NCBI RefSeq assembly: GCF_900101095.1
Contig: NZ_FNFM01000013.1
Location: 62,001-126,000 of the forward strand
Source: Actinopolyspora mzabensis
Lineage (GTDB): Bacteria; Actinomycetota; Actinomycetes; Mycobacteriales; Pseudonocardiaceae
Reading direction: 5' to 3'
Length of the DNA: 64,000 bases
Under the pieces are notes generated by a model. That model was not told the origin of the DNA. It saw nothing but the letters and a program-made list of their open reading frames with translations, and ran no database searches. This document shows positions 1-64,000 of this stretch, one piece after another. Each line of letters starts with the position of its first letter. The first letter of the stretch is position 1. A program made the position numbers and the translations under genes.

Positions 1-520
1 CGACCACATGAGCCCGCATTCCGAGAGCCCGCAGGGCGTCGGCGGCCTCCAGCCCGAGCAGCCCACCTCCGACCACCACGCCGTCGCTGCCGGGGACCGC
101 AGCCGAACGGATACCGTCGAGATCCGCCAGCGTGCGGTACACGTGGCAACCCTCGAGATCGGAGCCCGGAACCGGTGGTACGAACGGGCGTGATCCGGTG
201 GCCAGCACCAGCGCGTCGTAGCGCAGCGTCTCACCGGCAGTGGTGGAGACCGTTCGGGTGGCTCGGTCGATGTCGGTGGCGCCCACCCCGGTGCGTAGCT
301 CCACCCGTCGATCCTCCAGGGTCCCGGAACTGAGCAGGCTCAGTTCCTCGGCGGTGGACCCGGTCATGTACGAGGACAGCCCCACCCGGTCGTAGGCGGC
401 GTACGGCTCCTCGCCGAGTACCACGATCCGCCAGTTCTCCGCAGAGTCGCGTTCGCGGATCTCCTCGACCAGCCGGTTTCCGACCATGCCGTGGCCGATG
501 ATGACGAGTGTCTTGCTCAT
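1..520 (-). CDS. nirB: Nitrite reductase (NADH) large subunit, N-terminal part, cut by window edge
   Basis: The N-terminal ~173 residues of an FAD-dependent oxidoreductase; the rest lies beyond base 1. It opens with MSKTLVIIGHGMVGNRLVEE, the nucleotide-binding start typical of NirB, followed by an ATGSRPFVPP motif and a second dinucleotide-binding glycine motif (VVGGGLLGLEAADAL). NirB carries electrons from NAD(P)H through FAD to siroheme and reduces nitrite to ammonium in the cytoplasm. The ATG at 520-518 overlaps the TGA of the upstream reductase by 4 bp (ATGA), so the two are translationally coupled in a leftward nitrate-assimilation operon. The siroheme domain cannot be seen, so another pyridine-nucleotide oxidoreductase is possible but less likely in this context. 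Confidence 0.8.
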   Translation of the reverse strand, partial: MSKTLVIIGHGMVGNRLVEEIRERDSAENWRIVVLGEEPYAAYDRVGLSSYMTGSTAEELSLLSSGTLEDRRVELRTGVGATDIDRATRTVSTTAGETLRYDALVLATGSRPFVPPVPGSDLEGCHVYRTLADLDGIRSAAVPGSDGVVVGGGLLGLEAADALRALGMRAHVV

Positions 521-1974
521 TCCGCACCCTCCTGTTCCGGGGAGTCGGTTCCGCTCGGGACACGTTCGGTGGTCGATACGGCCAGTGAGCCGCACAGTTC
601 GCGGACGGCGCCGGTGCAGCTTCCGCAGCCGGTGGTGGCCCGTGTGACCGCGGCGAGAGCGGCCACGTCTCGCGCTCCGTCGCGGTAGGCCGCTGTCAGC
701 GTGGAGCGGGATACGTTGTTGCAGTGGCACAGCACCGGATCGGCCGGTACGCTGCCTGCCGTTCCGAAACCGGTGGGCAGGTCGAGCAGCGTCGCCAGCC
801 GGTCGGAAGGGACCGGCATGCCGGTGTCGTGCAGCTGGCTGAGCGTGGCGATCGCTTCCGGCAGACCGAGCAGGGTGGCCGCCACCAGTCGGTCCTCGCG
901 CAGCGCCAGCCGCGCGTAACGCCGTCGCTTCGGATCGTTGAACGTGACGTGTTCGACCTCGTGGTCTTTTCCGGTGAGCAGTTCCGGAGATCCGATCGAG
1001 GCGAGTTCGAGCCCCGCCCCGCGAGCACGTAGCACCCTGCCGGCTCCGTGGGGCTGCGGCGGGATGTCGTTGCCACTTCCCAGCAGGATCGCCGCCAGTG
1101 CCTCGGCCTGTTCCCACCACTCTAGGAGTGAGCCCGCCACGCCCGGGGGCGGTTCCGCGCAGCCCCCCAACGCGTGAACCCGGGGATCGCCGGTTCGCAG
1201 TTCGGAGTCGACCACGATTCCCCTCGAGACCTCGAGTCCGGATTCACCCGCCGGGGCGGTGTCCGGTCGTGTGCCGGTGCGCAGCACCAGAGCCTCGGTG
1301 GAAACGGCCTCACCCGAGGCCAGCACCAGTTTTCCCGGCAGGAACTCGCTCGCGGTCTCACCCGGTAGTACGTTCACCCCGTTGTCGCGCAGCGTGTCCG
1401 CGACGATTCTTCCTGCGGCGCGGTCCAGTCGCCGCGGGAGCGGGTGCTGTTCGCGGTGCAGCAGTGAGACCTCGTAGCCGGCCGTGGCCAGCGCGTGTGC
1501 CGTCTCCACCCCGTCCAGACCGCCGCCGAGCACGGTGACCGAAGCGTCGGCCGCCAGCTGACCGCGCATACGAATACCCTCGTCGGGTTTTCGCAGTGGC
1601 CAGGTTCTCCCGGCCGGTAAGCCTTGGTCCGAGACTCCCGGCAGGTCCGGCACCACGGCGCGGGTTCCGGTGGCCAGCACCAGTACGTCGTAGTCGTACA
1701 TCTCACCGGCCTCGGTACGTACCCGCCGTCGAGTCCGGTCGATGCTCGTGACCCGCGTGTTCCGGTGAACCCGCGCCGGGGAGGGGTGCTCCGGTAGCGC
1801 CGCGAGCTCCGGGGCTAGCCCGTGGGCCAAGACGGTGGGCAGCAACGCGGGATTGTGGGGCCCCTGCTCGGCGGCGTCGAGCACGGTGATACTTCCCGGG
1901 TAGTCCTGTGCCGTCAATCGTTCGACCAACCGGTGTGCGGCGGGACAGTGTCCGATGATCACGAGTCGTGGCAT
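517..1974 (-). CDS. FAD-dependent oxidoreductase with C-terminal BFD-like [2Fe-2S] domain (nitrate reductase electron-transfer partner)
   Basis: 485 residues. The N-terminal two-thirds is a two-dinucleotide-binding flavoprotein (starts PRLVIIGHCPAAHRL; ATGTRAVVPDLPG near residue 105; VLGGGLDGVETAHAL near 150). The C-terminal ~60 residues hold a CxC...CxxC cysteine pattern (LCHCNNVS, then GCGSCTG), as in the bacterioferritin-associated-ferredoxin-like [2Fe-2S] domain of NirB and of some nitrate reductases. It lies between the molybdenum nitrate reductase (16-bp overlap at its start) and nirB (4-bp overlap at its end). I infer that it passes NAD(P)H electrons to the nitrate reductase, which lacks its own [2Fe-2S] tail. 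No siroheme domain is present, so it is not itself a nitrite reductase. Confidence 0.8.
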   Translation of the reverse strand: MPRLVIIGHCPAAHRLVERLTAQDYPGSITVLDAAEQGPHNPALLPTVLAHGLAPELAALPEHPSPARVHRNTRVTSIDRTRRRVRTEAGEMYDYDVLVLATGTRAVVPDLPGVSDQGLPAGRTWPLRKPDEGIRMRGQLAADASVTVLGGGLDGVETAHALATAGYEVSLLHREQHPLPRRLDRAAGRIVADTLRDNGVNVLPGETASEFLPGKLVLASGEAVSTEALVLRTGTRPDTAPAGESGLEVSRGIVVDSELRTGDPRVHALGGCAEPPPGVAGSLLEWWEQAEALAAILLGSGNDIPPQPHGAGRVLRARGAGLELASIGSPELLTGKDHEVEHVTFNDPKRRRYARLALREDRLVAATLLGLPEAIATLSQLHDTGMPVPSDRLATLLDLPTGFGTAGSVPADPVLCHCNNVSRSTLTAAYRDGARDVAALAAVTRATTGCGSCTGAVRELCGSLAVSTTERVPSGTDSPEQEGAE

Positions 1975-4064
1975 GCGCGCACCTCCTCGGCGACCGAGAT
2001 CGACACTGCCGCCACCTTGAACTCGGGAATCCCACTCCGGGGATCGAGCACCGGGTTGGTGAGCAGATTCGCGCAGCCGGACCCGCCGTAGTGGATCGGC
2101 AGGAAGAGCGTGTCCGGGCGGATCGAACCGTCGAGTCTCGCCCGGGCGAGCGTCGTGCCACGGGCGGAACTCACTCGCGCCAGCTGTCCGTCGTGCACCC
2201 CCCGGCGTGCCGCGGTGTCCGGGTGCAGCCGTACGAACGACTCCGGTTCGTCCGTGGCGAGTTCGGCGACACGCCGGGTCTGCTCACCCGTCTGGTAGTG
2301 CCCCGAGATCCTGCCGGTGGTGGCGACAAGCGGGTACTCGTGATTCGTGTCCTCAGCGGGTCCGTGCCAATCGACCGCCGCGAAACGGGCCCTGCCGTCC
2401 GGGTGCGCGAACGATTCCAGGAACAGGCGAGGAGTTCCCGGATGCGGTGTCGAGGCCTGCTCGTCCGGCGTTTTCGGGCACGGCCAGTGCAACGCCTGCC
2501 CGGAGTCGAGGCGTTCGTAGTCGATCCCCGAGTAGTCCGCGGGACCACCGGCCGAGGCCCGTGCCAGTTCGTCGAAAACCGTGCTCGGCCGGCTCGGGAA
2601 GCGGCTCTCCGGTTGCCCGAGGCGACTCGCCAGTTCCCGCAGGACCTCCAAATCGGATCTGGCGCTTCCCGGAGGCGGCAGCAACGCCCGTCGGCGCAGC
2701 ACCCGTCCCTCCAGGTTGGTCATGGTGCCTTCCTCCTCGGCCCACTGCGTGACCGGCAGCACCACATCGGCCATGCGGGTGGTCTCCGAGGGAAGGAAGT
2801 CGGCGACCACCAGCAGATCCAGTTTCGACAGCTGCGCTCGTGCCAGCCCGGCGTGGGGCGCCGACAGCACCGGATTGGCGCCGAACACGAGCAGGGCCCG
2901 GATGCCCCCCGGCGTTCCCGCAGACTCCAGCAACCGGGTCGCCGGTATCCCCGGCCCCGGCAGGGTTTCCTCAGCAACCCCCCACACCTCGGCGACATGT
3001 GCGCGTGCGCGCGGGTCGGTGATGGAACGGTAGCCGGGCAGCTGGTCGGCTTTCTGCCCGTGCTCCCGACCACCCTGACCGTTTCCCTGCCCGGTCAGAC
3101 AGCCGTAACCGCTGCCCCTCGTTCCGGGCAGGCCCAACACGAGGGCGAGGTTGATGAACCCGGACACGGTGTCGGCGCCATCTCCGTGCTGTTCGGAGCC
3201 GCGGCCGGTGAGTACGTAGGAACTCCGTGCTCGGGCCAGCATCCGCACCGCCTGCCGCTGTGCCGATACGGGAACTCCCGTCACCCGCTCGACCCGTTCC
3301 GGCCACCAGGTCACCGCTCGGGCCCAGCTCCGCTCGAATCCGGTGGTGCGCCGTGCGGTGTACTCCGAGTCGTGCCACCCCTCGGTCACCGCGATGTGCA
3401 GCAATCCCAACGCGAGCGCCAGATCGGTGCCGGGACGCGGCCGCAGATGCAGTTCGGCCCGTTCCGCCGTGGCGCTGCGGCGGGGATCGACGACCACCAG
3501 CCGGGCCCGTTCGAGGTGCTGCATCAGCGGCGGCATCGTCTCGGCCGGGTTGCCTCCCGCGAGCAGGATCACCTCCGCGTCGCCGAGGTCCGTGACGGGG
3601 AAAGGCAGGCCGCGGTCCACCCCGAAGGCCGCGTTACCCGCGGTCGCCGCGGCGGCCATGCAGAATCGCCCGTTGTAGTCGATACGGCTGCTTCCCAGTG
3701 CCACCCGGGCGAACTTCCCCAGTGAATAGGCCTTTTCGTTGGTCAAACCGCCGCCGCCGAAAACCCCTACGGCGTCCGGGCCGGACTCGGCGGTGATCTC
3801 GTCGAGGTTGCTCCCGATCCGGTCCAGCGCCTCCTCCCAGCCCACCGGAGCGAGCTCACCCCGCCCGGTACGCAGCTGCGGTTCGTGCAGGCGGTCGGCA
3901 CTTCCCAGAACCTCGGGGGCGGTCCATCCCTTGCGGCACAACCCACCGCGGTTCACGGGAAACGACGACGGCGAAACCGAGACCGCACCCGCGCGCTCGC
4001 TCAGCTCCGTACCGCACTGCAACGCGCAGTAGGGGCAGTGGGTAGCTACTTGGTGTCGTGTCAT
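1959..4064 (-). CDS. nasA: Assimilatory nitrate reductase catalytic subunit (molybdopterin, 4Fe-4S)
   Basis: 701 residues with the layout of cytoplasmic NasA/NarB/NapA-type enzymes. An N-terminal 4Fe-4S site (CPYCALQCG near residue 11, fourth Cys in GLCRKG near 43) is followed by bis-MGD-binding regions (GVFGGGGLTNEKAYSLGKFA; VFGANPVLSAPHAG) and a C-terminal molydop-binding domain (YPLVATTGRISGHYQTGEQT). It reduces nitrate to nitrite for assimilation. There is no signal peptide and no C-terminal BFD [2Fe-2S] domain; that cluster is on the next gene. First gene of a leftward operon with the flavoprotein and nirB. A formate-dehydrogenase-like function is less likely given the nirB neighbour. 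Confidence 0.88.
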   Translation of the reverse strand: MTRHQVATHCPYCALQCGTELSERAGAVSVSPSSFPVNRGGLCRKGWTAPEVLGSADRLHEPQLRTGRGELAPVGWEEALDRIGSNLDEITAESGPDAVGVFGGGGLTNEKAYSLGKFARVALGSSRIDYNGRFCMAAAATAGNAAFGVDRGLPFPVTDLGDAEVILLAGGNPAETMPPLMQHLERARLVVVDPRRSATAERAELHLRPRPGTDLALALGLLHIAVTEGWHDSEYTARRTTGFERSWARAVTWWPERVERVTGVPVSAQRQAVRMLARARSSYVLTGRGSEQHGDGADTVSGFINLALVLGLPGTRGSGYGCLTGQGNGQGGREHGQKADQLPGYRSITDPRARAHVAEVWGVAEETLPGPGIPATRLLESAGTPGGIRALLVFGANPVLSAPHAGLARAQLSKLDLLVVADFLPSETTRMADVVLPVTQWAEEEGTMTNLEGRVLRRRALLPPPGSARSDLEVLRELASRLGQPESRFPSRPSTVFDELARASAGGPADYSGIDYERLDSGQALHWPCPKTPDEQASTPHPGTPRLFLESFAHPDGRARFAAVDWHGPAEDTNHEYPLVATTGRISGHYQTGEQTRRVAELATDEPESFVRLHPDTAARRGVHDGQLARVSSARGTTLARARLDGSIRPDTLFLPIHYGGSGCANLLTNPVLDPRSGIPEFKVAAVSISVAEEVRACHDS

Positions 4065-4306
4065 TCGCCGCCTCCCGAGGTCCGCACGGTCGCCGGCGGC
4101 GCCGTGACTCGGCTCTTCCGTCGTGGTCGACGGATTCGTTGGAAACTCTAGGGTGATCGTGTTTCGCGGCCCAGTGTCTCGTGTTGCGCTTCGGAAAAGC
4201 AGGGTTACTCAAATTTCACGGGGCGAGCGCGGACGTGTGCGTTCGTTCCTCGGCGCGCTGCAGCTCGGTTCACCTCCCGGGCGCGGCCCGGAAGCGGCGT
4301 GCGACC
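4065..4306. promoter_or_regulatory. Divergent intergenic region, nitrate reductase operon / sirtuin
   Basis: About 240 bp between two divergent start codons, so promoters for both should lie here. A GAAAC half-site at 4142-4146 is followed after six bases by GTGAT at 4153-4157. This resembles one half of the GlnR operator (GTnAC-n6-GAAAC read on the other strand) with one mismatch. GlnR controls nitrate assimilation in actinomycetes, but the match is partial and only suggestive. No clear -35/-10 pair could be fixed. Confidence 0.35.
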
Positions 4307-5143
4307 GTGGTAGACGTGGTCGAGTGCGATGAGGAAGACGCGGCGGGTTGGCAACGGGCCTGTGAACTGGTCGCGGCTGCCCGCAGGATCACGGTGTTGA
4401 CCGGTGCGGGAATCTCGACCGGGTCGGGCATCCCGGACTTCCGGGGTCCGAACGGTGTCTGGACACGTGATCCGCAGGCACAGCGCCTCAGTGATATCGA
4501 CAGTTATCGGGCCGATCCCGAGGTACGCCGCGCGGCGTGGCGCAGTCGGGCGCAGCACCCCGCGTGGGGGGCCGAGCCCGGCCCCGCTCATCGGGCTTTC
4601 ATCGAGCTGGCGGACTCCGGAAGGCTCCGTGCGCTGCTGACGCAGAACATAGACGAGCTGCACCAGCGCGCCGGGCTCGATCCGGAACTCGTGCTGGAGC
4701 TGCACGGCTCCATGTTCGGCACCGTGTGCCTGGACTGTGGCGAGGGTGGAACCATGCGTGCCGCGCTGCGGCGCGTGGCGGAGGGGGAGCCCGATCCGTC
4801 GTGCGAGGGCTGTGGTGGCATCCTCAAGTCGGCGACCGTTTCCTTCGGCCAGGCGCTGGATCCCGAAGTGGTTCGTTCCGGGCAACGAGCCGCGATGGAC
4901 TGCGAGCTGTTCCTGAGCGCGGGTACCTCGCTGACGGTGCACCCCGCCGCGGGCTTCGCCGAGCTTGCGGCACGGGCCGGGGCCGATCTGATCGTCTGCA
5001 ACGCGGAGCCAACCCCCTACGACGACCGGGCGGCCGCCGTGTTGCGCGGTAACCTCGACGAAGTCCTGCCCCGGTTGCTCGCAGTGCCCACGGTGCCGAA
5101 CTCCCGTCCGCTGCGTACCTGGGGGGACCCCAGCACTTGGTGA
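4307..5143 (+). CDS. Sir2-family NAD-dependent protein deacylase (sirtuin)
   Basis: 278 residues from a GTG at 4307 preceded by GGAAG at 4290-4294; a GTG at 4316 is also possible, and the reading frame is open further upstream without family similarity. Sirtuin motifs appear in order: GAGISTGSGIPDFRG (NAD site, from residue ~33), TQNIDELH, the catalytic His in LELHGS, two CxxC pairs for the structural zinc (CLDC and CEGC), GTSLTVHPAAG and a C-terminal CNAEPTPYD/NLDEVLP. It removes acyl groups from lysines using NAD. It stands alone between divergent nitrate genes and a convergent MarR gene, so the context gives no substrate. Confidence 0.9.
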   Translation: MVDVVECDEEDAAGWQRACELVAAARRITVLTGAGISTGSGIPDFRGPNGVWTRDPQAQRLSDIDSYRADPEVRRAAWRSRAQHPAWGAEPGPAHRAFIELADSGRLRALLTQNIDELHQRAGLDPELVLELHGSMFGTVCLDCGEGGTMRAALRRVAEGEPDPSCEGCGGILKSATVSFGQALDPEVVRSGQRAAMDCELFLSAGTSLTVHPAAGFAELAARAGADLIVCNAEPTPYDDRAAAVLRGNLDEVLPRLLAVPTVPNSRPLRTWGDPSTW

Positions 5144-5293
5144 GCCGTGCGGGAACTCCTGTCTGAGGTTCCGTTCGGCACGGTCGAGGCGTGGTGTCCC
5201 GGCGGAACCTCACTCGGGGCCGTTCAGTGGAAGTCCCGCTCGTCCCCGGGGATCAGCCGGGCCCGACCACCGCGTCTCCGTTCGGACACGGGA

Positions 5294-5316
5294 ACTCGCC
5301 GCCCCGGGCGGCGAGT
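5294..5316. terminator. GC-rich hairpin between convergent genes
   Basis: ACTCGCCGCCC (5294-5304) pairs perfectly with GGGCGGCGAGT (5306-5316) around a tiny loop. It sits between the ends of the sirtuin (+) and MarR (-) genes. There is no T-tract, so it is a candidate bidirectional terminator of the U-less actinomycete type. Confidence 0.5.
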
Positions 5317-5350
5317 CGGGGGCACTTCCGGGTGGTGATCACCCCTCGTG

Positions 5351-5845
5351 TCACTCGTCCGCGTTAGCCGTGCGCAGCGTGCGCATGGCCATGGCCAGTT
5401 GTTCGGACGCCTCGGGGCCCAGCGGCCCCAGGACCGTGCGGCGTAGGATCTCCGCACAGGCGCTCTTCGCCGTTTCCGCTGTCACCCGACCGTGGTCGGT
5501 CAGTGTCACGTAGGTGACGCGACGGTCGGTGTCGCACGGCTCCCTGCGGATCAGATCCGCGGCCACGAGCCGGTCCGCCACCTTGGTGAACCCTCCGCTG
5601 CTCAGTGCGGCTTCCCTCGCCAGTTTGGTCATCGGCATACGCCATTCGGGCGAGCGCACCAGCCTGACGAGGATATCGAAAGCGCCCGGGGTGAGGTCGA
5701 ACCGCTCGTTGATCTCGGACATGAGCCGTTCCTGCGTCACGTGGTACCCCTCGATCACGAGTCCCCACCAGGTGACGATCTCGTCGTCTTCCGCCTCCTG
5801 ACTCGCCGTGCCGGGGTCGACGGCGGTGATGTCCTCGGTTCCCAC
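5351..5845 (-). CDS. MarR-family transcriptional regulator (MhqR-like, quinone response)
   Basis: 164 residues from a GTG at 5845 with GAAAGG seven bases upstream; a start further up at 5896 lacks such a site and would run into the promoter zone. The body has the MarR winged-helix plan: a helical dimer region (ITWWGLVIEGYH-like start), LTPGAFDILVRLVRSPEWRM, MTKLAREAALSSGGFTKVADRL for the recognition helix, and a DRRVTYVTLTDHGR wing. It is divergent from wrbA-mhqO-mhqD genes, the same partners as in Bacillus MhqR/YodB-type quinone regulons. I infer that it represses that operon and itself until a quinone or electrophile is present. One Cys (REPCDTDRR, in the wing) could be a thiol sensor. Confidence 0.85.
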   Translation of the reverse strand: MGTEDITAVDPGTASQEAEDDEIVTWWGLVIEGYHVTQERLMSEINERFDLTPGAFDILVRLVRSPEWRMPMTKLAREAALSSGGFTKVADRLVAADLIRREPCDTDRRVTYVTLTDHGRVTAETAKSACAEILRRTVLGPLGPEASEQLAMAMRTLRTANADE

Positions 5846-5914
5846 CTGGCTGCCTTTCTTCGGGTGGCTGTTTCGTCTCCGTAGTCTAACGGCCACCGAG
5901 ATAACCCTTTTTTG

Positions 5915-5963
5915 GAAGCTTCTTGCAAAGAAGATGCTTCATGGTAGTATTCTTCTTGTGAAG
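5915..5963 (+). promoter_or_regulatory. wrbA promoter with overlapping MarR-type operators
   Basis: TTGCAA (5923-5928) and TAGTAT (5945-5950), 16 bp apart, form a good -35/-10 pair for the rightward wrbA operon. CTTCTT-GCA-AAGAAG (5919-5933) is a perfect 6-bp inverted repeat covering the -35. It is flanked by GAAGC (5915-5919) and GCTTC (5936-5940), giving a longer imperfect dyad. A second dyad, CTTC-TTGT-GAAG (5952-5963), falls at the expected transcription start. The stretch is much more AT-rich than its surroundings. It is the natural binding site for the adjacent MarR protein, which would block RNA polymerase here. Confidence 0.7.
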
Positions 5964-6015
5964 GGAAAGGCGTAGGCCGCAGGTGCCACGCCAGGTATTC
6001 GAAGGAGTCGTACTG

Positions 6016-6630
6016 ATGAGCAGCCCGGTCAAACTCGCGGTCGTTTACTACTCGGCCACCGGTGTCGTCGCCGAAACAGCCAACGCGTTGGTCGCCGAAG
6101 CCGAAGCCGCCGGCGCCGAGGTCCGGTTGCGGCGGGTCGCCGAACTCGCTCCGGACGAGGCCGTGGACGCCAATCCCGCGTGGCGCGCGAATCTCGAAGC
6201 CACCAGGGCGATCGCCGAGGCCACCCCGGACGACCTGGTGTGGGCGGATGCCGTGATCTTCGGCAGCCCCACGCGTTACGGCAACGTGGCGGCCCAGCTC
6301 AAGCAGTTCATCGACTCACTGGGGCCGCAGTGGCAACAGGGGCTGCTCGCGGACAAGGTCTACAGCGGGTTCACCTCGAGCTCGACCAAGCACGGTGGGC
6401 AGGAGTCCACACTGCTCGCGTTGTACAACAGCGTGCACCACTTCGGTGGAATTCTGGTCGGCCCCGGCTACACCGACGGCTCGAAGTTCGTCGACGGCAA
6501 TCCCTACGGAACCAGCCACGTCGACGGCCAGGGACAGTTCAAGGTCGACGGCGAGACCAGGCAGGCGGCTGCGGTGCAGGCTCGTAGGGTCGTCAACGTC
6601 GCCCGAGCTCTGCGGGACGGCTCGGCCTGA
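6016..6630 (+). CDS. wrbA: NAD(P)H:quinone oxidoreductase, WrbA family flavoprotein
   Basis: 204 residues from the ATG at 6016, which has GAAGGAG eight bases upstream; an in-frame start at 5983 lies inside the operator zone and is less likely. A flavodoxin fold is indicated by the FMN phosphate loop (VVYYSATGVVAETANAL), FGSPTRYGNVAAQLKQFID near residue 80, and a late GGG-less glycine segment (FGGILVGPGYTDGSKF). WrbA reduces quinones by two electrons to hydroquinols, avoiding semiquinone radicals. First gene of an operon with a ring-cleavage dioxygenase and a hydrolase, so the hydroquinone it makes could be passed on for ring opening. Confidence 0.9.
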   Translation: MSSPVKLAVVYYSATGVVAETANALVAEAEAAGAEVRLRRVAELAPDEAVDANPAWRANLEATRAIAEATPDDLVWADAVIFGSPTRYGNVAAQLKQFIDSLGPQWQQGLLADKVYSGFTSSSTKHGGQESTLLALYNSVHHFGGILVGPGYTDGSKFVDGNPYGTSHVDGQGQFKVDGETRQAAAVQARRVVNVARALRDGSA

Positions 6631-6749
6631 GTCCCCCGTGCGTGAGGCCCGCCGGGGCGGGGTGGGTGGTGAGAACCTGCCCGACTCGACGACTCCCGGC
6701 GGGCAGCTCCCCGTCGCGCACTGACCTCTTCCTCGTTCGGAGGGCTGAA

Positions 6750-7718
6750 ATGGGTATCGCCACCACTGGACTGCACCACGTGACCGCCATCGCCGGTGAT
6801 CCGCAGCGGAACGCGGACTTCTACCTTCGTACGCTGGGCCTTCGTCTGGTCAAGACCACCGTCAACTTCGACGATCCGGGCACCTACCATCTCTACTACG
6901 GCGACGAGTCCGGCCGGCCCGGCACGTTGATGACGTTCTTCCCGTTCCACGGCGCTCCTGCCGGCAAGCACGGCAACGGTCAGGCCACCGCCGTCGCGTT
7001 CTCCGTGCCGGAGCGGTCCATGGGCTGGTGGCATCGCCACCTCAGCGACCTCGGGGTCGAGGTCGGCCCGATACGGTCCCGCGCCGACGAGGAGGTGCTG
7101 ACCTTTCGGGACCCGGACGGTCTTACCCTGTCACTGGTCGCGCACCGGCAGCCGGACCCCCGTTCTCCATGGGAGAACGGCATCGTTCCCCCCGAACACG
7201 GCATTCGCGGGTTGCACTCGGTGTCGCTCTCGGTCGACGACGCGGACGCCACCGCCGGGATGCTGACCGGGATGGGACTCGCACCGACCGAACAGCAGGA
7301 CAATCGTTTCCGCTTCGCGGCGGGCGACGGCGGTCCCGGGACCTACGTCGACGTGCTGGTGCGTCCCGGCGCCGAGCGAGGTCTGGTCGCCGCCGGTACC
7401 GTGCACCACGTGGCCTGGCGAGCGCCCGACGAGCCGACGCAGGCCGCCTGGCGTTCGGAACTGGTCGAGAACGGTGTCTCGGTCACCTCCGTGTTGGACC
7501 GGCAGTACTTCCGGTCGGTGTATTTCCGTGAGCCGGGCGGAACGCTGCTGGAGATCGCAACCGACGAACCCGGTTTCACCGCCGACGAGCCGCTGCTCGA
7601 ACTGGGGCGGGCACTCAAGCTCCCTCCGTGGCTGGAGCCCAGCAGGGAACAGATCGAGGCGGCGCTGCCTCGGCTGGACCTGCCGAGTGAGAACAACCCG
7701 GAAAGGCCGGTCGCATGA
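6750..7718 (+). CDS. mhqO: Ring-cleaving dioxygenase of the glyoxalase/VOC superfamily (MhqO/MhqA type)
   Basis: 322 residues from the ATG at 6750, with GGAGG at 6739-6743. Two tandem vicinal-oxygen-chelate halves begin with GLHHVTAIAGD (residues 7-17) and GIRGLHSVSLS (151-161). Likely metal ligands include His10, His220 (TVHHVAW) and Glu268 (GTLLEIATDEPGF). The sequence closely follows the MhqO/LinE-like hydroquinone dioxygenases that confer resistance to methylhydroquinone. It probably opens hydroquinone rings made by WrbA. The downstream hydrolase gene overlaps it by 4 bp (ATGA), so the two are co-translated. Confidence 0.88.
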   Translation: MGIATTGLHHVTAIAGDPQRNADFYLRTLGLRLVKTTVNFDDPGTYHLYYGDESGRPGTLMTFFPFHGAPAGKHGNGQATAVAFSVPERSMGWWHRHLSDLGVEVGPIRSRADEEVLTFRDPDGLTLSLVAHRQPDPRSPWENGIVPPEHGIRGLHSVSLSVDDADATAGMLTGMGLAPTEQQDNRFRFAAGDGGPGTYVDVLVRPGAERGLVAAGTVHHVAWRAPDEPTQAAWRSELVENGVSVTSVLDRQYFRSVYFREPGGTLLEIATDEPGFTADEPLLELGRALKLPPWLEPSREQIEAALPRLDLPSENNPERPVA

Positions 7719-8338
7719 GCACTTCCGAACTGCCGCTTCGCCACGAGTTCACCGAGGGGGCCCCTCGTTCCCCCGTACTGCTGATGCTGCACGGCACCGG
7801 TGGTACGCCGCGCGACATGGCCCCGCTCGGCTACCGGATCGATCCCGACGCGGCGCTGTTGTCCCCGGGTGGCAGTGTCTCGGAGAACGGTGTGTCGCGG
7901 TGGTTCCGTCGGTACGCGGAGGGGGTGTTCGACGAACAGGACGTCCTCCGCCGGGCCGAGGAACTGGGCGAGTTCGTCGAACGGGCCCGCGAGCACTACG
8001 ACATAACCGATCGCGGGTTGGTCGCCGTCGGATTCTCCAACGGCGCCAACATCGCCGCGGCGCTGGCGCTGCTGCGCCCGGACGTGCTCACCGAAGCCGT
8101 GCTGTTCGCGGCGATGTCGCCGCTCTCCGACGTACCGCGGCGCTCGCTGACCGAGACGCGGGTGTGGATGTCCAACGGTGAACACGACCCCATGGCGCCG
8201 ATGACCGCGGCGAACCGACTCGTCGACTCGCTGCGTGACCGTGGCGCCGAGGTGACCACACACCGCCACCCCGGCGGGCACGACATCACGGCGGAAGCCC
8301 TGCGGGAGGCGGCCGACTGGGTGCGGCAGCGCCGCTGA
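7715..8338 (+). CDS. mhqD: Phospholipase/carboxylesterase-family alpha/beta hydrolase (MhqD type)
   Basis: 207 residues. Alpha/beta-hydrolase features are LLMLHGTGG (oxyanion region, residue ~20), the nucleophile serine in VGFSNGANIA (~110), the acid in NGEHDPMAP (~150) and the histidine in HPGGHDI (~190). It matches MhqD, the hydrolase paired with MhqO in Bacillus quinone resistance, although its true substrate is not established. Last gene of the MarR-controlled operon; the sulfotransferase gene converges on it 51 bp away. Confidence 0.85.
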   Translation: MSTSELPLRHEFTEGAPRSPVLLMLHGTGGTPRDMAPLGYRIDPDAALLSPGGSVSENGVSRWFRRYAEGVFDEQDVLRRAEELGEFVERAREHYDITDRGLVAVGFSNGANIAAALALLRPDVLTEAVLFAAMSPLSDVPRRSLTETRVWMSNGEHDPMAPMTAANRLVDSLRDRGAEVTTHRHPGGHDITAEALREAADWVRQRR

Positions 8339-8389
8339 ACCGGTTTTCGGGTCCGGCCTCTACCGGCTCGGTGCGGTGCTTAGCCGGGC

Positions 8390-9610
8390 TCACCGCTTCC
8401 CGCGCTGGGCCGCGGTCCGGAGCGAGATTCGTTTGATCCGGCGGTACGCCCCCAGCGCGATCCGCAGCGTCGGGTGCCGATCGCTGGACAGCACCAGGCT
8501 CTCCCGCAGTCCGGGAACCCGCGGGGCGTCCGGTGTCGACTGGGCTTTCGGCTCCGGCTGGGCTCGGCGTCCCGCCGCATCGCGTGCGATCACTTCCGCC
8601 AGCGCCTCGATCGCTACTTCGGCCAGTTCGGCCGCATCGGGGTGGTCCGGCTCCACTTCGGGGCCCTCGGTGACGGCGGGGCGGAGTTCATCCAGATCAC
8701 CGATCACCTCGTAACCACTTTCCGCCAGCGCCCCGGTGATCCGTTCGGACTGCTGCCGCAGCCATTCCCGGTGTCGTTCGGGTACTTCGAGCGGATTGCG
8801 GGCCTTGCGGCCTCCGAAGATCTCTTCCGCCAGGTGCCGCTTCACATCCCGGTCGTGTGTGGGCCAGTCGATGTTGCCGTTGAGCTGCTGGTTCAACCGA
8901 CGGACGAGCTCCGTTTCGGCTACGCCCAGGGATCGGTTCCGTTGCCGTACCCGGGTGTCGTACTCCTCGGGGCGCAGCCCCAGGAGCTCGGCGAAGCGGT
9001 GCCACACGAGGTCGGTGGAACTGCCTGCGGGAGGCACCGTGACCACGTGGACCCGTTCGGGGGGAATCGATCGGCCCCATTTGGCCAGGATCTCGGGGAC
9101 GTCCTGTCGGTGCCAGAACAGCTCGCTGAGCACGTCCGGCTCGGAGACCGTACCCCGCACGCCGGCCACGAAGTCCTCGAACGAGATCGTGTGCCGGTTT
9201 TTGACGTCCTCCTGCCACACGGCGGGTAGCTGACGCTGCAGGTCCCGCACCGTGCAGACCAGATGAACCTCGGCGAAGGAAAGGTCCGCCATCGCGCGTT
9301 CGATCTGTTCCGGAGTGGCGGTGCAGAACAGCTCGTGCGAAACGACTACGGTCGCTGGCCCATCGGCAGCCTGCTTGACCAGGTTTTCCCAGGCGTTCGG
9401 GACGTTGTCGTCGAACCAGTCCACCTGGAACTGCGTGTTCTGCAGATCCATGGCAGCGTGAAAGTGCGCGTCGGGGCGACTGCCCGGATAGTGAACGCCC
9501 GCCTCCCGCAGGGCTTCCCTGTTGTTCCAGAGGATCTCCTGCAGGTAAGTGGTTCCGGTCTTGGGGGAACCGATGTGTACGTAGACTCGGTTGGCATCGG
9601 TGTCGCTCAT
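8390..9610 (-). CDS. Sulfotransferase-family protein
   Basis: 406 residues. The N-terminus holds a clear PAPS 5'-phosphosulfate loop (VYVHIGSPKTGTTYLQEIL, residues 9-27). VVVSHELF follows near residue 88 and a 3'-phosphate-binding-like VCTVRDLQRQLPAVWQED near 118. The fold therefore looks like a cytosolic sulfotransferase, with a longer, charged C-terminal half that I cannot place. It would move sulfate from PAPS to a hydroxyl or amine of an unknown acceptor. It is divergent from an APS kinase 90 bp away, which can supply the donor. No signal peptide or membrane segment is seen. Confidence 0.78.
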   Translation of the reverse strand: MSDTDANRVYVHIGSPKTGTTYLQEILWNNREALREAGVHYPGSRPDAHFHAAMDLQNTQFQVDWFDDNVPNAWENLVKQAADGPATVVVSHELFCTATPEQIERAMADLSFAEVHLVCTVRDLQRQLPAVWQEDVKNRHTISFEDFVAGVRGTVSEPDVLSELFWHRQDVPEILAKWGRSIPPERVHVVTVPPAGSSTDLVWHRFAELLGLRPEEYDTRVRQRNRSLGVAETELVRRLNQQLNGNIDWPTHDRDVKRHLAEEIFGGRKARNPLEVPERHREWLRQQSERITGALAESGYEVIGDLDELRPAVTEGPEVEPDHPDAAELAEVAIEALAEVIARDAAGRRAQPEPKAQSTPDAPRVPGLRESLVLSSDRHPTLRIALGAYRRIKRISLRTAAQRGKR

Positions 9611-9700
9611 GTGATCATCTTTCGTGCGATTCCGGAATTATGGAACACCCACCGGCAGTATTCGGTAAGGCCCCGATCTAGGCCAGTAGGGAGAAGCGCT

Positions 9701-10273
9701 ATGGGATCCTTGGGAGCCACGCTCTGGTTGACCGGGCTACCCGGTGCCGGCAAGTCGACCATCGCGCAGGCGGTGGCCGAGTACTTGAGGCGGCGCGGCG
9801 GAAGGGTTCAGGTTCTCGACGGGGATCAGTTACGGACCAACCTATCGGCCGACCTGGGGTTCACTCAGGCAGACCGGAACACGCATGTGCGCCGGACCGG
9901 GTTCGTGGCTCAACTGCTGGCCGCGCACGGTGTCACAGTGCTGGTCCCGGTTATCGCCCCGTACAGCACCGCGAGGGACGAGGTGCGTGCCCAGCACGAC
10001 AGCGTGGGATGTCCCTATTTCGAAGTGCACATCGCCACTCCGGTCACCGAGTGCATGCGACGTGACCCGAAGGGCCTCTACGGGCGAGCCGCCGCTGGTG
10101 AGCTGTCCGGTCTGACCGGTTACGACGCGGTGTATCAGGATCCGGTGGATCCTGACCTGTGGTTGGACACGAGTACCACCGACATCACCGCTGCTCGGGA
10201 CGCCGTGCTCGGGATGTTGTCGCGCAGGGTGGGACTTCCGCTTCCCGGTCTGGAGGCAGTGGGCGAGCACTGA
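9701..10273 (+). CDS. cysC: Adenylylsulfate (APS) kinase
   Basis: 190 residues from the ATG at 9701, with GGGAG about eight bases upstream; the open frame extends 438 bp further up but only over the antisense of the sulfotransferase. Walker A is GLPGAGKST (residues ~13-21). VLDGDQLRTNLSADLGFT is the classic APS-kinase segment, followed by RTGFVAQLLAAHGVTVLVPVIAPY and DPKGLYGRAAAGE. It phosphorylates APS to PAPS. There is no sulfurylase (cysD/cysN) beside it, only the divergent sulfotransferase, which suggests service to sulfation rather than to cysteine synthesis. Confidence 0.9.
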   Translation: MGSLGATLWLTGLPGAGKSTIAQAVAEYLRRRGGRVQVLDGDQLRTNLSADLGFTQADRNTHVRRTGFVAQLLAAHGVTVLVPVIAPYSTARDEVRAQHDSVGCPYFEVHIATPVTECMRRDPKGLYGRAAAGELSGLTGYDAVYQDPVDPDLWLDTSTTDITAARDAVLGMLSRRVGLPLPGLEAVGEH

Positions 10274-10294
10274 GCCGCCCAGGTGCATTGATCG

Positions 10295-10329
10295 AACTCC
10301 CGGTGGTCCGCGGACCACCGGGAGTTTTT
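10295..10329 (+). terminator. Rho-independent terminator of cysC
   Basis: A perfect 15-bp stem (10295-10309 with 10312-10326) with a minimal loop ends in TTTTT at 10325-10329. It lies 21 bp after the cysC stop and insulates the pca operon from it. Confidence 0.88.
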
Positions 10330-10386
10330 GCGTACGTGCGGGGCGTACCCAGGGTGTCCTTCCGGCGCTTCGTTTCCGTCGGGATA

Positions 10387-10447
10387 TTGACCTGCGCACT
10401 GTCGCTCAATTATGTTCGCAGGAAGCACGAACGTTCTCTTTGCGAAC
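10387..10447 (+). promoter_or_regulatory. pca operon promoter with PcaR/PcaU-like operator
   Basis: TTGACC (10387-10392) and TATGTT (10411-10416), 18 bp apart, form a candidate promoter. Overlapping and just downstream lie GTTCG (10414-10418), CGAAC (10428-10432), GTTC (10433-10436) and GCGAAC (10442-10447). Together they make two adjacent inverted repeats with a shared GTTCG/CGAAC half-site. IclR-type PcaU/PcaR proteins are known to bind clusters of three ~10-bp half-sites of this look, and an IclR gene closes the operon. The first pca gene starts 60 bp further on. Confidence 0.6.
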
Positions 10448-10506
10448 AAACTGTGGTTGACCTTGTGAGTTCGGACACCAAGCGAAACCGCTGAACGGGG
10501 TGACCA

Positions 10507-11328
10507 GTGGCACGCATACTGCAGCTCGACACGGCCGTGGCCGAGCTGGTCAACGACGGTGACACCGTCGCGTTGGAAGGTTTTACGCATCTCATCCCGA
10601 TGAGGGCGGGGCACGAGATCATTCGTGCGGGCCGACGTGATCTCACGCTGTGCAGGATGACGCCCGATGTCATCTACGATCAGTTGATCGGCGCCGGCTG
10701 TGCACGTAAGCTCGTGTTCTCCTGGGGTGGAAACCCCGGCGTCGGTTCACTGCACCGCTTCCGGGACGCGATCCAGCACTCCTGGCCGGTGCCGTTGGAG
10801 ATCGAGGAACACAGTCACGCCGGGATGGCCAACCGCTATGTCGCCGGTGCCTCCGGCCTGCCATTCGCCGTGCTGCGGGGGTACGCGGGAACCGACCTGC
10901 CGGAGCACACCGACACGATCAGCACGGTGCGCTGCCCGTTCACCGGTGAGGAACTGGCGGCTGTGGCCGCGCTCAACCCCGATGTCGGCATCATTCACGC
11001 GCAGCGTGCCGACCGTGCGGGCAACGTGCAGTTCTGGGGTATCACGGGAGTGCAGAAGGAAACCGTGTTGGCCTCGGCACGTTCGCTGGTGACCGTGGAG
11101 GAGGTGGTCGACGAGCTGCCGGAACAGCCCGGCGCCGTGGTGCTGCCGAGCTGGGCGGTCACCGCCGTGGCCGAGGTTCCCGGTGGGGCACACCCCTCCT
11201 ACGCCCAGGGCTACTCCGAGCGGGACAACGCCTACTACCAGGAATGGGACGCGATCAGCAGGGACCGCGATCGGTTCCGCGAGTGGCTGGACACCGAGAT
11301 CCACGAGCCGGAGAGGAGCGCCCGATGA
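10507..11328 (+). CDS. pcaI: 3-oxoadipate CoA-transferase, subunit A
   Basis: 273 residues from a GTG at 10507. It belongs to CoA-transferase family I, alpha-type (VALEGFTHLIPMRAGHEIIRAG at the N-terminus, GGNPGVGSL near residue 77, HAQRADRAGNVQFWG near 165). With subunit B it transfers CoA from succinyl-CoA to 3-oxoadipate, the penultimate step of the beta-ketoadipate pathway. First gene of the pcaIJFHGBL operon; its stop overlaps the next start by 4 bp (ATGA). A different short-chain CoA-transferase role is possible from sequence alone, but the neighbours settle it. Confidence 0.88.
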   Translation: MARILQLDTAVAELVNDGDTVALEGFTHLIPMRAGHEIIRAGRRDLTLCRMTPDVIYDQLIGAGCARKLVFSWGGNPGVGSLHRFRDAIQHSWPVPLEIEEHSHAGMANRYVAGASGLPFAVLRGYAGTDLPEHTDTISTVRCPFTGEELAAVAALNPDVGIIHAQRADRAGNVQFWGITGVQKETVLASARSLVTVEEVVDELPEQPGAVVLPSWAVTAVAEVPGGAHPSYAQGYSERDNAYYQEWDAISRDRDRFREWLDTEIHEPERSAR

Positions 11329-12125
11329 CCGGGGAGTTGTCAGAGACACCGACAACCTCGGAATTCACCTCGGACGAGATGATGACCGTGGCCGCTTCAC
11401 GATCCCTGAACGACGAGTCGGTGTGCTTCGTGGGGATCGGATTGCCGAGCACGGCTGCCAACCTGGCGCGCCGCACCCACGCGCCCGAACTGGTTCTGAT
11501 CTACGAGTCCGGAACGTTGGGTACCAAACCGCAGCGGTTGCCGCTGTCCATCGGGGACGGAGTGCTCGCCGAGACGGCCGATTCGGTGGTCGGTGTTCCC
11601 GAGATCTTCAACTACTGGTTGCAGCCGGGACGGGTGGATGTCGGATTCCTGGGTGGTGCACAGGTCGACCGGTACGGCAACATCAACACAACCGTGATCG
11701 GTGACGACTACCAAGACCCCGAGGTTCGGTTGCCGGGTGCGGGCGGGGCGCCGGAGATAGCCACGTCCTGCGGGGAAGTGCTCATCGTGATGCGGCACAG
11801 CCCGCGTGCCTTCGTTCCCGACGTCGACTTCATCACCTCCGTGGGGTACGGAAGGGACGGCTCGGCCCGCGCGCGGCTGGGGCTGCCGGGACGTGGTCCG
11901 GTCAAGGTCATCACGGACCTCGGTGTGCTGCAGCCCGAACAGGGAACGAACGAACTGACGTTGACCGGGCTGGCTCCCGGGGTCGAGGTGGAACAGGTCC
12001 GCGCGGCGACCGGTTGGCCGCTTCGCGTCGCCGAGGAACTCGGCGTGCAGCAGCCACCCACCGATCGGGAACTGCGGATTCTGCGGGAGCTCAAAGCCAC
12101 TGTCGGGAATGGAGAGTCCTCTTGA
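11325..12125 (+). CDS. pcaJ: 3-oxoadipate CoA-transferase, subunit B
   Basis: 266 residues from the ATG at 11325, with GAGAGGAG upstream. It has family I beta-type features: VGIGLPSTAANLARRTHAP near residue 40, and the segment IYESGTLG, whose Glu is the expected covalent CoA carrier. GFLGGAQVDRYGNINTTVIG follows near 110. Pairs with PcaI. It overlaps pcaI by 4 bp and pcaF by 4 bp (TTGA), so subunit ratio and thiolase are set by coupled translation. Confidence 0.88.
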   Translation: MTGELSETPTTSEFTSDEMMTVAASRSLNDESVCFVGIGLPSTAANLARRTHAPELVLIYESGTLGTKPQRLPLSIGDGVLAETADSVVGVPEIFNYWLQPGRVDVGFLGGAQVDRYGNINTTVIGDDYQDPEVRLPGAGGAPEIATSCGEVLIVMRHSPRAFVPDVDFITSVGYGRDGSARARLGLPGRGPVKVITDLGVLQPEQGTNELTLTGLAPGVEVEQVRAATGWPLRVAEELGVQQPPTDRELRILRELKATVGNGESS

Positions 12126-13303
12126 GCGACGAGGTGTACGTACTCGAAGCGGTTCGCACCCCGGTGGGGCGTTACGGCAAGGGACTGGCCGAGGTGCGTC
12201 CCGACGACCTGGCCGCCCACACGATCAGGGCTCTGCTCGACAGGGTTCCCGGACTGGACCCGGCACGGATACACGACGTGCTGTTCGGCGACGCCAACGG
12301 TGCCGGCGAGGACAACCGCAACGTGGCCCGCATGGCGACCCTGTTGGCCGGGCTCCCGACCAGCGTCGCGGGGGCAACGGTCAACCGGCTCTGCGGCTCC
12401 GGTCTCGAAGCGGTGATCGAGGCCAGTCGAATCGTGCAGACCGGTGACGGGGATCTGGTGCTGGCAGGCGGCGTCGAGTCCATGAGTCGCGCCCCCTGGG
12501 TGCTGCCCAAGCCGGGGCGCGCCTACCCACGGGGCCACGAGACGCTGCACTCCACCACTCTCGGCTGGCGGATGGTCAATCCCGAGATGCCCTCGGAATG
12601 GACCATTTCCCTCGGGGAGAGCGCCGAGCTGTTGGCCGACAAGTACGGCATCGGTCGCGCCGAGCAGGACGCCTTCGCCGCACGCAGCCACCAGCGGGCG
12701 GCGGCCGCCTGGGAGCAGGGACTTTTCGAGGACGAGGTCGTCCCGGTTCCGGGGACGGACCTCACCAGGGACGAGGGCGTGCGTGCCGACACCTCGGAGG
12801 AGGCGCTCGGCAAGCTCAAACCGGCCTTCCGGGCCGACGGCACCGTTACGGCGGGCAACTCGTCCCCGCTCAACGACGGATCCGCCGCTGTACTACTGGG
12901 AAGCCGGGCCGCTGCCGACGAGGTCGGTGCCGAACCGTTGGCACGGGTCGTCAGCCGCGGGGTGGCTGCGGTGGACCCCGACGTATTCGGGATCGGCCCC
13001 GTGCGTGCAGCGCGTACCGCGCTGCAACGAGCGGGAATCGGTTGGGGCGACCTCACCGCTGTCGAGCTCAACGAGGCGTTCGCCTCCCAGTCGCTTGCCT
13101 GCCTGGCCGAGTGGCCGGAGTTGGACCCGGAGATAGTCAATCAACGTGGCGGTGCGATCGCTCTCGGACACCCGCTGGGCGCTTCCGGAGCGCGGATCTT
13201 GACCAGCCTCGCGCATCAGCTGCGTCGGGCAGGAGGTGGCTGGGGATTGGCCGCCATCTGCATCGGCGTCGGTCAAGGTCTCGCGGTTGTCCTGCACGCA
13301 TGA
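12122..13303 (+). CDS. pcaF: 3-oxoadipyl-CoA thiolase
   Basis: 393 residues from a TTG at 12122, with GGAGAG at 12111-12116; no ATG or GTG gives a sensible length. Thiolase landmarks are the nucleophile Cys in NRLCGSGLEAV (residue ~90), GGVESMSRAPW (~120), the His in NQRGGAIALGHPLGASGARI (~345) and the C-terminal CIGVGQGLAVV. It cleaves 3-oxoadipyl-CoA to succinyl-CoA and acetyl-CoA, the last step of the pathway. The N-terminal EAVRTPVGRYGKG is typical of this family. Overlaps pcaJ by 4 bp. Confidence 0.9.
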   Translation: MSDEVYVLEAVRTPVGRYGKGLAEVRPDDLAAHTIRALLDRVPGLDPARIHDVLFGDANGAGEDNRNVARMATLLAGLPTSVAGATVNRLCGSGLEAVIEASRIVQTGDGDLVLAGGVESMSRAPWVLPKPGRAYPRGHETLHSTTLGWRMVNPEMPSEWTISLGESAELLADKYGIGRAEQDAFAARSHQRAAAAWEQGLFEDEVVPVPGTDLTRDEGVRADTSEEALGKLKPAFRADGTVTAGNSSPLNDGSAAVLLGSRAAADEVGAEPLARVVSRGVAAVDPDVFGIGPVRAARTALQRAGIGWGDLTAVELNEAFASQSLACLAEWPELDPEIVNQRGGAIALGHPLGASGARILTSLAHQLRRAGGGWGLAAICIGVGQGLAVVLHA

Positions 13304-13326
13304 ACCGGTAATCATCAGGAGCGAGC

Positions 13327-14082
13327 ATGTCCACCGACTCGATCGGCAACCCGTCGGATCGATTGATCCTGCCCCAGTACGAGCGCGACGACGCCAGCCA
13401 TCCCGCGCTGGACACCCCGGAGTACTTCTCGACCTCCCAGCGCAGCCCGCTTCGTCCGCTGCAGTTGCTGCCGCAGAATCTCACCGAGATCACCGGTCCG
13501 GTACTCGGGCACGAGCGAGTCGGCGAGACCGACCACGACCTGACCGTGCAGCACGAGGGTGAACCACTGGGCGAGCGAATCGTGGTCAGCGGCAGGGTCG
13601 TGGACTCGGACGGCAAACCGGTGCCCCACACTCTCGTCGAGGTCTGGCAGGCCAACGCCTCCGGCCGCTACCGTCACGCGGGGGATCGCCATCCCGCCCC
13701 GCTGGACCCCAATTTCTCCGGCGTGGGCCGGTGCATGACCGACGAGAACGGTCACTACCGATTCGTCACCATCAAACCGGGTGCCTATCCGTGGCGCAAC
13801 CACGACAACGCCTGGCGCCCCGCCCACATACATTTCTCGCTGTTCGGACGTGCCTTCACCCAGCGGCTGGTTACCCAGATGTACTTCCCGGGTGATCCGT
13901 TGTTCTACCAGGATCCGATCTTTCAGTCGGTGCGTGACCCGAAAGCACGCGAGCGGATGATCTGTGAGTTCGACTTGGACAGCACGATTCCGGAGTGGGC
14001 GTTGGCGTACCACTTCGACATCGTGCTGCGTGGCAGCCACGCCACCCCCTTCGAAGCGGAGGAGGACGACGATGACGACTGA
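13327..14082 (+). CDS. pcaH: Protocatechuate 3,4-dioxygenase beta subunit
   Basis: 251 residues. An intradiol dioxygenase domain carries the ferric-iron ligands in the expected order: Tyr in ASGRYRHAGD, Tyr in KPGAYPWRN, and two His in RPAHIHFSLFG. VVDSDGKPVPHTLVEVWQAN is the family entry segment. With PcaG it splits the protocatechuate ring between the hydroxyls to give 3-carboxy-cis,cis-muconate. The C-terminus is a run of Asp/Glu (EAEEDDDDD). pcaG starts inside its last codons (11-bp overlap). Confidence 0.93.
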   Translation: MSTDSIGNPSDRLILPQYERDDASHPALDTPEYFSTSQRSPLRPLQLLPQNLTEITGPVLGHERVGETDHDLTVQHEGEPLGERIVVSGRVVDSDGKPVPHTLVEVWQANASGRYRHAGDRHPAPLDPNFSGVGRCMTDENGHYRFVTIKPGAYPWRNHDNAWRPAHIHFSLFGRAFTQRLVTQMYFPGDPLFYQDPIFQSVRDPKARERMICEFDLDSTIPEWALAYHFDIVLRGSHATPFEAEEDDDDD

Positions 14083-14668
14083 GCGATCCGTTGAGCTGAC
14101 TCCCGTCTCCCAACCAGCCACGACCCCGTCCCAGACGGTGGGACCGTTCTTCGCGCTGCCGGGAGGACTGCCCTGGCCCGACGGGCCCGATCTCCTCCCT
14201 CCGCACGCCCCCGATGCCGTGATGCTGCGAGGCCGGTTGTCGGACGGTGCGGGTGAACCGGTTCCCGACGGGTTGATCGAAATCTGGCAGTCGGACGAGC
14301 GGGGCAGGTTCGCGCATCCGGACGACCCCCGGGAGCAGGCCACGGACTTCCGTGGTTTCGGCCGGTGTGCCACCGGGCCGGACGGGGAATTTTGGTTCCG
14401 CACCGTCAAACCCGCCCCGTTGCCCACCCCGGCGGGGGCCACGGAAGCTCCCCACATCAACGTCACGGTACTGGCCCGCGGGCTGTTGGACCGCGTCGTG
14501 ACCCGGATCTACTTTCCGGACGATCCCATGGCCAACGCCACCGATCCCGTGTTGTCCGCTGTCGATCCCGCCCGAAGGGATACCCTGGTCGCCACGGCGA
14601 CGGCCGACGGCTTCCGCTTCGATATCCGGTTGCAAGGTGATGACGAGACCATCTTCTTCGCGGTCTGA
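14072..14668 (+). CDS. pcaG: Protocatechuate 3,4-dioxygenase alpha subunit
   Basis: 198 residues from the ATG at 14072, with GGAGG just upstream. It is the non-catalytic intradiol-fold partner: TPSQTVGPFFALPG near residue 20, GEPVPDGLIEIWQSDERGRF near 58, and APHINVTVLARGLLDRVVTRIYF near 125, with iron ligands not conserved as usual for PcaG. It structures the active site of PcaH. It overlaps pcaH by 11 bp and the next gene, pcaB, by 29 bp, so the block is tightly coupled. Confidence 0.92.
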   Translation: MTTERSVELTPVSQPATTPSQTVGPFFALPGGLPWPDGPDLLPPHAPDAVMLRGRLSDGAGEPVPDGLIEIWQSDERGRFAHPDDPREQATDFRGFGRCATGPDGEFWFRTVKPAPLPTPAGATEAPHINVTVLARGLLDRVVTRIYFPDDPMANATDPVLSAVDPARRDTLVATATADGFRFDIRLQGDDETIFFAV

Positions 14669-16028
14669 GACCGCCACTGGACTGTTCACTCCCACCTTCG
14701 TCACGGAGGGATTCGACGAACTCACCGCGCCTGCTGCCTGGTTGCGGGCCATGCTCGAGTTCGAGGGTGCGCTGGCCCTCGCCCAGGCGGACGTCGGCCT
14801 GATGCCCACCGCGGTGGCGGAGGAGATCGCCGAGCGGTGTCGGGGCGACGATTTCGACGTCGCCTCGACAGCGCGGCGTGCGGCGGACTCGGCGACTCCG
14901 GTCATACCGCTGGTCAAGGACCTCACCGCCGGAGTGAGCGCGGAAGCAGCCGGGTACGTGCACCGCGGTGCCACCAGCCAGGACGTGGTGGACACCGCCG
15001 CGATGCTGGTGGCGCGGGAAGCCGTTCGCAAGTCGTTGCGCGAGCTGCGCGTGGTCGCCGACGAGTGCGCTCGGTTGACCGAGGAGCACCGGCGCACCCT
15101 GATCACCGGCCGTACTCTGCTGCAGCACGCCCTGCCGACAACTTTCGGACGGAAGGCCGCTGGCTGGCTCGTCGCGGTGATCGAAGCGGCCGAGGGGCTT
15201 GCCGGGTCGTGGCGGCACAGGCTGGCGGTGCAGTTCGGGGGACCGGTGGGCACCCTGGCAACGTTCGGTTCGGACGGGGTGCGGGTGACCACCGCGTTGG
15301 CCGAACGACTCGGACTCGCCGAACCGGTTCTGCCGTGGCACACCGACCGGAGCCGGGTCGTCGACCTGGCGAGCTCGTTGGGCACCGTGGCAGGTGCCCT
15401 GGGCAATATCGCGTTGGATGTCGAACTGGCTGCACAGACCGAGGTCGGTGAACTCGCCGAAGGCCGTTCCGGGGGCTCCTCGGCGATGCCGCACAAACGC
15501 AACCCGGTTCGTGCCGTCCGGGTCAGCGCGGCGACTCGCCGTGCACCGGGTCTCGTGGCGACCCTGTTGAGCGCCGTGCCGCAGGAACACGAACGTGCCG
15601 CGGGGGCCTGGCAGGCGGAGTGGGAGCCGTTCAACGAGCTGTTGCGGTTGACCGGCTCGGCGGCGGCGATCACGGGCGAGATGTTGGGTGAGCTCAAGGT
15701 CGACGCCGACAGGATGCGCTCCAATCTGGAGCTGTCCGGCGGAGTTCTGTTGGCCGAACGGGTTTCCACGGCACTTTCCCCGGAGCTCGGACCCGGCAGA
15801 GCGAGCGAACTTGTCGGGGAGCTCTCCCGGCGGGTGACTCGTGACGGGAGTAACCTGCGCGCCGAGCTGCTGGCGGACGAAACCGTACGCGCGGTGTTGT
15901 CCGAACGAGATGTGCTGGAGTTGACCGAGCCCGGTGACTATCTAGGTTCGGCGGAGGAATTCGTCGACCGCGCCCTGGCCGCCCACACACGCTGGAAGGA
16001 GACGAGTGCCGGTGATCCCGGACTATGA
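14640..16028 (+). CDS. pcaB: 3-carboxy-cis,cis-muconate cycloisomerase
   Basis: 462 residues from the ATG at 14640; a GTG sits one codon earlier. It belongs to the fumarase/aspartase superfamily: HRGATSQDVVDTA near residue 110, TLLQHALPTTFG near 160, and the signature GGSSAMPHKRNPV near 280. It lactonises carboxymuconate to 4-carboxymuconolactone. The C-terminal domain continues as in other PcaB proteins. It overlaps pcaG by 29 bp and pcaL by 23 bp. Confidence 0.9.
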   Translation: MTRPSSSRSETATGLFTPTFVTEGFDELTAPAAWLRAMLEFEGALALAQADVGLMPTAVAEEIAERCRGDDFDVASTARRAADSATPVIPLVKDLTAGVSAEAAGYVHRGATSQDVVDTAAMLVAREAVRKSLRELRVVADECARLTEEHRRTLITGRTLLQHALPTTFGRKAAGWLVAVIEAAEGLAGSWRHRLAVQFGGPVGTLATFGSDGVRVTTALAERLGLAEPVLPWHTDRSRVVDLASSLGTVAGALGNIALDVELAAQTEVGELAEGRSGGSSAMPHKRNPVRAVRVSAATRRAPGLVATLLSAVPQEHERAAGAWQAEWEPFNELLRLTGSAAAITGEMLGELKVDADRMRSNLELSGGVLLAERVSTALSPELGPGRASELVGELSRRVTRDGSNLRAELLADETVRAVLSERDVLELTEPGDYLGSAEEFVDRALAAHTRWKETSAGDPGL

Positions 16029-17190
16029 ACTGACCGGTCCGCCCCAGGCTCCCGTGCTGGTGCTGTCCAACTCGTTGGGCACCGACCGGACGATGTGGGA
16101 CGAGCAATTGCCCGAGCTGTCGAGCCACTTTCGGGTACTGCGCTACGACCAGCGTGGCCACGGCAAGACTCCCGCCACCTCCGGTCCGTACGACTTGGAA
16201 ACCCTCGGGCAGGACGTGCTCGACCTGCTCGATCACCTCGATGTCGCCGAAGCGCACTTCGCGGGCGTATCCCTCGGCGGTATGACCGGCATGTGGTTGG
16301 CGATCAACGCCCCGGAACGAATCGGCGGACTCGCCCTGCTGTGCACCTCGGCGGCGCTCGGACCGCCCGAGAACTGGCGCGAACGTGCGGCGTTCGTGCG
16401 TGCCAACGGCACTCGGGCGATGGTCGACTCCACCCTCGACCGGTGGTTCACCGCGGAGTTCGCCTCCAGACCGGATGTCGTCACCAAGTACGGTGGAATG
16501 ATCGCGGCCAGCGATGACGAGGGGTACGCCGGTTGCTGTGAGGCCATCGCGGGGATGAACCTGCGGGAGGGGCTCGGCGGCATCACCGCCCCCACCGTGG
16601 TGGTGGCGGGATATGATGATCCGGCGACGCCCCCGGAACACGCCGAACGCATTGTCGCCGGTATCCCGGGCGCTCGGTTGTTCTTGCTGGAACGTGCCGC
16701 GCATCTGGCCAATGTCGAGCAGGCCGAGCGGGTCAATCGCCTGCTCGTCGAACACTTCGTACCGGAGGGTGAGGGAATGTCCATCACGTCCGGCGAAACC
16801 GCTTCCACCGACGGCACCGGTACCGGCATGGCGGTGCGCAGGCAGGTACTCGGCGACGAACACGTCGACAGGGCGATCGAACGCAAAACCGAGTTCACCG
16901 AGCCCTTCCAGGACTTCATAACCCGCTACGCGTGGGGAGAACTCTGGGCTTCGGAGGGAATGGATCGTCCGACCCGCAGTTGCGTGACACTGGCGATCCT
17001 GGCCGCTACCGGGTGCCACGACGAACTCGCGATGCACGTTCGAGCGGCACGCCGCAACGGTGTCGAGGCATCGACCATCAGAGAAGTACTGATGCACGTG
17101 GCCGTTTACGCCGGTGTTCCCAAAGCCAACAGTGCTTTCGCGCTGGCGGACCGGATTCTCGACGCGGAAACCGACGAGAACGGTGCTTGA
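16006..17190 (+). CDS. pcaL: Fused 3-oxoadipate enol-lactonase / 4-carboxymuconolactone decarboxylase
   Basis: 394 residues from GTG 16006 (GTG 16012 is an alternative), with AAGGAG upstream. Residues ~1-255 form an alpha/beta hydrolase: nucleophile Ser in AGVSLGGMTG, Asp in VVAGYDDPATPP, His in ERAAHLANVE. Residues ~270-394 form a carboxymuconolactone decarboxylase domain (RRQVLGDEHVDRAI, ATGCHDELAMHVRAARRNG, EVLMHVAVYAGVPKANSAF). The fusion, known as PcaL in actinomycetes, carries out the two steps from 4-carboxymuconolactone to 3-oxoadipate. A short Ser/Thr/Gly linker near 257-270 joins the domains. Confidence 0.93.
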   Translation: MPVIPDYELTGPPQAPVLVLSNSLGTDRTMWDEQLPELSSHFRVLRYDQRGHGKTPATSGPYDLETLGQDVLDLLDHLDVAEAHFAGVSLGGMTGMWLAINAPERIGGLALLCTSAALGPPENWRERAAFVRANGTRAMVDSTLDRWFTAEFASRPDVVTKYGGMIAASDDEGYAGCCEAIAGMNLREGLGGITAPTVVVAGYDDPATPPEHAERIVAGIPGARLFLLERAAHLANVEQAERVNRLLVEHFVPEGEGMSITSGETASTDGTGTGMAVRRQVLGDEHVDRAIERKTEFTEPFQDFITRYAWGELWASEGMDRPTRSCVTLAILAATGCHDELAMHVRAARRNGVEASTIREVLMHVAVYAGVPKANSAFALADRILDAETDENGA

Positions 17191-17212
17191 CAGAACCGAG
17201 GCGGGGGTGCCT

Positions 17213-18016
17213 ATGGAGTCCGAGGCCGATTCCGGGGTCGTGGGGCCGGTACAGTCCCTGACGCGCGGGCTGATGGTGATCCGCGCCTTCGACGAGACCC
17301 GGCCGGAGATGACGCTGAGTGAAGTCGCCCGTGTCACGGGCCTCTCACGTGCGGCGACTCGTAGGTTCCTGCACACGCTCGTGCGGTTGGGATACGTCTG
17401 GACCGACGGTCGGCTGTTCGCGCTGACCCCCCGCGTGCTGGAGCTGGGATTCTCCTACCTGTCCAGCCTGTCGTTGCCGGAGATAGCGCAGCCGCATCTC
17501 GAACGACTGGCCGCCCAGGTCCACGAGTCGGTCTCGGTCTCGGTCCTGGACGGGGACGAGATCGTCTACGTGGGGCGTGTCCCCACCTCCCGGATCATGA
17601 CCGTGGCGATCAACATCGGCACCCGGTTCCCCGCCTACGCCACTTCGATGGGGCGGGTGTTGCTGGCGAATCTGGGCGAGCAGGAGCTCACCGAGTACCT
17701 GCGCCGGGTGCGTCCCGAACCGTTGGCACCGCAGACCCTGACCAGCGTTGGCCCGCTCAGGCGGGAACTGGAACGCATCCGGGCACAGGGATGGGCGGTT
17801 GTCGATCAGGAACTCGAAGCCGGGCTGCGTTCGCTGGCTGCCCCCATCCGGGACCGCACCGACAGTGTCGTCGCCGCGGTCAACGTCTCCTCTCACGCGA
17901 GCAGAACGAGCGCGGAGGACGCCCGAAACGAGCTGTTGCCGCCGCTGTTGGAGACGGCCGCCAAGATCGAGGCGGACTTACGAGTGGCGCCTCAGGCGGG
18001 CAGGACCGCACGCTGA
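17213..18016 (+). CDS. pcaR: IclR-family regulator of the protocatechuate operon
   Basis: 267 residues from the ATG at 17213 (GTG 17207 is an alternative). The N-terminal winged helix (LTRGLMVIRAFDE..., MTLSEVARVTGLSRAATRRFL) is followed by an IclR effector domain (GTRFPAYATSMGRVLLA, GWAVVDQELEAGLRSLAAPI, VVAAVNVSSHASR). This matches the PcaR/PcaU branch, which senses a pathway intermediate and usually activates pca genes. It closes the operon on the same strand, 22 bp after pcaL. Its likely site is the half-site cluster at 10414-10447. Confidence 0.85.
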   Translation: MESEADSGVVGPVQSLTRGLMVIRAFDETRPEMTLSEVARVTGLSRAATRRFLHTLVRLGYVWTDGRLFALTPRVLELGFSYLSSLSLPEIAQPHLERLAAQVHESVSVSVLDGDEIVYVGRVPTSRIMTVAINIGTRFPAYATSMGRVLLANLGEQELTEYLRRVRPEPLAPQTLTSVGPLRRELERIRAQGWAVVDQELEAGLRSLAAPIRDRTDSVVAAVNVSSHASRTSAEDARNELLPPLLETAAKIEADLRVAPQAGRTAR

Positions 18017-18072
18017 CCGCCGTTGCGTTCACGGGCAGCATCGTCGTTCGCGCTTCCCGAACGCGTTGGGGC

Positions 18073-18109
18073 GGGCGGGACGAGCCGCCTGACCGCGCTC
18101 GTCCCGCCC
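18073..18109. terminator. Hairpin between pcaR and a convergent ABC exporter
   Basis: A perfect 13-bp stem (18073-18085 with 18097-18109) and an 11-base loop lie between two convergent genes. There is no T-tract. Likely a bidirectional terminator. Confidence 0.6.
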
Positions 18110-18204
18110 GGCACCGTGGGTGGCGAGTGACTGCCGGAGTCCCCGGTCCGGTGCATCGGCCGGATGAACCGCCCGTTCGAGAGCCTCGGGGGCGGGCTGA
18201 GGTC

Positions 18205-20157
18205 TCAGCTCCCCCTGGCGGGTTCCTCGGGGCGTCGAGAAGCCTCCGCGGGCCCCGCGGACAGTGCCGGGTCTCCGTCCGGGCGCTGCCCCGAGCGTTC
18301 GTCGAACTGGGTCCGGTAAAGTTCGGCGTAGTGGCCGCCCCGTTCCAGCAGCTGTTCGTGGGTGCCCTGCTCGACCACTCTTCCCTCCGCTATCACCAGA
18401 ATGCGGTCGGCACGGCGGATGGTGGCCAGGCGGTGGGCGATCACCACTGATGTACGTCCCGTAAGCGCTGTACGCAGGGCCTGTTGCACAGCCGCCTCGG
18501 AGCGGGAGTCCAGATGGGCGGTCGCCTCGTCGAGGACGACGATCGGCGGTTGTTTGAGCAGCAACCTGGCGATGGCCAGTCGCTGTTTCTCGCCGCCGGA
18601 GAGCCGGTAGCCGCGATCCCCGACGACGGTGTCCAGTCCCTCGGGCAGTTCGTCCAGCAGTTCTTCGAGTTGCGCGGTCCGAAGCACCCGGTGCAGCTCC
18701 GCGTCGGTGGCACCGGGCGCGGCGTAGGCCAGGTTCGCCCGGATGGTGTCGTGGAACAGGTGGGCTTCCTGCGTGACCATGCCGATGGTCGAGTACAGCG
18801 AGGACAGCGTGACGTTCCGGATGTCGTGCCCGCCGATCCGAACACTGCCGGAGTCCACCTCGTACAACCGCCCGGCGAGGTGGCCGATCGTGGTTTTGCC
18901 CGCACCGGAATGTCCGACCAGCGCGATCATCTCGCCCGGTTCGGCCCGGAACGTGACGTCGTACAGCACCTGCTGCGCCGGACTGCTCTCCGCACGTGCC
19001 ACCGATTCCAGCGAGGCCAGGGAGACCTCCTCCGGACCGGGGTAGTGGAACGAGACCGAGTCGAATTCGAGGCCGGCCGAACCGCGTGGCAGCTCGATCG
19101 CGTTCTCCCGTTCGCGGATCATCGGCGGCAGATCCAGCACTTCGAAGACGCGGTGGAAACTGACCAGCGCGGTCATCACGTCGACGTGCACGTTGGACAG
19201 CGATGTCAGCGGACCGTAGAGCCGGGTGAGCAGCGTCGTCAACGCCACCAGGGTGCCCAGCTGCAGCGAACCACCGATCACCAGCGTTCCGCCGAGTCCG
19301 TAGGCCACCGCCGTTGCCAGCGCGGCCACCAGGGTGAGTCCGACGAAGAACACCCTGCTGTACATGGCCGAGAGCACTCCGAGGTCTCGGACCCGTTCGG
19401 CTTTGCGGGCGAACTGCTCGGTTTCCTCGTCGGCCCGGCCGTACAGCTTGGTCAGCATCGCCCCGCCGACCCCGAACCGTTCCGTCATCAGGGAGCTCAT
19501 CTCGGCGTCCACGGCCATCTGTTCCCGAGTGACGCGTTGCAGACGTTTGCCTACCCACCGCACCGGGAACAGGAACAGCGGCAGCAGGGCCAACGCGATC
19601 AGCGTGATCTGCCAGGACAGCGCGAACATCGCCGCCAGTACCAGCACCAGACTCAGTACGTTCGACACCACCGCAGAGAGCGTGCTGGTCAACGCGCGTT
19701 GCGCCCCGATGACGTCGCTGTTGAGTCTGCTGGTGAGAGCTCCGGTCTGTGCCCGCACGAAGAACGCCAGTGGCATCCGCTGCACGTGGTCGAACACGTC
19801 CCGGCGCAGGTCGTAGATGAGCCCTTCCCCCAGGCGGGAGGAAAACCAGCGTTGCAGCAGCGTGAGCGCTGCTTCCAGCAGCGCGACCCCGGCAACCCCC
19901 ACCGACAGCCAGACGACCACGTGCAGTTTCCCCGGCACGATCCCGCGATCGATGATCGCTTTGAACAGCAGAGGGGTGACCACTCCCAGCACGGCTGTGG
20001 CCGCGACTACGAGCAGAAACGGAACGATGATCCGCGTGTAGGGACGCGCGTAGTCGAGGATGCGTTTCGCCAGCCCAGGTGGGAGACGCTGTCTGGTCAC
20101 CGAGCTGTCCCTGGTGAGTGAACGCATCGTCGCCCAACTCACTCCGCCGTTGTCCAT
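18205..20157 (-). CDS. ABC transporter, fused permease and ATPase (exporter type)
   Basis: 650 residues from the ATG at 20157, with GGAAGG six bases upstream. An N-terminal six-helix exporter domain (roughly residues 30-335, e.g. IIVPFLLVVAATAVLGVV, VLSLVLVLAAMFAL) precedes an ATPase domain. The ATPase has Walker A GHSGAGKTT, Q-loop TQEAHLF, signature LSGGEKQRLA, Walker B IVVLDEATAH and switch IAHRL. It should act as a homodimer, or with a partner, to export lipids, drugs or peptides. An insert between the domains (EEVSLASLESVARAESS) is unusual. It is monocistronic, so the substrate is unknown. Confidence 0.88.
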   Translation of the reverse strand: MDNGGVSWATMRSLTRDSSVTRQRLPPGLAKRILDYARPYTRIIVPFLLVVAATAVLGVVTPLLFKAIIDRGIVPGKLHVVVWLSVGVAGVALLEAALTLLQRWFSSRLGEGLIYDLRRDVFDHVQRMPLAFFVRAQTGALTSRLNSDVIGAQRALTSTLSAVVSNVLSLVLVLAAMFALSWQITLIALALLPLFLFPVRWVGKRLQRVTREQMAVDAEMSSLMTERFGVGGAMLTKLYGRADEETEQFARKAERVRDLGVLSAMYSRVFFVGLTLVAALATAVAYGLGGTLVIGGSLQLGTLVALTTLLTRLYGPLTSLSNVHVDVMTALVSFHRVFEVLDLPPMIRERENAIELPRGSAGLEFDSVSFHYPGPEEVSLASLESVARAESSPAQQVLYDVTFRAEPGEMIALVGHSGAGKTTIGHLAGRLYEVDSGSVRIGGHDIRNVTLSSLYSTIGMVTQEAHLFHDTIRANLAYAAPGATDAELHRVLRTAQLEELLDELPEGLDTVVGDRGYRLSGGEKQRLAIARLLLKQPPIVVLDEATAHLDSRSEAAVQQALRTALTGRTSVVIAHRLATIRRADRILVIAEGRVVEQGTHEQLLERGGHYAELYRTQFDERSGQRPDGDPALSAGPAEASRRPEEPARGS

Positions 20158-20460
20158 GTGAGACCTTCCGTACTGCCGAAGACGATCCGCCGTAATCCTG
20201 CGAATTCGAGTTCGCTCGAAGTCAATGTTCCACGGGAGCGAACGCCGGATGCTCCCATTCCGAGTTCGCCGCATGATCCCCGGTAGCGATGCTTTCCGTG
20301 CTGCCGCTGGTGCCGACGTGAATGCTTCGTGCTCACCGCGCGGCGAAGAAACCTCGGTACACCGATCCGCCTCAGCATCCGCTGCGCAACGGATAACGTG
20401 GTTTTCGGGCTGGTGAGTCCTTGCGAGCGGGCGACCCGGGACCGATCGGGGTTTCAACCG
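20158..20460. other. Intergenic region without a recognisable gene
   Basis: About 300 bp upstream of the ABC exporter and downstream of a small membrane-protein gene, both leftward. It should contain the exporter's promoter. I see no convincing coding frame, hairpin or repeat. Confidence 0.5.
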
Positions 20461-21018
20461 TTACGCTGATGGGGCAGCTCGGCACGCGTGCCCGTCGACC
20501 TGTCTCATGGACGCGGCCCGCCCGGTGGCCAGAGCGGCGATGCCTGTGGCGATCACGAGGGCGAGCCAAGCCGACGCCCCAGCTGATTGGTCGCCGCTCG
20601 TGGTGCCCACGAACACCCCGAACAACACAGCGGCAGTACCCGAGAGAACGGCCAGACTCGCATGCGCCGGCATGCTGGCCGATGTCGGGGCGCACGTGCC
20701 CAGACAGGCTACGGCCAGCGCCACAAGCACCACAGGCACCACGCCGGTCACGGGACTGTAGTCCTCGCCGATCGCGGCGCCGGAGTCCGGGTTCACCAGC
20801 TCGAACAACCGGAACAGCCCGACAGTTCTCTCGTAGGTACGATACTCCTGCGAGTGCAACCACGGTCCACCGGACAACGCCAACAGCGCGCTGCCCAGGG
20901 CCGCGTACAGTATCCGGAAACGCATCGCCTGCGCATCAGCTACAGCGGAGCCTTGATAGGCGGCGAGCCGGCTCTTGAACTCCTCGATTTCGTGATCGTG
21001 GTCTGGCGTACTCGGCAT
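20461..21018 (-). CDS. Hypothetical membrane protein
   Basis: 185 residues, no family recognised. An N-terminal polar, acidic stretch (DHDHEIEEFKSRL) is followed by about four hydrophobic segments: ILYAALGSALLALSGG (~35-50), VTGVVPVVLVALAVACLG (~90-107), LAVLSGTAAVLFGVFVG (~122-138) and WLALVIATGIAALATG (~151-166). A short extracytoplasmic region lies between the first two. Possible roles cannot be inferred from the neighbours. Confidence 0.6.
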   Translation of the reverse strand: MPSTPDHDHEIEEFKSRLAAYQGSAVADAQAMRFRILYAALGSALLALSGGPWLHSQEYRTYERTVGLFRLFELVNPDSGAAIGEDYSPVTGVVPVVLVALAVACLGTCAPTSASMPAHASLAVLSGTAAVLFGVFVGTTSGDQSAGASAWLALVIATGIAALATGRAASMRQVDGHACRAAPSA

Positions 21019-21397
21019 ACGTGCATCCTATGCGGCAGCGAGTAGCGCGCCGGCTCCGATCATCGCTGTGGAACGGATTTCCGCACGCGACCGCGTGGGC
21101 CGGAGACGAGTAGCAATCCATGCAGGAACTCTCGGCCACTCACAAAGCTGTGGTTGGGAACAAAGTCGCGCCTGTCCGTTTTCGGTCCACCCTCGTGCTT
21201 GGGTGCGGGGATGGGAAGGGTGAGGTCGAATTCGGCGATCTCGCCGCCGCCCCGCGTTCCAGCGTCAACGCGACGGCGCGGATCACCACGGCGGCCCCGG
21301 TCGGGGCTCGGTTCGCCGTGTTGTAGTCACACCTCTCCGGGGCGCTAGACCGGCCGAGCACGGCCAGCGCGTCAAGTCGGGCAGCGAAGCCCACCGT
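21019..21397. other. Intergenic region without a recognisable gene
   Basis: About 380 bp between the small membrane-protein gene and the tex terminator. Short frames exist on both strands but none has a ribosome site or family likeness. A promoter for the membrane-protein gene should lie near 21020-21100; none could be fixed. Confidence 0.45.
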
Positions 21398-21443
21398 GGC
21401 TCCTGCGGCGGGGCGGATGCGCAACCGCCCCGCCGCAGGAGCC
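21398..21443 (-). terminator. Strong hairpin after tex
   Basis: A perfect 19-bp GC-rich stem (21398-21416 with 21425-21443) and an 8-base loop begin 10 bp after the tex stop codon. There is no T-tract, as is common in actinomycetes. Confidence 0.75.
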
Positions 21444-21452
21444 GTACCGGGG

Positions 21453-23852
21453 CTAGTTCTCGCCGTAGCCGGCGCGTCGTAGCGCGTCAGCCATGGCCCC
21501 GCTGCCCGCCCCGCACTTGCCCTGTTGCTTGCCTTGTTGGCTGCCCTGTCGTTGGTTGGCACCGTTGCCGCGCTTCGCACCTGACCTGCCGTTGCCCGCG
21601 GAAGCGCGCGCCCGCTTACCGGACTCATCGGATTCCGCTCCGGAACCACTTCCGGTGGGAGTGACGTCGTCGTCCAGTCGAAGTGTCAGCGAGATGCGTT
21701 TGCGGTTCACGTCCACCTCACGGACCTTGACCCGTACCACTTCGCCCGGTTTGACGACTTCTCTCGGATCGTTGACGAACGACTTGGACATCGCGGAGAC
21801 GTGTACCAGCCCGTCCTGATGCACCCCGACGTCGACGAACGCACCGAACGCGGCGACATTGGTGACCACCCCTTCCAGCACCATGCCGGGGGAGAGGTCG
21901 TTCAACGAGTGGACGTCCTCGGCGAAGTTCGCGGTGCGGAACTCCGGACGCGGGTCGCGTCCGGGTTTTTCCAGTTCGGAGATGATGTCGGTCACCGTGG
22001 GAAGGCCGAAGGACTCGTCGGCGAAGTCCGCGGCCCGCAGCTCGCGCAGCACACCGCGATTGCCGATGATCCCGTCCAACGAGCTGTTGGTCGACTCGAC
22101 GATCCGGTGTACCACCGGATAACTCTCCGGGTGGACGCTGGAGGAGTCCAACGGGTCGTTGCCGTCGGTGATCCGCAGGAACCCCGCGCACTGCTCGAAC
22201 GCTTTCGGTCCCAGACGGGAGACCTCCCGGAGCGCCTGCCTGGACGGGAACCGCCCGTTCGTCTCGCGGTGGCCCACGATGTTCTCGGCCAGACCGGCGT
22301 TGATGCCGGAAACGCGGCTCAACAGCGGCGCCGAGGCGGTGTTCACGTCCACACCCACGGCGTTGACACAGTCCTCGACCACCGCGTCCAGCGAGTGCGA
22401 GAGCTTCGATTCGGAAACATCGTGCTGGTACTGCCCGACTCCGATCGACTTCGGGTCGATCTTGACGAGCTCCGCGAGTGGGTCCTGCAACCGCCGCGCG
22501 ATCGAGACGGCCCCGCGCAGCGACACGTCCACCTCGGGAAGCTCCCGCGACGCGTAGGAGGAGGCGGAATAGACCGAGGCGCCCGCCTCCGAGACAGAGA
22601 CTCTGATCAGGCCATCGCGGGACTCGGCCAGTCGCGCCGCCAGTTTGTCGGTCTCCCTGGAGGCCGTCCCGTTGCCGACCGCGAGCAGTCGCGCTTCGTG
22701 CCGATCGACCAACCGCTGGAGGGTGGCGAGTGCCTCCTCCCAGCGCCGCTGGGGCTCGTGCGGATAGATGGTGGCGGTTTCGGCGAGCTTGCCGGTGGCG
22801 TCCACAACGGCCACCTTCACTCCTGTCCGATATCCCGGGTCGAGACCGATCGTGGCACGCGGTCCGGCGGGGGCGGCCAACAGCAGATCGCGAAGGTTTC
22901 CCGCGAACACCCGAACGGCCTCGTCCTCGGCCTGCTGCCGCAATCTGTTGCGCAGGTCGATGTCCAGGTGAACCATGATCCGGGTGCGCCACGCCCAGCG
23001 TACGGTTTCGCGCAACCACGCGTCGGCGGGACGCCCTCTATCCTCGACGCCGAACCGGGCGGCGATACGTCGTTCGTAGTCGCTCGGCGCCCGACCGTCG
23101 GCCGAGCCCTGCCCGGCAGAGCTGTCGGGATCGAAATCGAGGGTGAGTTCGAGGACTTCTTCTTTCTCACCGCGGAACAGTGCGAGCACGCGGTGCGAGG
23201 GCAGCGTCCCCAACGACTCGGCGAAGTCGAAGTAATCGGTGAACTTCGAATCGTTCTCGGCCGCACCGGAGCGAGCGGTCGAGGACAACCGGCCCCGTTG
23301 CCAGGCGAGTTCGCGCAGTTGGCCGATGAGGTCGCCGTCCTCCGCGAAGCGCTCCACCAGGATGGAACGCGCTCCCGCCAGTGCGCCCGCCGCGTCGGGC
23401 ACACCGTTGTCGGCGTCCACATACGCCGCTGCCGAGGTCTCGGGGTCCTGCCCCGGGTCTTCCAGCAGTCCGGTCGCGAGTGGCTCCAGCCCCGCTTCGC
23501 GGGCACGCTGTGCCTTGGTTCGGCGCTTGGGTTTGAACGGCAGGTACAGATCCTCCAGCCGGGCCTTGGAGTCGGCGGCCATGATCCGACTGTGGAGCTC
23601 GTCGTCGAGCTTTTCCTGGTTGCGGATCTCTTCGAGGATCGTGTTGCGCCGCTGTTCCATCTCGCGCAGATAGCGTAGCCGCTGTTCCAGCGTACGTAGC
23701 TGCTCGTCGTCGAGCGCTCCGGTTGCCTCCTTGCGGTAGCGGGCGACGAACGGCACCGTCGCCCCGTCGTCCAGTAGCCGCACGGCGGCTTCGACCTGCT
23801 CGGCGCCCGCGCCGAGTTCGTCGGCGATCCTTTGGTGAATCGACGTCGTCAC
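21453..23852 (-). CDS. tex: Tex, S1-domain RNA-binding transcription accessory protein
   Basis: 799 residues from a GTG at 23852; upstream in-frame starts up to 23960 lack better ribosome sites. Tex organisation is complete: helical N-terminus (SIHQRIADELGAGAEQVEAAVRLLDDG, then FVARYRKEATGALDDEQL), a YqgF-like RNase H domain (TIGLDPGYRTGVKVAVVD), helix-hairpin-helix segments (SGINAGLAENIVGHRETNG), and a C-terminal S1 domain (GMVLEGVVTNVAAFGAFVDVG). A Gly/Gln/Lys-rich tail of ~70 residues ends the protein and may add RNA contacts. A housekeeping nucleic-acid-binding protein; monocistronic. Confidence 0.93.
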   Translation of the reverse strand: MTTSIHQRIADELGAGAEQVEAAVRLLDDGATVPFVARYRKEATGALDDEQLRTLEQRLRYLREMEQRRNTILEEIRNQEKLDDELHSRIMAADSKARLEDLYLPFKPKRRTKAQRAREAGLEPLATGLLEDPGQDPETSAAAYVDADNGVPDAAGALAGARSILVERFAEDGDLIGQLRELAWQRGRLSSTARSGAAENDSKFTDYFDFAESLGTLPSHRVLALFRGEKEEVLELTLDFDPDSSAGQGSADGRAPSDYERRIAARFGVEDRGRPADAWLRETVRWAWRTRIMVHLDIDLRNRLRQQAEDEAVRVFAGNLRDLLLAAPAGPRATIGLDPGYRTGVKVAVVDATGKLAETATIYPHEPQRRWEEALATLQRLVDRHEARLLAVGNGTASRETDKLAARLAESRDGLIRVSVSEAGASVYSASSYASRELPEVDVSLRGAVSIARRLQDPLAELVKIDPKSIGVGQYQHDVSESKLSHSLDAVVEDCVNAVGVDVNTASAPLLSRVSGINAGLAENIVGHRETNGRFPSRQALREVSRLGPKAFEQCAGFLRITDGNDPLDSSSVHPESYPVVHRIVESTNSSLDGIIGNRGVLRELRAADFADESFGLPTVTDIISELEKPGRDPRPEFRTANFAEDVHSLNDLSPGMVLEGVVTNVAAFGAFVDVGVHQDGLVHVSAMSKSFVNDPREVVKPGEVVRVKVREVDVNRKRISLTLRLDDDVTPTGSGSGAESDESGKRARASAGNGRSGAKRGNGANQRQGSQQGKQQGKCGAGSGAMADALRRAGYGEN

Positions 23853-23995
23853 GATCCTGTTCAGCCCTTCGACCGGCCTTGATCCCTTGTTGTGATGAGC
23901 ATTCTCGCCCATCCGTACCCGACGGGTACCGGCCAGGGCTTTCGCGGCGTGGCGTATCACCCGGAAGGGCGGTACTCCACTGGAGCGGGGGCGTC

Positions 23996-25831
23996 TCAGC
24001 GCGTCGCGGAACCGGGCACCAGATCCCGAGCGGCGCGGACGATGGCCGCCGAGTCGATTCCGGCCTGCGCGAGCAGTTCGGCGGGTTTACCGGAACCGGG
24101 CATGGCGGTGACGGCCAACTTCGTCACGGGCACACTGGCTCCAGCCTCTGCGAGCGCGGCGAGTACCGCGTCGCCGAGTCCGCCCTCGGGCCAGTGGTCC
24201 TCCACCGTCACCAGCCCGTCGGTCTCCTCGGCCGCCAGGCGCAGGGTTTCGATGTCGACCGGTTTGATCGAGTACAGGTCGATCACTCGTGCCCGGATAC
24301 CTTCCTCGGCCAATCGCTCCGCGGCATCCAGCGCCTCGTGCAGGGTCACGCCCGCCCCCACGAGGGTCACGTGCTCACCCTTTCGCACGGTTTTGGAACC
24401 GCCGATGGGGAAGACCTCGTCGGGACCGTAGATCACCGGAGTGGCACCACGGCTCGCCCGCAGGTAACAGATGCCCTCCCGGTCGGCCATCGGCTCGAGC
24501 AGACCCACCGTCTGATTCGCGTCACAGGGGTACAGCACGGTGCTGCCGTGCACCGCGCGCATGGCGGCCAGATCCTCCAACGCCATCTGGGAGGGGCCGT
24601 CCTCGCCGATGGCGACTCCGGCGTGTGAGCCCATCAGGTTCAGCGCGGCCCGGCTGATCGAGGCCATCCGGATGAAGTCGTAGGCCCGACTCAGGAACGC
24701 CGCGAAGGTGGAGGCGAACGGTATCCACCCCCGTGCCTGCATCCCCACCGCTGTGGCAAGCATCTGCTGTTCGGCTATGTACATTTCGAAGTATCGTTGC
24801 GGATGCGCTTCGCGGAACTGTTCCGAATGCGTGGAGTTGGACACCTCGCCGTCCAGCGCGACCACCTCGCCACGACGGGATCCCAGCGCACGCAGCCCCT
24901 GCCCGTAAGCCTTGCGGGTGGCCGCGGCGTCTCCGACCTCGAAAACGGGAGATGGTTCCTGGGCCGTCGCGAAGGTGTGGGGGGTGCCCACCGTCTCGGG
25001 TGAGCTCACCTTGACGTGCAGCTCGCGCGCTCCGCCGAGTTCCTCGATGGCCGCGGCCGGGTCCTGCAGTGGTTTGCCGTGTTTCCCCGGCAGGTCCTCG
25101 ACCTCTCCGACCCCCTTGCCCTTTCTGGTGCGAGCCACGACGACCGTCGGCCGGTCCCGGGTGGTTTCCGCCTCGTTCAGCGCTGCCTCGATCCGTTCCG
25201 GATCGTGACCGTCCTCCACCTCCACGGCATGCCAACCGATGGCGCGGGCGCGATCCGAGTAGGCTTTCAGGTCCCAACCGTGCATGGTCTCGCCGGTTTG
25301 GCCGAGGCGGTTCACGTCCACGAGGGCGACAATATTGTCCAGCCGATAGTGAGCGGCGTGTTCGAACGCCTCCCAGATCGACCCCTCCGCCATTTCGCTG
25401 TCTCCGCACAGCACCCACACCCGGCTGCCCAACGTGTCCAGTCTGGCGGCGGTCAACGCCAGCCCCACCCCTATCGGCAGGCCCTGTCCGAGGGAACCGG
25501 TGGCCACGTCCACCCAGGGCAGGGCGGGGGTGGGGTGGCCCTCCAGCCTGCTGCCGAATTCGCGGAACGTCAGCAGTTCCGCGTCGTCGATAGCTCCGGC
25601 GGCCTTGAAGCAGGAATACAACAGCGGGGAGGCGTGCCCCTTCGAGAAGACCAGGTGATCGTTCCGGGGGTTGTTCGGCCGGTCGAAATCCAGCCTCAGG
25701 TGACCGTCCAGCAACGCCGCCATCAGATCGGCCGCGGACATCGACGAGGTGGGATGGCCCGAGCCTGCCGCGTCGGCGGCTCTGATCGAGTCCACCCGCA
25801 GTTGTTGGGCCAGTTCGTGCCTGAATTTCAT
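23996..25831 (-). CDS. tkt: Transketolase, short single-chain (mammalian-like) type
   Basis: 611 residues from the ATG at 25831. Thiamine-diphosphate domain: SGHPTSSMSAADLM, FSKGHASPLLYS, GSLGQGLPIGVGLALTA, and GDSEMAEGSIWEAFEHA followed by VDVNRLGQTGE. Pyrimidine domain: DGEVSNSTHSEQF, EMYIAEQQMLATAVGMQARG, HAGVAIGEDGPSQMALEDLAAMR. A C-terminal transketolase_C domain follows. Length and the NRLGQ motif resemble animal transketolase rather than the ~700-residue bacterial TktA. It would exchange two-carbon units in the pentose phosphate pathway; a DXS-like role is unlikely. It stands alone, 143 bp from tex. Confidence 0.88.
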   Translation of the reverse strand: MKFRHELAQQLRVDSIRAADAAGSGHPTSSMSAADLMAALLDGHLRLDFDRPNNPRNDHLVFSKGHASPLLYSCFKAAGAIDDAELLTFREFGSRLEGHPTPALPWVDVATGSLGQGLPIGVGLALTAARLDTLGSRVWVLCGDSEMAEGSIWEAFEHAAHYRLDNIVALVDVNRLGQTGETMHGWDLKAYSDRARAIGWHAVEVEDGHDPERIEAALNEAETTRDRPTVVVARTRKGKGVGEVEDLPGKHGKPLQDPAAAIEELGGARELHVKVSSPETVGTPHTFATAQEPSPVFEVGDAAATRKAYGQGLRALGSRRGEVVALDGEVSNSTHSEQFREAHPQRYFEMYIAEQQMLATAVGMQARGWIPFASTFAAFLSRAYDFIRMASISRAALNLMGSHAGVAIGEDGPSQMALEDLAAMRAVHGSTVLYPCDANQTVGLLEPMADREGICYLRASRGATPVIYGPDEVFPIGGSKTVRKGEHVTLVGAGVTLHEALDAAERLAEEGIRARVIDLYSIKPVDIETLRLAAEETDGLVTVEDHWPEGGLGDAVLAALAEAGASVPVTKLAVTAMPGSGKPAELLAQAGIDSAAIVRAARDLVPGSATR

Positions 25832-26033
25832 CCGTTCCACTCCAAGCGGGTTCCCGGGTGCTCGCAGCCACAAACACCGCCCTGAGGGAGGGATGAGCCG
25901 GAAGTCGAACCAAAGCGAACACCCCCGCTGAACAGCTGCGGAACCACCGGGGGAGGCGATCGCTCGGATTTGCGCGGTGGTCCGTGCGGGTTTGCAATCG
26001 GACTCACACGATGCCTGCAGTAGGAGGCGCGCC

Positions 26034-26876
26034 ATGGATATGGTCCTAGCGCAAGGAACCGGGTTCAACGTGCTCGACAGCCTGCAGAGCGGGTTCACAC
26101 AGCTGATCAGCTATCTGCCGCAGTTGATCGGCGCGCTTCTGGTGCTGGTGATCGGTTACATCGTGGCGAGGCTCCTTCGGGCGCTCGTGACGCGGCTGCT
26201 GCGGCGCGTCCATCTGGACGACCGGATGTCCCGCGCCGGCCAGGGCGCCCGCTATGTGGAGCGCCTCAGCCCCAGAGGCAGCCCATCGAGGTTGGTGGGC
26301 ACCGTTGTCTTCGCCGTGATCATGCTCTTCGTGCTGTCCTCGGCGATCGGCACGCTCGGTATCCCCGCGTTGACCGGCTTCATGAACGTGGTGCTCGGTT
26401 ATCTTCCGCGTGTGATCGCCGCGCTGGCGATTTTCCTGCTCGCCGCGGCCGTCGCGGGAGCCGTGGGTACGTTGGCCGGACGCACACTGGGAGACACCCC
26501 GGCCGGGCGCATGGCAAGCACCGCGGCCCCGGCGCTGGTGATGGCGATCGGTGTGTTCATGATTCTCACCCAGCTTCGTATCGCTCCGGTGATCGTCACC
26601 GTGACTTATGTGGCCCTGGTCGGAGCAATCGCTCTGGGGTCGGCACTGGCCTTCGGTCTCGGTGGCAGGGAGGCAGCAGCGGAGATGATCAATTCGAGTT
26701 ACCGGCGCAACTTCGGAGACGCCGCACAGGCCACCTCTCCGCAGGGTGCTGAAACCACCGAACAGTCCCAGAACTGGAGCGTGCGTGGTGCGGGAACCGC
26801 CCCGGAACCGAGTGGAGCACCCGCCGAGACCGAGCAAGGTGGCGGCGACAGCGGGGGCTCCCACCGGGCGACCTGA
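26034..26876 (+). CDS. MscS-like mechanosensitive channel family protein (conserved TM-helix type)
   Basis: 280 residues from the ATG at 26034, with GGAGG six bases upstream. Five hydrophobic helices can be seen. The first (LISYLPQLIGALLVLVIGYI, then VARLLRALVTRLLRRV) has the look of the conserved TM-helix repeat of small MscS-family proteins. A second copy (GYLPRVIAALAIFLLAAAVAG) follows after 100 residues. The C-terminus (from ~225) is a polar Thr/Gln/Ser-rich tail. It lacks the full cytosolic MscS domain. It probably helps in osmotic adjustment. The next gene follows 18 bp later. Confidence 0.72.
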   Translation: MDMVLAQGTGFNVLDSLQSGFTQLISYLPQLIGALLVLVIGYIVARLLRALVTRLLRRVHLDDRMSRAGQGARYVERLSPRGSPSRLVGTVVFAVIMLFVLSSAIGTLGIPALTGFMNVVLGYLPRVIAALAIFLLAAAVAGAVGTLAGRTLGDTPAGRMASTAAPALVMAIGVFMILTQLRIAPVIVTVTYVALVGAIALGSALAFGLGGREAAAEMINSSYRRNFGDAAQATSPQGAETTEQSQNWSVRGAGTAPEPSGAPAETEQGGGDSGGSHRAT

Positions 26877-26894
26877 GAATGCGAGGTGCTCACG

Positions 26895-27710
26895 GTGTCC
26901 ACACCACACCAATCCGAACCCGGCCCCGAACCAACCGGGCCCGATCCGGGGACGGACCTGTCGGGCAGGACCGTAATGGACCGTGACGGTTTCCGGCTGG
27001 GCAGACTGGAGCAGGTCTATCTCGGTCCCCGAAGCGGCTCACCCACGTGGGGAGTGGTGCGCGCGGGTGGCAAACAGCGTTTCGTTCCGCTGCACGACGC
27101 CGATCCCGCTCAGGGAGCGGTACGCATCACGGCCAGCAAACGCCAGGTCCGATCCGCCCCCACGGCCTCGGCGGACGCCGAGCTGCGCCCCGAGTTCGAG
27201 GGAAGATTGGCCGAGCACTACGCGGGCGCGCCGAACACCACCCGCGGTTCGGTGCTGAGCGTGCGGCGCAGCCGGGGAGTGCTCAGCGGCGTGGTGCTCG
27301 TCCTGTTGGGAGTTTGGACCGGGCTGATCCCGTTCGTCGGCCCCTACTTCGGTTACGGTTTCGGCGGTACGCAGCCGTGGAGTTTCACCCTCGACCGGCT
27401 GTGGCTGTGTGTGTTGCCCGCGCTGGCCATCCTGCTCGGCGGCTCGTTGTTGGCGCCCACCGGCAATCGGCTGCTGGGGAGTGTGGCCAGTGTGCTGGCG
27501 ATGGCGGGCGGGGTCTGGCTGATCATCGGTCCCAGTCTGAGCAGGTTGTGGGGTACGGAGGGCGTCGCTACTCCGATCGGTGCTCCGCTCGGTTCGCCGG
27601 GAACGTGGGTGGCGGCCCAGCTCGGATTCTTCTTCGCGGTGGGCGCGTTGGTGGTGACGGTTGCCGCCATGGCATTCGGTCGACTGACCGTGCGATCCGT
27701 GCGGGACTGA
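26895..27710 (+). CDS. PRC-barrel membrane protein of unknown function
   Basis: 271 residues from GTG 26895 (GAGG at 26883-26886; GTG 26886 is possible). A Pro-rich N-terminus leads into a PRC-barrel-like segment (LSGRTVMDRDGFRLGRLEQVYL, then WGVVRAGGKQRFVPLHDA). Four hydrophobic helices follow from about residue 130 (VLSGVVLVLLGVWTGLIPFVG, LCVLPALAILLGGSLLA, VASVLAMAGGVWLIIGPSL, LGFFFAVGALVVTVAAMAF). It follows the channel gene closely and is probably co-expressed with it, perhaps in membrane-stress responses. Confidence 0.6.
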   Translation: MSTPHQSEPGPEPTGPDPGTDLSGRTVMDRDGFRLGRLEQVYLGPRSGSPTWGVVRAGGKQRFVPLHDADPAQGAVRITASKRQVRSAPTASADAELRPEFEGRLAEHYAGAPNTTRGSVLSVRRSRGVLSGVVLVLLGVWTGLIPFVGPYFGYGFGGTQPWSFTLDRLWLCVLPALAILLGGSLLAPTGNRLLGSVASVLAMAGGVWLIIGPSLSRLWGTEGVATPIGAPLGSPGTWVAAQLGFFFAVGALVVTVAAMAFGRLTVRSVRD

Positions 27711-27786
27711 ACACCATCCAACGCGGACCGGCCGCCCTGGGACCGGTGCGCCGGGAGCCACTCACTGCGAGCTACTGCACTGGGGT

Positions 27787-27824
27787 TTGCACTTTCAGTG
27801 ACGTGAAGTATTCATTAAGTCACT
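27787..27824 (+). promoter_or_regulatory. Candidate promoter/operator of the hopanoid operon
   Basis: TTGCAC (27787-27792) and TATTCA (27809-27814) are spaced by 16 bp in an AT-rich patch. AGTGAC (27797-27802) and GTCACT (27819-27824) form an outer inverted repeat around a central TGAA-GTA-TTCA dyad (27804-27814). It lies about 100 bp before the first hopanoid gene. Suggestive of a repressor site over the promoter; the regulator is unknown. Confidence 0.4.
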
Positions 27825-27921
27825 CAATCGGACGAGGTCAGTAAGCCTGCGCTGTGTCGCTCAGCGATCTACGCTGACCACAATGAACGCCCTCATCAGC
27901 TGTGCGGGGTAGGAGGTGGTC

Positions 27922-29691
27922 ATGGCTGCTCTACCGGACCGTGCCCGCCCTGCTCGGCAGTCGGCGCGATCGTTCGAGATGGTGCTACCCGGCCAGCTGC
28001 CGGAGGTGGGCGAGGTACTGGCGCGGGCCCAATCGGAGAACTTCACCGTCGCCGCCCGGGTACTGCCGTACCGGATCCGGCAACACCTCATGGCCGTGTA
28101 CGGCTTCGCCCGGCTCGTGGACTACGCCGGTGACGAGGCATGCGGTCCGCGTGAGGGGCTGCTGGAACTGCTCGAGGCGGATCTGGGACGTGCCTACGAG
28201 GGCACACCACGACTTCCGTTGCTGCGCGCGTTCGCACCGACCGTGCGCGCTTGCGGTATTCCCCGCGCCGTTCCCGCCCGGTTGATCGAGGCGAATCGGC
28301 GGGACCAGCACGTACGCCGCTATTCCACTTTCGAGGAACTGCTCGATTACTGCTACTACGCCGCCAACCCGATCGGGGAACTGGTCCTCTACATCTTCGG
28401 CCGGGTGGAACCGGAGCTGATCCGACTTTCCGACCGTATCTGTTCCGCGCTGCAGATCCTGGAGCACTGCCAGGACATCGGCGAGGACTTCCGCCAGGAC
28501 AGAATCTACATGCCGCTCACCGACCTGCGGGATTTCGGCTGTGCGGAATCGGAGCTCGCGGCCCCAACCGCATCCGCCGAACTGCGCAGGGCCGTGTGGT
28601 TCGAAGTGGATCGCGCGCTCGACCTGTTGCGGTCCGGCCAACCGTTGGTCGGACGACTGTCCGGACTGGCCCGGATGGCGGTAGCGGGCTACGTGGCGGG
28701 CGGAGTGGCCACGGCGCGGGCTTTCGAACCGGCCGGATACGACCCACTGGCAGTGGAGGTACGTCCCAACCGGAGGAGGATCCTCTCCGAATGGGTCCGG
28801 CTGTCGGTGGCGTCCTCGGCGGGGCTCGAACACGACCGCGTCCGCGAGGCCTACCGGTACTGCGAACGGCTCACCCGGACCCAGGCACGCAACTTCTCCT
28901 ACGGAATACGCCTGCTGCCTCCGGCCAAACGCGGTGCGCTTTCCGCCGTGTACGCCTTCGCCCGCAGGGTGGACGACATCGGAGACGGTTCGTTGTCGAG
29001 CGAGCAGAAGCTACTACGCCTGCAACAGGCACGGCATGATCTCGACGATGTCGGGCCGGACGCCAAGGATCCCGTGCTGGTGGCACTGGCCGACGCCACC
29101 CGCAGATCGCCCGTGCCGCTGGAGGCTTTCCACGAACTCATCGACGGGTGCGAGGCCGACGTGCAAGGCACTCGCTACGAGACCTTCGAACAACTCACGC
29201 ACTACTGCCGTTGCGTCGCCGGATCGGTGGGGCGCCTCTCGCTGGGAGTCTTCGGCCACGAGGTCACCGGACTGGCCGCTCAGCGTGCCGACGCCCTCGG
29301 CGTGGCGTTGCAATTGACCAACATCCTGCGCGACTTGCTGGAGGATCGCCGCGGCGGCCGTGTCTACATACCGGCCGAGGACCTGCGTCGTTTCGGCGTC
29401 TCACTCGAACTGGACTCGCGGGGGATGTTCACCGACCCGCGCGGTGCCCTGCACGAGCTCGTGCGTTTCCAGGCCCGTCGAATCGAACGGTGGTACTCCG
29501 AGGGTTTGCGGTTGCTCCCCCTGCTCGATCACCGCAGTCGCGCCTGTTGTGCGGCGATGGCGGGGATATACCACGAGCTGCTGCGGCACATCGCGGATGA
29601 CCCCTCGGCTGTGACTCGCGGGAGGGTCACGCTGCCGGGTAGGCAGAAAATGGTCGTAGCGGCTCGTTCACTGGCGGGGATGAAATCATGA
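27922..29691 (+). CDS. hpnCD: HpnC-HpnD fusion (presqualene diphosphate synthase / hydroxysqualene synthase)
   Basis: 589 residues from the ATG at 27922, with AGGAGG at 27911-27916. Two complete squalene/phytoene-synthase domains stand in tandem. Residues ~25-285 resemble HpnC (first acidic motif D67-Y-A-G-D71-E, second Q-D185-I-G-E-D189). Residues ~305-589 resemble HpnD (DDIGD at 351-355, NILRDLLED ending at 475). HpnD makes presqualene diphosphate from two FPP and HpnC converts it to hydroxysqualene; HpnE then makes squalene. These are normally two separate proteins. No stop codon or frameshift is seen between the halves. First gene of the hopanoid operon. Confidence 0.87.
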   Translation: MAALPDRARPARQSARSFEMVLPGQLPEVGEVLARAQSENFTVAARVLPYRIRQHLMAVYGFARLVDYAGDEACGPREGLLELLEADLGRAYEGTPRLPLLRAFAPTVRACGIPRAVPARLIEANRRDQHVRRYSTFEELLDYCYYAANPIGELVLYIFGRVEPELIRLSDRICSALQILEHCQDIGEDFRQDRIYMPLTDLRDFGCAESELAAPTASAELRRAVWFEVDRALDLLRSGQPLVGRLSGLARMAVAGYVAGGVATARAFEPAGYDPLAVEVRPNRRRILSEWVRLSVASSAGLEHDRVREAYRYCERLTRTQARNFSYGIRLLPPAKRGALSAVYAFARRVDDIGDGSLSSEQKLLRLQQARHDLDDVGPDAKDPVLVALADATRRSPVPLEAFHELIDGCEADVQGTRYETFEQLTHYCRCVAGSVGRLSLGVFGHEVTGLAAQRADALGVALQLTNILRDLLEDRRGGRVYIPAEDLRRFGVSLELDSRGMFTDPRGALHELVRFQARRIERWYSEGLRLLPLLDHRSRACCAAMAGIYHELLRHIADDPSAVTRGRVTLPGRQKMVVAARSLAGMKS

Positions 29692-31043
29692 CCCGTGGTC
29701 GGATAGTGGTCATCGGTGGGGGTCTGGCCGGTGTTTCCGCCGCGTTCGGCTGTAGTGACGCCGGCTTCGACGTGACCCTGTTGGAGGCGCGTTCCAGGTT
29801 GGGCGGAGCCACTTACTCGTTCTCCCGGGGCGAGCTCACCGTGGACACCGGACAGCACGTCTTTCTGCGCTGCTACACCGAGTACCTCGCGCTACTGCGA
29901 CGCCTCGGCACCCTCGACAGGGTACGGATCCAACCGAAATTCCGCGTCCCCGTGATCACGCCGCACGGTCCCGGCTGGACATTGCGGCGCGCCGAGCTGC
30001 CCGCACCGGGGCACCTGCTGCCCGCCCTGTGGGGACATCGTGCGCTGTCCGCACGGCAACGGCTCACCGCGGCGCGAACGGCGCTGGCACTGCGCGGGCT
30101 GGATCCGGACGACCCGGCCCTGGAACGCACCGACTTCGAGAGCTGGCTGCGCTCCCGTGGCGAGTCGAACCGCTCCCTGGCGACGCTGTGGGGACTGTTC
30201 TGCGTGGCGGCGCTGAACTCCCCGCCGGACGAGGCATCGCTGGCCCAGGCGGTCAAAGTGTTCCGCACCGGAATGTTGGACACCACCAGCGGAGGCGACA
30301 TCGGAGTGATCCGTCGTCCGTTGAGCGAAGTGCACGGTGAGCCGGCCCAGCGGAAACTGTCGGAGGCAGGCGTGCTGCCGTTGCCGCGGCACAAGGCGGC
30401 GGGGATCTCCGGCCAGCCGGGTGACTACCGAGTGCGGGTGAGCGCCGAACAGGAGTACGAACTGACCGCGGACGCGGTTGTCCTTGCCGTTCCGCATCCG
30501 GCCGCTGCCAGACTGCTGGCTGACCGGGACTCACCTGTCGGTGTCGATTTCGCCTCGTTGTCGCGCGCACCCATCGTGAACGTGCACGCCCATTTCGATC
30601 GCAGGGTGACCGACCTGCCCATGGCTGCCGCGCTGGACTCCCCGGTGCAGTGGTTGTTCGACCGCACGGAAGCCGCCGACGCGCCACGCGGCCAGTATCT
30701 GGCGATTTCGTTGTCCGCGGCTCACGAGGAGGTGAAGGAGCGTTCCGCACGACTGCGTGAACAGTACCTACCGGAGTTGCGAAGGCTGTTTCCCGCCGCC
30801 GGAGAAGCGCGGCTACTGGATTTCTTCGTCACGCGAGAGCCCGTGGCCACGTTTCGGCCCGTCCCCGGAGCGAGAGCGTCACGGCCGGCCGCTCGCACGG
30901 CTGAGCGGGGACTCGTACTGGCAGGCGCGTGGACCGATACCGGCTGGCCGGACACCCTCGAAGGGGCTGTACGGAGTGGGAACATCGCGGCACGCGTCGT
31001 CAGCGGGACCGTCTACCGCCACAGCGATGTGGCGTGGAGGTGA
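29688..31043 (+). CDS. hpnE: Hydroxysqualene dehydroxylase
   Basis: 451 residues. FAD-dependent amine-oxidase/desaturase fold with an N-terminal Rossmann motif (VVIGGGLAGVSAAFGCSDAG) followed by EARSRLGGATYSFSRG and the HpnE-type VDTGQHVFLRCYTEYL. C-terminal AGAWTDTGWPDTLEGAVRSG is the second FAD contact. It reduces hydroxysqualene to squalene. The ATG overlaps the end of hpnCD by 4 bp, linking the three squalene-forming activities in translation. A phytoene-desaturase-like role is less likely in this place. Confidence 0.9.
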   Translation: MTRGRIVVIGGGLAGVSAAFGCSDAGFDVTLLEARSRLGGATYSFSRGELTVDTGQHVFLRCYTEYLALLRRLGTLDRVRIQPKFRVPVITPHGPGWTLRRAELPAPGHLLPALWGHRALSARQRLTAARTALALRGLDPDDPALERTDFESWLRSRGESNRSLATLWGLFCVAALNSPPDEASLAQAVKVFRTGMLDTTSGGDIGVIRRPLSEVHGEPAQRKLSEAGVLPLPRHKAAGISGQPGDYRVRVSAEQEYELTADAVVLAVPHPAAARLLADRDSPVGVDFASLSRAPIVNVHAHFDRRVTDLPMAAALDSPVQWLFDRTEAADAPRGQYLAISLSAAHEEVKERSARLREQYLPELRRLFPAAGEARLLDFFVTREPVATFRPVPGARASRPAARTAERGLVLAGAWTDTGWPDTLEGAVRSGNIAARVVSGTVYRHSDVAWR

Positions 31044-31046
31044 AGC

Positions 31047-32057
31047 ATGACAGTGACAATGCCCTCCGCGCTCTCCAGCGCCCGAGAGTCCATCGACTCG
31101 CGATTGCGTCACACTGTCGCCGGATTGGATCCGGACACCCGCAGGGTCTGCGAGTACCATTTCGGCTGGATCGACGCCGATGGTTCCGAGGACCACCGAC
31201 CGGGCAAGGCGCTACGTCCGGCACTGGTGCTGCTGTCCGCGCGGGCCGCCACCGGCGACGAGCACAGTGCCTGCAGCGGGGCGGTGGCCGTTGAACTGGT
31301 GCACAACTTCTCGTTGCTGCACGACGACCTGATGGACGGTGACATCTCCCGCAGACACCGCGCCACCGCCTGGACCGTGTTCGGGCGGTCCGCCGCGCTG
31401 CTGGCGGGGGACGCGCTGCTCGGACTCGCCAACGGCGTGTTGCTCGAAGCCGACTCGCAGCGGGCGTTGTGGGCGGCTCGTGAACTCTCGGGTACCGTGC
31501 GGGAACTCATAGCGGGACAAGCGGCGGATCTGGACTTCGAGCGGCGTGCCGAGGTCGGATTCGACGAGTGTCTGCGCATGGTGGCGGGCAAGACTGCCGC
31601 GCTGCTCGCGTGCTCCTGCTCCCTCGGTGCCCTGCTGTCGGGAGCTTCCGAACACACCGTCCGACGACTGCGTGGTTTCGGATTCGAACTCGGAATGGCG
31701 TTCCAGCTCGTCGACGATCTGCTCGGGATCTGGGGGGATCCGGAAGAGACCGGAAAGCCGGTGCTTTCCGACCTGCGCTCCCGCAAGAAGTCGATGCCGG
31801 TCGTGCACGCGCTCAATTCGGACACCGACGCCGGTCTGTGGCTGCGTGAGCTGTACCGACAACCGGAGCAACCCACCGAGTCCCAAGTGCTTCGAGGGGC
31901 GGAGCTGCTGCGTTCGGCGGGCTCGGAGGAATGGACCAGGGCCGAGACGGAACGCAGATTGACGGCCGCTCACCGGCAGCTTCGTGATGCCGGGTGTCAG
32001 GGAACGACCGAAGGACTGACCGAACTCGCCGATTTCGTTCTCCGGAGGAACCAGTGA
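31047..32057 (+). CDS. Polyprenyl diphosphate synthase (probable FPP/GGPP synthase)
   Basis: 336 residues. Trans-isoprenyl-diphosphate synthase motifs: GKALRPALVLLSA (GKxxRP), first Asp-rich DDLMD near residue 98, and second Asp-rich region VDDLLGIWGD near 227. It condenses IPP onto allylic diphosphates. In the hopanoid operon the likely product is FPP, feeding hpnCD. Product length cannot be read safely from the sequence, and GGPP for the crt genes 20 kb away, which have no crtE, is an alternative or second use. Three bp after hpnE; its stop overlaps the shc start (GTGA). Confidence 0.85.
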   Translation: MTVTMPSALSSARESIDSRLRHTVAGLDPDTRRVCEYHFGWIDADGSEDHRPGKALRPALVLLSARAATGDEHSACSGAVAVELVHNFSLLHDDLMDGDISRRHRATAWTVFGRSAALLAGDALLGLANGVLLEADSQRALWAARELSGTVRELIAGQAADLDFERRAEVGFDECLRMVAGKTAALLACSCSLGALLSGASEHTVRRLRGFGFELGMAFQLVDDLLGIWGDPEETGKPVLSDLRSRKKSMPVVHALNSDTDAGLWLRELYRQPEQPTESQVLRGAELLRSAGSEEWTRAETERRLTAAHRQLRDAGCQGTTEGLTELADFVLRRNQ

Positions 32058-34087
32058 CCGGATCGCTGCGCCAGAACGGCGACATCCGCCAAGCCGACCA
32101 ACACCGAGTCGACGGACCCGTCACCGAGACGATGTCCCCGCCCCACTCGTCCGCGACGGACGTCGACTCCGAGCGGCTCTCGGTACCCCCGCAGCAGGGA
32201 CGTTCCTGGGAGGAGGCCCTTCGAGCCGGCAGCGATCACCTGTTGGGGCTGCAGCACGAGCAGGGATGGTGGAAGGGAGAACTACAGACCAACGTGACCA
32301 TGGACGCCGAGGATCTGATGTTGCGCCAGTTCCTCGGGATACGGACCTCGGCGGAAACCGCCGCCGCGGCACGTTGGATTCGTTCCCAGCAGCGTGCGGA
32401 CGGTACCTGGGCGGCGTTTCACGATGGCCCCGGAGAGCTGTCCACCACGGTGGAAGCCTACATCGCCCTGAAACTCGCGGGCGACGAGGTGGACGAGGAA
32501 CACATGGTCGCCGCACGGCGCTGGATTCGGCGCTGCGGCGGCATCGAACGGACCCGTGTGTTCACCCGCATCTGGCTGGCGATGTTCGGCCAGTGGCCGT
32601 GGGACGAACTCCCCGCCATGCCGCCGGAAATCGTCATGCTGCCGAGCTGGGTACCGCTGAACCTGGCCGACTGGGGCTGCTGGGCACGACAGACCATCGT
32701 CCCGTTGACCATAGTGAGCGCCCTGCGTCCCCGGCGTGAACTGGGAGTCGACACCGCTGAACTTCGTACCGGCACGCGCCCGGTGGGGCGGGTGCGCGAG
32801 AACGCCGGAAACTCGCGCTGGGAGGCCGTGTTCAACGGACTGGATCGGGTGTTGCACGTATATCAACGGCACCCGTTCCGCCTGTTGCGCGGCCAGGCCA
32901 TGCGGCGGGCGGCCGAATGGATCGTGGCCAGGCAGGAAGCCGACGGGTCCTGGGGAGGTATTCAACCGCCCTGGGTCTACTCCCTGCTCGCCCTGAACCT
33001 GCTCGGCTATCAACTCGACCACCCGGTGATGCGCGCGGGTATTCGGGGGCTGGAAGGCTTCCTGGTTCGGCAGGAGTCGGAACACGGCAGCCTCCGCAGC
33101 ATGGAGGCCTGCCAGTCGCCGGTCTGGGACACCGTGCTGAGCATCCAGGCGCTGCACGATGCCGGGGTGCCGGACAGCGACCCGGCGATTCGGGACGCCG
33201 TCGAGTTCGTCCGTTCCGAGGAGATCACCGTTCGAGGGGATTGGGCGGTACGACGACCTGAACTACCCGGCGGTGGAGGGTGGGCCTTCGAGTTCGAGAA
33301 CGACGGCTACCCCGATATCGACGACACCGCGGAAGTGCTGCTGGCTTTCGCCCGTACCGGCTATGTGGAACAGGATCGCATCGCCGCGGCGGTCGACCGG
33401 GGAAGACGTTGGCTGCGCGGTATGCAGTCCCGCGGTGGCGGCTGGGCCGCCTTCGACGCCGACAACACGCGCTGGCTGGTGAACAAGCTGCCCTTCTGTG
33501 ATTTCGGGGCGGTCATCGATCCTCCCTCCGCTGATGTCACCGCGCACGTGGTGGAGGCCTTGGCCCAGCTCGGGGACACCAACGACCGTGTCGTCCGGGA
33601 CGGCACAAGGTGGTTGTTCGAACAGCAGGAGAACGACGGTTCCTGGTACGGCCGCTGGGGAGCCAATCACCTCTACGGCACGGGTGCTGTGGTTCCCGCC
33701 CTGGTCAAAGTAGGGATACCGGTACAACACTGCGCGCTCACCCGTGCGGCCCGTTGGCTGGAGCAACGCCAGAACCCGGACGGTGGTTGGGGCGAGGACC
33801 TGCGTTCCTACACGGATCCTGCCTGGATCGGCAAGGGGGACTCCACCGCTTCGCAAACCGCCTGGGCCCTGCTGGCGCTGCTGGCTCTGGGACGTCACGA
33901 GACTGATCCGGTGCGGCGCGGCATCGCCTTTCTGACAGACACGCAGCAGGCGGACGGCAGCTGGGCGGAACCGCAGTTCACCGGTACGGGTTTCCCGGGT
34001 GACTTCTACATCAACTACCACCTCTACCGGCAGATCTTCCCGGTGACCGCTCTCGGGCGGTACCGACAAGCCGTCCACGCCGAATAG
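32054..34087 (+). CDS. shc: Squalene-hopene cyclase
   Basis: 677 residues from the GTG at 32054, with GGAGG at 32044-32048. The catalytic DXDDTA motif is at residues 421-426 (preceded by GYP). Repeated QW motifs are seen (e.g. QQRADGTWAAFH ~113, RQEADGSWGG ~293, EQQENDGSWYGRWG ~535, ERQNPDGGWGEDL ~575, QQADGSWAEPQF ~635), together with VWDTVLSIQALHDAG. A monotopic membrane enzyme that folds squalene into the pentacyclic hopene or hopanol. The first ~40 residues are polar and not family-conserved. Overlaps the previous gene by 4 bp. Confidence 0.95.
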   Translation: MTGSLRQNGDIRQADQHRVDGPVTETMSPPHSSATDVDSERLSVPPQQGRSWEEALRAGSDHLLGLQHEQGWWKGELQTNVTMDAEDLMLRQFLGIRTSAETAAAARWIRSQQRADGTWAAFHDGPGELSTTVEAYIALKLAGDEVDEEHMVAARRWIRRCGGIERTRVFTRIWLAMFGQWPWDELPAMPPEIVMLPSWVPLNLADWGCWARQTIVPLTIVSALRPRRELGVDTAELRTGTRPVGRVRENAGNSRWEAVFNGLDRVLHVYQRHPFRLLRGQAMRRAAEWIVARQEADGSWGGIQPPWVYSLLALNLLGYQLDHPVMRAGIRGLEGFLVRQESEHGSLRSMEACQSPVWDTVLSIQALHDAGVPDSDPAIRDAVEFVRSEEITVRGDWAVRRPELPGGGGWAFEFENDGYPDIDDTAEVLLAFARTGYVEQDRIAAAVDRGRRWLRGMQSRGGGWAAFDADNTRWLVNKLPFCDFGAVIDPPSADVTAHVVEALAQLGDTNDRVVRDGTRWLFEQQENDGSWYGRWGANHLYGTGAVVPALVKVGIPVQHCALTRAARWLEQRQNPDGGWGEDLRSYTDPAWIGKGDSTASQTAWALLALLALGRHETDPVRRGIAFLTDTQQADGSWAEPQFTGTGFPGDFYINYHLYRQIFPVTALGRYRQAVHAE

Positions 34088-34096
34088 GTGCTCGCC

Positions 34097-34708
34097 ATGA
34101 GATCGAATCTGCTCGTATGCACCCCGCTGCGAGTGGAGGCCCGCGCGTTGCGCCCGCTGGGCGCGAACCGGGTGTGGCGAACCGGATACGGCAAGCGACG
34201 CAGTGCCCGGTCGGCGGCCGAACTCACCACGCGCGAGTTCGGTGCGCTGGCCGTGGCAGGACTGGGAGGAGGGCTCGACCCGGGGCTGCGCAGCGGTGAT
34301 GTGGTAGTGGGAACCGAGCTCGTCGGGTCGGGGAGAGGTGCGTGCAGACATTCCCAGCGTCCCGAGCTGTTGGCCTACCGACTGCGTGACCTCGGGCTGC
34401 GTGTGTGGCTCGGCCCGGTACTGACCAGCGAGCGACTGGTGCTCGGTGCGGAGCGTGCCGTCCTGGCGCGGGGCGGTGCGCTTGTCGCGGACATGGAATC
34501 GGAGGTGTTGGCGACAGCGGCATCGGACCGCCCCGTCGTGATCGTGCGTGTCGTACTCGACACCCGCCGCCAACCGCTGCTGGGGCCCGGCTCGCCGGCT
34601 CGGCTGTCCGGGGCGCTGCGGCGGTTACGCGCTACCGGGCTCCCGCTGCTTCGTTGGGCCGAGGCTGTGGCGGGACCCGGTTCGCTGGATACTGTCCGTT
34701 CTCGCTGA
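34097..34708 (+). CDS. hpnG: Hopanoid-associated phosphorylase
   Basis: 203 residues from ATG 34097, which is better spaced from AGG at 34086-34088 than GTG 34088. Nucleoside-phosphorylase fold: VCTPLRVEARALRPLG at the start, VAGLGGGLDPGLRSGDVVVGTEL near residue 52, and VADMESEVLATAASDRPVVIVRVVLD near 133. HpnG removes adenine from adenosylhopane, giving ribosylhopane (via the phosphorylated form). It sits between shc and hpnH as in other hopanoid producers. Slightly short for the family. Confidence 0.85.
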   Translation: MRSNLLVCTPLRVEARALRPLGANRVWRTGYGKRRSARSAAELTTREFGALAVAGLGGGLDPGLRSGDVVVGTELVGSGRGACRHSQRPELLAYRLRDLGLRVWLGPVLTSERLVLGAERAVLARGGALVADMESEVLATAASDRPVVIVRVVLDTRRQPLLGPGSPARLSGALRRLRATGLPLLRWAEAVAGPGSLDTVRSR

Positions 34709-34725
34709 AGCAGAGAGGTGCCGCA

Positions 34726-35727
34726 ATGGGTATCCCGATTCGCCAGGCCGCCAAGGTTGGTGCTTACCTGGTCAAACAAAAGATTCTGCGGCGTAAGAAA
34801 TTCGCGTTGACCCTCGAACTGGAGCCGTTGTTCGCGTGCAACCTGGCGTGCGCCGGCTGTGGCAAGATCCAGCATCCCGCCAACGTGCTCAAACAGCGGA
34901 TGCCGGTGGAACAGGCACTGTCCGCGGCCGAGGAGTGCGGAGCGCCGGTCGTCTCCATCGCGGGTGGTGAACCCCTGATGCACCCCGAGATCGAGACGCT
35001 CGTCCACGAACTCGTCAAACGCAAGAAGTTCGTCTACCTGTGCACCAACGCGCTGCTCATGCCACGCAAGATCGACAAGATCGAGCCCTCCCCCTACTTC
35101 TCGTGGGCAGTGCACATAGACGGCCTGGAGGAGCGTCACGATGCCTCGGTGAGCAAGCAGGGAGTGTTCGCGCAGGCGGTGGACAACATCAAGGACGCCC
35201 AGCGGCGCGGTTTCCGCGTAACCACCAACAGCACCTTCTTCAGCACGGACACGCCCAAGACGGTCATCGACGTGCTGGACTACCTCAACGACGAGCTCAA
35301 CGTCGACCAGATGATGCTGTCCCCCGCCTATGCCTACGACAAGGCACCCGACCAGGAGCACTTCCTGGGGGTCGAGGAGACCAGGGAACTTTTCAAGAAG
35401 GCTTTCGCCGACGGGAGGCGCAAAAAGTGGCGGTTCAACCACTCCCCGCTGTTCCTCGACTTTCTCGAGGGCAAACGGGACTTCGCCTGTACGGCCTGGG
35501 CGATCCCCTCGTACTCGTTGTACGGCTGGCAGCGCCCCTGCTATCTCATGGCGGATGGATACGCGCAGTCCTACCGCGAGCTGATCGAGGAGACCGACTG
35601 GGAGTCCTACGGCAGAGGAAGAGATTCCCGTTGCGCCAATTGCATGGCACACTGCGGCTACGAACCCACCGCGGTGATGGCGACGATGGGGTCGCTACGG
35701 GAATCGCTGCGGGCGATGCGAGGTTGA
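34726..35727 (+). CDS. hpnH: Adenosylhopane synthase, radical SAM protein
   Basis: 333 residues from ATG 34726, with GAGAGG upstream; the frame is open above but only across hpnG in another frame. The radical SAM cluster motif CNLACAGC lies near residues 38-45, followed by SIAGGEPLMHPEI (GGE motif). A C-terminal HpnH-type segment has cysteines (CANCMAHCGYEP near 303-314) that may bind a second cluster or zinc. It attaches the 5'-deoxyadenosyl group to hopene, starting C35 hopanoid side chains. Last clear gene of the operon. Confidence 0.93.
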   Translation: MGIPIRQAAKVGAYLVKQKILRRKKFALTLELEPLFACNLACAGCGKIQHPANVLKQRMPVEQALSAAEECGAPVVSIAGGEPLMHPEIETLVHELVKRKKFVYLCTNALLMPRKIDKIEPSPYFSWAVHIDGLEERHDASVSKQGVFAQAVDNIKDAQRRGFRVTTNSTFFSTDTPKTVIDVLDYLNDELNVDQMMLSPAYAYDKAPDQEHFLGVEETRELFKKAFADGRRKKWRFNHSPLFLDFLEGKRDFACTAWAIPSYSLYGWQRPCYLMADGYAQSYRELIEETDWESYGRGRDSRCANCMAHCGYEPTAVMATMGSLRESLRAMRG

Positions 35728-35905
35728 GCCGCCCGTACGGTGTGTCCGTGGTCACCGGCTGCGGTGTAGCGCTGTGACCTCGGGATATAATGAGACCCGA
35801 TACCAAGTACATCGCGCGGCTCACCGCATTCTCAACAGCGCGATGCAACCGTCCACGGCGTCTGTGCGGGGTACCCCGATCCCGCACGCGCCGCGTGAGG
35901 TCAAC

Positions 35906-36613
35906 ATGCACAATCCGACGACCGTCCAGCTGGACGGGCTCCGGACTCATCTCTCGCACGCGGGTAAGAAGCTGTTGGAGACGACTCTCGCGCCCTTGGG
36001 GCTGTTCTACCTGCTGCTGCAACTGACCGATCTGACGGGAGGACTGCTGGCGGCACTGGGATGGGCGCTGGCGGCAGTGGTGTGTCGGCTGGTGCTGCGC
36101 GCGCGGATCCCGGCGGTGCTGCTGTTGACCACGACACTGTTGGCAGTGCGTACCGTGGTCGGCCTGCTCTCGCAGAGCGCTTTCCTGTACTTCCTGCAGC
36201 CGAGTCTGCAGAACTTTTTGATAGCGGCCGTGCTGCTGGCCACGCTGCCGTTCGAACGCACCTTTCTCGCACGGTTGGCCGACGACTTCTGTGTCTTTCC
36301 GCCCGCCCTGATGGGCCACGCCGTGCTGCGACGGTTCTTCCGGCGAGTGTCGTTGCTGTGGGCCGCTGTGTTCATCGCCAACGGGGCCGCCGCACTCTGG
36401 ATGCTCGCCGAGCACACGGTGGGACAGTTCCTACTGGTGAGCACCATCGGGTCCTACGGGCTCGTGGCTTCGGCCGCTCTCGTCTCGTTGCTGTGGTTCC
36501 GAAGGGAGCTGCGAGGGCACGGCATCCGACTGCGGATCGGGAACGGGGATCCCGGTCTGTGGTCCAACGTGCTACGACCGCTCTGGAACCCCCTCGGCAG
36601 TGGGGTGCGTTGA
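35906..36613 (+). CDS. Polytopic membrane protein, unknown function
   Basis: 235 residues from ATG 35906, with GAGG at 35897-35900; longer starts from 35774 lack support. About six hydrophobic segments (LAPLGLFYLLLQLTDLTGGLL, LAAVVCRLVLRARI, VLLLTTTLLAVRTVVGLL, FLIAAVLLATLPF, SLLWAAVFIANGAAALWML, GSYGLVASAALVSLLWF). The pattern recalls the VC0807-type integral membrane family, from memory only. It follows the hopanoid operon by 178 bp, and its promoter may be separate, so a role in hopanoid handling is only possible. Confidence 0.6.
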   Translation: MHNPTTVQLDGLRTHLSHAGKKLLETTLAPLGLFYLLLQLTDLTGGLLAALGWALAAVVCRLVLRARIPAVLLLTTTLLAVRTVVGLLSQSAFLYFLQPSLQNFLIAAVLLATLPFERTFLARLADDFCVFPPALMGHAVLRRFFRRVSLLWAAVFIANGAAALWMLAEHTVGQFLLVSTIGSYGLVASAALVSLLWFRRELRGHGIRLRIGNGDPGLWSNVLRPLWNPLGSGVR

Positions 36614-36718
36614 GCTGCCCACGCCCCGAACCCCACCACCGAACTCCGACCCCCGTCACCGAACTCCTGCCGTGGGGCCTGAGCGGACTTGCGGTGGGAT
36701 CCCGGTCCGCGTGCTCGT

Positions 36719-37471
36719 TCAGCGGTCACCCCCGAACAGCCCGTTGAGCCGGTTGAAGATACCGGGCATACCCCCCTGCATGCGGGACGCCGCACCCAGC
36801 CAGCGGGGTACGAAGCTCTCCCGGCTGCCCTGTTCGATCGCTCTCACGATCCGGGAAGCCACCAGCTCGGCTGAGACCTGCCGGGGAAACCCGCGCTCGT
36901 AGGCCCTGCCGCGTCGCCGGAAGAACGGAGTGCGTACCGCCCCGGGAAGCACGGTCGTGACTCCTACACCGGCACCACCGAGCTCGTGCCGCACCCCGGC
37001 CGCGAAGGCACGCAGTCCCGCCTTGGTCGCTGAGTAGACTGCCTCGTCGCGTACTCCCACGGCGGCGATCGACGAGACGAAAACGACGTGTCCACCGCCA
37101 CGCTGCCGCATCTCGGGCAGTAGCAGGCGGGTCAGCTCCAGCGGGGCAGCCAGATTCACGGCGAGCAGTCGTTGGACATGCTCGCTCGGCATGTCGATGA
37201 ATTCCCCGGCCCAGCCGATTCCGGCGTTGTTGATCAGAACGTCCGCACCGGCCGCCGCGTCGGCGACTCGGGGAAGTTCTTCGGACAGGGTGAGATCGGC
37301 CGTCAACGTCCGAGCCCCGGTCATCTCCCCGACGTGCCGCAGCCCGCGTTCGTGGCGGCCGACCAGGATCAGTTCACACCCCCGTCGCGCCAGCAACCTC
37401 GCGGTGGCCGCGCCGATCCCGGAGGACCCACCGGTCAGCAGTACCGTTCGCCCCTCGAGACGGAACCGCAT
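36719..37471 (-). CDS. Short-chain dehydrogenase/reductase
   Basis: 250 residues from ATG 37471, with AGG eight bases upstream. Classical SDR: TGGSSGIGAATARLL (cofactor motif), NNAGIG, catalytic Ser in VFVSSIAAVG and YSATKAG (Tyr-Lys). Arg/His after the second strand (GRHERG) hints at NADP. The C-terminus (SRMQGGMPGIFNRLNGLFG) looks like the amphipathic tail of SDRs that act on lipids at the membrane. Substrate unknown; next to a convergent membrane-protein gene and near lipid genes. Confidence 0.85.
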   Translation of the reverse strand: MRFRLEGRTVLLTGGSSGIGAATARLLARRGCELILVGRHERGLRHVGEMTGARTLTADLTLSEELPRVADAAAGADVLINNAGIGWAGEFIDMPSEHVQRLLAVNLAAPLELTRLLLPEMRQRGGGHVVFVSSIAAVGVRDEAVYSATKAGLRAFAAGVRHELGGAGVGVTTVLPGAVRTPFFRRRGRAYERGFPRQVSAELVASRIVRAIEQGSRESFVPRWLGAASRMQGGMPGIFNRLNGLFGGDR

Positions 37472-37738
37472 TCGTTCACCTGCCTTTCCTTCGGCAAACC
37501 CGGCCCCGTGGGTGAGAGGGGAGCGATCCCGCGGGGAGTTTCCTCGCACAAACCTGAGTGGTTCTCACGTTCATCCGGTGGCCGTGCGTGCTGAGTGTTG
37601 TGTGGGTGTATCTCGGCTGCCTCACCGCGAAGGCTGCGCTACTGGTATCGATCGACACGTGTTCTCCCGCTGCGGCAGTTGGTGGGGCGGGCACGCGCGG
37701 CTACGATCCCGGCGGCGGCCCCTTCGGTGGGAGAGTGG

Positions 37739-38662
37739 TTACCCCCAGCTCACTGTTCCACCATTACCGATGGACTCGTTGTTCTCGATTTCCCTCCGCA
37801 ACGCTTCACCCCGATGTGTGAGCAACACGATTCCGCCGACGATCGCCACGGCGGCCACTGCTTGCCCCCACAGCACCGCCGGGGTGGAAACCACCGTCTC
37901 GCCGAACCAGCCGATTCCGATCGCCACCCCCACCAGGGGATCCACGGTGGTGATCACCGCGAGCGCGGGAGAGATCAGTTTTCCCTGTTGAAAGGCGTTC
38001 TGGCTCAGCAGGAAACCACACGGGCCGACGAGGCACACCGCGTAGAGCACCCAGTGCTGGAACGGTTCGACGAAGCCACCCGTGCGGAACTGGCTCGCCA
38101 CCACCTTCATCAGCGCCGCGGTCACCCCGTAGATCACCCCCGTCGCCAGTGCCAGTGCGATCACCCGGATCTCGCCCGGGAAATGTGACGCGGCCAGCAG
38201 GCACACCACTGTGATCACTCCGAGTAGCACCGCCAGCGGGATCGCCTGGGGCTCTATGGTCTCGTCGCCTCCCCCCGGCCGCGCCAGCAGCAGGAAAGCG
38301 GCGAGACCACTCATGCACCCGAGTGCACCCAGTACGACGATCCGGTCCAGTTTGCGATGTGCCAGCCAGGCCGCGTGCAGGGCGGCGAACAGCACGCTGG
38401 TCACCAGCAGTGGCTGGACCAGCATCAACGGGCCGTAGGCCAGTGCCACGACCTGCAGGGACAGGCCCACGATGACCGTGCCGACACTGGCCAGCCATAT
38501 CGGCTTGCGTACCAACTCCAGCAACAGGCGTGGGTTGAGAGTCCGGATACTGGGCACCTGTTTGGTGGCCCGTTGCTGTACCGCGCTGGCCATGCCGAAA
38601 CTCGCGGCGCCGAGCAGCGCCGCCGGAACCGCTACCGTGAACCAGGCCCCCGACGCGGTCAA
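37739..38662 (-). CDS. DMT-superfamily membrane protein (EamA/magnesium-transporter-like)
   Basis: 307 residues from a TTG at 38662 that overlaps the stop of the preceding fusion gene by 4 bp (TTGA), with GAGGAAG upstream. About nine to ten hydrophobic helices, starting WFTVAVPAALLGAASFGMASAVQQRA. The arrangement follows the DMT family of actinobacteria (LVQPLLVTSVLFA, LLSQNAFQQGKLISPALAVITTVDPLVGV). Coupled translation with the glycosyltransferase-acyltransferase suggests export or flipping of that enzyme's lipid product, which is inference. Confidence 0.75.
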   Translation of the reverse strand: MTASGAWFTVAVPAALLGAASFGMASAVQQRATKQVPSIRTLNPRLLLELVRKPIWLASVGTVIVGLSLQVVALAYGPLMLVQPLLVTSVLFAALHAAWLAHRKLDRIVVLGALGCMSGLAAFLLLARPGGGDETIEPQAIPLAVLLGVITVVCLLAASHFPGEIRVIALALATGVIYGVTAALMKVVASQFRTGGFVEPFQHWVLYAVCLVGPCGFLLSQNAFQQGKLISPALAVITTVDPLVGVAIGIGWFGETVVSTPAVLWGQAVAAVAIVGGIVLLTHRGEALRREIENNESIGNGGTVSWG

Positions 38663-41145
38663 CGTGGCGCTTCCTCACGGGTGGTCCCCGGCCGCGGAGT
38701 GGACTCGGGCGGGCCTTGCAGTTGTCGGAAGCAGGAGCGCAGCTGCTCGCGGAGCCTGGCGGGAAGCCACTCCAGCCGAGCGTCGGCGGTGATTCCCACA
38801 CCCACCGTGTCGCCCCAGCTGATCAGCCCTATCGCCGTTCCGACACCGGGAGCGAGCGGAAGGATCGGCAGCACCTCGGCCACCAACGCCCCCCAGACCC
38901 GGGGCGGGCGACGTGACCCCGGCATGGCGGAGACCAGCGCGTTGAAGAACCGGCGTTGATAGATCGTCCGCACCAGCAGCCGATGCAGCGGCGTGGGAAG
39001 CAGCCCCAGCGCCGCCATCGCGAGGCCTGCCGCTGCCGGTTGCCCGGCGTGCTGTCCCGCGGCCAGTCGCTCCGCCACCTCGCGCAAGCGCTGCTCCGTT
39101 TCCATGGGACCGACCGGAAGATCCACCGACACCGCGACGGTCCGGTTCCCGAACATTTCCGCCGTCGGTGCCTCCCGAGGTGAACGTGTGGTACGCGGCA
39201 CCATCACCCGCATGTGCTGTCCCGGGCTGGTGCCGGTTCGTTCGGCGAGCGTGCGGTGCAGCGCCTCGGCGGTCAGACCGATCAGCAACACACTGCTGGG
39301 GAGCCCGCGAGCGCGTGCCTGTGCGCGTACTTCGCTGCTGGGCAGCTCCGCGGTGTCGAAGACCCGGCCGGAGGTGCTGTCCCCGTCCAACGGGCTCCGT
39401 GGCGCAGGTCCAGCGGTGCCCAGCTTCCACAGCCCCCGCGCCACGCTCAGCGCAGTGCGCCCCCGGGAGACGAGGAGGGTACGGAGTGCTGCCGCCGAGG
39501 TTTTCCGCTCCTCGCGCGGGGGAGGCGCATCCCGCTCCCACTCGTCGACGTCGTCACGCAGCAACCGCACCAGGGTGTTCGTGACCGCGATCCCGTCACC
39601 CAGCGCGTGGTGCAACTTCGCGAGGAGCAACGTTTCGGTGTCCGTGCACAGCACCATCAGTTGCCAGGGAGGGCGATCCGTCGGTACCGCGGCGCTGAAG
39701 AACTCCCGTACCACCTCGTCGCGTGCCGGGGTGGTGCGATGATCCAGATGCCGCCCCGGCTCGATACACCGAACTGTGTGCCACCGCGGGGCGTGAGCGC
39801 CCCGTTGCACCAGCGTGTTGCGCAGCATCGGCAGCGAGCGGGCACGTCGTTCGATCAGCTCGGCAAGGTGTCCCGCCCACTGTTCGGCGGTTCTCTCCTC
39901 GGGCGCCTCCCGCAGTCGCAGCACGGCACCGGTCTGCTGCGGTACCGCCGCGTCCGCCGCGTGTACGAAGAAACGGTCGGAGGAGCGCAACCGTCGTGCG
40001 CCGCGGTGCCTGGGCAGTTCGGCGAGCGCGGCCACCTGTGTGGTGAAGTCGCCCGAAGTGGCCTGTCCCAGGACACGCTGTTCGGCGCGTCGCAGTCGTT
40101 CGGGACTGGTGGTGAGCTCGTGCAGCGTGGCCGCCAGCGATTCGGAGGTCGGGCACAGTTCCGCCAGGCCTGCTCGTGCCATGAGCTCCGCGTTGGCTCG
40201 CCCGTGTCCGGCGATCGGTTCGAACATGATCACCGTGCGGCCACAGGCCATGGTCTCCAACGCGGTGGCACCTCCTGCGTTGGAGATCACCACATCCGCC
40301 GCGGCCGTCAAGCCCGGCATGTCGTCGCACCACCCCAGCGGCAGCAACCTCCGTTCGGTGCCGTCGCGCTCCGCGAGTCGCGCACGGAGCTGTTCGTTAC
40401 GGCCACACGCCACGATCACCCGGTCGACGCGAGGTTCGGCCAGCGCCGCGTCCACGGCGCGTTCCACCGAACCGAACGACAGGGAGCCGCACGCGATCAG
40501 AACCTGGAACCCCTCGGCAGGCATGCCCAGTGACAGCCGGGCGTCCGCCTTGTCGCGGGGGCGGAACTCCGCGGAAACGGGAGGTGCGCTCACGGCCGCC
40601 GTGGCGTCGGGCTGCGCACGGTGGAGCGCTCGCAGGCTGGCCTCGCTCATCACGTAGTGCAGATCGATCTCCGGGTGCACCCAGAACGGGTGCGGGCAGA
40701 AGTCCGAGATCACGGCCGAGACCGGTTTTTCCAGTTCGCCACGGCGACGCAGCCGATCCAGCCCGGCAGTGGCCATCGGATAGGTCGAGATCACCAGGTC
40801 CGGTTCCCACCGTCGGATTCGACGGCGAAGTGGTGGTCCGACCCAGGCTCCCACGAAACGCCGAGAAGCGGTAGCGAACCAGCCCCACCGCCACAGCGCG
40901 TCGTAGAACAGGTCGTACAGCCACGGGGTGGACTCCACGTTGCGCACGTAGATCCATCGGAACAGCGGCCCGACCCCCGGGCCCATCACCCGCAACGTGT
41001 CCAGACGCGCTGTTTCGCATCCGGGCCAGAGTCGCCGCGCCGCGTCCTCCACGGCCCGGGCCGTCGCGTTGTGCCCCTCACCGATATCGGCACTGACCAG
41101 CAGCACTCGTACCGGGGAGCGAGCGTTCGGGTGGTGGGAGGTCAC
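38659..41145 (-). CDS. Bifunctional fusion: MGDG-synthase/MurG-like glycosyltransferase plus wax ester synthase/DGAT-type acyltransferase
   Basis: 828 residues from a GTG at 41145, with GGAAGG upstream. Residues ~1-380 are a GT-B glycosyltransferase of the processive diacylglycerol glycosyltransferase type: GEGHNATARAVEDAARRLW (22-40), YPMATAGLDRL, PVSAVISDFCPHPFWVHPEI, and a donor site SNAGGATALETMACG (288-302). Residues ~385-828 match the WS/DGAT family: catalytic HHxxxDG with H512, H513, D517, G518, then PSSVLLIGLTAEALHRTL, MVPRTTR, MFGNRTVAVSVDLPVGP and a C-terminal WS_DGAT_C part. It could glycosylate a lipid and acylate the same molecule. The frame is continuous. A DMT transporter is coupled downstream. 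Confidence 0.85.
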   Translation of the reverse strand: MTSHHPNARSPVRVLLVSADIGEGHNATARAVEDAARRLWPGCETARLDTLRVMGPGVGPLFRWIYVRNVESTPWLYDLFYDALWRWGWFATASRRFVGAWVGPPLRRRIRRWEPDLVISTYPMATAGLDRLRRRGELEKPVSAVISDFCPHPFWVHPEIDLHYVMSEASLRALHRAQPDATAAVSAPPVSAEFRPRDKADARLSLGMPAEGFQVLIACGSLSFGSVERAVDAALAEPRVDRVIVACGRNEQLRARLAERDGTERRLLPLGWCDDMPGLTAAADVVISNAGGATALETMACGRTVIMFEPIAGHGRANAELMARAGLAELCPTSESLAATLHELTTSPERLRRAEQRVLGQATSGDFTTQVAALAELPRHRGARRLRSSDRFFVHAADAAVPQQTGAVLRLREAPEERTAEQWAGHLAELIERRARSLPMLRNTLVQRGAHAPRWHTVRCIEPGRHLDHRTTPARDEVVREFFSAAVPTDRPPWQLMVLCTDTETLLLAKLHHALGDGIAVTNTLVRLLRDDVDEWERDAPPPREERKTSAAALRTLLVSRGRTALSVARGLWKLGTAGPAPRSPLDGDSTSGRVFDTAELPSSEVRAQARARGLPSSVLLIGLTAEALHRTLAERTGTSPGQHMRVMVPRTTRSPREAPTAEMFGNRTVAVSVDLPVGPMETEQRLREVAERLAAGQHAGQPAAAGLAMAALGLLPTPLHRLLVRTIYQRRFFNALVSAMPGSRRPPRVWGALVAEVLPILPLAPGVGTAIGLISWGDTVGVGITADARLEWLPARLREQLRSCFRQLQGPPESTPRPGTTREEAPR

Positions 41146-41323
41146 CGGCCAAAGTCCTTCCGTGTTCTCGGTGTCTCGTAGCGGGGTCCACGGCGCTGTT
41201 ACTGGTCGGCTCGCCGGAAACACGCCCCGTCCTTCTCCGCAAGACCGTATCGCCCTCGGACACGTTTGGCGATCAGGAAGTAGCAGTGAGTCGCGAAAGT
41301 TTCGCCGCTCCACCCGGAACGGA

Positions 41324-41647
41324 TCAATCCTGCGGCGGCAACTCCGCCACAGAGGTCACGTCGCGTCCCGCCCTGCCGACCCTGGCGGCGCCGCCGGGGG
41401 AACCGAGTCCGGTCACCTCGAAGAACTCGGTGTTGAACGTGGTGTACTCGGCCCATTCCTCCGGCACGTCGTCCTCGTAGTAGATGGCCTCCACCGGGCA
41501 CACCGGCTCGCACGCTCCGCAGTCGATGCACTCGTCGGGATGGATGTAGAGCATCCGCTCTCCCTCGTAGATGCAGTCCACCGGGCATTCGTCGATGCAG
41601 GACTTGTCGAGTACGTCCACGCACGGCTGAGTAATTACGTAGGTCAC
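41324..41647 (-). CDS. fdxA: 7Fe ferredoxin (3Fe-4S/4Fe-4S)
   Basis: 107 residues. Cys9, Cys17 and Cys50 fit the 3Fe-4S cluster and Cys21, Cys40, Cys43 and Cys46 the 4Fe-4S cluster; Cys25 is the usual free one. Segments CIDECPVDCIYEGERMLYI and CIDCGACEPVCPVEAIYYE are near-diagnostic of actinobacterial FdxA. The C-terminal tail is the common longer form. A soluble low-potential electron carrier for oxidoreductases or P450s. Monocistronic and divergent from the DeoR regulator. Confidence 0.95.
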   Translation of the reverse strand: MTYVITQPCVDVLDKSCIDECPVDCIYEGERMLYIHPDECIDCGACEPVCPVEAIYYEDDVPEEWAEYTTFNTEFFEVTGLGSPGGAARVGRAGRDVTSVAELPPQD

Positions 41648-41834
41648 GAGGAGATCTCCCGGGCATCGGGGAAGCGATTCCGCCCGTTACACGTACCCAG
41701 AGATGGCGTGTTCGATGCCGATCGTAGATCGACCACCGGCATCGAGGGGCGCGATTGATACGTTGTGCGGGTCGGGATCCCGGGCACCTCCGCGGTCGAA
41801 CAGTCTCTGCGGTGCCCTCGAGTGAGCGTGAGGA

Positions 41835-42629
41835 ATGAGCAGGACATCCAAAGGGGCGCGTTCGCGGGAGCAGCGTCAGCAGCAGCTCGTCGACTACGTG
41901 CTGGAACGTGGTTCCGCGAGCGCGGCCGAACTCGCCGATCTCGTAGGCGTGAGTCTGATGACCGTGCATCGTGATCTCGACGAACTGGCCAGACGCGGGC
42001 TGCTGCGCAAGTTTCACGGTGGGGTCTCCGCACAACCCTCCACCGTCTTCGAGGGCAGCTCGGAGTACCGGATGGGAGCCAACCGGGAGCTCAAGGACGC
42101 GATCGCCAGGACGGCGTTGCGGCTGGTCGAACCCGGTGCCTCCATCCTGCTCGACGACTCCACCACCGCGCTGACGCTGGCCGGGTTGTTGGGGGGCGTG
42201 GGGCCTCTCACGGTCGCCACCAACTACCTGCCCGTCATCCAGGAGCTCAAGTCGTTGCCCGACGTGCACCTGATCTGCCTGGGGGGCAATTACTCGGCCA
42301 CCCACGACTCTTTCCTGGGGTTGCCCTGCATCGAAGCGGTGGGAGCATTGTCGGTGGACATGGCCTTCGTGTCCACCTCGGCGATGAACGCGACGATGAC
42401 CTTTCACCAGGAGCACGAGCTGGTGCAGGTCAAACGGGCCATGCTCGACGCGGCGGCCACCAGCGTGTTGCTGATGGATTCGAGCAAGATGCCACGCAAG
42501 GCGCTGCATCGCATGGCTCCGCTGGGGGACTACGACAAGCTCGTCGTCGACGACGGGGTCGACCCCGAACTGCTCGCCGCCGCCGGTGATGTGATCGATG
42601 TGGCAGTGGCTCCCACCGGGAACGTCTGA
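41835..42629 (+). CDS. DeoR-family transcriptional regulator
   Basis: 264 residues. N-terminal helix-turn-helix (REQRQQQLVDYVLERGSASAAELADLVGVSLMTVHRDLDELA) followed by FHGGVSA and a DeoR sugar-phosphate-sensing domain: LVEPGASILLDDSTTALTLA, ATNYLPVIQELK, CLGGNYSATHDSFLG, and VKRAMLDAAATSVLLMDSSKM. Such proteins usually repress sugar or nucleoside genes until a phosphorylated sugar binds. No sugar gene is adjacent, so its target is not visible. Confidence 0.9.
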   Translation: MSRTSKGARSREQRQQQLVDYVLERGSASAAELADLVGVSLMTVHRDLDELARRGLLRKFHGGVSAQPSTVFEGSSEYRMGANRELKDAIARTALRLVEPGASILLDDSTTALTLAGLLGGVGPLTVATNYLPVIQELKSLPDVHLICLGGNYSATHDSFLGLPCIEAVGALSVDMAFVSTSAMNATMTFHQEHELVQVKRAMLDAAATSVLLMDSSKMPRKALHRMAPLGDYDKLVVDDGVDPELLAAAGDVIDVAVAPTGNV

Positions 42630-42724
42630 CCCGGCGTTCGGAGCCCCACGCCGGCGCCCGGCGAGGTCCCCGCGTGGCAGCCCGTCACGCTCGACGAGTG
42701 AGCACCGTCGGTTACCGAGACGCG

Positions 42725-43135
42725 TTACTCGCCGGCGGAACGCAACATCTCGGCGAGATCGGGTGGAAGCTGAGCGACGGTGTCCTCGATCTCCTCCTCG
42801 GGGATCCAGTACAGCAGCACTGCGAACACCGCTTCGACCCGCCGTTCTACCACGTCGAGGTCGACAGTGTCGATCTCACCGCTGACCTGGTCGAGGAAGG
42901 TCTCCTTCTCGAAGGCGACCGCCTGCCCCTCGAACCGGTGCAGCTCTTCCCGTAGCTCCGGGGGCAGGGCCGGAGCGAGATCGTAGAGCTGTCCCGCGGC
43001 AAGCCGCTCGGAAAGCGCGCGTAACGACGCGCGCGCCAGCCGGTCGGCCTCGGCGCCGTCGGGCAATTCGGCCCGGTGCCGGATTTGCTCCAGAAAGCCG
43101 GCCATGGTCGGAGCGGCCGAGTCCGGGTGTGCCAT
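42725..43135 (-). CDS. DUF2267-domain protein
   Basis: 136 residues from ATG 43135, with AAGGA six bases upstream; the frame is open further up but without a ribosome site. All-helical, acidic, with the DUF2267 pattern (FLEQIRHRAELPDGAEADRLARASLRALSERL, then LAPALPPELREEL and AVFAVLLYWIPEEEIEDTVAQLPPDLAEML). Function unknown for the family. Between convergent DeoR and the O-methyltransferase gene. Confidence 0.8.
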   Translation of the reverse strand: MAHPDSAAPTMAGFLEQIRHRAELPDGAEADRLARASLRALSERLAAGQLYDLAPALPPELREELHRFEGQAVAFEKETFLDQVSGEIDTVDLDVVERRVEAVFAVLLYWIPEEEIEDTVAQLPPDLAEMLRSAGE

Positions 43136-43289
43136 TCCATTCCTTCCGCCGGCTGTGATCGTTCGGTGATTCGTACTCGGTGCGCCGGAGATCGAAACCT
43201 TCCCGGCGGAGGTCCCCTCGTCGGAAACCACGAGTGTCGACGCGCCATACTGTCGTGTTCGTCCAGTCGGAGGGACCCGCGGTGAGCGC

Positions 43290-43946
43290 TCAGCGTCGCC
43301 TTGCCAATGTGATTCCGTCGCTGACCGGCAGCATGGTCAACTCGACTCGATGGTCCCGCAGCGCGTACCGGTTGAACTCGTGGATGGCGTGGGCACTCTC
43401 GTCCTGTCGCTCGTGGAGTACTCGTCCACCGGCCAGCACGTTGTCCACCACGATGAAACCCCCGGGGCGGGTACGCGGAACGATCTCGTTCCAGTACGCG
43501 ATGTAGCAGGTCTTGTCGGCGTCGATGAAACTCATGTCGATCACGGCAGCGCTCTCCAACGCGCGCAGGGTGTCCAGCGCCGGGGCCAGCCGTAGTTCGA
43601 TGCGTTCGGACACGCCGGCCCGGTGCCAGAAGTGTCGCGCCACATCGGTGTACTCGGTACTCACGTCGCAGCACAACAACCGGCCGTCCTTGCTGAGTCC
43701 GCGTGCGATCGCCAGTGCCGAATAACCGGTGAACGTCCCCACCTCCACCGCGTACTCCGCCCGGATCGCCTTGGTCAGCAGCGTCAGCAGCGAAGCCTGT
43801 TCCGGCGAGATCTGCATGTCCGCGCTGTCGGGCAGCAACCGCTGGGTGTCCTCGATCAATTCCCGCTGCAGTGGGTCCGGGCGTGCTCCGTGGCGCAGCA
43901 GGTAATCGTGCAGTTGTTCGTCGAGCTGGGCCGACTTGCGAGTCAC
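43290..43946 (-). CDS. SAM-dependent O-methyltransferase (caffeoyl-CoA OMT family)
   Basis: 218 residues. AdoMet site [18 protein letters not shown], then [18 protein letters not shown]. The metal/catalytic region is [39 protein letters not shown], and the C-terminus is [14 protein letters not shown]. This is the cation-dependent catechol/CoA O-methyltransferase group common in actinomycetes. It would methylate a vicinal dihydroxy compound; substrate unknown. Divergent from qcrB. Confidence 0.9.
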
Positions 43947-44182
43947 GCCGCCGACGCTACCCGTACAACCCCGCTCCGCAACTCATCGAAGTTCTCCGTT
44001 CACCTCCGCCGGTGCGTGGGGTGACCCTTCGACGTTGCCCACGTCGAAGAACGCCGGTATCCCCGCGGCGTGGCGGAGGGGCTCGCGCCCAGGCGCTCTT
44101 CCTGGCTCGCGTAGCGGAACAGGGCTGTTTACGCTGGCGAGCGAGTGTCAGGCCAATCGTCGGAGGGGCCCGAAAGGCAGGC

Positions 44183-45862
44183 GTGATCATCGCCATGAGC
44201 AGATTGACGCGGCCTACGAAGCAATCCAGCAGAGCGTATCGCGCTGCCGCGGCCCAGGCGAACGAGGCCGACCAACGGTTGCAGCTGGCATCCGGCATGC
44301 GACGGCAGATGAACAAGGTGTTCCCCACGCACTGGTCCTTCCTGCTGGGGGAGATAGCGCTCTACACGTTCATTCTGCTGTTGTTGACCGGCACTTACCT
44401 GGCGTTCTTCTTCGATCCCTCGATGGCCGAGGTGACTTACCAGGGCGTTTTCACCGACCTGCGTGGTGTCGAGATGTCACGTGCCTACGAGTCGGCACTC
44501 GACATCTCCTTCGAGGTACGCGGCGGCATGTTCGCACGGCAGATCCACCACTGGGCCGCGTTGCTCTTCCTTGTGGCGATCGTGGCGCACATGTTCCGCA
44601 TTTTCTTCACCGGTGCCTTCCGCAGGCCACGCGAAACCAACTGGATTCTGGGAATCCTGCTTTTCATCACCGGGATGTTCGAGGGCTTCACCGGGTACTC
44701 GCTGCCGGACGACCTGCTTTCCGGCACCGGGGTTCGCATCGCCTCCGGAATCACACTCTCGATTCCGGTGATCGGTACTTGGCTGCACTGGCTGCTCTTC
44801 GGCGGTGAGTTCATCGGGGACGAGATCATTCCGCGCTTCTACTTGATCCACATATTTCTGCTTCCCGGCATCATCCTCGGTCTGATCGCCGTTCACCTGG
44901 CTCTGGTCTGGTATCAGAAACACACCCAGTTCCCCGGCGTGCGCCGCAGCGAGAGCAATGTCGTCGGGGTACGAATCATGCCGGTGTTCGCGGTGAAGTC
45001 GGGCGGTTTCTTCGCTTTGGTCGTGGGCGTCACGGCCATAATGGGCGGGGTTTTCCAAATCAACCCGATCTGGAACCTTGGCCCCTACGTCGCCTCCATG
45101 GTCTCGGCCGCTTCGCAACCCGACTGGTACATGATGTGGACCGACGGCATGGGTCGGCTGTGGCCCCCGTGGGAGGTCTACCTGTGGGGACAGGCAACCA
45201 TCCCGGCTCCGTTCTTCCCGCTGATCCTCGGTATGACAGCGGTGTTCACCCTGGCCTTGGCCTACCCGTTCCTGGAACGCAAACTCTCCGGTGACGAGGC
45301 ACATCACAACCTGCTGCAACGCCCCAGGGACGTTCCGGTACGTACCGGTCTGGGAGCCATGGCGATCACTTTCTTCCTGATCGTGCTGCTCAGCGGTGCC
45401 AACGACATCATCGCGTTCAAATTCGACCTCGTGCTGGAAGCCACCACCTGGATGGGGCGTATCGGAGTGTTGCTCGGCCCACCCGCCGCCTACTACATCG
45501 CTTATCGCAGCTGCATCGGGCTGCAGCGAGCCGATCGGCAGGTGCTCGAACACGGGATCGAGACGGGTATCGTCAAGAGACTGCCACACGGCGAGGTCAT
45601 CGAGTTGCACCAGCCGCTCGGGCCCAGCGACGAACACGGGCACCCCGAGCCGCTCTCCTATCAGGGAGCCCCGATTCCCAAGAAGATGAACAAGCTCGGC
45701 GCTGCCGGACGTCCGCTTCCCGGCAGCCTGTTGTGGCCCGACCCGCCGGAGGAGACCGAGCAGTTGCGCGAGGCGGAACGCCGTGAGGCCGAGGAGCCGG
45801 AAGGCCCACAACCGCGGGAACCGGAACTGCCCAGTGGACGGACACGCGACGTCACGGAGTGA
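44183..45862 (+). CDS. qcrB: Cytochrome b subunit of the bc1 complex (QcrB), standalone copy
   Basis: 559 residues from GTG 44183 (AAAGG at 44173-44177); ATG 44195 would give 555. At least eight membrane helices. Haem-ligand His pairs are in [17 protein letters not shown] and [20 protein letters not shown]. The Qo-site motif is PDWYMMW, the actinobacterial variant of PEWY. A ~100-residue hydrophilic C-terminal tail is normal for actinobacterial QcrB. It transfers electrons from menaquinol within the bcc complex. The usual neighbours qcrC and qcrA are absent, so this is either a second paralog or a relocated gene. Confidence 0.92.
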
Positions 45863-46089
45863 TCTCCCGGGAGTGGATACCTCCCGCTCCCGGTTGTCGT
45901 GGCTGCCCGATGCGAGGGACTATTGTCGCTGGACATCTCTCCGAGTCGGGGTCACAGTATTGGTGCGGACCCTCCGTTCCGGCCGCGCAGGGCAGCCCGT
46001 GTTCCCCGGACGAACAGCGCGGCATCGCAAGGGGTTCGATGTGGTCGACGGGGGGCCGTTTGCCACAGCGAACGGTAGAGGTGATCGAG

Positions 46090-46518
46090 ATGACACAAGC
46101 CGGTTCGATCGAGAGGCATCCCGATCTCGTCGAGATGCGGGAACGCTACGAGGAGGCGAGTCAAACCCCGCAGGGGCAGGTCCTGGAGGGGTGCACCCTG
46201 CTGGCGGGAATCTACCTGGCGATCTCACCGTGGATCGTCCAGTTCAGTGCCACCAGTTTCGACGTGGCGATCGGCAATCTGGTCGTCGGACTGACGGTGG
46301 CCGTGCTGGCGCTCGGGTTCGCCTCCGCCTACGGCAGGACCCACACCGTTTCCTGGGTGGTCCCGCTGCTGGGCGCGTGGGCCGTCATCGCTCCGTTCGT
46401 CATTCTGGGAGGCGGAGTCGGCCTGGGCATGCTGCTCAGCAATGTGATCACGGGCGGCCTGATCGTGCTGCTCGGTGTGGGGCTGGCCTCGTTGGTGATG
46501 ATGCGCCGTCGGCGCTGA
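46090..46518 (+). CDS. SPW-repeat membrane protein
   Basis: 142 residues from ATG 46090, with GAGG at 46078-46081. Acidic N-terminus, then four hydrophobic segments. The first carries the SPW motif (GIYLAISPWIVQF, near residue 45). A second, degenerate copy (LLGAWAVIAPFVI) starts near 95. Small membrane proteins of this family have no settled role. Located between qcrB and a universal stress protein. Confidence 0.75.
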   Translation: MTQAGSIERHPDLVEMRERYEEASQTPQGQVLEGCTLLAGIYLAISPWIVQFSATSFDVAIGNLVVGLTVAVLALGFASAYGRTHTVSWVVPLLGAWAVIAPFVILGGGVGLGMLLSNVITGGLIVLLGVGLASLVMMRRRR

Positions 46519-46534
46519 CGAGGCGGGCGACGAA

Positions 46535-46603
46535 CGTGGTCGACCCGGCGCGCCGAGCCCGGCGTGCGCGACGCGCAGTGGCGGTGGTACCGGGTCGACC
46601 ACG
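46535..46603. terminator. Long inverted repeat between convergent genes
   Basis: CGTGGTCGACCCGG (46535-46548) pairs perfectly with 46590-46603 around a 41-base spacer that is itself GC-rich. It lies between the ends of the SPW gene (+) and the stress-protein gene (-). Probable bidirectional terminator; a regulatory dyad is the alternative. Confidence 0.5.
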
Positions 46604-46653
46604 CGGCCGCTTCTCGAGCCCGTGGCCCGAGGAGCGGGCGCGGAAAGCTGCTG

Positions 46654-47091
46654 TCACTCTGGTGAAGCGTGCACGATGACGACCGGACACCCCGCGTGAT
46701 GGGTGCACTTGTGGCTCACCGAGCCGAGCAGTGCCCCGACGAAGCCGCCGTGCCCGCGACTTCCGACCACCAGCAGCTCGGCGTCCTCCGCGGTGTCGAG
46801 CAGTACCTGCGCGGAATCCCCCTGTACCACGTGGGTACGCACCCGTGGCGGGTCCGTACGACGGTCCACCGCGTTGTCCACGGCGTCTTCCACGGTGACG
46901 CTGGCCGCGTTCTCGAATTCCCTGGGTGGCACCGCACCGCCCTCCCAGCTGTAGAACGCCGGGTACTCCCAGGCAGTAACGGCATCGACAGTGGCGTCGG
47001 TCAGCTCGGCCTGGCCGAGGGCCCAGTCCAGTGCGGCCAATGAGGGGGCCGAGCCGTCGACGCCGACCACGATCCGGTTCTGCTGGCTCAT
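46654..47091 (-). CDS. Universal stress protein
   Basis: 145 residues from ATG 47091; the ribosome site is weak. Single UspA domain: RIVVGVDGSAPSLAALDWALGQA at the start and the ATP-binding VVGSRGHGGFVGALLGSVSHKCTHHAGCPVVIV near the C-terminus, matching G-2x-G-9x-G. ATP-binding Usp proteins help in dormancy and stress. Extra cysteine and histidines lie near the end (KCTHHAGC). Confidence 0.88.
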   Translation of the reverse strand: MSQQNRIVVGVDGSAPSLAALDWALGQAELTDATVDAVTAWEYPAFYSWEGGAVPPREFENAASVTVEDAVDNAVDRRTDPPRVRTHVVQGDSAQVLLDTAEDAELLVVGSRGHGGFVGALLGSVSHKCTHHAGCPVVIVHASPE

Positions 47092-47507
47092 CACGCATCG
47101 CCCATCCCGGCGTTCGATATCGCGGCTTCGTCGTGGGGTGTGCCGTAAGCGTGTGTTCTCGCGTTCCTCGACTGTCCCACTTGTCCGCCTCACTCGCTCG
47201 GTTCCGTTGTTCTCCGGTCTGGTTCGGGCTCGTGGTCGTTACGAAAGTGTGATCTGAATCGTTCGCGGGTACGTTCATGCCACCGGCGGTAAGCCACGAC
47301 TTCCGGAGGCGCGATGTCTCGGCGGAGCGAGGACACGCCGCGTAAGCCGATCGCGGCGATACGGCCGGCAGTGCTGCCCCGTGCCGCGACGCCGAACCGT
47401 GGCTATGTTCGATGTGAACCGGTTCGTCGGGGATCGTCCGCGGTCGCGGAACTGCTCTTGTGACCGATCGGGATCGTTCACCGTCGCAAGGTTGTTTGGA
47501 GAGCCCG
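47092..47507. other. Divergent intergenic region
   Basis: About 415 bp between the stress-protein gene and a small hypothetical gene pointing away from it. It should contain both promoters. I could not fix a -35/-10 pair, and no reading frame here looks real. Confidence 0.45.
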
Positions 47508-47828
47508 TTGACCAAACGAACGACCAGCACCCCGCCATGGAGCGTCATAGCCCATGACACGGACAGGCTCAAACAGGCCGTACACGAGCTCCACACCGGG
47601 CATGACGTGTCCTCGGCGCAGGAGCTCAGTCACGAGCTGCTGCGCACGGTCACGTTGATCGGAGATCGTCTCGCGGTTCTGCTGGACGGGTTGGCCAAGC
47701 GTCACGAGAATCCCGGTGTGCCCGAGCAGCGTCCCGTTCACCTCGCCCTGGACCAGGCGGCCGCCGCGGCCGAGGATCTGGGGGAGTGCGCGCGCCGTGC
47801 GGCCCGCACCTTGGAGGACGAACACTGA
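47508..47828 (+). CDS. Small hypothetical protein
   Basis: 106 residues if it starts at TTG 47508 (GGAGAG four bases upstream); a GTG at 47460 in the same frame lacks a ribosome site. Not recognised. Predicted almost entirely helical and rich in Ala, Leu, His and Glu (HDTDRLKQAVHELHTGHD, LSHELLRTVTLIGDRLAVLLDGLAKRH, LALDQAAAAAEDLGECARRAAR). No signal peptide or membrane helix. Coding evidence is frame length and codon-position GC pattern only. Confidence 0.5.
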   Translation: MTKRTTSTPPWSVIAHDTDRLKQAVHELHTGHDVSSAQELSHELLRTVTLIGDRLAVLLDGLAKRHENPGVPEQRPVHLALDQAAAAAEDLGECARRAARTLEDEH

Positions 47829-48136
47829 CGGAGCCGACCCATCTTCCGGTGGACCGTGCATTACCGATTGTGTCGGAGTCGTTCCGAAACGCACGAGTCG
47901 TGGGCAGAGGTTCCGATCGAGTAACTCGAAAAGGGTTCGTTTCAGGGTTTCGTGGGTTTCGGGGGCGTGGCGAAGCCGTCCCGTTGGTCGACGGCGGCTC
48001 GGCTCCACGCGCGAGGGCGGTGCTTTCGAGTCGGGAAGTGCGCTCGGTGAGCCTGTGTGCCTCGGTACCGCCAGGAGGTTAATCTTCCCGGAGACCGATT
48101 CGCGCGACGTCGCCCCACTCGAGCAACGGAGTCAGC
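47829..48136. other. Intergenic region upstream of the Rieske gene
   Basis: About 308 bp. AGGAGG at 48073-48078 looks like a ribosome site but has no start codon at useful spacing. The rest shows no repeat, hairpin or convincing frame. It should hold the promoter of the Rieske oxygenase gene. Confidence 0.4.
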
Positions 48137-49156
48137 ATGTTCGGCTTCTCGAACGGGAATTCGATACGAAACGCACTGCCACTTCGCAGGTTGCGGGTTT
48201 CCGACTGGGCTCGGCAGGAGGGAACATGGCGCGAGGCACGCCCTTCGCTGATCGCGGCCGCGCTCAAACGCGCCCAGGCGCGCCCGTCCGGTAACTGGTT
48301 CGTGCTGGCAGGTAGCGCACAGATCGACCAACGCCGCCCCTTCGCCCGCACCGTGGCCGGGACCGAGGTGGTCGCGTGGCGTACCGAGCACGGGGCGTTG
48401 CGCGCGGGGCCGGGCGCCTGTCCGCATCTGGGAGCACCGCTCGGGCAGGCAACGGTGGACTGCGGCCAGTTGGTCTGTCGCTGGCACGGACTTCGACTGG
48501 ACGCGCAGGGCGGCCCGTGGTGGACGCCGTTTCCCACCTACGATGACGGTGTCCTGGCCTGGGTGCGCCTGGACGACACCGGTGGGGAACAGTCGCTGGA
48601 GCGTCCGGTGGTGCCGCACCGTCCGCCCCTGCGGGACAGCATCTCCGAAGTGGCCACCGCGACCGGTGTCTGCGAACCCGACGACGTGGTGGCCAATCGC
48701 CTGGATCCCTGGCACGGCTCGTGGTTCCATCCCTACTCGTTCGCCAACCTCAGCGTGCGGCGCGCCCCGGACTTCGAAAGTAGCGAGCAGGACGACTTCT
48801 TCGAGGTGCTCGTTTCGTTCCGGCTGTCCCGCGGGATCGGAGTGCCGGTAACGGCCACTTTCCACTGCCCGGACCCACGTACCGTGGTGATGCGCATCGT
48901 CGAGGGGGAGGGGACCGGCAGCGTGGTGGAAACCCACGCGACACCGTTGGAAAGCGGTTCCGACGGCCGTCCGCGCACCGCCGTCATCGAGGCCACAGTC
49001 GCCTACTCCCCACGTCCCGGGTTCCGGATGGCGCTGTCCGCCGCCGGCTTGCTGCGCCCGTTGATGCGCCGGGTGGCCCTGCGGTTGTGGTCCGACGACC
49101 TCGCCTATGCCGAACGGCGCTACGAACTGCGTAGCACCGGGCGGTTCCCCGGCTGA
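48137..49156 (+). CDS. Rieske non-heme iron oxygenase (DUF5914-like), carotenoid-locus associated
   Basis: 339 residues from ATG 48137, with GGAG six bases upstream. The Rieske [2Fe-2S] ligands are Cys95, His97, Cys114 and His117 (CPHLGAPLG...CRWHGL). The mononuclear iron motif N-x2-D-x2-H-x4-H is intact at Asn187, Asp190, His193, His198 (ANRLDPWHGSWFH). The C-terminal half (~200-339) resembles the DUF5914 segment found next to crt genes in actinomycetes, as far as I recall. So it is probably a working oxygenase or desaturase, not just an electron carrier. It converges on crtU 71 bp away; a role in carotenoid end-group oxidation is inference. Confidence 0.75.
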   Translation: MFGFSNGNSIRNALPLRRLRVSDWARQEGTWREARPSLIAAALKRAQARPSGNWFVLAGSAQIDQRRPFARTVAGTEVVAWRTEHGALRAGPGACPHLGAPLGQATVDCGQLVCRWHGLRLDAQGGPWWTPFPTYDDGVLAWVRLDDTGGEQSLERPVVPHRPPLRDSISEVATATGVCEPDDVVANRLDPWHGSWFHPYSFANLSVRRAPDFESSEQDDFFEVLVSFRLSRGIGVPVTATFHCPDPRTVVMRIVEGEGTGSVVETHATPLESGSDGRPRTAVIEATVAYSPRPGFRMALSAAGLLRPLMRRVALRLWSDDLAYAERRYELRSTGRFPG

Positions 49157-49227
49157 GTGTGCCGGGACACCCCACCGTTTTCGGCTTACTGCCGGGGGTT
49201 ACGCCACGTAGGCCACCGGCTCGAGTA

Positions 49228-50826
49228 TCAGCGTCGCAGACCGCGCAACAGGGCGAATCGGCCACGATCGGGGACACTCCACAGCGTGTGTCCCCGCACA
49301 CCCCACCCGTGCAGCAGCTCGTTCGCTGCTCGCATCCCGCTCGTGGCGGCACGTTCCATAAGAGCGACCGGTAGGTCGACACGCACCAGATCTCCCGCCA
49401 GCATCAACGCCGGATCGGGCGTTCGTACGCCGGGACGCTCGGCGAAACCACCGGGCGGAAACAGCGGGCAGTCGGCTCGCAGTTCGTGACGCTCGTCCAC
49501 GATGCCCGCTACTTCGGTTTCCGGATATATCCTGGCCAGTTCCGCCAGCATCCGCGCTCGCAAGCTGTCGAGGGATGGTTCACCTGGTAGTGCGTAACCG
49601 TGCAACTCGAGTACGGAACCCCCGCGTTCCCCCGACCAACGGGCCGCCTCGTGCTCGTACCGTTCCAACACGCTGATGTTGTCCAGCGGCCCGTAGCCAC
49701 TCGTTCCGAGGAACCCGGGCCTGTCCCGGCGAACCGGTCGGTCCAGCCACAGCCGCGACACCAGGAACGGTGGGGCCTCGCGCAACTCCGCTATCCGCGT
49801 TCGCCACCGCGACGTCCCTAGATCGGGTGAATTGGCGACGATGCTCCGCAAACCAGCGGTATCGGTGGCCAGTACCACCGCGTCGAATTCCGGAAAACCC
49901 GCTTCTAGTGCTGCCGTGGAGTCCGAACGCACCGCGAAGCGTCGGTCGGAGCCCCGTTCCAAGGCCCTGACCGGGGTGTCTGTGAGCAGGGTTGCACCGT
50001 GGTCGACCAGGTACTCCGCCAGCGGATTCCACAACGCCTCCGGGAACGAGTTCGCCGCCACATCGAACAGCAGCCCCTCGCTGGAGCCGAGAAAGTAGAT
50101 GTGAAACATCGTCGCCAGTTCGGCGGCGGACAGCTCGGTGGGTTCGGCGAAGAAGCTGCGGGAGAACACCTCGAAAGCCAGATGTTTGGCAGCGGCGGGA
50201 AAACGGATCCGACTGAGAAGTGTGTCCGCGTCGAGGTGGTCCAGACGCTCGTAGATCTCCGGGACCGAGACCTGCGCCAGCGGTAACGCGGCGCGGGTTC
50301 CGAGCCGGGGGAGATCGCGCCAGTTGAACGTGGGACTTCGTGCGACGAACGCGAAGGCGTTCCACGGAGGAGTACGTGGCAGGCCGGCGAAAGTGTCCCG
50401 ATATCCGGCACTGTGCAGCAGTGGATAGTCCGGAAGCGCGGTTAGGCCCGAAAGGTCCGGATCGGCACGCCGCAGAAGTGCGCGAAGGTTGTAGTACTGC
50501 CGGAAGAACGCGTGGAACCCACGATTCATACCGACGTCCGACCCGTCCGCGAGCGTGGTTCGCCAGCCACCGACCCGTCCGCCCAACCGGCCCTGTGCCT
50601 CCAGCACCGTGACGCCGACACCCCGCTCGGCCAGACAGGTGGCCGCGGCGACTCCCGCGATGCCCCCGCCGATCACGGCTACTCGGGGGAGACGAGCGAG
50701 ATGACTCGTGTCCGGCATGCCGCCGTGGGGGGGATGCGGCACCGCCCTGCGGTCCTGGCCGGGAGGTTCGTGCTCGCCGCTCCCGTCGTCACCGGCCGAT
50801 CGGGAAGCAGTGAAACCGCGCATCAT
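49228..50826 (-). CDS. crtU: Carotene desaturase/methyltransferase CrtU (isorenieratene synthase type)
   Basis: 532 residues from ATG 50826, overlapping crtT by 4 bp (ATGA). An N-terminal ~45-residue polar lead precedes the FAD motif (RVAVIGGGIAGVAAATCLAERG), EAQGRLGGRVGGW and MNRGFHAFFRQYYNLRALLRR. VLATDTAGLR and a C-terminal AGDLVRVDLPVALMERAATSGMRAANELL complete the desaturase/isomerase plan. In Streptomyces CrtU turns beta-carotene phi-rings into aromatic rings with methyl shift. This copy lacks a fused Rieske domain, but a separate Rieske protein is beside it. Last gene of crtI-crtB-idi-crtT-crtU. Confidence 0.85.
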   Translation of the reverse strand: MMRGFTASRSAGDDGSGEHEPPGQDRRAVPHPPHGGMPDTSHLARLPRVAVIGGGIAGVAAATCLAERGVGVTVLEAQGRLGGRVGGWRTTLADGSDVGMNRGFHAFFRQYYNLRALLRRADPDLSGLTALPDYPLLHSAGYRDTFAGLPRTPPWNAFAFVARSPTFNWRDLPRLGTRAALPLAQVSVPEIYERLDHLDADTLLSRIRFPAAAKHLAFEVFSRSFFAEPTELSAAELATMFHIYFLGSSEGLLFDVAANSFPEALWNPLAEYLVDHGATLLTDTPVRALERGSDRRFAVRSDSTAALEAGFPEFDAVVLATDTAGLRSIVANSPDLGTSRWRTRIAELREAPPFLVSRLWLDRPVRRDRPGFLGTSGYGPLDNISVLERYEHEAARWSGERGGSVLELHGYALPGEPSLDSLRARMLAELARIYPETEVAGIVDERHELRADCPLFPPGGFAERPGVRTPDPALMLAGDLVRVDLPVALMERAATSGMRAANELLHGWGVRGHTLWSVPDRGRFALLRGLRR

Positions 50827-51542
50827 GTTTCCGCCCTCTCGGATCGTTTTCCGGTCAGGGTGTGCACGATGCCGCGCTGCCATCCCGACATCGAGCCGAT
50901 ACGTACTCCCACGAGACCGTTCCGACGCATCCGCGCGGCGAGCTGTTCGGTCGAATCGAATCCCAGGACGCTGCGCCACAGGTAAGGGTGAATTCCCGAG
51001 CCACGCGTGCTCAGTGCACCGGCAGGAATGATCACACCCCAACACACCGCCGTCCAGACCAGCCGGGAGACAGGGCGGCCCCGCACGGAGAACTCGTGCA
51101 GTGCCAGGCGAGCACCGGGGGCGAGCAACTCGCGCAACACGTGCAGCCCGGCGTCGGGGTCGGGAAGGTTGCGGAGCAGGTACGCCGCCATGATCCCGTC
51201 GAACGATCCGCGCACACCGGCTTCTTCGAGTCCGTCCAACGGTGCGTGAACGAACTCCACCGTGTTCGGCCAGGACTTTCGTTCGGCCTGTGTCAGCATG
51301 TTCGCGGAAGCGTCCGTGGCCACGATGTGCGCGCGCGGCGCGATTCGGAGCAGCGCCGCGGTGGACGCGCCGGTACCGCAGCCCGCATCCAGCAACCGCA
51401 GTCCGCGGCCACCGTCGGGCAGGTGTAGCCGAAATGCCGATCGTCGTAGCGCGCGGTGGTATCCGGGGTTGAGCCCGACCAGCCGGTCGTACTGGCGAGC
51501 GTGCTGCTCGAAACCCCCCACAACGGGGTACGGGGAATACAT
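50823..51542 (-). CDS. crtT: SAM-dependent methyltransferase in carotenoid operon (CrtT-like)
   Basis: 239 residues. Class I methyltransferase: LLDAGCGTGASTAALLRI, IVATDASANML, FVHAPLDGLEE and LLRNLPDPDAGLHVLRELLAPGARLALHEF, close to the UbiE/CrtT pattern of actinomycete isorenieratene clusters. The role of CrtT is not firmly known; it may modify a carotenoid or a quinone cofactor. Start ATG 51542, 172 bp after idi. Confidence 0.78.
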   Translation of the reverse strand: MYSPYPVVGGFEQHARQYDRLVGLNPGYHRALRRSAFRLHLPDGGRGLRLLDAGCGTGASTAALLRIAPRAHIVATDASANMLTQAERKSWPNTVEFVHAPLDGLEEAGVRGSFDGIMAAYLLRNLPDPDAGLHVLRELLAPGARLALHEFSVRGRPVSRLVWTAVCWGVIIPAGALSTRGSGIHPYLWRSVLGFDSTEQLAARMRRNGLVGVRIGSMSGWQRGIVHTLTGKRSERAET

Positions 51543-51714
51543 CGGCAGTCCTTACCTGGAACTCGTTGCGGAACCGGCGCGTGTGGTCTGGTGAGGGCAC
51601 TTGAATCGGTGTCCCGCCGCGGCTGGGCGGCTGTTGCGTAACCGTGCGCGCGGCGCGTAGTACCGCCTCACGAGGTTCGTCAACCGTGCCGCCCCACGGT
51701 CGCGGCAGAGGAAA

Positions 51715-52308
51715 TCACCCCGTTCCCCTCGCCCCACGGGCTGCTTCCACCGTGTTCGAGCAATCCTCGAACACGGTGTTCAGCAGTGGAACCTGTTCGG
51801 CCGCCCAAGGGCTGATCGCCCAGGGGGTTCGTGTCGCCAACAGCATGAAATCCTCCCAGGCCACCCGCTTCCAGTCCGCGATCTCGGACGGGTCCGGCAC
51901 TGGTGGTTCGTCGGTGACGGCCGTGTACACCGGACACAGCTCGTTTTCCACCACCCCCGTGACGTCGACTGCTCGGTAGCGGAAGTTCGCCAACCGCAAC
52001 CGCGGCTGTCCGATCTCGAGCCCGAGCTCCTCGCGCACCCTGCGTCGAACCGCGGCATCCATCGCTTCGCCGGGCGCCGGATGTCCGCAACACGAGTTCG
52101 TCCAAACGCCGGGCCAAGTGCGTTTCTGAAGTGCACGACGAGTGATCAGCAGTTCTCCCACCGCGTCGAAGACATAGCAGGAAAAGGCCAGATGCAGGGG
52201 AGTGTCACCGTGATGCACTTCGGATTTCGGTGCCGTACCCACCGGCTCACCCGAGTCGTCGAGCAGAACCACGAATTCCCCGTCGGAAACGGGGGAGCTC
52301 GAGTTCAT
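51715..52308 (-). CDS. idi: Isopentenyl-diphosphate delta-isomerase, type 1
   Basis: 197 residues. Nudix-like IDI-1: VVLLDDSGEPVGTAPKSEVH, HLAFSCYVFDAVGELLITRRALQKRTWPGVWTNSCCGHP (active-site Cys in NSCCGHP), and a VREELGLEI Nudix helix with metal Glu residues. C-terminal WAISPWAAEQVP. It interconverts IPP and DMAPP to supply the crt enzymes. It begins 3 bp after crtB. Its last codons contain a perfect hairpin (51748-51778). Confidence 0.92.
   Translation of the reverse strand: MNSSSPVSDGEFVVLLDDSGEPVGTAPKSEVHHGDTPLHLAFSCYVFDAVGELLITRRALQKRTWPGVWTNSCCGHPAPGEAMDAAVRRRVREELGLEIGQPRLRLANFRYRAVDVTGVVENELCPVYTAVTDEPPVPDPSEIADWKRVAWEDFMLLATRTPWAISPWAAEQVPLLNTVFEDCSNTVEAARGARGTG
51748..51778 (-). 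repeat. Perfect hairpin inside the 3' end of idi
   Basis: A 13-bp perfect stem (51748-51760 with 51766-51778) and a 5-base loop within the last 22 codons of idi, before a 172-bp gap to crtT. It may partially terminate transcription or stabilise the upstream mRNA. It makes the peptide repeat NTV...NTV. Confidence 0.6.
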
Positions 52309-52311
52309 CGC

Positions 52312-53298
52312 TTACCTACCACCCAACGTAGAACTGGACGAGACCCGGTCGACTCCATCCGTCAACCGTGCCCGCATCCGGGCCGTGACTATGGGGACAG
52401 TGCCACGCAGCGCCACCCCGAATCTGCGTGAGCGTGACACCGAGACACGATTGGCGAACACGTCGTACCCCGATTCCACTATCCGATCCAGTATCTCACC
52501 GTAGAGTGTGTAGGCCGTGGCGATACACGGACGTGAGATCGGATCCAGCATTTCGATCCCTTCGGCGGCGTAGCGGTAGATCGCTCTGGTACGGGCGATT
52601 TGGTCGGCGAGTGCGCTGCGAACCCGGCGGTCAGCTTTCCCCGTCTCCAGGCAGCGCCGCAGTCTCGGCTCGTCGACGCCGAAAGCGAGCAGTTCGTCTG
52701 CGGGCAGGTACACACGTCCCCTGCGCAGATCTTCACCGACATCGCGCAGGAAGTTGGTGAGCTGGAACGCGTTTCCCAACGCCGCCGCGTAAGGTGCCGC
52801 TTCCTCCGGTGGGCACCGGGTGCCCAGCACGGGGAGCACCTGTAGACCGATGACTTCGGCCGAGCCGTGGACGTACTGGTCCAGTTCCGCGCGGTTTCGA
52901 TACCGGGCCACGGTCAGGTCCTGCCGCATCGAAGCCATGAAGGAGCTGAAGTACCCCTGTTCGATCCCGTAGCGGTTCGCGGTGTCCACCACCGCCATGA
53001 CCACCGCGAGCTCGCTCCGCTCGCCCGCGAATCCACGGTCCAGCTCCGTCCACAGTTCGTCGATACGGGCACGCCGGGTCCGCCGCTCCAGGGGGCCCCT
53101 TGGTTCATCGACGATGTCGTCGACTTCACGTGCCAAACCGTACAAGGCGTGTATCGCCGGACGGCGCGACGGCGGCAACAGCCGTGTGGCCAGGAAGTAG
53201 GTACGTCCGTGTCTCGCGTTGAGCTCACGGCTCCGGCGATAGGCGGCTCGGAGTCGTGGCGAGTGGATACCTGCCGCGTCCAGTTCTCGCTCGCTCAT
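52312..53298 (-). CDS. crtB: Phytoene synthase
   Basis: 328 residues from ATG 53298, which overlaps crtI by 4 bp. Squalene/phytoene synthase family: RTYFLATRLLPPSRRPAIHALYGLAREVDDIVDE (first Asp motif DDIVD) and LGNAFQLTNFLRDVGEDLRRGRVYLP (second motif DVGED). It joins two GGPP to phytoene. The C-terminal tail (SVSRSRRFGVALRGTVP) is basic as in other CrtB. Distinct from the hopanoid HpnCD at 27.9 kb. Confidence 0.93.
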   Translation of the reverse strand: MSERELDAAGIHSPRLRAAYRRSRELNARHGRTYFLATRLLPPSRRPAIHALYGLAREVDDIVDEPRGPLERRTRRARIDELWTELDRGFAGERSELAVVMAVVDTANRYGIEQGYFSSFMASMRQDLTVARYRNRAELDQYVHGSAEVIGLQVLPVLGTRCPPEEAAPYAAALGNAFQLTNFLRDVGEDLRRGRVYLPADELLAFGVDEPRLRRCLETGKADRRVRSALADQIARTRAIYRYAAEGIEMLDPISRPCIATAYTLYGEILDRIVESGYDVFANRVSVSRSRRFGVALRGTVPIVTARMRARLTDGVDRVSSSSTLGGR

Positions 53299-54824
53299 CG
53301 CGCGGCCGATCCGACGCCTGGGGGGCGACGAGCTCCCGGCGCGCCTCGGGCGTTGCCGGTGATGCGGTGCGCGGCCAGCTTGCCGGACAACACCACGGTG
53401 GGTACCCCGACACCCGGGGTGGTTCCGCAGCCGGCCAAAACCACGTTCTCGATGCCGCTGACCAGGTTTCTCGGGCGAAAGGGGCCGGTCTGGGCGAACG
53501 TGTGCGCCGCACTGAACGGGGTGCCGGCGAGCATCCCCCGAGCCGCCCAGTCCGCGGGCGTAACTATGCGGCTGATCTCCATCGAGGATTCGAATTCCGG
53601 CATGAGCCGGTGTTGCAGTGTGGCGAGCACTTCTCGCGCGTATCCGTTCGAGATTGCGTCCCAGTCGAGGCGGGCGAGGTCCAGGTTGGGGCAGGGAACC
53701 AGTATGTGGTGCAGGTGCTTGCCCGCCGGCGCGAGTGAGGGATCGCTGCGAGTGGGATTCGTGATCAGCACCGAAGGGTCGCTCATCAGCTTTCCGGACC
53801 GGGTCAACTCGTCGAAGATGCCTTTCCACGCTCGCCCGAACGAGAGCGTGTGATGGCTCAGTTCCGGTTGGTCCCGGTTCGTCCCGGCGTGGATCAGCAA
53901 CGCCGAGGGAGCGGCGCGCAGTCGCACGGGACGTCGCGGAGTACGACCCAACAACCGGTAGGAGACGGGAAGATCGGGAGTGAGTACCACCGAGTCACAC
54001 GGAATGCGTTCACCGTGATCGGTGTGCACAGCGGTGATTCGTCGTCCACGACGTTCCAGGTCCGTCACCGAGCTGCCGTAGCGGAACGTAGCCCCCGCCC
54101 CGGCGGCCGCTGCGGCCAGCGCGTCCGGCACCGCTCGCATCCCGCCGCGTGGGAAGTACACGCCCCGTACCGTGTCCATGTAGGAGATCACCGCGTACGC
54201 GGCGAGCGCGTTGTGCGGTGCCACCCCCGCGTACAAGGCCTGGAACGAGAACACGCGTCGCAGTCGTTCGTCCCGCAGGAAGTGACCGATCCTGCGGTCC
54301 AGTCCCCCGAAACCACCAAGCGCGACCAACCGGGCGAGGTTCGGTTCCAGCAGATTCAGCGGAGAATCGAAATTGGCATCGATGAAGGTCTCGTACTGGG
54401 CCGAGTAGAGCCTGCTCAACCACTGCCGTAACCGGCGGTAGCCCGCCGCCTCCTCGGGACCTGCGAACTCCCGTACCTGTTGTTCCATGGCCGACGCGTC
54501 GGTACGGACATCGATACTCGAACCATCCGCGAACCGTGCGCGGTAGGCCGGGTCCAGCGGGATCAGCTCCAGCCGCTCCCGTACCGATTCACCCACCGCT
54601 GCCAACGCCTCGTCCAGCAGTTCCGGCATGGTCAACACCGTCGGCCCGGTGTCCATGCGGTATCCCGCGATGTCCAACCGCCCCGCACGGCCTCCCGGGA
54701 ACTCCTGGGACTCGACGAGGGTCACCTCGCGGCCCGCCCCGAGCAGGTGCAGCGCGGCGGTCAACCCGGAAAGTCCCGCGCCCACGACCACGACACGCTC
54801 GGTGGGCCCGGTGACTGTCCGCAT
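53295..54824 (-). CDS. crtI: Phytoene desaturase
   Basis: 509 residues. FAD motif VVVVGAGLSGLTAALHLLGAG, then FPGGRAGRLDIAGYRMDTGPTVLTMP, LYAGVAPHNALAAYAVISYMDT and VYFPRGGMRAVPDALA. The C-terminal CrtI signature region is NVVLAGCGTTPGVGVPTVVLSGKLAA. It desaturates phytoene to lycopene in actinomycetes. First gene of the carotenoid operon, behind the promoter at 54891-54919. The final ~30 residues (Gly/Ala/Pro/Arg-rich) look like an unstructured extension. Confidence 0.93.
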   Translation of the reverse strand: MRTVTGPTERVVVVGAGLSGLTAALHLLGAGREVTLVESQEFPGGRAGRLDIAGYRMDTGPTVLTMPELLDEALAAVGESVRERLELIPLDPAYRARFADGSSIDVRTDASAMEQQVREFAGPEEAAGYRRLRQWLSRLYSAQYETFIDANFDSPLNLLEPNLARLVALGGFGGLDRRIGHFLRDERLRRVFSFQALYAGVAPHNALAAYAVISYMDTVRGVYFPRGGMRAVPDALAAAAAGAGATFRYGSSVTDLERRGRRITAVHTDHGERIPCDSVVLTPDLPVSYRLLGRTPRRPVRLRAAPSALLIHAGTNRDQPELSHHTLSFGRAWKGIFDELTRSGKLMSDPSVLITNPTRSDPSLAPAGKHLHHILVPCPNLDLARLDWDAISNGYAREVLATLQHRLMPEFESSMEISRIVTPADWAARGMLAGTPFSAAHTFAQTGPFRPRNLVSGIENVVLAGCGTTPGVGVPTVVLSGKLAAHRITGNARGAPGARRPPGVGSAAR

Positions 54825-54890
54825 GTGGCTTGCTCCTTGGGATTGATCTGAGAGGACTCGGTTCCCACGGCGAACCGCTCCTCGTGGGTC

Positions 54891-54919
54891 AGTCTAGAAA
54901 TCCACTCGGATCCCTTCAA
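54891..54919 (-). promoter_or_regulatory. Candidate promoter of the crt operon
   Basis: On the minus strand TTGAAG (54914-54919) and TAGACT (54891-54896) are 17 bp apart and end about 67 bp before the crtI start. The rest of the 54825-55238 gap (414 bp) holds the divergent promoter of the GT2 gene and no convincing frame. Confidence 0.6.
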
Positions 54920-55238
54920 ATTCGCGATATCACTTCTTCGGGTGAGGTCTTCGGAGCAAGGCGGGCCGGCGAGTGCTCCGAACGATATACACGGTTGTGG
55001 CGTCGCGACGGGAGCATCGGTTCTTGTCGTCGAGGGGCGAAGAGGTGGTGATCACCGGTTGCCTCGCCCCGAGCGGCTTCCACGGTCGGCCGTTTCAGGA
55101 CACGGGGCCTCGCTCGATACCAATCCCTTCCCCTGCGGCCTACGAACAGTGTTCGGTGGCAGTGTGCGGCAGTACGTCCGGCCGTTCGCCACCAGAGGCG
55201 ACGAGCGTACGTGCGTCACCCGAAAGGAGTCAGGCACA

Positions 55239-55970
55239 GTGATCAGCGACGATCGTGCGAGTGAGACCCACACGGAGTTCGGAGCCATGCCCAGGCCACC
55301 GCTGAACGAAACCGCCGACGTCGAGGTGGTGCTGCCCTGCCTCGACGAGGCCGCGGCGCTGCCCGCGGTACTGGACTCGATCGTCGAGGGGCTTGCCGTG
55401 CCCGTCCTGGTGGTGGACAACGGCTCCACCGACGGTTCCCCGGATGTGGCGGCCCGGCACGGAGCGCGAGTCGTACACGAGACCAGGCCGGGTTACGGCG
55501 CGGCCGTGCACACCGGGCTGACGCACGCGTGCGGCAGGATCGTCTGCGTACTCGACGCGGACGGTTCCGTGGACCCGGCCGAGCTTCCCGCGTTGATCAG
55601 TCCCGTGGTCGAGGGTGAGGCCGACCTCGTGGTGGGAAGGCGGGTGCCGACCGTTCGCTCGGCGATGGCGTGGCACGCCAGGGTGGGCAATGCCGCCATC
55701 GCGACACTGATCCGTCGAAACGGGCTGCCCGTGCACGATCTGGCTCCGGTGCGGGTCGCCGATCGTGTGAAACTGCTCGGCCTGGACATCCAGGACCGCG
55801 CGTTCGGTTATCCCCTCGAGCTGTTGCTTCGAGCGGGGCGCGCGGGTTGGCGGGTACGCGAACTACCGGTTCGGTACTCCCCCCGAACAAGCGGTACGAG
55901 ATCCAAGGTGTCCGGCTCGATGAAGGGAACCGCCCGCGCGGTACGCGACATGATCAAGGTGCTGCGATGA
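55239..55970 (+). CDS. Glycosyltransferase family 2 (dolichyl-phosphate-sugar-synthase-like)
   Basis: 243 residues from GTG 55239, with AAAGGAG nine bases upstream. GT-A fold: VEVVLPCLDEAAALPAVLDSI, VLVVDNGSTDGSPDVAARHGARV, YGAAVHTGLTHACGRIVCVLDADGS (DXD-type DAD) and GEADLVVGRRVP. No membrane helix. It would transfer a nucleotide-sugar unit onto a lipid or small acceptor. Its stop overlaps the DUF2064 start by 4 bp (ATGA). Confidence 0.87.
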   Translation: MISDDRASETHTEFGAMPRPPLNETADVEVVLPCLDEAAALPAVLDSIVEGLAVPVLVVDNGSTDGSPDVAARHGARVVHETRPGYGAAVHTGLTHACGRIVCVLDADGSVDPAELPALISPVVEGEADLVVGRRVPTVRSAMAWHARVGNAAIATLIRRNGLPVHDLAPVRVADRVKLLGLDIQDRAFGYPLELLLRAGRAGWRVRELPVRYSPRTSGTRSKVSGSMKGTARAVRDMIKVLR

Positions 55971-56653
55971 ATCCGACGGTCGTACTGGTCGTGGCCAAGG
56001 CCCCCGAGAGCGGGGTGGCCAAGACACGCCTCACGCCACCGCTTTCCCCGGAACAGGCGGCCAAGGTGGCCGCTGCGAGCCTGCTGGACACGCTGAACGC
56101 GGTTCACGGTATCCCCGGGATATATCCGGTGATCGCCTGGACAGGTGAAATAGAGCGGGCATGTCGTCGTGACGCGATCGAGGAGGCCATGGCCGACATG
56201 GATCTGATCCCGCAGCGGGGAGGAGATCTCGGTGAGCGGTTGGCCGCGGCGCACGCCGATGTGGCGGAACGCTACCCTGACTCGCCCGTGTTGCAGATCG
56301 GGATGGACACGCCGCAGGTCACTTCCGAGTTGCTCGTCGATTCGGCCGCGCAGCTGCGCTCCCACGACGGCCCGGAAGCGGTTCTGGGGCCTGCCGTGGA
56401 CGGTGGGTGGTGGGCGCTCGGCCTGCGCGAGCCGCGTGATGCGGAAGTGCTCGCCCACGTCCCGATGTCACGAGCGGATACCGGGGAACTGACCGGAACG
56501 GCCCTGGCCCAACGGGGACTACGGGTGCACGAACTGGTCGAACTCTCCGACGTGGACACGGTACTGGACGCGCATCGTGTGGCCGGATCGGTTCCCGACT
56601 CGGAATTCGCGGCGGCGTTGCGCGCGAGCGTCGAGCCGGAGGGCGCCGTGTAG
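55967..56653 (+). CDS. DUF2064/TIGR04282-type glycosyltransferase-like protein
   Basis: 228 residues. A nucleotidyl-transferase-like fold of the DUF2064 family: VLVVAKAPESGVAKTRLTPPLSPEQAAKVAAASLLDTL at the start, QRGGDLGERLAAAHADV, VLQIGMDTPQVTSELLVDSA and AVLGPAVDGGWWALGLREP. Usually found beside a GT2, as here (4-bp overlap). It likely prepares or transfers a sugar nucleotide with the GT2 partner; chemistry unproven. Confidence 0.85.
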   Translation: MNPTVVLVVAKAPESGVAKTRLTPPLSPEQAAKVAAASLLDTLNAVHGIPGIYPVIAWTGEIERACRRDAIEEAMADMDLIPQRGGDLGERLAAAHADVAERYPDSPVLQIGMDTPQVTSELLVDSAAQLRSHDGPEAVLGPAVDGGWWALGLREPRDAEVLAHVPMSRADTGELTGTALAQRGLRVHELVELSDVDTVLDAHRVAGSVPDSEFAAALRASVEPEGAV

Positions 56654-56679
56654 CGGCGCATGTCCGGTCGCTCCCTGGC

Positions 56680-57732
56680 TCAGTCGGGTGCGCCGCGTTG
56701 GGCCGCGCTGGCGAACTCGGTGATCCCCTCGGTGAAGCCGATCCGAGCGCGGAAGCCGATCTCCTTCGCGGTCAGGTCCGGGTCAGCAACGATGTGGCGC
56801 ACATCACCGAGCCGGTACTGCCCGGTGACCACGGGCTCCGGACCGCCGGTAGCAGTCGCGAGCTCCCGCGCCATGTCGCCGATGGTGCGTGGTTCACCGG
56901 AGCACACGTTGTAAGCGGCGAAACCGTGCGGAGGATGTTCGAGTGCCGCGAGGTTCGCCTCGGCGACATCGCGTACGTGCACGAAGTCACGACGCTGCCC
57001 ACCGTCCTCGAACACGCGGGGAGCCTCACCACGAGCGAGGGCCGAACGGAACAGCGCGGCGACGCCGGCGTACGGAGTGTCCCGTGGCATGCGCGGGCCG
57101 TACACGTTGTGATAGCGCAGCGCCGTGGCGTGCCCGCCGGTCTGACGCGCCCAGGAAGCGACCAGATGCTCCTGGGTGAGTTTCGTGGTGGCGTAGACAT
57201 TGCGCGGGTCGGTCGTTGCGTCCTCCGGTACCCGTCCGGACTCGAGCAGTCCGCCGCAATGGGGGCAGCGGGGTTCGAACACGCCGCGGTCCAGATCCTC
57301 GGCGGCGCGCGGTCCCGGGCGCACGACACCGTGAACGGAGCAGTGATAGCGCCCTTCCCCGTAAACCACCATCGACCCGGCGAGTACGAGCCGCTCGACC
57401 TTTCGTTCGGTCATGGCCGACAACAGCCGGGCGGTTCCCAGATCGTTGTGTTCGACGTATGCGGGTGTGTCCGCCGGGCCGGTTTCCAGACCGACCATCG
57501 CCGCGTGGTGACAAACCGCGTCGACTCCTGAGAGCGCCCGCCCGATCACCTCGGTATCCCGTACGTCACCGAGCACGAGGCCGTCCGCGCGGGAATGCGT
57601 CTCTCGTGCGGAGGATCCGTGGGCGCTGGGCAGCAGATTGTCGAGCAGTCTGACCTCGTGCCCGGCGGTCGTGAGTCGCTCCGCGACGTGGGAGCCGATG
57701 AACCCGGCTCCTCCGGTGATCAGGACCCGCAC
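56680..57732 (-). CDS. NAD-dependent epimerase/dehydratase with Cys/His insert
   Basis: 350 residues. Extended SDR: LITGGAGFIGSHVAERL, DNLLPSAHG, GDVRD, catalytic Tyr180-x3-Lys184 (YATTK) and LRYHNVYGPRMPRDTPYAG. Between the Ser/Met-Val-Val-Tyr region (~119-125) and YxxxK lies an insert with Cys131, His134, Cys156 and Cys159 (CSVH ... CPHC) that looks like a zinc site. A sugar nucleotide or related substrate is expected. Convergent with the GT2-DUF2064 pair and probably part of the same glycan route. Confidence 0.85.
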   Translation of the reverse strand: MRVLITGGAGFIGSHVAERLTTAGHEVRLLDNLLPSAHGSSARETHSRADGLVLGDVRDTEVIGRALSGVDAVCHHAAMVGLETGPADTPAYVEHNDLGTARLLSAMTERKVERLVLAGSMVVYGEGRYHCSVHGVVRPGPRAAEDLDRGVFEPRCPHCGGLLESGRVPEDATTDPRNVYATTKLTQEHLVASWARQTGGHATALRYHNVYGPRMPRDTPYAGVAALFRSALARGEAPRVFEDGGQRRDFVHVRDVAEANLAALEHPPHGFAAYNVCSGEPRTIGDMARELATATGGPEPVVTGQYRLGDVRHIVADPDLTAKEIGFRARIGFTEGITEFASAAQRGAPD

Positions 57733-57941
57733 TCGTTCCTCCCGAGCGGACGACTACTACGACAACGGTGTGTGATTGTCCATCCACCGGCTCGGCACCT
57801 CGGCCGCGGGGTGGTGGGGCGTTCGTGTGGCACGCGAGCGGCGTCGGACCGGTCGTCGATGGCCGGACCGCACGACGAGGGCCTCGCTCGGCTTGCGCGA
57901 CGGCGAGTCCTCGCGGTCCGGAGCACGGCCGGGAAAAGGAT

Positions 57942-57982
57942 TCCTCGGATCGGTGAATCGCAACGATTCACCGATCCGAGGA
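57942..57982 (-). terminator. Rho-independent terminator of the fasciclin gene
   Basis: A perfect 19-bp stem (57942-57960 with 57964-57982) and 3-base loop begin 21 bp after the fasciclin stop. On the minus strand TTTT follows within a few bases (57936-57939). Confidence 0.85.
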
Positions 57983-58002
57983 CCTGGATCGAATTGTGCC
58001 GG

Positions 58003-58731
58003 TCACTGCTTGGGTGGCATCAGTACCTCGTCGATGACGAACACCGTGGCGTTGGCGGTGGGAACGTTTCCGACCTGTACGTTCGCCCCGTCGATCTTGA
58101 TGTTCTCGCCGCTGCCACTGATCGGAACGCTCTTTCCGTTGACGGTCTTGACCTCACCGGCCTTGCCGAGTTCCTCGGCGTTCATCCGCTCGGGAACCAC
58201 GTGGTACGTGAGAATGTTGGTCAACTGCTCCTTCTTCGCGGGATCGTTGAGCAACGCCTCCAGCGTGGCGGGATCCAGCTTCTCGAAGGCCGAGTTGGCG
58301 GGAGCGAAAACGGTGTAGTTCGCATCCGGCTTGTTCAGCGTGTCGACCAGCCCCGCTGTCTTCACCGCCTTGGTCAGGTTGGTCAGCAACGGATTGTTAC
58401 TCGCGGCCGTTCCCACGGGATCGTCGACCATGCCCTGGGCCGATCCCTCGTTGTTGGGGTCGGTCGGCACCTTGGAGGCGGCCGGGCCGTAGATGTCTTC
58501 GACCGTGGTCACACCCTGCTCACCCATGCTGTCCTGCCCGGACTGTTCCTGCCCGGACTGTTCCTGCCCGGACTGTTCCTGCCCCGACTGGTCACCGCTC
58601 TGCTGCGACTGCGAGGACTGGTTCTGCTCGTTCTGGCCGCTTTCCTCGGCGGCTCCGCCGCATGCGGACAACAACAGGGCCATGGAAGCCACCGCGCCGG
58701 TAATGGCGGTTTTCACTCGCGTATTGCTCAT
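58003..58731 (-). CDS. Fasciclin (FAS1) domain lipoprotein
   Basis: 242 residues. Lipoprotein signal with lipobox LLLSACGG, so Cys24 should be lipidated at the outer face of the membrane. A Gln/Ser/Glu/Gly linker (~30-72) contains four near-identical GQEQS units. The FAS1 domain covers ~105-242: NPLLTNLTKAVKTAGLVDTLN, YTVFAPANSAFEKLDP, LTNILTYHVVPERMN and ATVFVIDEVLMPP. Similar in plan to mycobacterial MPT83/MPT70. It may bind lipids or act in adhesion. It sits next to a molybdoenzyme gene on the same strand. Confidence 0.9.
   Translation of the reverse strand: MSNTRVKTAITGAVASMALLLSACGGAAEESGQNEQNQSSQSQQSGDQSGQEQSGQEQSGQEQSGQDSMGEQGVTTVEDIYGPAASKVPTDPNNEGSAQGMVDDPVGTAASNNPLLTNLTKAVKTAGLVDTLNKPDANYTVFAPANSAFEKLDPATLEALLNDPAKKEQLTNILTYHVVPERMNAEELGKAGEVKTVNGKSVPISGSGENIKIDGANVQVGNVPTANATVFVIDEVLMPPKQ
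58532..58591. repeat. 15-bp minisatellite, four copies
   Basis: Four tandem 15-bp units (58532-58546, 58547-58561, 58562-58576, 58577-58591) encode the five-residue linker repeat of the fasciclin lipoprotein. Only the last differs, by two bases. The near-identity suggests recent slippage or recombination. Confidence 0.9.
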
Positions 58732-58860
58732 CAGGATCGCTCATTTCCCTTCGCTTCGCCTTCGGGGCGGGCCCGAAGTATTTCTTCCCGGCATTCGGAG
58801 TGGGGTGTGCCGCTGATTGGTGATTCGACGGATTTTCTTCCGCTTTTCGGGTGACCATCG

Positions 58861-60471
58861 TCACTCGGCGGTGAAAAAGACCGAATGCCATCCGGTGGCC
58901 CCGTCGGGCACCGTGGGAACACGTTTCGCGGTCTGGGTGTAGCCCGAGCGGTCGGTGGCTCGGGACTCCACATTGTGTCCGCCGGGTGAGAGATCCAGTT
59001 CGATCCGCCACATGCGCCAAGTGTCCGTGTTGACGGAGGCTGACAGCTCCGCCTCTTGCCAGGATCCTTGATCGACTCGCACCTCGACACGCTCGATCCC
59101 GGTGTGTGGTGCCCAGGCGATGCCCGCCACGGTGATCCTGCCCGCCGGCGTCTTCTCGAAGCCCTTGGGACGATCGATGCGTGACTGGGTCTTCACGGGT
59201 GCGCGCTCCGCCCACCCCCGCTTTTCCCAGTACGTACGAGTATCCCAGGTGGTGACTTCGAGATCGGTCACCCACTTGGTCGCCGAGACGTAGCCGTACA
59301 GTCCCGGTGTCACCATGCGGACCGGGAAACCGTGCTCGGTGGGCAGCGGCTCGCCGTTCATGCCCACCGCCAGCAACGCGTCCCGATTCGGGTCGGTTAG
59401 CGCGTCGATCGGGGTTCCGGCGGTGAAGTTGTCCACGCTGGTACTGAGCACCTGCTCCGCACCGTCCCGTACTCCTGACTCCGCCAGGATGTCGCGGAGC
59501 GGTACTCCGATGAACTCGGCGGTCGATATGTAGGAACCGCCCACGGGATTGGAGACGCAGACCATCGTGATCGGCTTCTGCAGTTGTCGTCGGTCCATCA
59601 GATCGTCGAAGGTGAGGTTCAACTCCCGATCGACCATGCCGTGTACTCGCAGCCCCCACTCCGAAGCGGGTACCCGCGGCACACGTAACGCCGTGTCGAT
59701 CCGGTAGAAGCTCTTGTTCGGCGTGATGAAGCTCGGTGTTCCCGAATCCGCGAAATCCGCTCCCGCCGGAACCGGTGCTGCCGCGATGTCCGGCTCGAGC
59801 GCTCCGATGGCTTGCCGTGACCTGCTGACCCGACGTCTCCCGCTCAGCAGTTGTCCGACGGTACCCGCGCTCCCCGAAGCGAGAGCGACCACGACGCCCG
59901 AGATCAGGAAGCGTCTGCGTCCGCCGGCTGTGCCCCGAGTCGCCGTTTCGTGCTGCTCGGCGTCCTCCTGCTCGGCTTCTCGCCGGGGGTGTGACGATGC
60001 CCGGTCATTGCCCCGGGCGCTCGCCGCGGCAGTGCGGTGCAGCCAGGCGAAGGCCCCCATCCCCACCAGTGCGGCTGTAACGGGAGCTGTCAGAGCCAGT
60101 GGGGCCAGGCTGGAGCGGGACACGGTGGCGGCCATACCGAGCAGACCGAACCCGGTGATCATGGTCATCCCGGGCAGCGGATTCCGGCGCGAAACCAGCC
60201 CGCCCACCGCCGCCAGCGCGGCGATCACGACTCCCATACCCACCAGCAGCGCGAGTTTGTCGGCGGTGCCGAACAAGTCGATCGCCAGTTCCTTCACCGG
60301 CTGCGGGGTCAGGTCGATCGCCGTGTTGCCCACCGCCAGGTAAGGAGAGGCGAGTGGTTCGGTCAGCGCGGCGACCAGATGCCCCGCCGCCAGGGCTGCC
60401 GCCACCGCGAGCAGAGCGATGAGTACGGCAACGGCGCCACCCAGCCGATGTTGGTGACTCGCACGGTACAT
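58861..60471 (-). CDS. Membrane-anchored molybdopterin oxidoreductase, sulfite oxidase family
   Basis: 536 residues. Four or five N-terminal membrane helices (e.g. AVAVLIALLAVAAALAAGHLVAAL; LALLVGMGVVIAALAAVGGLV), then a polar loop and RRRFLISGVVVALASGSAG, a Tat-like signal before another helix. From ~245 an Oxidored_molyb domain carries the Mo-ligand Cys in ITMVCVSNPVGGSYI, followed by HGFPVRMVTPGLYGYVSATKWV. A C-terminal Mo-co dimerisation domain starts near 430. It should oxidise an unknown substrate outside the cell membrane. Confidence 0.85.
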   Translation of the reverse strand: MYRASHQHRLGGAVAVLIALLAVAAALAAGHLVAALTEPLASPYLAVGNTAIDLTPQPVKELAIDLFGTADKLALLVGMGVVIAALAAVGGLVSRRNPLPGMTMITGFGLLGMAATVSRSSLAPLALTAPVTAALVGMGAFAWLHRTAAASARGNDRASSHPRREAEQEDAEQHETATRGTAGGRRRFLISGVVVALASGSAGTVGQLLSGRRRVSRSRQAIGALEPDIAAAPVPAGADFADSGTPSFITPNKSFYRIDTALRVPRVPASEWGLRVHGMVDRELNLTFDDLMDRRQLQKPITMVCVSNPVGGSYISTAEFIGVPLRDILAESGVRDGAEQVLSTSVDNFTAGTPIDALTDPNRDALLAVGMNGEPLPTEHGFPVRMVTPGLYGYVSATKWVTDLEVTTWDTRTYWEKRGWAERAPVKTQSRIDRPKGFEKTPAGRITVAGIAWAPHTGIERVEVRVDQGSWQEAELSASVNTDTWRMWRIELDLSPGGHNVESRATDRSGYTQTAKRVPTVPDGATGWHSVFFTAE

Positions 60472-60524
60472 GACCGGGATTCGGAGTCGGACACGCTTCG
60501 GACTGCTCCCGTGACGTGAGCGAC

Positions 60525-60543
60525 ACGCTCACGAAGATCTTGC
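60525..60543. repeat. Short hairpin between the PucR-type regulator and the molybdoenzyme gene
   Basis: CGTGAGCG (60525-60532) pairs with CGCTCACG (60536-60543) across a 3-base loop, 54 bp beyond the regulator's stop. Possible terminator for the regulator or an operator of the downstream gene. Confidence 0.4.
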
Positions 60544-60596
60544 TCCGGGTCCTCGGTAACACCCGCCGAACGGTCGCGGCAGCCCCCGAGCGAGTT

Positions 60597-62585
60597 CTAC
60601 CACTCGCCGCCGGACAACCGATGCAGCCGCAGCGCCAGCTGAATCTCCAGACCGCGCTCGGGAGACCGCCAGTCCGGCCCGAGCAGTGCCGATACCCGCT
60701 CCAGCCGTTGGGAGACCGTGTTCACGTGCACGTGCAACGCTCGAGCCGTTCTACTGAGACCGGCATCGTGCTCGAAGTAGCTTCGCAGCGTTTTCACCAG
60801 ATCGGTGCCCTTGCGGGAGTCGTAATCCAGTACCGCCCCCACGGTTCGACGTACGTAGCCGGAGAGGTCACCGCGGTCGCCCAGCAACACCCCCAGGAAT
60901 CCCAACTCCGCCAGGGCCGCGCCTTCACCCTCACGGCCCAGGGCGAGCAGAGCTTCCAGGCAGCGGCACGCCTCCTCGTATTTGTCCGCGATTCCCTCCA
61001 GGCCCGCCACAGGTCCGGAACCGCCCACAGTTACCGGACGTGCCGTGCTCGTGCCGAGCGCTCGGGCGGCGTTCTGGGCCGCGTTTCCCGCATCCGTGCC
61101 GGGAAGCACGATAACCAGGTGGTCACCATGGGTACCCGCGAGCCCGCTGTGCTGCCCGACATAGCGCGAGGCCGCGGCAGCCAGCCGTTCACGATCCGCG
61201 TTTCCGCAGGGAGAGACCAGCACCACTTTGCTGCCCTCGGGGTCGAAGCCGACTCGTCTCGCTCTGGCAGCCAGGCCACCGTGCGCGCGTTCCCCCACGC
61301 CCAGCAGCTCGGTGATCAGCTCTCCCCGCACGCGTTCCTCCGCCTCGGCGGTTCTGCGTCGGAGCAACAGCACCAGTGCGGTAACCACACCCGCGCGTTC
61401 GAACAATCGCCGATCGGCATCGGCGGGTTGGTGGCAGCCCACCAGGGTCAGACTGCCGAGCAGTTCGGGGCCGGCCAACGCCGCGCACACCAGGTTCGTC
61501 CGCCACGGCACCGATCTTCCGCTGTGGCGGGACTGCTGCACCGCCCGGTCGGGCCACGGCAACGAATCCGTCGCCGCGCACGCCAGCTCGGTGCCGTCCT
61601 CGTCGTGCACCACGATACCGCCCCCGAGCACGTCCGCCACGGCTTCCGCGATGTCCTCCAGGCTTCCGCCGCGCAGCACCAAATCCGTGAGGCGATCGTG
61701 GGCTCGTTCGGCACGTCGCATCGCCGAGTTGTGCTCACGGATGGTCTCGTGCGCGGCGTTGAGTTCCACCAACGCGTGCCGCGTCTCCTCCAGCAGCCGT
61801 GAGTTGTCGATGGCGATCGCGGCGTGGTCGGCCAGCGATGAAAGCAGTGCGATCTCGTCGTGCGAGTAGTCCCGCGTCGACCGGTCCGCGGCGTAGAGCA
61901 CGCCGATCACCGAGCCACCCACCGCCAGCGGAACTCCCAGAATGGCCACGAGACGTTCGTCACCGACGGCGCGGTCGATCTCATCGGTGTGCGTGAACCG
62001 CTCGTCCTCGAAGTAGGAGGGGGTGGCGTAGGGCCGGGCGGTCTGGGCCACCAGCCCGCCCAGACCTTCTCCCATCCCGAGCCGCACCTGCTGGAACAGC
62101 GCCGAGACGCACCCGTCGGTGACCCGCATGTAAGTGGTACCCGCCCGGGAGTCGTTGAGACTGAGATAAGCCACGTGACTTCCCAGCAGCATCCGCGCGC
62201 GGTGCACGATCGCCCGCAGCACCGCGTCGGGGTCGCGTACTCGTGCCAGATCGCCCGCGGTGTCGAACAGGGCGGCCAGTTCAGACTCGTGGCGGCGTCT
62301 TTCGTCGAGGGTGTTGCGGAGGCGTAGCGCCAGCTTCCCCGCCCGTTCCACGCGGTGCAGCTCCCGGGCGGGGAGCCGAGTACGCGCTTCCACCGGTACC
62401 TGTGCGAGCTGTTCACTGGTCCCGTCGCCCGCGAGCAGTTCGAACAGGTGCAGCAGGTAATCCGAGCAGGTGAGCATGCTCGTCATGGTCGAGGTGGGGT
62501 GGTTCCGGCGGCAACCAAGGGACGAACGCGATTCGGTTTCCTCCGCCGGTTCCTGATCCCGGTGGTACGAGTTCCCCGCCGACAC
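60597..62585 (-). CDS. GAF-domain PucR/CdaR-type transcriptional regulator
   Basis: 662 residues if from GTG 62585 (AGGTGAG upstream); ATG 62486 gives 629. A GAF domain spans ~100-250 (SELAALFDTAGDLARVRDPDAVLRAIVHRA, LGGLVAQTARPYATPSYF, GVLYAADRSTRDYSHDEIALLSSLADHAAIAIDN). A short coiled segment and a GGDEF-like/CdaR middle follow. The C-terminal PucR helix-turn-helix is TLRSYFEHDAGLSRTARALHVHVNTVSQRLERV. These regulators sense small metabolites. It begins 28 bp after the transporter stop, so the two form an operon and the transporter's substrate may be its effector. Confidence 0.85.
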   Translation of the reverse strand: MSAGNSYHRDQEPAEETESRSSLGCRRNHPTSTMTSMLTCSDYLLHLFELLAGDGTSEQLAQVPVEARTRLPARELHRVERAGKLALRLRNTLDERRRHESELAALFDTAGDLARVRDPDAVLRAIVHRARMLLGSHVAYLSLNDSRAGTTYMRVTDGCVSALFQQVRLGMGEGLGGLVAQTARPYATPSYFEDERFTHTDEIDRAVGDERLVAILGVPLAVGGSVIGVLYAADRSTRDYSHDEIALLSSLADHAAIAIDNSRLLEETRHALVELNAAHETIREHNSAMRRAERAHDRLTDLVLRGGSLEDIAEAVADVLGGGIVVHDEDGTELACAATDSLPWPDRAVQQSRHSGRSVPWRTNLVCAALAGPELLGSLTLVGCHQPADADRRLFERAGVVTALVLLLRRRTAEAEERVRGELITELLGVGERAHGGLAARARRVGFDPEGSKVVLVSPCGNADRERLAAAASRYVGQHSGLAGTHGDHLVIVLPGTDAGNAAQNAARALGTSTARPVTVGGSGPVAGLEGIADKYEEACRCLEALLALGREGEGAALAELGFLGVLLGDRGDLSGYVRRTVGAVLDYDSRKGTDLVKTLRSYFEHDAGLSRTARALHVHVNTVSQRLERVSALLGPDWRSPERGLEIQLALRLHRLSGGEW

Positions 62586-62613
62586 CGCAGCTCACCTGTC
62601 CTTCACCCGCCCC

Positions 62614-63954
62614 TCATCGGGCGATTTCGGTTTCCGCCGTGCTCTCGGTGTGCAGTGAGCTTCCCCTGGTCTCGGTGGCGAACAGAATGGCCACCGAGGT
62701 CACCGCCGCGCCCAGGGCCACATAGATCGCGATCGGTACCCAGCTGTCGAAGGCGGCCAGCAGGCCGGTGGCGATCGTGGGCGCCAGGCCGCCCGCTATC
62801 ACTGATGCCAGCTGGTAGCCGATCGAGGCACCCGAGTACCTGACGCGGGTGCCGAACAGCTCGGACATGAAAGCCGCCTGTGGCCCGTACATGGCGGCGT
62901 GCAGGACCAGACCGCCCGTCACCCCGAGCGCTATCATGGCGAACGAACCGGTTTCGAGCAGCGGGAAGAACGCGAAGATCCAGAAGCCGGTTCCCACGGC
63001 ACCGATCAGGTAGATCCCCCTGCGCCCGTAGCGGTCGGAGAGGGCGCCCCAGATCGGGATTACCACGAAATGCACCACCGAGGCGACCAGGACCGCGTTG
63101 AGTGCGACCGATTCGGACAGATCCAACTGCTTGGTGATGTAGGTCAACACGAACGCCGTGATCACGTAGTAGCAGACGTTCTCCACGAAGCGCGCCCCCG
63201 AGGCGATGAGCACCTCCCGCCACTGCTCGCGCAGTACCCGAACGATGGGGGGTTGCTCGGGAGCGCTTCGCTGCTCCGCCTTGTCGGCGGCCTCCAGGAA
63301 CACCGGGGACTCGCTGACCGCCAATCGGATCCACAACCCCACCAGCACCAGCAATCCGGACAGCAGGAACGGGAGGCGCCAGCCCCAGGCCATGAAGGCT
63401 TCCTCCGACTGCACCGCCGACAGCACGGCCAGTACCGCGGTGGCCAGCAGGTTGCCGGTCGGTACACCCGCCTGCGGCCAGGATGCCCAGAAGCCTCGTC
63501 GGGCACTGTCGGTGTGTTCGGAGACGATGAGTACCGCCCCGCCCCATTCACCGCCCAGAGCGAATCCCTGCACCACCCGCAGCAGGGTGAGCAGGATGGG
63601 GGCCGCGACGCCTATAGTCCCGAAAGTGGGAAGCAGCCCCACCGCGAAGGTGGCACCCCCCATCAGCAACAGGCTCAGCACCAGCAGTTTCTTGCGACCC
63701 AGTCGGTCGCCGAAGTGACCGAACACCAGGCCACCCAGCGGGCGGAACACGAAGCCGATCGCGAAGCTGGAGAACGCGAGCAACGTGCCGATCAGCTCGT
63801 CCTCGGTGGGGAAGAAAGCCTTGTTGAACACCAACGCGGCCGCCGAGCCGTACAGGAAGAAGTCGTACCACTCGATGGTGGTGCCGATCATGCTCGATCC
63901 GACGATCCGGGCCAGTGAGGTGCCGGAGGGCGAATCGGATCGTGTCGCGTTCAT
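62614..63954 (-). CDS. MFS transporter, metabolite:H+ symporter (MHS) family
   Basis: 446 residues from ATG 63954, with AGGAG upstream. Twelve helices, with the MHS features SSMIGTTIEWYDFFLYGSAAALVFNKAFFP, RPLGGLVFGHFGDRLGRKK (loop 2-3 motif) and LLRVVQGFALGGEWGGAVLIVSEH. Such proteins import small carboxylates (shikimate, alpha-ketoglutarate, proline or aromatic acids). A pca substrate is possible but the pca operon is 45 kb away. First gene with the GAF/PucR regulator downstream. Confidence 0.9.
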   Translation of the reverse strand: MNATRSDSPSGTSLARIVGSSMIGTTIEWYDFFLYGSAAALVFNKAFFPTEDELIGTLLAFSSFAIGFVFRPLGGLVFGHFGDRLGRKKLLVLSLLLMGGATFAVGLLPTFGTIGVAAPILLTLLRVVQGFALGGEWGGAVLIVSEHTDSARRGFWASWPQAGVPTGNLLATAVLAVLSAVQSEEAFMAWGWRLPFLLSGLLVLVGLWIRLAVSESPVFLEAADKAEQRSAPEQPPIVRVLREQWREVLIASGARFVENVCYYVITAFVLTYITKQLDLSESVALNAVLVASVVHFVVIPIWGALSDRYGRRGIYLIGAVGTGFWIFAFFPLLETGSFAMIALGVTGGLVLHAAMYGPQAAFMSELFGTRVRYSGASIGYQLASVIAGGLAPTIATGLLAAFDSWVPIAIYVALGAAVTSVAILFATETRGSSLHTESTAETEIAR

Positions 63955-64000
63955 ATCTCACTCCTGTTGTGTCGGGAGACGAGTCGTGCGGAGCCCCCGA

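Follow-up and report, generated by a model that had tools for sequence, protein, structure and literature searches.

A conserved glycosyltransferase-acyltransferase fusion linked to hopanoid genes in Actinopolyspora mzabensis: a candidate hopanoid-tailoring enzyme

Introduction

Hopanoids are widespread bacterial membrane lipids, geological biomarkers and the bacterial counterparts of cholesterol; to our knowledge, the genes behind several of their tailoring steps have yet to be assigned. A 64,000-nt stretch of the Actinopolyspora mzabensis genome (hereafter the window) contains one long reading frame in which a glycosyltransferase (GT) of the GT28 type, a group of inverting, UDP-sugar-using enzymes, is joined to an acyltransferase of the wax ester synthase/diacylglycerol acyltransferase (WS/DGAT) family. 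Here, we ask whether this frame is a genuine gene and, if so, which lipid its two domains might act upon.

Domain architecture of the fusion protein

Translation of positions 38659..41145 (- strand) yields 828 residues followed by a stop, without a break, and Pfam, motifs and predicted structure agree in assigning both domains. The GT part (residues about 1-372; 40030..41145, -) matches MGDG_synth at residues 25-170 (58.3 bits, Pfam cut-off 25) and Glyco_tran_28_C at residues 215-353 (38.4 bits, cut-off 22), while the WS/DGAT part (residues about 386-828; 38659..39990, -) matches WS_DGAT_cat at residues 386-570 (45.2 bits, cut-off 23.6) and WS_DGAT_C at residues 666-809 (55.4 bits, cut-off 20.7). 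The initial annotation had proposed a single GT-WS/DGAT frame with intact motifs, and both proposals were borne out. The GEGH motif lies at residues 22-25 (41071..41082, -), with G22, G24 and H25 invariant in 41 fusions, and the catalytic HHxxxDG motif, here HHALGDG, at residues 512-518 (39592..39612, -), with both histidines, the aspartate and the glycine invariant in the same set. A predicted structure, based on an alignment of 29 of the 41 fusions (pLDDT 82), matched the expected folds in both halves: the GT-B fold of MGD1 (4x1t; TM 0.80 by target length, E value 2.1e-17) and the WS/DGAT structures 6chj and 7nxg (TM 0.71-0.72 by target length).

In the PDB, the sequences that best match the GT part are those of a processive diacylglycerol (DAG) beta-glucosyltransferase and MGD1, and it shares with GT28 MGDG synthases and processive DAG glucosyltransferases the domain pair, the GxGH motif and the fold. 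However, the GQE motif of MGD1 and of the processive DAG glucosyltransferase is replaced by GHG (H314, G315 and N318 being invariant in the 41 fusions), so the donor sugar cannot be read from the motif; the protein further differs in its additional acyltransferase, in its linkage to hopanoid genes and in scoring 123.5 bits, far below the cut-off of 500, against the NCBIfam diglucosyl-DAG-synthase equivalog NF010135. Similarly, the acyltransferase part resembles other WS/DGATs in both Pfam halves, the HHxxxDG motif and the fold, but it carries a GT domain, stays below the cut-off of the NCBIfam WS/DGAT subfamily TIGR02946 (161.9 bits, cut-off 309.95) and falls apart from the 20 others sampled in our tree (see below). 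The HpnI model TIGR03472 was not among the five NCBIfam models that matched the fusion at E values up to 1.

Authenticity, distribution and origin of the fusion

That the frame results from a frameshift, an assembly error or the chance joining of two genes is practically inconceivable. At 41 loci, gene calling placed both halves in a single frame of 784-882 residues (the window itself, 33 of 34 loci obtained in one search and seven divergent genomes), and codon-position G+C is coding-like throughout the joint (residues 369-414); these two observations rule out an artefact, and the fusion is real and conserved. The initial annotation had named a hidden frameshift near the joint, or homologues that are always two genes, as grounds for rejecting it; neither was found. 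By eye, no Shine-Dalgarno-like sequence was seen upstream of the internal GTG/TTG codons 371, 386 and 408. The 34th locus from that search, L055, encodes a GT only. In two of the 20 related genomes with the fusion (G014 and G023), the genome search registered a single TGA within the match, whereas gene calling returned unbroken frames of 813 and 799 aa (L027 and L099). Some of the 41 loci belong to close relatives, so they do not represent 41 independent events; identity to the window across the other 40 nevertheless drops to about 40 % for the GT and 33 % for the WS/DGAT part.

The architecture is common in Actinopolyspora, Saccharopolyspora and their kin, being present in 20 of 61 related genomes, and in a class-wide sample of 394 it was detected in just two, the window's own and G269 (E limit 1e-35, two candidates per genome scored). 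Saccharopolyspora spinosa (L034) is among the carriers of both the fusion and the hopanoid cluster. The fusion search scored 16 candidates per genome in the relatives, two in the class and three in the phylum; as only some first-look candidates were scored, absences can be misses, above all for the neighbouring dehydrogenase in the class sample. The initial annotation knew the two families only as separate proteins. The literature searched does not contradict this (a full-text search of open-licence papers returned nothing on the fusion or its link to hopanoids), but the genomes show the combination to be common in these genera.

Phylogenetic analysis, based on the window and 22 of the 40 related fusions with duplicate loci omitted, indicated a single origin of the acyltransferase part, which likewise speaks against an artefact; a 100/100 branch separates the fusions and separately hopanoid-linked relatives from the 20 other sampled WS/DGATs. 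The tree contains long branches (L098, L094, L103, L114 and L101), and the sister placement of L103/L114 is unsure. No phage match was obtained at an E value of 1e-10, and among plasmid records, 22 of which gave partial hits, none covered 80 % of the protein at a single site; phage and plasmid origins were therefore rejected.

Genomic context and linkage to hopanoid biosynthesis

The fusion heads an operon on the - strand. As the initial annotation had recognized, a DMT-family membrane protein is coupled to it by a TTGA overlap (38659..38662, -) combining the fusion's stop with the TTG start of the next gene, and this coupling recurs: the DMT gene is next downstream in 40/41 loci, with a 4-nt overlap in 28/41. 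The 307-aa product (37739..38662, -), a putative flippase, scores 99.8 bits against NCBIfam NF038012 (cut-off 50), while Pfam EamA and NIPA both remain under their cut-offs. It is followed by a 250-aa short-chain dehydrogenase/reductase (SDR; 36719..37471, -; Pfam adh_short).

This operon adjoins a hopanoid cluster on the + strand, comprising HpnC and HpnD in one 570-aa frame (27979..29691; TIGR03464 and TIGR03465 over cut-offs), the hydroxysqualene dehydroxylase HpnE (29688..31043; TIGR03467 over cut-off), a polyprenyl diphosphate synthase (31047..32057; Pfam), squalene-hopene cyclase (SHC; 32054..34087; TIGR01507 over cut-off), an HpnG-like phosphorylase/nucleosidase (34088..34708; PNP_UDP_1 over cut-off, TIGR03468 at 72.2 bits under its cut-off of 187.1), the adenosyl-hopene transferase HpnH (34726..35727; TIGR03470 over cut-off) and, adjoining HpnH, a VC0807-family membrane protein (35906..36613; NF041646 over cut-off). 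The initial annotation listed hopanoid alcohols among its assay substrates but missed this cluster.

The linkage extends well beyond the window. A hopanoid gene lies within the fetched flank (mostly about 8 kb) at 40/41 fusion loci in three arrangements: with the HpnH/HpnG side downstream (30), with the HpnC/D side upstream (9) or in the same direction downstream of HpnH (1). At the sole exception, L051, SHC is located elsewhere in the genome. These neighbourhoods were derived with a home-made codon-usage gene caller that missed or misplaced some genes, among them SDRs that the search found in L204, L208, L115 and L188. Among the relatives, 20 of the 27 genomes whose SHC scores over cut-off carry the fusion, against 0/34 others; the Fisher test, like all our co-occurrence tests, ignores kinship, and 10 of the 34 have weak SHC matches under cut-off. 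Taken together, gene neighbourhood and distribution favour a hopanoid as the acceptor. We retain the broader concept of an acyl-glycolipid synthase put forward in the initial annotation, but find no support for diacylglycerol as its default acceptor; the interpretation given there is, as a whole, partly supported.

Several loci also carry a 400-430-aa gene upstream of the fusion, which in L045, the one scanned, encodes a PucR-type regulator; the gene preceding the L055 GT instead encodes a radical-SAM/B12-binding protein. A DNA-polymerase-beta-like neighbour (L095:6144) was set aside as unrelated.

The SDR and the ribosylhopane step

The SDR was found in 25/27 SHC-positive related genomes against 0/34 others (kinship ignored; 44 candidates per genome scored in the relatives and six in the class, E limits of 1e-45 and 1e-40 chosen by us). 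A quick tree of 46 rows picked from 41 of the loci in our collection gave a support of 88 for a group of 39, and the matches in the PDB are generic, pointing to no substrate. A 2025 paper describes the enzyme converting ribosylhopane to bacteriohopanetetrol as not established (PMC12583986). A review mentions bacteriohopanetetrol alongside aminobacteriohopanetriol in its account of Streptomyces coelicolor (PMC10301674). The SDR is a candidate for the reduction of ribosylhopane, and its distribution makes the question testable through one gene.

Separate halves at other hopanoid loci

A standalone GT accompanied by a polysaccharide deacetylase lies beside the hopanoid cluster at six loci (L116, L172-L175 and L193). 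Conversely, next to SDR and HpnH, L096 retains a WS/DGAT with just a GT remnant, so acylation there need not follow glycosylation, and L103 and L114 encode PAP2-WS/DGAT fusions at the hopanoid cluster. The GT, deacetylase and DMT are also grouped at L104, L105 and L108, where the fetched region contains no hopanoid gene; the L105 GT has a C-terminal extension that returned no Pfam match.

In the class sample, HpnH (five candidates per genome scored) was found in 53/62 genomes with the GT and in 39/332 without it, kinship being ignored; 9/62 GT genomes and 6/73 SDR genomes lacked it. Three genomes (G151, listed as 100 % complete, G177 and G207) encode both GT and SDR without HpnH. In one genome family (f33), HpnH-carrying genomes have the GT within a GT / SDR-DMT-deacetylase module. 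The association of GT and SDR inside this family alone was not significant (p = 0.07), a test in which G180, G190 and G230 were scored GT-negative although their SDR region shows a GT, the GT E limit of 1e-35, chosen by us, undercounting the family.

Proposed function and alternatives

On balance, we lean towards a bifunctional hopanoid-tailoring enzyme that adds a sugar to a bacteriohopanepolyol and then O-acylates the resulting lipid. In what we infer of substrate, donor sugar, step order, acylation site, product, flipping and the role of the SDR, the N-terminal GT-B (GT28, MGDG-synthase-like) domain would use a UDP-sugar to glycosylate a hydroxyl of the C35 bacteriohopanepolyol supplied by the neighbouring SHC-HpnH-HpnG pathway, after which the C-terminal WS/DGAT domain would draw on acyl-CoA to acylate either the newly attached sugar or a leftover side-chain hydroxyl. 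The resulting acylated glycosyl-hopanoid would be flipped by the coupled DMT protein, with the SDR supplying the polyol by reducing ribosylhopane.

Such a product would be comparable with acylated steryl glucosides, uniting a polycyclic triterpenoid, a sugar and a fatty acid, with a hopanoid replacing the sterol; the likeness proposed is one of product logic. One source lists cholesteryl 6-acyl glucoside among bacterial natural products (PMC5574887). Sugar transfer to bacteriohopanetetrol is also the kind of step performed in the HpnI-HpnK-HpnJ pathway, for which GlcNAc transfer, deacetylation and cyclitol ether formation are described (PMC12583986). The fusion differs in lacking a match to the HpnI model and in carrying an acyltransferase in place of a deacetylase. 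We also rejected an HpnI-type enzyme as the alternative GT of the genus, as 0/61 related genomes exceeded the HpnI cut-off.

An unlikely competitor is an acylated glycerol glycolipid, in which the GT would glycosylate mono- or diacylglycerol and the WS/DGAT would acylate the sugar, the hopanoid linkage reflecting shared membrane remodelling. The glycerolipid glycosyltransferases nearest to the GT by sequence favour this explanation, as does the isolation of alpha-mannosyl-(6'-O-acyl-mannosyl)-monoacylglycerol from Saccharopolyspora rectivirgula, a species that carries the fusion (L041); the same source, however, reports the glycolipid from Rothia and Arthrobacter too (PMC5574887). The fusion is found in just 2/394 class genomes, a sample not known to include those two genera. 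Furthermore, an alpha-mannosyl product fits poorly with inverting, UDP-sugar-using enzymes, and a glycerolipid role leaves the SHC-restricted distribution and clustering unexplained.

Slightly less probable again is that both domains act on hopanoids independently, the GT yielding a glycosyl-hopanoid and the WS/DGAT esterifying either the side chain of the polyol or some other alcohol, so that fusion merely co-localizes and co-regulates them. The hopanoid loci with an acyltransferase but at most a GT remnant (L096, L103 and L114), those with GT and deacetylase but no WS/DGAT (L116 and L172-L175) and the linker (residues 358-385), which has no invariant position across the 41 fusions, are consistent with this. 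Yet the fusion has been kept at 40 other loci despite their divergence, and this persistence suggests an advantage of coupling. Finally, synthesis of carotenoid glycosyl esters seems very improbable: phytoene-synthase- and desaturase-like frames, identified by eye, lie about 8-14 kb off in the window (about 49.2-54.8 kb), and the flanks of L026 and L050 match the frame at 49228, but over the 41 loci, in flanks of mostly about 8 kb, the conserved immediate neighbours of the fusion are DMT, SDR and hopanoid genes.

Returning to the acylated glycosyl-hopanoid, we tentatively suggest, as a possibility well short of even, that the operon and its neighbours constitute a new branch of hopanoid synthesis, in which the SDR would be the missing reductase, the fusion a single-chain acylated glycosyl-bacteriohopanetetrol synthase and the DMT protein the flippase. 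Where a GT is paired with a deacetylase at a hopanoid cluster in actinobacteria, the pair resembles an HpnI/HpnK counterpart, and the GT / SDR-DMT-deacetylase module of other actinobacteria may be an analogue built from other protein families; the branch would have descended from, or run parallel to, this module, with acylation replacing deacetylation through fusion. Our literature searches found no acylated glycosyl-hopanoid from Actinopolyspora or Saccharopolyspora. If the proposal is true, it predicts such a lipid class, the acylated glycosyl-hopanoids, for both genera.

The fusion protein and its distribution

The initial annotation claimed a single 828-residue frame joining a diacylglycerol-glycosyltransferase-type GT-B glycosyltransferase (GT) to a WS/DGAT acyltransferase at 38659-41145; translation confirmed that this frame, on the − strand, is real and uninterrupted. 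Four domains (MGDG_synth, Glyco_tran_28_C, WS_DGAT_cat and WS_DGAT_C) each score above their Pfam cut-offs, and codon composition shows no break at the GT/acyltransferase joint. The structure predicted from a 29-sequence alignment (pLDDT 82, pTM 0.64) resembles both MGD1 (4x1t, TM 0.80 by target length) and the wax ester synthases 6chj and 7nxg (TM 0.71-0.72 by target length). When 41 fusions were aligned (the window protein, 33 from close relatives and 7 divergent), 85 residues were invariant, among them G22, G24, H25, D148, H152, W155, E297, H314, G315 and N318, as well as H512, H513, D517 and G518; residues 358-385 of the same alignment hold no invariant position.

A search reaching close relatives only returned 34 loci, 33 of which encode the full-length fusion (Actinopolyspora, Saccharopolyspora, Halosaccharopolyspora, Halopolyspora and actinobacterial metagenome bins), while the remaining locus, L055, encodes the GT only. 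The fusion is present in 20/61 related genomes, among them every one of the 10 that represent the genus; the match in genome G013 consists of two adjacent pieces in the same frame. In two wider searches, with a small number of candidates scored per genome, it was found in two of 394 genomes of the class, the window's own and G269 (E≤1e-35), and as a full-length match in one of 296 genomes of the phylum, again the window's own (E≤1e-30). Its distribution thus seems to centre on the window's family and closely related groups.

Linkage to hopanoid genes

The window carries a + strand cluster encoding HpnC-HpnD, HpnE, a polyprenyl synthase, squalene-hopene cyclase (SHC), an HpnG-like protein that scores below the cut-off of its own model, and the adenosyl-hopene transferase HpnH. 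HpnC and HpnD share one 570-residue frame (27979-29691, +; TIGR03464 and TIGR03465 above cut-offs), unlike many relatives, in which they are two genes. Against NF041169, a model of family 2 encapsulin cargo with a cut-off of 450 bits, the polyprenyl synthase (31047-32057, +) reaches 412 bits. Genes judged by eye to be carotenoid-type lie at approximately 49228-54824 (−).

On the − strand, the fusion forms an operon with a DMT membrane protein (the proposed flippase) and a short-chain dehydrogenase/reductase (SDR). The DMT directly follows the fusion in 40/41 loci, with a 4-nt overlap in 28. The SDR comes second in 39; at L034 a tandem pair of DMT genes precedes it, and at L041, which has no DMT, it comes first. 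A hopanoid gene lies within the fetched flank of 40/41 fusion loci. The cluster occurs in three arrangements: downstream on the HpnH/HpnG side (30 loci), upstream on the HpnC/D side (9) and upstream on the HpnH side (1); the linkage has therefore outlasted rearrangement. The one other locus, L051, belongs to a genome with SHC elsewhere.

SHC scored above the cut-off in 27/61 relatives, with weak matches below it in 10 more, and the fusion occurs in 20/27 SHC genomes versus 0/34 others (Fisher 1.4e-10, uncorrected for ancestry). Seven SHC genomes lack it. In G033, a WS/DGAT with a GT remnant adjoins SDR and HpnH (L096). In G057 and G035, the hopanoid cluster adjoins a gene whose product joins WS/DGAT to a PAP2 phosphatase-like domain (L103:8345-10336, − and L114:13894-15834, −, respectively), and G035 also has a GT-DMT pair elsewhere (L095). 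In G060, a GT, a deacetylase, two DMTs and an SDR lie beside HpnH (L116); G047 has DMTs near HpnH, GT and deacetylase approximately 8.5 kb from it and an SDR in the same region (L115). For G041 and G020, the listed completeness is 86 and 74 %, and SHC lies on contigs of just 6.0 and 6.9 kb (L117, L118).

Origin of the fusion

A midpoint-rooted tree built on 46 acyltransferase domains gathers the 23 fused domains into one clade (support 100/96), in which L096 is the sole unfused member. Sister to this clade is the PAP2-WS/DGAT pair (L103, L114), all 26 together being supported at 100/100 on long branches, and 20 other WS/DGATs fall on the opposite side. Residues 27-111 of L096 match GT residues 98-184 of one of the fusions (39 % identity, E 8e-11); most of the GT has thus been lost in L096. 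Among the 65 rows of the GT tree, the 23 fused GTs group with unfused L095 and L055 (25 rows, 97/92), and the second GT of L094 comes next; L095 encodes GT and DMT, and its fetched region shows no hopanoid gene. At L094:7727-11247, beside HpnH, this standalone GT (−) adjoins a strongly diverged fusion (+) in divergent orientation. A single fusion event followed by partial losses is the simplest reading of these trees.

The GT family outside the fusion

In the class sample, GT was found in 62 genomes (E≤1e-35) and HpnH in 92, with both in 53. A GT-deacetylase pair adjoins HpnC/D at L172, L174, L175 and L193 (genome family f31) and L173 (f27). In f33, the GT belongs to a GT/SDR-DMT-polysaccharide deacetylase module apart from the hopanoid cluster; by gene calls, the module is complete in 6/8 regions (L202, L203, L205, L206, L207, L209), and in L204 and L208 the SDR search placed the SDR beside the GT, outside the gene calls. 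In L210, the ninth region from f33, just GT and deacetylase are present. L105, L104 and L108 (f32) combine GT with deacetylase and DMT, and their fetched regions show no hopanoid gene. Their GTs carry long C-terminal extensions (L105:7944-9836, +; L104:7762-9555, −; L108:8098-10080, −); that of L105, the one scanned, had no Pfam recognition. Many f32 genomes have two HpnH matches each. No SHC was seen within the fetched regions L194 and L200.

Where a deacetylase adjoins the GT, it points to an N-acetylated sugar; beside the fusion, no deacetylase was seen.

The SDR as a candidate ribosylhopane reductase

The SDR (36719-37471, −) occurs in 25/61 relatives (E≤1e-45), all among the 27 SHC genomes (0/34 others). 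In the class sample, for which no more than six candidates were scored per genome, it was found in 73/394 (E≤1e-40), 67 of which also have HpnH. The 92 HpnH genomes divide into 51 with GT and SDR, 2 GT only, 16 SDR only and 23 neither (p 2.4e-9). Within f33 alone, the association is not significant (5 both, 2 GT only, 8 SDR only, 21 neither; p 0.07); three of the eight counted as SDR only (G180, G190, G230) yet have a GT in the SDR region.

Among 20 further HpnH regions from 19 genomes, gene calls placed an SDR near HpnH in six (L182, L184, L189, L192, L193, L198), and four (L182, L189, L197, L199) contain an aminotransferase-like gene, labelled by similarity to an L181 gene taken as an aminotransferase by eye. 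The class search placed an SDR 1.7 kb from HpnH in G104 (L188) and, in members of f32 that include G189, G229 and G076, one 10-15 kb from it.

Aminobacteriohopanetriol lacks a free terminal hydroxyl, which would explain why a GT might need the SDR. The SDR is a good, if unproven, candidate for converting ribosylhopane to bacteriohopanetetrol, a step whose enzyme is not established according to PMC12583986.

Proposed function

The initial annotation proposed a possible acyl-glycolipid synthase with a diacylglycerol-glycosyltransferase-type domain; the fusion stands, and the favoured acceptor shifts from diacylglycerol to hopanoids. The best rival product is the acyl-dimannosyl glycerolipid of Saccharopolyspora (PMC5574887), a genus among the fusion's hosts; the neighbourhood and SHC co-occurrence point to a hopanoid. 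There is chemical precedent: according to PMC8537080, whose references include N-acylated bacteriohopanehexol-mannosamides, certain species may acylate the hopanoid side chain.

For the hopanoid product, we favour an order in which the GT would act first and acyl transfer second, because the arrangement that is more widespread in our samples pairs the GT with a deacetylase and lacks the acyltransferase, and because a sugar hydroxyl would be a natural WS/DGAT acceptor. L096 warns that acylation can proceed without this GT. The fusion represents neither a new fold nor a new class of chemistry; its novelty lies in the enzyme architecture and the biological context that goes with it.
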